Shown here: in pieces, positions 1-25,379 of the stretch | Position numbering within the stretch: position 1 is the first letter of the stretch | Layout: the number at the start of each line of letters is the position of its first letter | Virus record (IMG/VR): IMGVR_UViG_3300020451_000657 | Location: 1 to 25,379 of that record | Length of the DNA stretch: 25,379 nt | From: a virus | Reading direction: 5' to 3' (one strand) | The notes under the pieces: model-generated | The model's database searches: none | Told to the model about the DNA's origin: nothing | The model's input: the letters and a program-made list of their open reading frames with translations, nothing else | Position numbers and translations under genes: made by a program

Positions 1-3000
1 GATTCTAATATTGTTGGACTTGCTGCAAGTGCTTTAGAATATTCTACTGGATATGGATCAACTGTTCTTCCAAGTGAATGTTTTGTTGTTAAATCTAATA
101 ATAATCAATTCTTTATTTCTACATCAATTACTGATGCTAGAATTGGTAAAGGAGTTACTTTTGCACAGGATAAGGGTCAAGGTAACCTTCACAAGTTTAC
201 AATGGATAAGAGAGATTCTAAGTCTATGATCTCTATTAGTGGTCTTGTACAGAAACCTTTATCACATACATCCATAACATATGAGTTAGATGTTGGTGTT
301 AATGGTTTTGTTACTTGTTTTGCTTTGAGTGGATTAAGTACAATAAGATCTGGAGATTTACTCAGAATTGATGATGAGTATAGTATTGTTGAAACAGTTG
401 GTTTTGGTAGTACAACTACAGGACCTATTACTGGTATTGGAACTTGGAGTCTTGTTGAAATAGAAAGAGGAACAGTTGGTAGTGCAGCAACAGTACACTC
501 TGCTGGAGCAACTGCGAGAATCTATAGAGGTGCTTTCCAGATAGTTGATAGTGATGTATATTTTACAGAAGCACCTCTCGGTGGTGACTTGGGTATGATT
601 GACCCAAGCAATCTTCCTTACCCTAGAGCATCATTTGGTGGAAGAACTTACTTAAGACAAGACTATGATACTAACCAAATATTTGATGATAATTCAGATG
701 AGTTTGATGGTTTAGAAAATATATTCCCATTAACATCTACAGGTGTTGCTGTAACTGGTATTGGTTCAACTGGTGGTAACGGAGTTCTGTTTATTAACAG
801 TATGTTCCAAGCACCATTTGGTGAAAACAATGAAGGTGTTGCAAACTTCAAGATTATTGAACAAACTCTTGGTGGTATTGCTAGTGTTAACTATACAGGT
901 ATTACTTCGTTTGGATTTACGGATCTAATAATTGATGAAGATGATGTTAACCAAAATCAACTACCTAGAGGTGGCATCATAGTTTCTGTTGCATCTACAC
1001 CAGGTCAAGGTTATGCTCCATTCAAAGGTGCTAAGGTTCAGGTAACTACTGGTAAAGATGGTACCATTACAGGCATTACTGGTATATCAACAACTAGTGA
1101 TTTTATAGACATTGAAAGTGTTGATTATGATAAGACAACTGGATTTGCAACTGTATCTACTGCAAAAGTACATAGATTTGGAGTTGAAGATTTTGCTAAG
1201 TTAGTTGGTTTAGAATTTACTTGTTCTGATTACATATCGGGAATAACAACTCTTGGTATTACATCATTCGTATATGATCATCTTGTTGGTATTGCTACAA
1301 TAATTACAGACTCTACACATGGATTTACTGATCCAAATCTAGTAGGTATAGTAACTAATGGATTGACCTTTACTTGTGATATGGATGGTTATAGAACTAA
1401 TCACACATATCCAAGATCTACAGATCCTGCAAATAACAAATTCTTAGAAGTTAGAAATGTAACTAGAGATGAATTTGATGTAAATGTTGGTATATCAACT
1501 CAGGTGAGATATACACCTGTAGATGCGATTTATGATGCTGTTGCTGGTATTATGACAGTGACTATTGGATCACATAATATCATGTCTGGAACTAGTGTCA
1601 AGATTGATCAAGAATCCATCAATTTCCAGTGTGCGATGGATGGTCTTTCTACTACTAAGTCATATCCTAGAACAACTGATCCATATTTTGACAGAGCAAT
1701 TTCAGTTGCATCTACCACTGCAACAGGTATTGCTATAACTGTGGGAACTTCTCCTATCGTTAATTATAGTATTACTACTGCAACTTACAATCCATCAACA
1801 GGTATTGTGACTGCTACTATTGGACAACACCCTCTAAAAGATGGAACTTCTATTAAGTTAAAAGAAGGTTCTCTAATCTTTAGATGTGAAACAGATAATT
1901 ATATTTCAACTCATACATATCCACGCAATATTATTGATACTCAGACTATTAACGGTGCTGAATATGATGCTACTGCTGGTATTATGACAGTTACTGTAAT
2001 ACCTGGTGGTCGTTTAATACATGATGGAGATTTTGTAAGATTTGATAACGATTCTATTAGATTTACTTGTGATATGGATGGTGGAACATCTACTAAATCT
2101 TATCCAAGATCTACTGATCCTTATAGTGGTAAATGGGTACCAATTACAGGTATAGGAACTACTTCATTTGCAGTTAATGTGGGTAAATCACCTATACAAC
2201 CTTTTGCTATCTCTAGTGCTATCTACGATCCTACTGCTGGTATTGTAACAGTGAGTATACCTGATCATCAATTCATGACTGGTACTAGTATAAGAATATC
2301 TCCTGAATCATTAGCATTTAGATGCGGTCTTGACACATACCAGAGTATACATTACTATCCAAGGTCAACTGATACTGTTGGTTATAATACTGCAGTCTCT
2401 ATTGCTTCTACTACAGTAAGCACTATTTCATTCCAGATACTTCCAACTCAACCATCGAGTAATGTATCAACTCATCATCATGTTCCAAATGATAAGTTAT
2501 CACCAATCAATGCAACATACGATTCTATTGTTGGTATTATGACTGTTACAGTCAATAATCATGGACTTTCAAATGGAGATTATGTGAAGTTTGATGATGG
2601 GTCTGTTAACTTTACATGTACTAGAGATAATAATCAAAAAGTTTGTGGATATCCTAGACCTAAAGATCCTTATCATAATACATGGGTTAAAGTTTCTAAT
2701 GTAACTACTAATACATTCAGAACTAATGGTATGAAGTCATATGATCATGCTACACATACTTTTGTTTCTGGTACACCTAACAGTATTACTAGATCAGTAA
2801 TCGTAGGTGGTGGTGCATATAATCACACATTCGTCAGTGCAGGTGTCGGTAGTATGGATCAAAAGCGTGATAGAACATTTGATCAACCAGTTAAAATTAC
2901 TGCTGGATATACTTTAGATACTGCAGAAGATATTGTTTATGATCCTGTTGCTGGTATTATGACAGTAACTGCTGCTGCTCATGGAATGATGAACGGCGAT

Positions 3001-5658
3001 TATGTTCTTATCGAAAATAATTCAATAAAACTTGAATGTTCACAGGACAACTATGTTACACCTCATCTATATCCAAGGATTACCGATCCAATTAGCGGTG
3101 ATTGGGTAGCAGTTGCAAGTACAACAGTTAACTCATTTGCTATAGATGTTGGTAAGACTAATACTGGTGATCAATATGTTCATAGATTTGCTGGTGCGGT
3201 AGAGAATGGTATTAGAAAACAGAATGGAACTGTTACTTTCCAAGCAGGTATTTCAACTGATACTACTGAACATCGTTATGATATAATGGCAGGTCATGAG
3301 GCATCTAATGCAATTATTAGTGGTGGAAACTATGCCCATACTTTTGCTAGTGCATCAACTGGAGCGATTAGAACTGGTGGTGGATTTAATCATAGACTTG
3401 TAAGTGCTGCTTCTAGCACTCTTTATATTGATTCTTGGACAGGTGCTGCTTTGACTGTATCTAATGCAGTATATAATCCTGAGACTGGTATTGTTAGGTT
3501 TACTGCTAAGAATCATGGATTGGTTGCTCCAGAAAGTTTGAAACTAAGAGGTATCGGTGTTACTTGTGCATATGGTACAAAGACTTATCCAACAGGAGAA
3601 TTTGGTTATCACTTTAAAGTTAGATCTGTAGGAACTTCAACATCATTTGAAACATTCGTTGGATTCTCTACTGTACAGCATGACTATACTGGTGGTGGAG
3701 TGGTACAAGTTGGTGTTACAAGTAATCTATTCCCAAGTTTTGATGAGGCGTATCCTATTTCAGGTATTGTTTCTGCTCGTACATTTGAAGTAAATGTCGG
3801 ACCTAATACAATCGGACATACTTATGTGAAAGGTGGTACGGTTGCTGAATGGTATCCTTTATCTTATGGTTCTGGATATAGAACTGGATTAGGAACTATT
3901 GGTATTGGAATATCATCTCCAACTAAGGGAGTGAATGCTGAACTAACTGCTATAGTTGGTGCTGGTGGATCTTTGATATTCAGTATTGGTGCTGGTGGAA
4001 CTGGATACACTGGTGAATATGATTCTGTCTTTGCACCTGAACCAAATGGCGAAAACTTGTCTATAGTTGGAGTATCTAGAATAGGTGGTGGAACAGAAAC
4101 TGGTGTTGGTTGTTCTGTTAGTGTTCAAATTTCTGGTGTTAGCACAACTACTGGTATTGGATCAACTTTAGCTGAAGTTTCTGAATGGGAGTTTAGTAAG
4201 AAAGGATATGGATTTAAGCGTGGAGATGTATTTACTGTTGCTGGTCTTTCTACAGATCCTAATGCAGGTGATAACTTTAGAAACTTTGAATTAGAAGTTG
4301 TAGAAGTATTTTCTGATCAAGTTGCTTCTTGGCAGTTTGGTAATATTGATTATATTGATAATATAAAACCAAATCAAAATGGAAATAACAAGAGATTCCC
4401 ACTATACTATCAATCACAGTTAGTCAGTTTTGAAATTGATAGAAACGATCAAGATTCTAGTGAAATTGATTTATCTACTGTTTTATTAGTATTCATTAAC
4501 GGAGTAGTTCAAGAACCAAATATCAATTACATATTTACTGGTGGTTCTGTAATTGAATTCTCTAGTGCTCCAACTGTAAATGATAATGTTGTTATATTCT
4601 TCTATAGGGGAACAATAGGTCAAGATAGTTTTATCTTTGATATCAATGAGACTATTAAAACTGGAGACACTCTAAGATTAGATAAGAGTGCCGAAATGCA
4701 ATTTAATAGAGTTAACAAAGATCAGTCAAACTTTGCTCAGATTGATGATAGAATTATTAAAAGGATTGATAGTGCTTCTACAGTAGAAACTCCATTCTAT
4801 CAAGGTCCAGGTGTCAGTAATGATAATTTCAAACCTATGACATGGACTAAGCAAAAAGGAGATAGAGTTATTGATGGTTCTTTAGTTTCTAAAGCAAGAG
4901 ATTCATATGTATCTCAAATAAATCCTAATGCAAATATTATTGGAGTTCTTACTTCAACAGATAATTTTGTATTTGTTGATAGTACTGCTAACTTTAAAGA
5001 TACTGATAATCAATTAACAGAATCATTTGGATTACTTGCTATTGCTCCTGTTGGATTTGGTACAACAGCAGCTACTGGAGTTAACTTTGAGAATATATCT
5101 GGTGTTGAACCATTAGTTGCTGATGTTGCTGGATATATAGGTGTGGTTACTGGTATAGGAACTACTGCTGGTATTGGTACTGATTTAGCACTTGAGATTT
5201 TGGTTGATAACCAAGAATATGTTAATGCAGGTAATGATGCAACAGGATTCTCAACAAACTATCCATTCAAATTATATGGAACAGGTATCAATACAGCAGG
5301 AATTGCAATAACGAGTATTGATACACATGACACTGATATAGTTTCTATCAGCACACATTATGGAGATAATATTTACTATGCGAGTGCCATTAGTTATCGT
5401 AATGGTGGTCGTCAAGGTATTATCACTGCTAACATAGCATCATATACTGACACTAGTGATATGGTTGGCGTAGGATCCACTGGATTTGCTTACGCTCACT
5501 TCACTTGGGGAAGATTTGGTAATGTAACCAGAGCTGGTGCTCCTATTGAATTAGATGTTAAAGGACTATCTTATGATAGTCAACTTAGCAATTTCCCTCT
5601 AGTTATTAGAAGGGGCGTGGGACATAGAGGAACTGGAGCTCTGCCCAAACTTCTATAA
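1..5658 (+). CDS. Giant tail/baseplate structural protein, 5'-partial, in the gp7 position
   Basis: The frame is open from base 1, so the ATG at 202 is internal; at least 1885 residues are present and the N-terminus lies outside the window. I infer a virion role from its position directly upstream of gp8, where T4 encodes gp7, and from resemblance to large structural proteins of marine T4-like phages; I see no clear similarity to T4 gp7 itself. Visible parts (base positions) are an N-terminal region with a QLPRGG motif (about 955-990), an array of Cys/His/YPR repeats (1123-3670), His-rich GGxYxHxF units, several GxGY segments (about 984-1070 and 3850-4235), and a C-terminal region with NFKPMTWTKQKGDR, ending in FPLVIRRGVGHRGTGALPK. 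The C-terminal part looks like the most family-conserved section. The stop TAA lies inside a late-promoter box for the next gene. The virion role is fairly sure; the exact baseplate role is inferred. Confidence 0.8.
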   Translation, partial: DSNIVGLAASALEYSTGYGSTVLPSECFVVKSNNNQFFISTSITDARIGKGVTFAQDKGQGNLHKFTMDKRDSKSMISISGLVQKPLSHTSITYELDVGVNGFVTCFALSGLSTIRSGDLLRIDDEYSIVETVGFGSTTTGPITGIGTWSLVEIERGTVGSAATVHSAGATARIYRGAFQIVDSDVYFTEAPLGGDLGMIDPSNLPYPRASFGGRTYLRQDYDTNQIFDDNSDEFDGLENIFPLTSTGVAVTGIGSTGGNGVLFINSMFQAPFGENNEGVANFKIIEQTLGGIASVNYTGITSFGFTDLIIDEDDVNQNQLPRGGIIVSVASTPGQGYAPFKGAKVQVTTGKDGTITGITGISTTSDFIDIESVDYDKTTGFATVSTAKVHRFGVEDFAKLVGLEFTCSDYISGITTLGITSFVYDHLVGIATIITDSTHGFTDPNLVGIVTNGLTFTCDMDGYRTNHTYPRSTDPANNKFLEVRNVTRDEFDVNVGISTQVRYTPVDAIYDAVAGIMTVTIGSHNIMSGTSVKIDQESINFQCAMDGLSTTKSYPRTTDPYFDRAISVASTTATGIAITVGTSPIVNYSITTATYNPSTGIVTATIGQHPLKDGTSIKLKEGSLIFRCETDNYISTHTYPRNIIDTQTINGAEYDATAGIMTVTVIPGGRLIHDGDFVRFDNDSIRFTCDMDGGTSTKSYPRSTDPYSGKWVPITGIGTTSFAVNVGKSPIQPFAISSAIYDPTAGIVTVSIPDHQFMTGTSIRISPESLAFRCGLDTYQSIHYYPRSTDTVGYNTAVSIASTTVSTISFQILPTQPSSNVSTHHHVPNDKLSPINATYDSIVGIMTVTVNNHGLSNGDYVKFDDGSVNFTCTRDNNQKVCGYPRPKDPYHNTWVKVSNVTTNTFRTNGMKSYDHATHTFVSGTPNSITRSVIVGGGAYNHTFVSAGVGSMDQKRDRTFDQPVKITAGYTLDTAEDIVYDPVAGIMTVTAAAHGMMNGDYVLIENNSIKLECSQDNYVTPHLYPRITDPISGDWVAVASTTVNSFAIDVGKTNTGDQYVHRFAGAVENGIRKQNGTVTFQAGISTDTTEHRYDIMAGHEASNAIISGGNYAHTFASASTGAIRTGGGFNHRLVSAASSTLYIDSWTGAALTVSNAVYNPETGIVRFTAKNHGLVAPESLKLRGIGVTCAYGTKTYPTGEFGYHFKVRSVGTSTSFETFVGFSTVQHDYTGGGVVQVGVTSNLFPSFDEAYPISGIVSARTFEVNVGPNTIGHTYVKGGTVAEWYPLSYGSGYRTGLGTIGIGISSPTKGVNAELTAIVGAGGSLIFSIGAGGTGYTGEYDSVFAPEPNGENLSIVGVSRIGGGTETGVGCSVSVQISGVSTTTGIGSTLAEVSEWEFSKKGYGFKRGDVFTVAGLSTDPNAGDNFRNFELEVVEVFSDQVASWQFGNIDYIDNIKPNQNGNNKRFPLYYQSQLVSFEIDRNDQDSSEIDLSTVLLVFINGVVQEPNINYIFTGGSVIEFSSAPTVNDNVVIFFYRGTIGQDSFIFDINETIKTGDTLRLDKSAEMQFNRVNKDQSNFAQIDDRIIKRIDSASTVETPFYQGPGVSNDNFKPMTWTKQKGDRVIDGSLVSKARDSYVSQINPNANIIGVLTSTDNFVFVDSTANFKDTDNQLTESFGLLAIAPVGFGTTAATGVNFENISGVEPLVADVAGYIGVVTGIGTTAGIGTDLALEILVDNQEYVNAGNDATGFSTNYPFKLYGTGINTAGIAITSIDTHDTDIVSISTHYGDNIYYASAISYRNGGRQGIITANIASYTDTSDMVGVGSTGFAYAHFTWGRFGNVTRAGAPIELDVKGLSYDSQLSNFPLVIRRGVGHRGTGALPKLL
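1123..3670 (+). repeat. Array of about nine Cys/His/YPR domains within the giant protein
   Basis: Units of roughly 50-100 residues begin near 1123, 1267, 1528, 1786, 1963, 2221, 2515, 2935 and 3466. Typical units open with YDxxAGIMTVT, continue with H-x18-C, then x8 and [HKC]-x-YPRxTDP, and close with a hydrophobic FxVxVG stretch. The H-x18-C spacing is exact in six units. The 1963 unit lacks the aligned His, and the first and last units have x16 and lack YPR. The position before x-YPR is His in three full units, Lys in two and Cys in one. Spacing between the last units is filled by His-rich segments. The likely role is structural beta-domains in the tail; the function is not known to me. Confidence 0.85.
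2737..3427 (+). repeat. His-rich GGxYxHxF segments between YPR domains
   Basis: Short imperfect repeats appear around 2740 (ATHTFVSG), 2809 (GGGAYNHTFVSAGVGS), 3172 (QYVHRFAGA), 3323 (GGNYAHTFASASTGAI) and 3376 (GGGFNHRLVSAASSTL). The common pattern is G-G-x-[YF]-x-H-x-[FL]-[VA]-S-A. Three occur before the 2935 YPR unit ends and two after it. I do not recognise the family. Confidence 0.6.
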
Positions 5659-5661
5659 ATA
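5654..5661 (+). promoter_or_regulatory. T4-type late promoter box TATAAATA
   Basis: The sequence matches the T4 late-promoter consensus exactly. It overlaps the stop codon of the upstream gene and ends 33 bases before the gp8 ATG at 5695, in one of only two gaps over 20 bases in the window. T4-type late promoters are read by sigma factor gp55 with gp33 and the sliding clamp. Chance matches are expected in AT-rich DNA, so the support comes from position. Confidence 0.6.
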
Positions 5662-5694
5662 CAAAAAAGTTAGACCTTTAGTGCTACAGATGTA

Positions 5695-7266
5695 ATGGCC
5701 GCAATTATCACAGATCAATTTAGAATAATAAATGCTAATAATTTCGTTGACTCCGTAATTAGTGGTGATAACTCCTATTATACTTTTTTAGGTCTGGCTA
5801 ATCCAACAGAAACTGGATACGGAAGAACGAGTACATGGAACAGTACAACCGTTGAACCACCATCACCAACAGATAGTATTAGTTACATAGATCATGTATA
5901 TGATACTATGATGTTTGGTAGAAAAGTTTTACCTGGTGATGTTCGTAGATTAGTAAGAAAAACTCAATGGACAAAAGGTACATCATATGATATGTTTCGT
6001 CATGATTATGATGTAACCAATAGATCATTAGTTTCTAACTCTAGTAGACTATATTCTGCAAACTATTATGTAATCAATAAAGACTTTAGAGTTTATATTT
6101 GTATTGATAATGGATCTGCAGGTATTACATCTACTGCAGGTGCATCCCTTGATGAACCTACATTTACTGATCTTGAGCCATCTGCTGCTGGTGTTAGTGG
6201 TGATGGTTATTTGTGGAAGTATCTATTTACAGTTCCTCCTGCTGACATTGTAAAGTTTGACTCTACTGAGTATGTTGCTGTTCCTAACGAATGGTCAACA
6301 AGCACTGAGAATGAGATTAAAGTGGTTCGAGATAATGGAGACTCTACAGTAAATAATAATCAAATTAAAGTTGTTTCTATTGATGGTCAGGGTGAGGGTT
6401 ATTCTTTCCTTGCATCTCCGATAGAAGTTGATATACTAGGTGATGGAACTGGGGGTAAAGTCCGAGTTCAGACCAATACCAATGGTCAAATAATTTATGC
6501 AAAAGTTACTGCTGGAGGGCAAGGTTACAGTTTTGGTAGGGTTGATCTTTCTTCTATTAATGGTAGTGCTACAAAGTTTGCTAAATTAACACCTATCATT
6601 CCTCCTTCTAGAGGTCATGGATTTGATCTTTATAAAGAATTGGGAACTGACAAAGTTTTAATTTACACTAGATTTGATAATTCTACATATGACTTTATTT
6701 CTGATACAATATTCTCTCAAGTAGGAGTTGTTAAAAATCCTGTTGCTTCAGGTGCTGGATCTACTTCTGTTCTTAATACATCAGAATTTTCAGCAGCTAA
6801 CGCTATGAAATTTACAGGAGATCTAACACAGACTCTTGTAGTTGGTGCAGAAATAACACAAAATATACCTGGCATTGGAACTGCCAGAGGTTATGTTTCT
6901 TCATATGATGTGAATACAACTATAATCAAATATTTCCAAGATAGAAATCTTTATCTTCATCCTTCATTGTATGATCAAACTGATAATATAGGTGTTGGTG
7001 GAGATGCAAAAGTTCTCGATTTTACTGCTGCTGGTGATGCTGTCATCTCTAGTGGATTTAGTGTAAACATAGATGGAGGTTTCTCAGGAATCTCAACAAC
7101 TACACCATCTGGTAAAGTTGTAGATCTTGGAGTGCAGTTTACAAGTGGTCTCGCTGGACCTGAGATAAATAAAAGAACAGGTGAGATTATTTACCTTGAT
7201 AATAGACCATCTATTACAAGAAATGAACGCCAAAAAGAAGACATCAAAATCGTATTAGAATTCTAA
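5695..7266 (+). CDS. 8: Baseplate wedge protein gp8
   Basis: This 523-residue protein resembles T4 gp8, a structural subunit of the hexagonal baseplate wedge. PPSPTDSI near residue 55 matches T4 PPYPTDSV, and GDGYLWKYLFTVPP near residue 170 matches T4 GDGYVWEYLFEIPP. The C-terminus (TGEIIYLDNRPSITRNERQ, then KEDIKIVLEF) has the look of baseplate-wedge ends. It is much longer than T4 gp8 (334 residues). At least part of the excess is a GxGY module at residues about 226-290 (DGQGEGYSF, GGQGYSFGR). A further segment near residues 365-405 resembles a VGAEITQ-type module seen in neighbouring proteins. The ATG is chosen because the TATAAATA box lies 33 bases upstream; there is no strong Shine-Dalgarno. 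The next gene follows after 4 bases. Confidence 0.9.
   Translation: MAAIITDQFRIINANNFVDSVISGDNSYYTFLGLANPTETGYGRTSTWNSTTVEPPSPTDSISYIDHVYDTMMFGRKVLPGDVRRLVRKTQWTKGTSYDMFRHDYDVTNRSLVSNSSRLYSANYYVINKDFRVYICIDNGSAGITSTAGASLDEPTFTDLEPSAAGVSGDGYLWKYLFTVPPADIVKFDSTEYVAVPNEWSTSTENEIKVVRDNGDSTVNNNQIKVVSIDGQGEGYSFLASPIEVDILGDGTGGKVRVQTNTNGQIIYAKVTAGGQGYSFGRVDLSSINGSATKFAKLTPIIPPSRGHGFDLYKELGTDKVLIYTRFDNSTYDFISDTIFSQVGVVKNPVASGAGSTSVLNTSEFSAANAMKFTGDLTQTLVVGAEITQNIPGIGTARGYVSSYDVNTTIIKYFQDRNLYLHPSLYDQTDNIGVGGDAKVLDFTAAGDAVISSGFSVNIDGGFSGISTTTPSGKVVDLGVQFTSGLAGPEINKRTGEIIYLDNRPSITRNERQKEDIKIVLEF
6370..6560 (+). repeat. GxGY module inside gp8
   Basis: Two units, DGQGEGYSFLASPIEVDI and TAGGQGYSFGRVDL, are separated by about 30 residues. 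They fit the pattern [GN]xGY-x(3-6)-P/V-x-[VI]-x-[IVL] that recurs in other virion proteins of the window. They fall after the gp8-conserved GDGYLWKYLF region and help explain why this gp8 is longer than T4 gp8. Confidence 0.6.
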
Positions 7267-7270
7267 GAAG

Positions 7271-10200
7271 ATGCCACAACAGACCAATCTTAATGTAAGT
7301 CCCTATTACGACGATTTTGATCCTAGTAAAGGTTATCATCGTGTCTTATTCAAACCTGGTTTCCCAGTTCAGGCTAGGGAACTATCTACTTTGCAATCTA
7401 TTCTGCAAAATCAGATAGAAACTTATGGTAGTCATATATTTAAAGAAGGTGCGTTAGTAATACCTGGTTCAACAACATTTGATGGAAATTATTTTGCTGT
7501 TCAAGTTAATCCAACACATTTAGGTACTGATGTTTCTGTATATGCTAATAATATAATAGGAAAAAGATTTAAAGGACAAAATAGCGGAGTTACTGCAAAG
7601 GTAATTAATTATATTACTGCTACAGAATCTGATCAAGATTACGATACTTTTTATGTAAAATATATTGATTCGTCTACTGATGGAGATTTCTCATTCTTCC
7701 AAGATGGAGAAGTCCTTGTTGCAGAAGAACCAGTAACTTACGGTAATACAACAATCAATATTGGTGGAACTCTTGCATCTACAATTGCATTAAACGCATG
7801 TACTACAGGTTCTGCTTGTTCTATTGATGAGGGTGTATACTTTATCAGAGGAAATTTTGTAAAAGTAAATAAGCAAACAATTATATTAGATCAGTATAAT
7901 CAATCCCCATCTTATAGGGTTGGACTTCAAGTTTTAGAAAACACTGTTAGTGCAAAAGGAGATGAGACTTTATATGATAATGCTAAAGGATTTTCTAACT
8001 TTGCTGCACCAGGTGCAGATAGATTACAAATAACACTTGTTTTAACTAAGAAAAGTATTAATGATTTTGATGATACTGATTTTGTAGAAATACTTAGAAT
8101 TAAAGAAGGTGCAGTATTTTCAATAGGTAAAGATGTAAGTGAATATAATAAAATAAGAGATTATTTTGCTAAAAGGACTTTTGATGAGTCTGGAAATTAT
8201 ACTGTTAATCCATTTGGTATTAATATTGCTGAGTCTCTTAATGATCGTCTTGGAAATGATGGTGTATATTTTAAAGGGCAAACTACATTTGATAGTAACG
8301 ATCCATCAGAAGATCTTGCATGTTTAAAGGTAACTGCTGGTAAAGCATACATCTTTGGATATGATGTTGATGTAACTGCTCCAACTATAATTGATTTTGA
8401 GAAACCAAGATCATTTGAAACAGTTGAAAATCAAGCATTTAATTTTGAAATGGGGAATAGATTCCTCGTTAACAATGTAAGTGGTATTACTACACTTACT
8501 GAAAGAATAGAATTGATGGGAGGTCCTCTTGGTGGAACTGCGACTGCTGCTGGTACTGCTGAAAAAATTGGTGATGCAAAAGTATATGGATTCTCTTTAA
8601 GAGATGCTGCATACGAAAATAACGGAACTGATTGGAACTTATATCTTTATGATATTCAAACATATACATCATTAGAATTAAATGATAATGTAACTGCATC
8701 AGAACTTAATCAGTCTGGATTTATTGTCGGTAAAGAAAGTGGTGCTGAAGGATATGCAGTTTCTGCAGGTGCTGGATCTAGTAGTATACAAGTTACTCAG
8801 ACTGCAGGAACATTCAGGAGAGGAGAAAAAATTAGTATTAATGGTGATGAAACAGTATCACGAACTATTGAAAAAGTAACTTCATATGGTATTAATGATG
8901 TATATGAGTTTGCTCAGAGTGGAAATAGTTTCACTGCTAGTAAAAAATTAAATCAAGTAATTCCAGTTGGTTTTGGTGCTGGTCAATTTAATATTGCTGC
9001 TGATGGTACAGTTACTTCACCAAGAGCAGATAGTTTCTTAATTTTCAAACCTGGCGATATATTTTCTTACGGTGCTGCTAATGATACTTCTGGTTCCTCT
9101 CTTAATGTTCCTACTCGTAATGTGGTTCTAACGGTTGCTACTGATGGTCAATCGATGAAAGTCGGTACAATGACAACAGTTTCCGATGTGTTTGATGGTG
9201 GAGTAAAAGCATTTGATGGTATTGGATACAGAGGTGTACAGGATGTTTCTTTACTAAATTCATCTTTAATTTCTAGAATTCCAGACATAGGAGTTAATAA
9301 TGTAGATTTTAGTAATTCTACTTTACTCCTTAGTTCTCAAGTACTTAATGAAAGCAGTAATGCATTAGGTCAATTAGTTCTCCCAATAACTTCAGTTGAT
9401 CTTGACGATGTAAGTTTTGTTGCTTTTGATCAAGAAAGATATTCTGTTGCATATTCAAATGGAACTATTCAATCTATTACTGAAGATCAAATTCAAATAA
9501 CTGGAACTAGTATTACAATATTTGGATTAACTCCAAGTCAGAGTAATATTAGAGTAAATGTAACTGTTCAAAAATCAAATATTAAAAACAAAGTTAAAGA
9601 ATTTAAGAGATGTCAACAAACAGAAATTACTAGATCTGCAAATCAAAGATCTGGAACTAATGCTGGCACCAGTATTAATGATGGATTGAATCATAGTGCT
9701 CTGTATGGTATTAGAGTTCAAGATAGAGAAATATGTCTAAACCATCCAGACGCTACTGATATTATTGCAGTCTATGAGTCATTAGATACTAATACACCTG
9801 TTCTTGATAAATTAACCTTTACATCTACTGATGATATTTTTACCGAAGCAATTATTGGTGAAAAAATTACAGGATCAGATAGTAAAGCAATTGCGAGAGT
9901 AATCTCTATTGATTCTGGTAATAATCAAATTAGTATTGTTTATCTTACTGATAATAAATTTGTATTATTAGAGACATTAGAATTTGACGAATCATCTGCT
10001 GTTGCTACAGTTCAAGCAACAACACCTGGTAAGTATAATAATATTACTAGCAGTTATATGCTAGACAAAGGACAAAAAGATCAGTATTATGATTATTCTA
10101 AAATTGTTAGAAATGGTGGAGCATTTGTTCCTCATAGAAAACTATTAATTATCTACAACAGATATGATGTTCCTAGTGGTGACACTGGAGATATATTTAC

Positions 10201-13200
10201 TGTTAATAGTTACGAATTTGAAAGATATACGAATGATATACCAGCAATAGGACCATCAAGAACTCCTGCACATGATGTATTAGATTTTAGACCACAAGTT
10301 CCTGTATACGATCCATCATCTGCTACAGTATCTCCATTCTTCTTTACTGCTAGAGATTTTACTGGAAAACCTGATAGACTTTTAACACCTAATGAGTCAA
10401 TCGTATTTAACTACGATTTCTATCTTCCTAGAATAGACAAATTAGTTTTACACCAAAATGGCGAATTCATATTATTAGAAGGTACACCTTCTAGACAACC
10501 AATACCTCCAGAATCACAAGATAGAACTCTTGAACTTGCTACGATTCTTCTTCCTGCATATATGAAAAATGTAGAAGATGCAAGAGTGTTTCTAAAACAG
10601 AATCGTAGATACACTATGAAAGATATTGGTAAAATTGATGATAGAGTTAAAAATTTAGAAGAAATAACTACCTTAAATCTTTTAGAAAAGAGTGCAGAAT
10701 CTCTTCAAATTAGAGACGCACAAGGTTTTGACAGATTCAAATCTGGATTCTTTGTAGATGCATTCAACTCATTCAATTTCATGGCACCGAGTTCTCCTGC
10801 CGATATCGATACAGATCTGCAAGAACTCAGACCAATAAGAGAATTTGAATCTATTGCTTTACAAATTGCTCCTAAAACAGATGTATCAGTACAACAATTA
10901 GATTTCAACACTGACTTTGAATTACTTGATGATGAAAATACACAAAAGACAGGTACTCTTATTACACTAAAATATGAAGATGAACTTTATATTGAGCAGA
11001 ATTTTGCAACTAAAACAAACAATATCAACCCATTTCATGTAGTATCATATACTGGAGAAGTTAGACTGCTTCCAACTGTTGATAGATGGATCAATACTCA
11101 AAGAACACAAAATGTTATTAGAGATACTATTGGTATTACTGTTTTCAACAATCAAGTTGCTGCTAATTTCAATGTAACTAGATCAGGAAATGGTGGTGGA
11201 TCTGCAACAGTAACAACTGCGGAAGTAGGTAGAACTACACAAAGAGATGATATTAGATCTGAGAACACATTTATTGCTGAAGAAAACTTTGATCCATTCT
11301 GTCGTTCTAGAAATGTACAGTTCTCAGCATTAGGTTTAAAACCATTTACTAATTTCTATGCATTCTTTGATAATATTGGTGGTATAGATGTCATACCAAA
11401 ACTTTTAGAAGTATATGATGTTACAGGATCATTCCAAGTTGGAGAAACAATAAGAGGAAATATTGGTGCAACTGCATTTGAGTTTAGATTATGTACTCCA
11501 AATCATAAGACAGGACCGTTTGCTAACCCTACAGAAACATATGATGTTAACCCATATGATTCAAGTTCTACATTACCAAATGGATATTCACAGGCATCAA
11601 CAATATTAAACATTGATACTGTTGGACTTTGCGAACAGGCACAAGGAGCATTCTTTGGATTTGCAGCAGCTCAAATGGTTCTTAGAGGAATAACTAGTGG
11701 TGCTCAAGCAAGAGTAGCAAGAGTAAGATTAGTATCTGATAACTTTGGTGATCTAACTGGTGCTATGTGGATTAGAGATCCTAATGCAACTCCTACTCCT
11801 CAGATAAGAATTAGATCTGGTAATAGAACCTTTAAATTAACATCTAGTGAAATAGACGCTACACCTGTACCAGGCAGCACATTAATTTCTAGTGGTGTTG
11901 CTAGATATACAGCAACTGGTACAACAAGACTTGTTCAAACTGATGTTAGAATTACAACCTTAGCAACTACTACGGTTAACAATCTATCAACAATTGATAT
12001 ACAAAGATCTGATCCACCGCCCCCTCCACCTCCACCACCACCACCTCCTGTTATCATTAACAATACAGTGGTTATTGATAGAACTAGAACTGTCATTAAT
12101 AATGTATTAACTAGAAGAGGTCGTAGAGCTTTTGCAGGTAATAGTAGAAGTGGTGGAACTAGGGGATCCTTTAGAAGAAGGAGAAGAACTCGTAGTAGAA
12201 GAAGAGACCCTTTAGCACAGTCATTTGTAACGGGACCTGAGGGTGTATGGTTAACTAAAGTTGAAGTTTTCTTCGCAACAGTTAACTCTGGCACAACACC
12301 AGTAAATCTTCAGATAAGAACAGTTGAGTTAGGTTTACCTACACTTGACATTGTATCTCCTGATGCAATAGTAACCTTGCGTCCATCTGATATACAAACA
12401 TCTACTGATGGTAGTGTACCAACCACATTCAAATTTCCAGCACCTGTTTACTTAGATCCTCAAGAAGCGTTCTGTGTAGTTCTGCTATCAGATAGTGATG
12501 AGTATACAGTATTCTGTGGAGAGATGGGTCAGAAAGCCATCAATCAACAGACTCTTCCTTCTGCTCAAGGTAAGATTTACTCACAGCAATTTGCTATGGG
12601 TTCACTCTTTAAATCTCAAAACGGATCTACTTGGACTCCAGCTCAGTTTGAAGATATGACTTTCAAACTTTATAGAGCTAAGTATACCTCACAAAGAGGA
12701 TTAATAACATTCTTTAATCCACCTATTGAACCTAACAATGGTCAGGTTCCTAGACTAAACTTCAACCCTATTAGAGGTCTTCCTAAGAAAGCTAAAATTG
12801 GTATTACTACCACAACTAATGCTGGATTAATTGGAACTGTATTTACTCAGGGAAGAAAGATTGGTGAAAGTAACGAGACTTATCGTTACGCATTTGTTGA
12901 TGATCAAGGCGGACCTGTCGATGGTACTGTTGGTATTTTAACTGGTGGTAAAGGATATGGAACTCCTTCAAACCCAGTCAGTACTTACAATATTACTGGA
13001 GATGGTTCTGGATTAACTTTAAATGTTACTGTTTCAGCTGGACTGTCTGCTATTACTGCTGCTACTGTAGTAAATGATGGTAATGGATACAAGGTCGGTG
13101 ATATTGTTGGACTTGCAACTGCAGGTACTGGTAATGCTGGTTCTGGTGTTCGTGTTGCTATTAGTTCTATAGCAGGAGTTGATACTCTGTATCTAACAAA

Positions 13201-14656
13201 TGTTCAGGCACAGGAATTTGATGTAACTTCTAATGATTTAACATATGTTCATAGCTCAGGTCAAGTTATAGATTCTGGACTTGATATATGGCAATATGAT
13301 GAAGAAGGTGGAAACTACACAGGTGAATACTTTAAAGTAGATCACAGAAATCATGGAATGTATGGAACTGGTAATAAGGTTCTTATTTCTGATGTAGCAT
13401 CTGATGTTCTTCCTACAGAATTAAGTGTTGATGTTGCTTCTAATGAAACTAGCATTTCTGTTGCATCAACTAGTCAGTTTGCTGAATTTGAAGGTGCTGT
13501 TGTTAGTGCTGCTAATACTGGATATGCTTTCTTGAATAGTGAGCTTTTATCTTACACTAGCGTTGGTATTTCTAGTCTCGGTGGTGTTACAAGAGGAATT
13601 GATGGAACTAATGCACTAAATCATTTTAAAGGTGATGCTATTAGTAAATATGAATTAAATGGTGTTTCTCTTGCAAAGATTAATACAGAGCATACTGTAG
13701 AAACTTCTCTGGTTGGTATTGATGAATATTACATCAAGATCAATAGAGGATCTAGCAGAGGTTCTGATGATACCACTAATAATATCCCACAACTATCATT
13801 TGCTGAAGAAGCTTCTGGAGGTGGTAATTCAGTTTACGCATCTAAGAATATTCAGTATGATGCTATAAGGACTAATATTGATGCAACAACTTTCGGACCT
13901 ACAGATTTTGTTTCCCTCACATTAAGGAGTGTTACAGGTACATCTGTTGACGGTAATGAGGCATCATTTGTAGATCAGGGATTTGAAAACATAGAACTCA
14001 ATAGAGATAATCAGTTGGCATCAACAAGAATTATCGCTTCTAGAGTTAATGAACAGAATCAATTAGGTTCTTTGGACAGATCTAAATCACATACAATTAC
14101 TGTTGAATTTGATAATGGTGGAGATGATTTCAACTCACCCACTATTAATCTTGAAGGTGCTTCTTCTTTACTCTATGAGAATAGAATTAATGCACCAATA
14201 AGTAATTATCTAACTGATCCTAGGGTCAAGCAGAGATTTAATGATCCACATTCTGCATACTATATGTCGAATCCAATCTATATTAAGAATCCTGCAACAT
14301 CTATAAGAGTTATATTTGAAGCTCGTAGACCAGCTGAAACTGATTTTAGAGTTCTATATAGTACTTTAAGAGCAGATTCTAGTGAAGTTACACCTGGCTT
14401 TGAACTATTTCCTGGTTATTTAAACCTTTTAGATATAGATGGAGATGGTGTTGGTGATCAAATTATTGATCCTAATAATAATAGCGGTTTACCCGACCAA
14501 TTTATCTCACCTGATGCTACTACATACCGTGAATACCAATACACGGTAGATAACCTTCCTAGTTTTACTGGATTCCAGATTAAGATAGTCTTCACAGGGA
14601 CTGACCAATCTAAACATCCTGTAATTAAAAACCTTAGAGCAATCGCAGTAGCATGA
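7271..14656 (+). CDS. DUF4815-like giant virion structural protein
   Basis: This 2461-residue protein starts NLNVSPYYDDFDP, then GYHRVLFKPGFPVQARELS at residues 20-40, a signature I associate with DUF4815 phage structural proteins. Further family-like parts are DYSKIVRNGG, DVLDFRPQVPVYDPS and LPRIDKLVLHQNGEFILLEG (about 930-1075), then RRYTMKDIGKIDDRVKNLEE (about 1113-1132). A 12-proline run (1582-1593) and an Arg-rich tract (1615-1645) lead into DPLAQSFVTGPEGVWLTKVE, a conserved module of phage tail proteins. Residues about 1890-1955 hold two GxGY units, and the end reads GFQIKIVFTGTDQ. The location between gp8 and gp13, where T4 has genes 9-12, suggests a peripheral baseplate or fibre-attachment role; this is inference. 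It starts 4 bases after gp8 and its stop overlaps the next ATG (ATGA). Confidence 0.85.
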   Translation: MPQQTNLNVSPYYDDFDPSKGYHRVLFKPGFPVQARELSTLQSILQNQIETYGSHIFKEGALVIPGSTTFDGNYFAVQVNPTHLGTDVSVYANNIIGKRFKGQNSGVTAKVINYITATESDQDYDTFYVKYIDSSTDGDFSFFQDGEVLVAEEPVTYGNTTINIGGTLASTIALNACTTGSACSIDEGVYFIRGNFVKVNKQTIILDQYNQSPSYRVGLQVLENTVSAKGDETLYDNAKGFSNFAAPGADRLQITLVLTKKSINDFDDTDFVEILRIKEGAVFSIGKDVSEYNKIRDYFAKRTFDESGNYTVNPFGINIAESLNDRLGNDGVYFKGQTTFDSNDPSEDLACLKVTAGKAYIFGYDVDVTAPTIIDFEKPRSFETVENQAFNFEMGNRFLVNNVSGITTLTERIELMGGPLGGTATAAGTAEKIGDAKVYGFSLRDAAYENNGTDWNLYLYDIQTYTSLELNDNVTASELNQSGFIVGKESGAEGYAVSAGAGSSSIQVTQTAGTFRRGEKISINGDETVSRTIEKVTSYGINDVYEFAQSGNSFTASKKLNQVIPVGFGAGQFNIAADGTVTSPRADSFLIFKPGDIFSYGAANDTSGSSLNVPTRNVVLTVATDGQSMKVGTMTTVSDVFDGGVKAFDGIGYRGVQDVSLLNSSLISRIPDIGVNNVDFSNSTLLLSSQVLNESSNALGQLVLPITSVDLDDVSFVAFDQERYSVAYSNGTIQSITEDQIQITGTSITIFGLTPSQSNIRVNVTVQKSNIKNKVKEFKRCQQTEITRSANQRSGTNAGTSINDGLNHSALYGIRVQDREICLNHPDATDIIAVYESLDTNTPVLDKLTFTSTDDIFTEAIIGEKITGSDSKAIARVISIDSGNNQISIVYLTDNKFVLLETLEFDESSAVATVQATTPGKYNNITSSYMLDKGQKDQYYDYSKIVRNGGAFVPHRKLLIIYNRYDVPSGDTGDIFTVNSYEFERYTNDIPAIGPSRTPAHDVLDFRPQVPVYDPSSATVSPFFFTARDFTGKPDRLLTPNESIVFNYDFYLPRIDKLVLHQNGEFILLEGTPSRQPIPPESQDRTLELATILLPAYMKNVEDARVFLKQNRRYTMKDIGKIDDRVKNLEEITTLNLLEKSAESLQIRDAQGFDRFKSGFFVDAFNSFNFMAPSSPADIDTDLQELRPIREFESIALQIAPKTDVSVQQLDFNTDFELLDDENTQKTGTLITLKYEDELYIEQNFATKTNNINPFHVVSYTGEVRLLPTVDRWINTQRTQNVIRDTIGITVFNNQVAANFNVTRSGNGGGSATVTTAEVGRTTQRDDIRSENTFIAEENFDPFCRSRNVQFSALGLKPFTNFYAFFDNIGGIDVIPKLLEVYDVTGSFQVGETIRGNIGATAFEFRLCTPNHKTGPFANPTETYDVNPYDSSSTLPNGYSQASTILNIDTVGLCEQAQGAFFGFAAAQMVLRGITSGAQARVARVRLVSDNFGDLTGAMWIRDPNATPTPQIRIRSGNRTFKLTSSEIDATPVPGSTLISSGVARYTATGTTRLVQTDVRITTLATTTVNNLSTIDIQRSDPPPPPPPPPPPPVIINNTVVIDRTRTVINNVLTRRGRRAFAGNSRSGGTRGSFRRRRRTRSRRRDPLAQSFVTGPEGVWLTKVEVFFATVNSGTTPVNLQIRTVELGLPTLDIVSPDAIVTLRPSDIQTSTDGSVPTTFKFPAPVYLDPQEAFCVVLLSDSDEYTVFCGEMGQKAINQQTLPSAQGKIYSQQFAMGSLFKSQNGSTWTPAQFEDMTFKLYRAKYTSQRGLITFFNPPIEPNNGQVPRLNFNPIRGLPKKAKIGITTTTNAGLIGTVFTQGRKIGESNETYRYAFVDDQGGPVDGTVGILTGGKGYGTPSNPVSTYNITGDGSGLTLNVTVSAGLSAITAATVVNDGNGYKVGDIVGLATAGTGNAGSGVRVAISSIAGVDTLYLTNVQAQEFDVTSNDLTYVHSSGQVIDSGLDIWQYDEEGGNYTGEYFKVDHRNHGMYGTGNKVLISDVASDVLPTELSVDVASNETSISVASTSQFAEFEGAVVSAANTGYAFLNSELLSYTSVGISSLGGVTRGIDGTNALNHFKGDAISKYELNGVSLAKINTEHTVETSLVGIDEYYIKINRGSSRGSDDTTNNIPQLSFAEEASGGGNSVYASKNIQYDAIRTNIDATTFGPTDFVSLTLRSVTGTSVDGNEASFVDQGFENIELNRDNQLASTRIIASRVNEQNQLGSLDRSKSHTITVEFDNGGDDFNSPTINLEGASSLLYENRINAPISNYLTDPRVKQRFNDPHSAYYMSNPIYIKNPATSIRVIFEARRPAETDFRVLYSTLRADSSEVTPGFELFPGYLNLLDIDGDGVGDQIIDPNNNSGLPDQFISPDATTYREYQYTVDNLPSFTGFQIKIVFTGTDQSKHPVIKNLRAIAVA
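12014..12205 (+). other. Poly-proline run followed by Arg-rich tract within the DUF4815-like protein
   Basis: Twelve consecutive proline codons (12014-12049; residues 1582-1593) use CCA, CCT, CCC and CCG, so this is not a simple trinucleotide slip. About 20 hydrophobic/polar residues follow, then a tract at 12113-12205 (residues 1615-1645) rich in Arg, including RRRRR and RSRRR. The tract ends directly before the conserved DPLAQSF module. It looks like a stiff linker plus a positively charged, probably disordered segment separating two folded halves. Confidence 0.9.
12940..13135 (+). repeat. Paired GxGY units in the DUF4815-like protein
   Basis: LTGGKGYGTPSNPVSTYNI and VNDGNGYKVGDIVGLATAG lie about 45 residues apart and fit the same GxGY pattern seen in gp8, gp14 and the fibre. 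They sit in a Gly/Thr-rich stretch towards the C-terminal third of the protein. Confidence 0.55.
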
Positions 14657-14865
14657 CAAACTCATCTTTAATCCCAGTTGAAGGACATCCTAATTTTTGT
14701 AGAGATAAAAACACAGGAGCTATCATTAATACTGATAGTTCCTCTTTCGCTGCTTACCACCAAAGGAATTCCCAAAAAAAGATGGAAAGATTAGAGATAG
14801 AGGAGATGAAGAACGACATCGCTGAGATGAAACAAATGATGAGGGCATTAATGGCAAAGTTATGA
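14653..14865 (+). CDS. Small coiled-coil protein, conserved type in marine T4-like phages
   Basis: This 70-residue protein has the N-terminal motif IPVEGHPNFCRDKNTGAII and a C-terminal heptad-like helix (about residues 43-70, with NDIAEMKQMMRALMAK). I recall similar small proteins in cyanophage structural clusters but know no function. The start is fixed by a 4-base ATGA overlap with the giant gene upstream, implying translational coupling; no good Shine-Dalgarno is visible. The next small gene again overlaps by ATGA. Plausible roles are a trimerising adaptor or an assembly factor for the neighbouring fibre, which is inference only. Confidence 0.75.
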   Translation: MTNSSLIPVEGHPNFCRDKNTGAIINTDSSSFAAYHQRNSQKKMERLEIEEMKNDIAEMKQMMRALMAKL

Positions 14866-15014
14866 AACTAAGACTGCCCAATAAAAAATTATTTGGTGAG
14901 CGACTTAAAATGAATAAGTGGCCAGTGAATTGGTTTGATGACAAAAAAAAGTTAAAAGAAGAGAAAGAAAGAAAAAGACAAGAAAAAATTAAAAAACTAT
15001 ATCCAAAAATATGA
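14862..15014 (+). CDS. Tiny highly basic protein, 50 residues
   Basis: The frame encodes MKLRLPNKKLFGERLKMNKW, continues with PVNWFDDKKKLK, and ends in a Lys/Glu/Arg helix closing KKLYPKI. It overlaps the preceding stop and the following start by ATGA on both sides. That, plus the dense packing of the region, is the main argument that it is a real gene. The charge pattern (two tryptophans, then a long amphipathic Lys/Glu/Arg helix) is not random-looking. I recognise no family. It could be a nucleic-acid-binding or assembly protein; the function is unknown. Confidence 0.6.
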   Translation: MKLRLPNKKLFGERLKMNKWPVNWFDDKKKLKEEKERKRQEKIKKLYPKI

Positions 15015-15175
15015 GTAGAAATCCACACTCTGAATTCTTGAAATACCACGGTTTTACTGAGGTTGATACACCAAGAAAAGAAGAAACTGACATGGCAGCA
15101 TTAAAATCTGAAATGGCAGAAATAAAAATTACGATGCTTCAAGTCCTGCAGGAGTTGCAGAAACTAAATACATAA
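15011..15175 (+). CDS. Tiny protein with C-terminal coiled coil, 54 residues
   Basis: It begins MSRNPHSEFLKYHGFTEVDT and ends in a helix with SEMAEIKITMLQVLQELQK. This helix resembles the C-terminal helix of the 70-residue protein two genes upstream (NDIAEMKQMMRALMAK), so the two may share an oligomerisation helix or be diverged relatives. It starts in an ATGA overlap. Its last codons contain the CTAAATA promoter-like box. The function is unknown. Confidence 0.6.
   Translation: MSRNPHSEFLKYHGFTEVDTPRKEETDMAALKSEMAEIKITMLQVLQELQKLNT
15164..15170 (+). promoter_or_regulatory. Late-promoter-like box CTAAATA
   Basis: CTAAATA, followed by CATAAT, ends 31 bases before the ATG at 15202, almost the same distance as the TATAAATA box before gp8. 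Both boxes share TAAATACA. The box sits in the last codons of the 54-residue gene, just before the larger of the two long gaps between downstream genes. It could drive the fibre-neck block 15202 onward. The match is shorter than the T4 consensus. Confidence 0.45.
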
Positions 15176-15201
15176 TAGGATAATCCGAGTGTTGTTAACA
15201 G

Positions 15202-15540
15202 ATGGCCGTCTACATTGCAAATCTTCAAATAGAAGCTGGTGTGGACTTTCAGCACGGTTTCAGCTTAGGTGATAGTGATACAGGAACATATTTGAACCTG
15301 AACAACTACACCGTCACTTCTCAAATGAGAAAATGGGCTGGATCAACTACATCTGTTTCCTTCGCAGCTACAATTACCGACCCTGATGAGGGTCAACTCG
15401 AAGTTTCTTTGGGTTCGACTCAGACAGTTGATATTAAACCTGGCCGTTATGTTTATGATGTTTTATTGAGTGACGCATCTGGTTACAAATATAAGGTCGT
15501 TGAGGGAATGATCCTAGTTAGAGTAGGAGTCACAAGGTAA
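15202..15540 (+). CDS. Small virion-associated protein, 112 residues
   Basis: The protein is a probable all-beta domain: it begins MAVYIANLQIEAGVDFQ, has alternating hydrophobic strands (NYTVTSQMRKWAG, KPGRYVYDVLLSD) and ends EGMILVRVGVTR. The pattern recalls small N-terminal baseplate-adaptor domains such as those at the start of some receptor-binding proteins. It is a known kind of small conserved protein beside cyanophage fibre genes, but I cannot assign a family. It follows a 26-base gap that may hold a transcription start. The only Shine-Dalgarno-like string (AGGA, 15177-15180) is too far upstream to be convincing. A fibre-attachment role is inferred from its neighbours. Confidence 0.75.
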   Translation: MAVYIANLQIEAGVDFQHGFSLGDSDTGTYLNLNNYTVTSQMRKWAGSTTSVSFAATITDPDEGQLEVSLGSTQTVDIKPGRYVYDVLLSDASGYKYKVVEGMILVRVGVTR

Positions 15541-15542
15541 CC

Positions 15543-15755
15543 ATGCCATCTCTCAGAATAGGTACAGGCAATCAAGTAAAAGTAATCGCTAGTGGATCTC
15601 TTGGTGGAGGTTCTGGTGGTCGCTTGTCTTTACTGTCTGATGTTAACTCAAGTAATCTTCAAGATGGAAGTTTGCTTGTATATGATGCTGCGACAAGTAA
15701 TTTCGTAGCCACTAAGAATTTCCCTGCAGCAATCATTGATGGAGGTATCTACTAG
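15543..15755 (+). CDS. Small fibre-associated protein, 70 residues
   Basis: The protein begins MPSLRIGTGNQVKVIASG, has a Gly/Ser stretch, and then LSLLSDVNSSNLQDGSLLVY followed by DAATSNFVATKNF. The segment LSDVxxxxLxxGxxLxYDxxTxxxV is a motif common at the junctions of phage fibre proteins. It lies 2 bases after the previous gene and its stop TAG shares its last base with the GTG start of the fibre gene. The 3' end contains the fibre gene's Shine-Dalgarno. I infer that it is a fibre connector or tip-associated small protein; the biochemical role is unknown. Confidence 0.75.
   Translation: MPSLRIGTGNQVKVIASGSLGGGSGGRLSLLSDVNSSNLQDGSLLVYDAATSNFVATKNFPAAIIDGGIY
15741..15746 (+). promoter_or_regulatory. 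Strong Shine-Dalgarno GGAGGT that fixes a GTG start
   Basis: GGAGGT lies 8 bases before the GTG at 15755, an ideal distance, and inside the 3' end of the preceding gene. It supports the non-ATG start of the fibre gene, whose first residues (SATLLLKRTLGTSPP) look like a natural fibre N-terminus. Confidence 0.85.
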
Positions 15756-18700
15756 TGTCAGCTACCCTATTATTAAAACGAACTCTAGGAACTTCACCTC
15801 CTAATATTGCACCAGTCGGTACTGGTGTATCTTTTGGTGAACTTGTTTATACTTACGATACCAGCGATGTTGGTGCTGGTAAATCCTATAAGAAATTATA
15901 TATTGGTAACCCTGCAGGTCCTACAGCAGCTCCAATTGTAATCGGTGGTGAATATTATACTAGTCTAATACCAGAAAGTCCTGCCAATTACGGTAATAGG
16001 GAGGCATCTAAAGCACTTATCTTAGATTCAAATGCTAAGGTAAAATCTTGGTCTGTAGTAACTGATTTCCATAACGCTGGAGTTGGTACTAACCAAGGAG
16101 ATTTTTATGTTGGTGGTAACTTAAATGTTACTGGAGATTTAGTATATGACGAAGTAACTGGTAGAAATATTAATATAACAGGTGTTGGTACAATTGCCAC
16201 CATCTTCAATACTAAAGCAACCATTATTGATGGTGCAATTGATAATCTGTATACAGTATCAGGACTTGTTACCACTCTGACAGGTACAAGTGCTAATTAC
16301 ACTCAGGTCAATGTAGGACATGCTCTTACTGCTAATAATGTACAAATTACTGGTATAACTACACTTACCAATAATCTTGACTTCTCTAGAAATTTAATTA
16401 AGATTGGTCGTGAGACTGCATCTGGTATCAGTAGTGCTGATGGATCAATATTCATTGGTGACTATGCTGCCACTGGTATGGGTCAATCGACTTCTAATAG
16501 AAGAAACATAGCGATTGGTGCCAGTGCATTACAATTTGGTGGTGTTGGAAATAATGCTGATGAATTAGAATCTAACATCGTTATGGGTAACTTTGCAGGT
16601 TATAGACTGCAAGGTACTAAAAACTTAATGGTTGGTGATAAAGTAGGTTTTGCTTTATCATCTAGTGGTAACGATGAAAACATTGCTTTGGGTAATCAGG
16701 CAATGTATGGTGACACTTTCCCTGTTGTGGATGGTGTTACTTTAAGTATTACAGTTGGTCAACAAACTGCTATTGCTAATCATGACGAATCTACTGATGT
16801 AACAGAAACAAGTGGATCTGGTCAAGGTTTGATAGTAAGACTTCAAACTGGTGGTACTGGTTTAGTTACACTAATTGATGTAATATCACCAGGCGACGGA
16901 TATGTTTTAGGTGACACATTTACCATACCATTTGGATTCCAAACTCTTACTGGTTCTGTTACTAGTATTAATGGTCGTTTCCTAAGTGGTGGTACTGGTG
17001 CTAGACAACAAAGTAAAAACATTGCCATAGGTCCATATTCATTATTCAGTGTAGATGGTAGTAGAAATATTGCGATTGGTTATTCTGCTGGTGATGTTAC
17101 GACTGGTAGTGGTAATATTATAATTGGATATGAACGAGATGTTGCAATTGCTAATAGTGATAATCAACTTACTATTGGTAGTTCACTTATCAACTGGATT
17201 GATGGTAATCAACTAGGTTATGTTGGAATAGGAACTACAAGACCATTCGGATTACTCGATGCTGGTGGTGTATTCATTGTAGATAAAGGAACAGGTAATA
17301 CTGTTATTTCTGGTGTTACAACTGTACCAACTCTTGATGTAGATAATCTTGGTATAGAGGACATCAAAGTAACTGCTGGTTTAGCAACTGACTTTGCAAT
17401 TACAAATGCTAAGATTCAATCTGGTATCATCACAGATACTGTTGGTACTGCTGCGACAATTACTAATGTAGATTTTGTAAATGCAGATATTTTAGCAGCT
17501 AAGATAACAGCAGGTATCGTCACAGACCTTGTTGGTACTGGTGCTACAATAGCAATATTTGATACCGAGACTGCTGATCTTTCTGATGTAAAAATTACAA
17601 CTGGTGTCATAACATCTTTAGTTGGTACATACGCAACTATCACTACATTCGATGCTGATGATGCAGATATAAATGTACTAAAAACTGTAACTGGTGTTGT
17701 AACATCTCTTACTGGTTTTGGTGTAACTTACAATACAGCAGACTTTGAGTTTGTTGATGCTTCTGATATCAAGATTACAACTGGTCTAGTAACATCTTTA
17801 GTTGGTACATATGTAACCTTCCAAGATGCTGACTTCCAAGATGATGTTCGTGTTGGTGGTGCTCTTACAGTTGTTGGTGATCTTACAGTTCAGGGTAATA
17901 CAAGTTTTGTTCAGAGTTCTGTAATTCAGGTTACTGATAAGAACATTGAACTTGGTTTTAGTTCCACTGGTAATCATGCAGATGCTACTGCAGATAATGG
18001 TGGTATTATTCTTAAGGGTACTACCGATAAAACTATTCAATATAATACAGCAAGAGAAGCATGGGAGTCTAATCTTAAGTGGAATCCTACTACTGACAAT
18101 ACTCTTGATATTGGTGAACCTACTGTACAGTGGAAAGATATTTACATTAACGGTACTGCACATTTAGATGCTGCAGATATCTTAGATGCTAAAATTACTG
18201 CTGGTATTATCACTGATATTGTTGGTACTCATGCAACTATTACCGTTGCTGATTTTAGTCAGACAGATATAGTTAGTGCAAACATCACTGGTCTTGCTGT
18301 AACTGATATAGTTGGAACTGCTGCGACAATTACCACAATCGATGCAACAGATGGAGATATAGTTAATGCTAAAATTACTGCTGGTGTTGTTACATCATTA
18401 GTAGGTACTTACTCTACAATTGGTGATGTAGATGTTACTTATGATATTAGAGTTGGTGGAGCACTAACAATTACTGGTGATATTGATGCGAACAAAGACT
18501 TAATTGTATCTGGTGTATCTACATTTAATAGTAGACTTGATATTAATGCAAACATAGATGTATCAGGTGTTGGAACAATACCAACTTTTGATACAGAGAC
18601 TGCTGATCTTAAGAATGTTAAAATTACTGCTGGTATCATTACTGATATCGTTGGTACTGCTGCTACAATCACAACTATTGATGCAACAGAAGGTGACATA

Positions 18701-21700
18701 GTTAACGCCAAAATTACTGCTGGTGTTGTTACATCATTAGTTGGTACTTATGCTACTATTACAACTGCACACATTGACACTTTAAGTGTTGATGTTATGT
18801 CTATGGTTGGTGTGGCAGTTACTGATGTAGTTGTTTCCACTGCAGCAACCTTTACAGGTGTTATTGATGTTAATGATGCTGATATTCTGAATGCCAAAAT
18901 CACTACTGGTATTATAACCTCTCTGGTTGGCACCTACGCTACTATTACAAATTTTGATACTGAGACTGCTGATCTTAAGGATGTCAAGATTACTTCTGGT
19001 ATCATTACTGATATTGTTGGTACTGCTGCTACAATCACTACGATTGATGCTGCTAACTTTGATGCAGTCAATGCAAAAATAAACGCTGGTTATATAACTT
19101 CTCTATATGATTCTGGTGGAGTTGTTGGAGTCAATACTCAACATATTTTAAGCACCAATCCTGACGGAACAATTACTTGGCGTGAACCAGCACAAATTGG
19201 TATTGGAACTATTAATCCTGGTATAGATGTATGGTTTGTTGACTCACATGGTGTTGATGATAACGAACCTTCTCGTGGTCGTACAGATGATAGACCATTT
19301 AAAACTATCAAGTACGCTCTATCAAGAATTTCTAATAAGTATCCACATACTTATAATGGTGGAACTGCTACTGATGCAGTTAATGTTCAGAGTGGTGCTG
19401 AGTCTGGTAATCAAAAATCACCTAATGGAGCAACCTACGATGAGCATACTGGAGTATTAGTATTATCATTTGCTTCTGCTCACGGATTATCAACTAACGA
19501 TACAATAACTCTTGATAATAATTCAATATCATTTACATGTACAAAGGATAACAATGCGACTTCACACACTTATCCTCGTGCTACTGATCCTATTGCAGGA
19601 GTAACAACTGCTGTTACTGTAATTAACACTACATCATTTAGTATTAATGTTGGTGTTTCTCCTCTTATCACAGGAGAAAATGAGACATTGAATATTGGTG
19701 GTGGTGTTTATGAAGAAATATTCCCATTATATGTTCCTGCAGGTGTTACAGTTAAAGGTAATGGTCTTCGTGCTACTAAAGTAGTTCCAACTGATGCTAC
19801 TAAGCAAAAGGATGCTTTCTTATTGAATGATAGATCAGTCGTTGAAGACATGACTATTGCTGACATGTTCTTTGATACTGCAAACAATCAAGGTTGGGCA
19901 TTTAGATATGAACCTGGTATTGCTATTACATCAAGATCACCATATGTACAGCGTGTAACTGTATTCAACAAAGGTAGTAATCCAACTGCAACTGACCCAT
20001 ATGGTTATGCATCTGCTGATTCACCACCTTCATCATACATCTCTGGTGGTGGTGCATACATTGATGGATCTGAGGTGCAGTCAGGATCGCTTGAGGCAGC
20101 GATGTTGTTCAATGAGGCAACATTCATTGTTCCTAACAGTCAAGGTGTTGTAATGACTAACGGTGCTCGTGTTGAGTACCTAAACTGTTTTACATATTTT
20201 GCAGCTGAAGCACTTAAGGGTGTATCTGGATCTGCTGGTATTTCATCTACTGGTCAAACTAGATTAAGACTATCAGGCATTACAACAGTTGGTGTTGGTA
20301 ATACTATTACTGTATTTGATACTGATGGATCTACTGGATTAGGTACTGCTGTCGTTGCATCTTATGATGGAACTTACTTAGGTGTAACTGGTAAGCAACT
20401 TGGATTTGAAGTTCTTAATGCTAGGACTGCTAAGTCTATAACATTTAATGATGGTGCTCAGTTAGATACTACTGTTAAGAAATTTGGTAGTGCTGCACTT
20501 AAGTTAGATGGTAGTAATGATTCTATTAGTATTCCTTCTAGTGGAGATATTGGATTTGGAACTAATACAGACTTCACAATTGAATTCTGGGCATACTCAA
20601 ATACAACTGGACTTTCTAGTGCAACTCTATTTGACTTAAGAGATAATGGATCTGATACTAACGGTCTAAGTCTTGCATATCGTGCTGCTGGTGAAGTTGA
20701 TTTAAGAGTTGGTACAACTACTGCTATCACTGGATCTGGTGCTGGTATTGCTACTGGAGTTTGGAAACACTTTGCAGTCGCAAGAGATGGTACAGATACA
20801 AGATTATTCGTTGATGGTACACAAAGAGGTATTAAAACTTCTGATACTACCGATTATGGTGCATCTAAAGGTATTGTATTTGGTGCAGACTTTGATGGAG
20901 CAAGCAATAATGTAACAGGTTGGATTGATGAAGTAAGAATCGAAAGAGGTGTTGCTAAGTATACAGCAAACTTTACTGCTCCTACTACTGCACCAACAGG
21001 AGATAAAGATACAGTACTACTTCTCCACTTTGATGGTTCTACTGGTATTAAGACCACTACTGATGACACAATCCGTAATCAGGATATTCGTATCACACAA
21101 GCAGGTGGTGGAATTGGAACTGCTACTAAGGTGATTCTAGCAGATTATAGTCAGTTTGGTGCTGACATGCGTTCTGTTGGTTGTGCTGTTGAATATGGTC
21201 AGAAGGGTGTTATTGCTGATGGTGATGGTGTTTCACTAAGAATGTTTGCACTCAACTTCAACCATGTTGGTGCTGGTGGTGATATTACTAACGATCCTAA
21301 CCTAGCAATACAAGCAAATGAAGTTACTGAGGTAAACAACGGTGATGTATCTTATGTAAGTATTGACCAGAAAGGAGACTTCAGAGTTGGTGAAGCATTC
21401 TATGTTGACCAAGAAAATGGTACAGTATCATTCTCACAACAAGTAACAAGTCTTCAGGCACTATCTTCACTAGTCATAACTGATGGCACTGATAGTAGTA
21501 CAGTAACACCTACAAGTGGTACATTTGGTAACATCCAGATAGCTGGAAATAACATAGAATCGACTTCAGGAGATATTAACATTGATCCTGCTGGTTCAGG
21601 AGACATCAACATTACTGGTGATGTAAATGTCTTAGGTATCTTAACTGCTACTACTATCCAACTGGATTCATTCCAGAAAGGTGATACTTCTGTTGCTCTT

Positions 21701-22999
21701 ACTGATAGTGGTACTGATGGAACTATCCGTCTTTCTACAGATAATGTAGAAGCAATGCGTGTTGATGCCAATCAGAAAGTTGGTATTGGTACTGCTGCAG
21801 TTAGAGATAGATTAGATGTTCTAGACACTGCTAGATTTGAAAATATCAATGTAACTGGTGTTGGTACATTTGCTGGTGCTCTTAATGTTGCTGGTATTAT
21901 AACTTCTACTGGCGGAGACATCAACGGAAACTTAGATGTATCTGGTATTATAGATTCTACTGGTATTGGCGTAACAGGAAACTTAGATGTATCTGGTGTT
22001 GGTACTATTACAACTTTCGATACAGAGACTGCAGATCTTAAAACTGTTAAGATAACATCTGGTATTGCAACTGACTTGGTTGGTACTGCTGCAACTATTA
22101 CTACTATCGATGTTACAGAGGGTGATATAGTTAACGCCAAAATAAATGCTGGTGTTATAACTTCTCTTACTCTAACAGATAGTCAGGTTAGTGGTATTGT
22201 AACTTATGCAGATAATGCTGCTGCACACTTTGGAGATGATGGAGATCTTAAGATCTACCATAACCCATCCTTCGGATCTTACATTGATGATTCAGGAACT
22301 GGTGCTCTTGCAATTCGTTCTAATGAGATTCAGTTACAGAAGTATACTGGTGAAACTCTTGCTAACTTTACTGCTGATGGTTCGGTTAAATTATTCCATA
22401 ATAACGGTCCTAGATTAGAAACTCTAGGTGCTGGTGTTAGTGTTAGTGGTGAATTACAAACTGGACAATTATTAGTTGCTACTGATGCTGTTGTTAGTGC
22501 AGGAATGACTGTTGTTGGAATCACAACTTTCAACGATGATGTATTCATTGCAGGAAACTTAAATATTGTCGGTGACTTAGTATATGATGAAACAACTTCT
22601 AGAAATCTTAATGTTACTGGCATAGCAACAATTGCTGCCATGATCATTACTGGAGTAACAACCTCCAAGAATATTCAAATTGGTACTGCTACTTCTACTA
22701 CTAAGATTACTACTACAAGTGGAAAATTAGTTCTTGAATCTTTTGAGGATCAAGTAGATGTTAATGATAACCTACAGGTTGTAGGATATGGTACATTTAG
22801 AGATGGTTTATATTATCCAGATTCCGCAAATGGTATTGGATATAGTGGTCCTAATGGAATCGCATACTTCGACGCAACAGGTAAGATTGTTAGTGGCCTA
22901 AGTACTGTTGGATTCTTGACTGTTTCTGAGTATGTTCTTACCGTGAACTCAGCTGGAAACCCAACATGGTCTGAATCGATTGATGGAGGATTCTTCTAA
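15755..22999 (+). CDS. Giant mosaic tail fibre/tailspike-like protein
   Basis: This 2414-residue protein starts at GTG with a strong Shine-Dalgarno. In order: an N-terminal fibre attachment-like region (TLLLKRTLGTSPP, 1-110); NLNVTGDLVYDE (about 119-150); YadA-head-like NIAIG repeats with a GDGY insertion (229-478); 30-residue repeats (551-700, 811-1120); a spike-type entry DSHGVDDNEPSRGRTDDRPF (about 1162); one Cys/His/YPR domain (1226-1306); a beta-helix-like region (1309-1550); a LamG-like lectin domain (about 1560-1763); resumed beta-helix-like sequence (QFGADMRSVGCAVEYGQKG, about 1800-1890); a low-complexity fibre tail with further repeats and FGDDGDLKIYHN; and a second GNLNIVGDLVYDE copy near 2270. 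The probable role is host recognition or surface polysaccharide binding at the tail. I see no catalytic residues and no recognisable C-terminal peptidase or chaperone. It overlaps the gp13 start by one base. Confidence 0.85.
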   Translation: MSATLLLKRTLGTSPPNIAPVGTGVSFGELVYTYDTSDVGAGKSYKKLYIGNPAGPTAAPIVIGGEYYTSLIPESPANYGNREASKALILDSNAKVKSWSVVTDFHNAGVGTNQGDFYVGGNLNVTGDLVYDEVTGRNINITGVGTIATIFNTKATIIDGAIDNLYTVSGLVTTLTGTSANYTQVNVGHALTANNVQITGITTLTNNLDFSRNLIKIGRETASGISSADGSIFIGDYAATGMGQSTSNRRNIAIGASALQFGGVGNNADELESNIVMGNFAGYRLQGTKNLMVGDKVGFALSSSGNDENIALGNQAMYGDTFPVVDGVTLSITVGQQTAIANHDESTDVTETSGSGQGLIVRLQTGGTGLVTLIDVISPGDGYVLGDTFTIPFGFQTLTGSVTSINGRFLSGGTGARQQSKNIAIGPYSLFSVDGSRNIAIGYSAGDVTTGSGNIIIGYERDVAIANSDNQLTIGSSLINWIDGNQLGYVGIGTTRPFGLLDAGGVFIVDKGTGNTVISGVTTVPTLDVDNLGIEDIKVTAGLATDFAITNAKIQSGIITDTVGTAATITNVDFVNADILAAKITAGIVTDLVGTGATIAIFDTETADLSDVKITTGVITSLVGTYATITTFDADDADINVLKTVTGVVTSLTGFGVTYNTADFEFVDASDIKITTGLVTSLVGTYVTFQDADFQDDVRVGGALTVVGDLTVQGNTSFVQSSVIQVTDKNIELGFSSTGNHADATADNGGIILKGTTDKTIQYNTAREAWESNLKWNPTTDNTLDIGEPTVQWKDIYINGTAHLDAADILDAKITAGIITDIVGTHATITVADFSQTDIVSANITGLAVTDIVGTAATITTIDATDGDIVNAKITAGVVTSLVGTYSTIGDVDVTYDIRVGGALTITGDIDANKDLIVSGVSTFNSRLDINANIDVSGVGTIPTFDTETADLKNVKITAGIITDIVGTAATITTIDATEGDIVNAKITAGVVTSLVGTYATITTAHIDTLSVDVMSMVGVAVTDVVVSTAATFTGVIDVNDADILNAKITTGIITSLVGTYATITNFDTETADLKDVKITSGIITDIVGTAATITTIDAANFDAVNAKINAGYITSLYDSGGVVGVNTQHILSTNPDGTITWREPAQIGIGTINPGIDVWFVDSHGVDDNEPSRGRTDDRPFKTIKYALSRISNKYPHTYNGGTATDAVNVQSGAESGNQKSPNGATYDEHTGVLVLSFASAHGLSTNDTITLDNNSISFTCTKDNNATSHTYPRATDPIAGVTTAVTVINTTSFSINVGVSPLITGENETLNIGGGVYEEIFPLYVPAGVTVKGNGLRATKVVPTDATKQKDAFLLNDRSVVEDMTIADMFFDTANNQGWAFRYEPGIAITSRSPYVQRVTVFNKGSNPTATDPYGYASADSPPSSYISGGGAYIDGSEVQSGSLEAAMLFNEATFIVPNSQGVVMTNGARVEYLNCFTYFAAEALKGVSGSAGISSTGQTRLRLSGITTVGVGNTITVFDTDGSTGLGTAVVASYDGTYLGVTGKQLGFEVLNARTAKSITFNDGAQLDTTVKKFGSAALKLDGSNDSISIPSSGDIGFGTNTDFTIEFWAYSNTTGLSSATLFDLRDNGSDTNGLSLAYRAAGEVDLRVGTTTAITGSGAGIATGVWKHFAVARDGTDTRLFVDGTQRGIKTSDTTDYGASKGIVFGADFDGASNNVTGWIDEVRIERGVAKYTANFTAPTTAPTGDKDTVLLLHFDGSTGIKTTTDDTIRNQDIRITQAGGGIGTATKVILADYSQFGADMRSVGCAVEYGQKGVIADGDGVSLRMFALNFNHVGAGGDITNDPNLAIQANEVTEVNNGDVSYVSIDQKGDFRVGEAFYVDQENGTVSFSQQVTSLQALSSLVITDGTDSSTVTPTSGTFGNIQIAGNNIESTSGDINIDPAGSGDINITGDVNVLGILTATTIQLDSFQKGDTSVALTDSGTDGTIRLSTDNVEAMRVDANQKVGIGTAAVRDRLDVLDTARFENINVTGVGTFAGALNVAGIITSTGGDINGNLDVSGIIDSTGIGVTGNLDVSGVGTITTFDTETADLKTVKITSGIATDLVGTAATITTIDVTEGDIVNAKINAGVITSLTLTDSQVSGIVTYADNAAAHFGDDGDLKIYHNPSFGSYIDDSGTGALAIRSNEIQLQKYTGETLANFTADGSVKLFHNNGPRLETLGAGVSVSGELQTGQLLVATDAVVSAGMTVVGITTFNDDVFIAGNLNIVGDLVYDETTSRNLNVTGIATIAAMIITGVTTSKNIQIGTATSTTKITTTSGKLVLESFEDQVDVNDNLQVVGYGTFRDGLYYPDSANGIGYSGPNGIAYFDATGKIVSGLSTVGFLTVSEYVLTVNSAGNPTWSESIDGGFF
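16109..16204 (+). repeat. N-terminal copy of a duplicated fibre module
   Basis: VGGNLNVTGDLVYDEVTGRN, followed by INITGVGTIATI, is closely matched by the segment at 22547-22642 near the other end of the same protein. The two copies lie about 6.4 kb apart in direct orientation. Confidence 0.85.
16439..17186 (+). repeat. YadA-head-like NIAIG repeats in the fibre
   Basis: Short units resemble the head repeats of trimeric autotransporter adhesins: GSIFIGDYAA, RNIAIGASAL, SNIVMGNFAG, ENIALGNQAM, KNIAIGPYSL, RNIAIGYSAG and GNIIIGYERD. In YadA these form a left-handed parallel beta-roll trimer. A GDGY-containing stretch (about 16730-17000) interrupts them. The trimeric fold here is inferred. Confidence 0.7.
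17360..17854 (+). repeat. 30-residue (90-base) tandem repeats, block 1
   Basis: A partial unit is followed by five full 30-codon units starting at 17405, 17495, 17585, 17675 and 17765. The core is xxKITxGxxT[DS]xVGTxATIT, about ten variable residues, then DADI or a similar string. The last unit flows into DVRVGGALTVVGD, which recurs as DIRVGGALTITGD after block 2. Confidence 0.9.
18185..19114 (+). repeat. 30-residue tandem repeats, blocks 2 and 3
   Basis: Units start at 18185, 18275 and 18365. A linker with RVGGALTITGD, DVSGVGTI and FDTETADL follows, then units at 18614, 18704, 18794 (32 residues), 18890, 18980 and a partial one at 19070. Two flavours alternate in block 3: TDIVGTAAT and TSLVGTYAT. 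At the DNA level 18371-18402 and 18710-18741 are identical over 32 bases. Confidence 0.9.
19430..19671 (+). repeat. Single Cys/His/YPR domain in the fibre
   Basis: ATYDEHTGVLVL, AHGLSTNDTI, SFTCTKDNNATSHTYPRATD and SFSINVGVSPL reproduce the domain arrayed in the giant protein at 1123-3670, including exact H-x18-C-x8-H-x-YPR spacing. It lies between the spike-entry motif and the beta-helix-like region. Confidence 0.9.
20431..21045 (+). other. LamG/concanavalin-like lectin domain inside the fibre
   Basis: KKFGSAALKLDGSNDSISIP, FTIEFWAYSN, GVWKHFAVARDGTDTRLFVD and GWIDEVRIERGVAKYTANF are characteristic of LamG-like jellyroll domains in phage and marine proteins. VLLLHFDG, usually the first strand of such a domain, occurs here after it. 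Flanking sequence on both sides looks like one interrupted beta-helix. The likely role is glycan binding. Confidence 0.8.
22016..22180 (+). repeat. 30-residue repeat, block 4
   Basis: FDTETADL, one full unit (22043-22132, TDLVGTAAT flavour) and a partial unit repeat the pattern of block 3. The preceding DVSGVGTI is shared with the linker near 18560, so the whole cassette looks copied. Confidence 0.85.
22547..22642 (+). repeat. C-terminal copy of a duplicated fibre module
   Basis: IAGNLNIVGDLVYDETTSRN, followed by LNVTGIATIAAM, matches the segment at 16109-16204 at most positions, including GDLVYDE and the TSRN/TGRN turn. Confidence 0.85.
22985..22990 (+). promoter_or_regulatory. Shine-Dalgarno GGAGGA for gp13
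   Basis: GGAGGA lies 8 bases before the gp13 ATG at 22999, inside the last codons of the fibre gene, and supports that start. Confidence 0.8.
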
Positions 23000-23850
23000 T
23001 GGCAAAACCAACCACAAGAGAGGAGTTGAAAGACTACGCTCTAAGACAACTTGGTGCTCCTGTATTAGAAATAAATGTCGCTGATGAGCAAGTTGAAGAC
23101 GCACTTGACGATACTTTACAACTTTTTTATGAACGCCATTTTGATGGCGTTGAAAGAGTTTATTTAAAGTATAAAATTACTGCTGATGATATAAAGCGTG
23201 GTAGAGCAAGAGGTGCCTCAAATACTTTAGGTATTACTACAACAAGTACAACTACTAATATCGTAGGTGCTGCTACTACAACTACTTTTAATTGGGAAGA
23301 AAATCAAAGTGAATTTCCATTACCAGATTCAATTATTGGTATAGAAAGAGTATTTGTTTTTGATGCTAGTTTTATATCAAATAATATGTTCAGTTTCAAA
23401 TATCAATTGTTCCTGAATGATGTTGCATTTAATCTTGGATATAGTGGACTTTTAAGTTATGCAATGACTAAGACCTATCTAGAGGACATCGATTTCCTAC
23501 TATCTACAGAAAAACCAACTAGATTTAATAAGAGAAATGGAAAGTTATATCTTGATATTGATTGGGGATCAATGACAGAAGGTACATACATAATTTTAAA
23601 TTGTTATCGAATTATGGATCCTGCTAATTATAGTGGAGTCTACAATGATTACTTCATCAAAAGATATTTTACTCAAACAGTTAAAAAACAATGGGGTACT
23701 AATTTAACCAAGTTTCAAGGGGTTAAACTTCCTGGTGGAATTGAATTAAATGGTAGACAAATATACGAAGATGCTGTTATGGAAATACAAAGGATAGAAG
23801 AAAAAATGATGACAGATTACGAATTACCTCCACTTGATATGATAGGATGA
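22999..23850 (+). CDS. 13: Neck protein gp13
   Basis: This 283-residue protein is similar in length to T4 gp13 (309). Its N-terminus (TREELKDYALRQLGAPVLEI, then NVADEQVEDALDDTLQLFYE) is typical of gp13 of marine T4-like phages. In T4, gp13 and gp14 form the neck that closes the packaged head and accepts the tail. A Thr-rich segment at about residues 79-95 (TTTSTTTNIVG) looks like a variable loop. The ATG overlaps the fibre stop (TAATG) and has a good Shine-Dalgarno. gp14 follows after one base, the same order as in T4. Confidence 0.92.
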   Translation: MAKPTTREELKDYALRQLGAPVLEINVADEQVEDALDDTLQLFYERHFDGVERVYLKYKITADDIKRGRARGASNTLGITTTSTTTNIVGAATTTTFNWEENQSEFPLPDSIIGIERVFVFDASFISNNMFSFKYQLFLNDVAFNLGYSGLLSYAMTKTYLEDIDFLLSTEKPTRFNKRNGKLYLDIDWGSMTEGTYIILNCYRIMDPANYSGVYNDYFIKRYFTQTVKKQWGTNLTKFQGVKLPGGIELNGRQIYEDAVMEIQRIEEKMMTDYELPPLDMIG

Positions 23851-23851
23851 T

Positions 23852-25279
23852 ATGGCACTTAATCCATTCTTTCTTCAAGGTTCGCCTAGTGAACAAAGAC
23901 TTGTTCAAGAATTAATTGACGAGCACTTGAAAATATTTGGGATAGATGTTTATTATCTACCCAGAAAAATGATTGAGACTGATGATGTACTTGGAGAAGT
24001 TCAATCATCTAAATTTAATGATGCTTATATTCTTGAAGCATACTTAAACAATTATGAAGGGTATGCTAAGGGTAGTGATATCATGACTAAGTTTGGTGTT
24101 AATCTAGAAAATGAAATTACACTAACAGTATCACGAGAAAGATATGAGGATTTTATAGCACCATTTGTTGTCACACATGATCCAAAGAATGCTGGAACCG
24201 AGATCATGTTTGGTACTAGACCTAAAGAAGGAGATCTAATATATTTTCCATTAGGAGAAAGACTTTTTGAAATCAAACATGTAGAGTTTGAAAATCCTTT
24301 TTACCAACTTGGTAAGAATTATATCTACGAACTTCAGTGTGAACTATTCCGTTATGAGGATGAGTACATTGACACTAATGTTGCTGTAATAGATCAAAGA
24401 GTTGATGATGAGGGAGAAGTAACTACAGTTGCTATGGCAGGTATTGGATCAACTGCTATTGCAATAGTTGATTCCTTTGCCTCTCAAGGTGCCCTACAAT
24501 TCATCACACTCAACAATGACGGATATAACTATACTTCCACACCCTCTGTCACAATCGCACCCTCTCCTGCTGGTGTTACTTCAAGTAGAGCTGGTGCATT
24601 TGCCTTTACCACATCAAGGTCAAATCTATATTCTGTGGATTCTGTAGTAATACAAAACCCAGGTTTTGCATACACAGAGTCACCAGCAATTTCTTTTGGT
24701 GGACCTGGCGTAGGTGCTGCTGCAACTGCATCTCTGACAAGTAGTGGTATTACTTCTATTCGTATTACTTCTATTGGTAATAACTATATTCAACCACCTA
24801 TTATTAGCATTCAACATCCAGAGAATGTTGCTATTGGAACTACAGGAACTGTAGGTAGTAAAGCAGGTCAAGTACAAGCAACTGCTATTGCTACTCTTGA
24901 AGGTGATAAGTTAAGTAGAATATATCTTAGCAATGCTGGTAGTGGTTATGAAGGTACTCCTATTATCACAATTGGTGCTCCAGTTTCTACTGGTATTGGT
25001 ACATATTTCTATAATGAAAGAGTTCTTGGATCTATTTCTGGAACGGAAGCATATGTTAAAGAATGGAATGTAGTGGAGAGAAAACTCAAGTTGTCAATAA
25101 ATAATGGTGTATTCACTCCTGGTGAGTATATAACTGGAACTGCTTCTTCTGCTAGATACCAAGTTCTATCTCACACTGGTGTTGACACTACTAGTGCTTA
25201 CACATCTAATGATGAGTTTGAATTTGAGGCAGATTCTATCATTGATTTTGCAGAGACTAATCCATTTGGTAATTATTAA
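23852..25279 (+). CDS. 14: Neck protein gp14 with an extended GxGY region
   Basis: The N-terminal part (about residues 1-185) matches T4 gp14: VYYLPRKMI, LGEVQSSKFNDAYILEAYLN, EGDLIYFPLGERLFEI and NPFYQLGKNYIY all have clear T4 counterparts (YYVPREYV, EGDLIYFPMDNSLFEI, DPFYQLGQN). The protein has 475 residues against 256 in T4. The excess is a Gly/Ser/Thr-rich region (about 195-440) with four GxGY-type units and a module with YITGTASSARYQV. The last residues (DFAETNPFGNY) resemble the T4 end (SSPFDNDFMD), so the extra part appears inserted ahead of a preserved tail. In T4, gp14 joins gp13 in the neck. AGGA (23844-23847) precedes the start; the stop overlaps the gp15 ATG. Confidence 0.92.
   Translation: MALNPFFLQGSPSEQRLVQELIDEHLKIFGIDVYYLPRKMIETDDVLGEVQSSKFNDAYILEAYLNNYEGYAKGSDIMTKFGVNLENEITLTVSRERYEDFIAPFVVTHDPKNAGTEIMFGTRPKEGDLIYFPLGERLFEIKHVEFENPFYQLGKNYIYELQCELFRYEDEYIDTNVAVIDQRVDDEGEVTTVAMAGIGSTAIAIVDSFASQGALQFITLNNDGYNYTSTPSVTIAPSPAGVTSSRAGAFAFTTSRSNLYSVDSVVIQNPGFAYTESPAISFGGPGVGAAATASLTSSGITSIRITSIGNNYIQPPIISIQHPENVAIGTTGTVGSKAGQVQATAIATLEGDKLSRIYLSNAGSGYEGTPIITIGAPVSTGIGTYFYNERVLGSISGTEAYVKEWNVVERKLKLSINNGVFTPGEYITGTASSARYQVLSHTGVDTTSAYTSNDEFEFEADSIIDFAETNPFGNY
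24510..25000 (+). repeat. GxGY units inserted in gp14
   Basis: Four units, NNDGYNYTSTPSVTI, QNPGFAYTESPAISF, SIGNNYIQPPIISI and NAGSGYEGTPIITI, are spaced about 40-55 residues apart. They share [NG]xGxxY-x(1-3)-P-x-[IV]-[ST]-[IF]. They lie between the T4-like N-terminal domain and the conserved acidic C-terminus. Confidence 0.8.
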
Positions 25280-25379
25280 TGTTAGGTACCTATTTTTATC
25301 ACGAAATATTACGAAGGACTGTCATATCCTTCGGGACACTTTTTAATGAAATTCATGTTCAAAAACAGGACAAGGATGG
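25279..25379 (+). CDS. 15: Tail terminator/sheath stabiliser gp15, 3'-partial
   Basis: Only 33 complete codons are present. MLGTYFYHEILRRTV, then FGTLFNEIHVQKQD, matches the start of T4 gp15 (MFGYFYNSSFRRYATLMGDL, then FSNIQIKRQ) in motif and spacing. In T4, gp15 caps the tail and stabilises the sheath before joining the neck. It overlaps the gp14 stop (TAATG), as expected for the conserved order 13-14-15. The rest lies outside the window. Confidence 0.88.
   Translation, partial: MLGTYFYHEILRRTVISFGTLFNEIHVQKQDKD

Follow-up and report, generated by a model that had tools for sequence, protein, structure and literature searches.

Repeat units with a near-invariant cysteine in a gp7-type baseplate protein of a T4-like marine cyanophage

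We found that a giant tail protein of a marine cyanophage contains repeat units in which one cysteine is nearly invariant, and that the histidine at a fixed distance before it varies independently of that cysteine. The units lie mainly in the first open reading frame of IMG/VR virus record IMGVR_UViG_3300020451_000657, positions 1 to 25,379 (this whole 25,379-nucleotide stretch is called the window below). We lean, without much force, towards the reading that the units would be tandem barrel modules of a baseplate arm, serving as spacer and adhesive, and that the cysteine (Cys36 in unit numbering) would be a structural staple near a His or Lys at position 45.

The window covers part of the genome of a T4-like marine cyanophage. 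ORF 1-5658, whose frame is open at the left end of the window, encodes the C-terminal part of a baseplate wedge protein of the gp7 type. This identity follows from a profile match, from the gene downstream and from gene order in named isolates. The ORF matches phrog_2885 (baseplate wedge subunit) with E 3e-215 in a profile search, and the gp8 gene adjoins it downstream (PF09215, E 2.9e-16). It thus combines a baseplate wedge family with the position before gp8, the two features that mark a T4-like gp7. In P-SSM2 and S-SSM7 a gene named gp7 lies immediately 5' of gp8, and P-SSM4 has gp7 after gp6 and before gp8, with two genes separating it from gp8. These gp7 proteins are long (5195 aa in P-SSM2, 7312 aa in P-SSM4), and a sister contig of the window has a 4885-aa open frame at the gp7 position. 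The right end of the window encodes a head-tail adaptor (phrog_211) and a relative of a T4 neck protein (PF11649). Three proteins of the window had no NCBIfam match up to E 0.1. The genes that matter here are as follows.

1..5658, + strand: gp7-like baseplate wedge protein, C-terminal part (phrog_2885, gp8 next, named isolates)
5695..7266, + strand: gp8 baseplate wedge (PF09215, E 2.9e-16)
15755..22999, + strand: fibre-like protein of 2414 aa that contains one unit and a LamG domain

In addition, a 2461-aa protein (7271-14656; DUF4815, E 8.9e-61) contains 12 consecutive prolines with an arginine-rich stretch after them, and the neck-protein relative (23852-25279) has a C-terminal extension of GY-type repeats.

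The initial annotation, made from the sequence alone, had described six units with exact H-x18-C spacing in a giant tail protein, and we recovered all six at that place. The full motif, H-x18-C-x8-[HKC]-x-YPR, occurs six times in ORF 1-5658 (His codons at nucleotides 1318, 1573, 1828, 2266, 2560 and 2980) and 0 times in 5000 composition-keeping shuffles of the 1885-aa protein. H-x18-C alone was observed 6 times (shuffle mean 0.24, maximum 3) and C-x8-[HKC]-x-YP 7 times (shuffle mean 0.0008, maximum 1), each against 5000 shuffles. The third site, said to be His, Lys or once Cys, reads H, K, H, H, C, H in the six exact units; all three residues are there, although just one of these six has Lys. 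In a second Lys copy (Cys codon at nucleotide 2068) Arg replaces the His of H-x18-C, and one more unit (Cys at 3565) is of a short-loop form, C-x4-K-T-YPT. Beyond the annotated range of 1123-3670, the fibre-like ORF contains a seventh exact unit (His at 19481). The Arg-for-His unit, the short-loop unit and the unit of the fibre-like ORF all belong to the family. There is also a barrel-like piece with a Cys (at 1222) and no YPR. Because Tandem Repeats Finder showed no array in 1-5658, the units are repeats at the protein level only. The units and the related piece are listed here.

1108..1224 (borders approximate), + strand: barrel-like piece with Cys (codon 1222), no YPR, from sequence and Cys inventory
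1267..1488, + strand: unit 1, H-x18-C-x8-H-x-YPR
1525..1743, + strand: unit 2, third site Lys
1780..1926, + strand: unit 3, second half missing, Cys-Cys spacing of 61 to unit 4
1957..2181, + strand: unit 4, Arg replacing His, third site Lys
2218..2439, + strand: unit 5, third site His
2512..2727, + strand: unit 6, third site Cys, HGLSNGDYVKF aligning with E1 FCCH (sequence; AF2 model, pLDDT 90.3)
2932..3150, + strand: unit 7, third site His
3466..3657, + strand: unit 8, short-loop C-x4-K-T-YPT
19430..19648, + strand: lone unit of the fibre-like protein, flanked on either side by other sequence of that protein

The units are not always arranged alike. In 1780-1956 the Cys-Cys spacing of 61 reflects a unit that is missing its last part and runs straight into the next, and spacings of 59 or 61 in place of 85 recur 19 and 27 times when relatives are included. 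Short repeats of the type [YF]-x-H-[TR]-[FL]-[VA]-S-A are interspersed at 2730-2900 and 3150-3475. The unit of the fibre-like protein, seen in its context (19208-19960), is flanked on both sides and may resemble an inserted module.

The units form a large family in other viruses. Four scans of viral contigs, one of which took the best 80 of 346 relatives, and one scan of genome contigs yielded 203 loci, or 204 sources with the window. Of these sources, 193 had a match, and they gave 1181 unique units. Cys36 is Cys in 1155 of 1157 scored units, a count that leans on alignment to a profile in which the Cys is fixed. A check by spacing agrees with the profile counts: H-x18-C is present in 935 and C-x8-[HK]-x-YP in 958 of the 1181 units. 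Pro48 (1140/1149) and Tyr47 (1123/1153) are likewise highly conserved, and His17 is present in 989 of 1137. Site 45 is His in 807 and Lys in 276 of 1157 units, so that one or the other is found in 1083. Exactly one Cys is present in 1070 of the 1181 units, two or three in 85 and none in 26; where there is a second Cys, its position is scattered over 20 columns.

With one unit as query, 298 of 50,697 phage records matched at E up to 0.001. Because all 298 are labelled Synechococcus, Prochlorococcus, cyanophage or marine virus, the module looks, by sequence similarity, special to the marine cyanophage group. Domain matches (partial units included) were found in gp7 of P-SSM4 (14), S-SSM7 (15, in the second of two gp7 genes) and P-SSM2 (11); the other genes tested in these three phages (1, 3 and 2, respectively) had none. 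All 120 representative units matched phrog_1276 (best E 4.5e-22), a family with no attached function and with a profile (325 positions) longer than the unit. One unit, with its Cys kept and Thr at site 45, occurs in SSM1_102 of S-SM1 (T4-GC969). PMC3037559 reports T4-GC969 among the proteins detected in purified virions. This places the module in a virion, in a giant protein other than the gp7 of this phage. LamG domains were present in the fibre-like protein and in giant proteins of two relatives.

Searches of the literature on the cyanophage baseplate, repeats, virion proteome and LamG, with subscription journals mostly outside their reach, gave no title on the module among the matches listed. 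Two unit-carrying giant proteins (L071, aa 2267-2316; L108, aa 843-916) have a weak Pfam match to Phycobilisome protein, below the cut-off (E 7.9e-4 and 3.4e-3, respectively, for the piece alone). Three contigs (L107, L108 and L110) are titled as Dehalococcoidia or Euryarchaeota genomes; since they encode cyanophage units, they are probably viral contigs in wrong bins.

We compared predicted structures of the unit with known folds. AF2 models were built from alignments of 120 of 195 representatives (single unit) and 80 of 137 pairs, and had a mean pLDDT of 90.3 and pTM of 0.75 for unit 6 and 90.0 and 0.71 for the pair. Foldseek against the PDB gave no E-value below 0.001 for either model; for unit 6 it ranked the LPHT ring 8z5n first (probability 0.85), followed by endosialidases. 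In a structural second look with VIA, which covers just the chains ranked by Foldseek, ranks 1-38 for unit 6 were all endosialidase barrels or E1 FCCH domains. The five endosialidase entries aligned over 56-57 residues at 2.1-2.5 Å (Z 5.3-5.4), and the 33 FCCH entries, from a few E1 enzymes and including the isolated FCCH domain 2v31, over 57-59 residues (Z 4.3-4.8). NADPH oxidase, ATPase and riboflavin synthase barrels came below rank 38. The same two families led for the pair model (Z 5.9-5.7), with riboflavin synthase (rmsd 9.2) and MreC barrels within one Z of the leaders. All of these Z-scores are below 6, and those of FCCH with unit 6 are below the level that is safe on its own. Among predicted viral structures there were 30 matches at E up to 0.001, and the named ones were from Synechococcus phages.

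Sequence comparisons pointed to the same two families. PF12195 (End_beta_barrel) and PF16190 (E1_FCCH) were the most-matched Pfam families, in 11 and 8 of 120 units, respectively (best E 0.0014 each). For PF16190, scores of 13.3 bits in the window and 15.2 bits for unit 6 did not reach the gathering score of 29.5 bits; one relative with many units (L071) passes it as a whole protein (34.2 bits), and the best of 80 unit pairs gave E 8.6e-7. Unit 6 scored 16.8 bits against PF12195 (E 0.0068; gathering score 35 bits). The initial annotation had looked to a profile match with a characterised domain as evidence against its proposal: a resemblance does exist, but the window units stay below the curated cut-offs. 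Unit 6 contains HG[LF]-x-x-GD-x-V-x-F, which we take to be typical of E1_FCCH, at Pfam positions 8-25. A 23-aa piece of unit 6, picked after the fold result, matched only two ubiquitin E1 sequences in the PDB (E 1; HGLSNGDYVKF in the unit, HGLENGDFVKF in Uba1), at residues 186-202, which fall within the range aligned by structure (183-242). Uba1 was absent from the PDB matches of whole units and profiles at E up to 10.

Two other PDB matches outrank Uba1 by E-value. Profiles matched an iota-carbonic anhydrase (E 2e-4 and 7.6e-5) through three weak stretches (best i-Evalue 2.7 and 5.4), and one L071 unit matched the ice-binding adhesin 4p99 (E 1.3e-7) through four repeats of one weak stretch (each i-Evalue ~0.9). 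We set both aside, and the sole reason for preferring Uba1 is its agreement with the structural comparison. Because two weak lines, structure and sequence, agree, the models support, but do not settle, a predicted fold that is a small β-barrel of FCCH/endosialidase type.

Both families also differ from the units. FCCH (Uba1/UBA6) is a domain of a eukaryotic intracellular enzyme. We know of no Cys-[HK]-YPR hairpin in E1 FCCH, and found no paper joining E1_FCCH with phage in the literature covered. The endosialidase barrel (K1F and phi92; 3ju4, 4hiz) is also part of a phage host-contact protein, but is a single barrel inside an enzyme, unlike the tandem chain of the units.

By analogy with the endosialidase barrel, the units could instead be glycan-binding lectin barrels that recognise host surface sugars. 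We consider this unlikely, though less so than the other alternatives below. Besides the polysialic-acid-binding barrels in the top structural rows, it could draw on the LamG domains in the fibre-like protein and two relatives, and on weak matches to the carbohydrate-binding family PF14262 in 6 of 120 units (best E 0.015). However, a common fold shows no function: FCCH is alike in fold and has, to our knowledge, no glycan role. We located no binding site in the units. The endosialidase barrel itself is one of three polysialic acid sites, according to PMC12632334.

We found that His17 and Cys36 are independent of each other. His17 was absent in 148 of 1137 units, and 146 of those keep Cys36. 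Half-units that comprise the first hairpin and the HGL turn are found with no Cys hairpin. H-x-hydrophobic was present in 52 of 71 loose half-unit candidates (36 of 50 after removal of near-duplicates); the pattern is loose and its span short, so their low Cys count (4/71) is partly by construction. A profile of the first half found 928 pieces, of which 924 had a Cys at or beside the expected place (881 with YP, 43 without), a number biased towards Cys since the pieces come from loci fetched with whole units; the 4 pieces that have no Cys also have no YP. The HGL-x-NGD-x-V motif that contains His17 aligns, with weak scores, with the E1 FCCH barrel, and His17 therefore looks like part of the general fold, not a partner of Cys36. 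The proposal of a functional H-x18-C pair did not survive these counts, and a metal-binding pair of the two residues is ruled out by their independence.

We also considered whether a His at column 8, found in 40 units, takes the place of His17. All 40 lack His17, but most of the cases listed come from an HTF[VI]SA-like repeat that replaces the usual first hairpin, and the column-8 His may simply be the other repeat's own.

What stood of the suggested metal site, disulfide or other crosslink is the association of Cys36 with the third site. We analyzed covariation (DCA) in the 1089 of 1181 units with at least 50 filled columns. Strong pairs were 35-41, 33-44, 30-46, 33-46 and 35-44. The AF2 models have strands at columns 32-36 and 44-47 (pair) or 32-35 and 44-47 (unit 6). 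The pairs 33-46, 33-44 and 35-44 put 33, 35, 44 and 46 on one face of this hairpin; combined with the modelled strands, they support, without settling, the placement of 34, 36, 43 and 45 on the opposite face, where Cys36 would share a face with residue 45. Mean covariation in registers 76, 79 and 77 was 3.25, 1.84 and 1.58, respectively; register 76 includes two strong pairs (30-46 and 35-41). We chose register 79 because it fits the AF2 strands, although covariation alone gives 76 the higher mean; in register 79, Cys36 and residue 45 would be diagonal neighbours. A Cys36-Tyr47 thioether is unlikely, as the two would be four residues apart along the strand in the assumed register. Asp39 couples to 43, 35, 45, 49 and 47, and 49 couples to 52.

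As the spacing varies, the Cys36-H/K45 pairing is retained in most cases but not in all. In the common C-x8 class, site 45 is His in 759 and Lys in 196 of 984 units. Three classes have Lys throughout (C-x4, 28/28; C-x10, 15/15; C-x11, 18/18; raw counts with relatives), and the C-x6 class has 15 His and 2 Lys in 18 units. The C-x7 class is the exception, with His or Lys in just 10 of 32.

This pairing might indicate a reactive thiol, a reading we regard as improbable. His or Lys at 45 would lower the pKa of Cys36; the thiol could then form a Lys-Cys bridge of the NOS type, enter a mixed disulfide (with the host or from arm to arm), or act as a redox switch upon release into oxygenated seawater. 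If the Cys were purely structural, Ala, Ser, Thr or Val would be expected in its place now and then, and packing leaves 1155/1157 unexplained; the H/K45 of 1083 of 1157 units, its presence in loop classes x4, x6, x10 and x11, and the lone Cys of 1070 of 1181 units, with which a disulfide would have to leave the unit, also fit a reactive thiol. However, Cys persists in 62 of the 74 units with neither His nor Lys at 45, the C-x7 class mostly has neither, the 43 Cys-containing first-half pieces without YP exist, and the inner-face position that we infer for Cys36 suggests limited exposure. We give slightly less credence still to an extension of this idea, in which Cys36 with H/K45, at up to about 28 per chain, would form a covalent or redox system that hardens or triggers the baseplate extracellularly; its links may be NOS bridges between Lys and Cys, disulfides from arm to arm, or mixed disulfides with the host. 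For most units an intra-unit disulfide was rejected because of the lone Cys; in unit 6, with Cys at the third site, one could form.

The least probable alternative is that each unit binds an ion such as Zn or Fe through His17, Cys36 and His45, with Asp39: Cys36, Asp39 and His45 are near one another in the sequence, and 39 shows weak coupling (2.6 s.d.) to 45, but the eight strongest couplings of His17 omit 36, 39 and 45 (36 being too invariant to couple), His17 is retained alike with Lys45 (241/268) and His45 (673/784), and the His is common to the FCCH-like motif. Joint conservation of the ligands was not seen, as His17 is lost with Cys36 kept and Lys occupies 45 in 276 of 1157 units; the initial annotation had rightly taken the Lys copies as evidence against a simple metal site in each unit. 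The HxH iron sites of T4 gp37-type fibres are also His-bearing repeats in phage tails (PMC11705849, which by citation describes iron-binding HxH sites for cyanophages too), but HxH is found in just 12 of 1181 units and was rejected here. A calcium loop was likewise rejected, the D-x-N-x-D-G look being confined to part of the C-x10 class (15 units).

We therefore return to the reading of the units as barrel modules with a structural Cys. Each unit would be a 75-residue domain, probably a self-folding small β-barrel like the FCCH domain of ubiquitin E1 and the barrel with which phage endosialidases bind polysialic acid. Tandem units, together with half-units, HTFVSA-type repeats and, in some relatives, LamG domains, would make up the outer region of giant virion proteins, gp7-type and others, in T4-like marine cyanophages. 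We infer that the tandem would act as a spacer and probably as an adhesive surface facing the host, because the module occurs in a virion, the endosialidase barrel binds polysialic acid and LamG domains occur in the fibre-like protein and in giant proteins of two relatives. The cyanophage version would be marked by the hairpin C-x8-[HK]-x-YPR-x-x-DP, whose invariant Cys and His or Lys, on the same hairpin face, would hold one end of the barrel together as a structural staple. The His of H-x18-C would be a fold residue with no Cys partner.

T4-like cyanophages of the sea rank among the most common marine viruses, and little is known of how their baseplates reach Synechococcus and Prochlorococcus and hold on to them. 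Our analysis carries a caution: a fixed His-Cys spacing should not be taken for a metal site before checking which residue belongs to the general fold. The small size of the unit should allow its expression alone or in tandem, so that the role of the invariant Cys is directly testable. Our results suggest that the barrel repeats of cyanophages carry a near-invariant Cys on an otherwise known-looking β-barrel.
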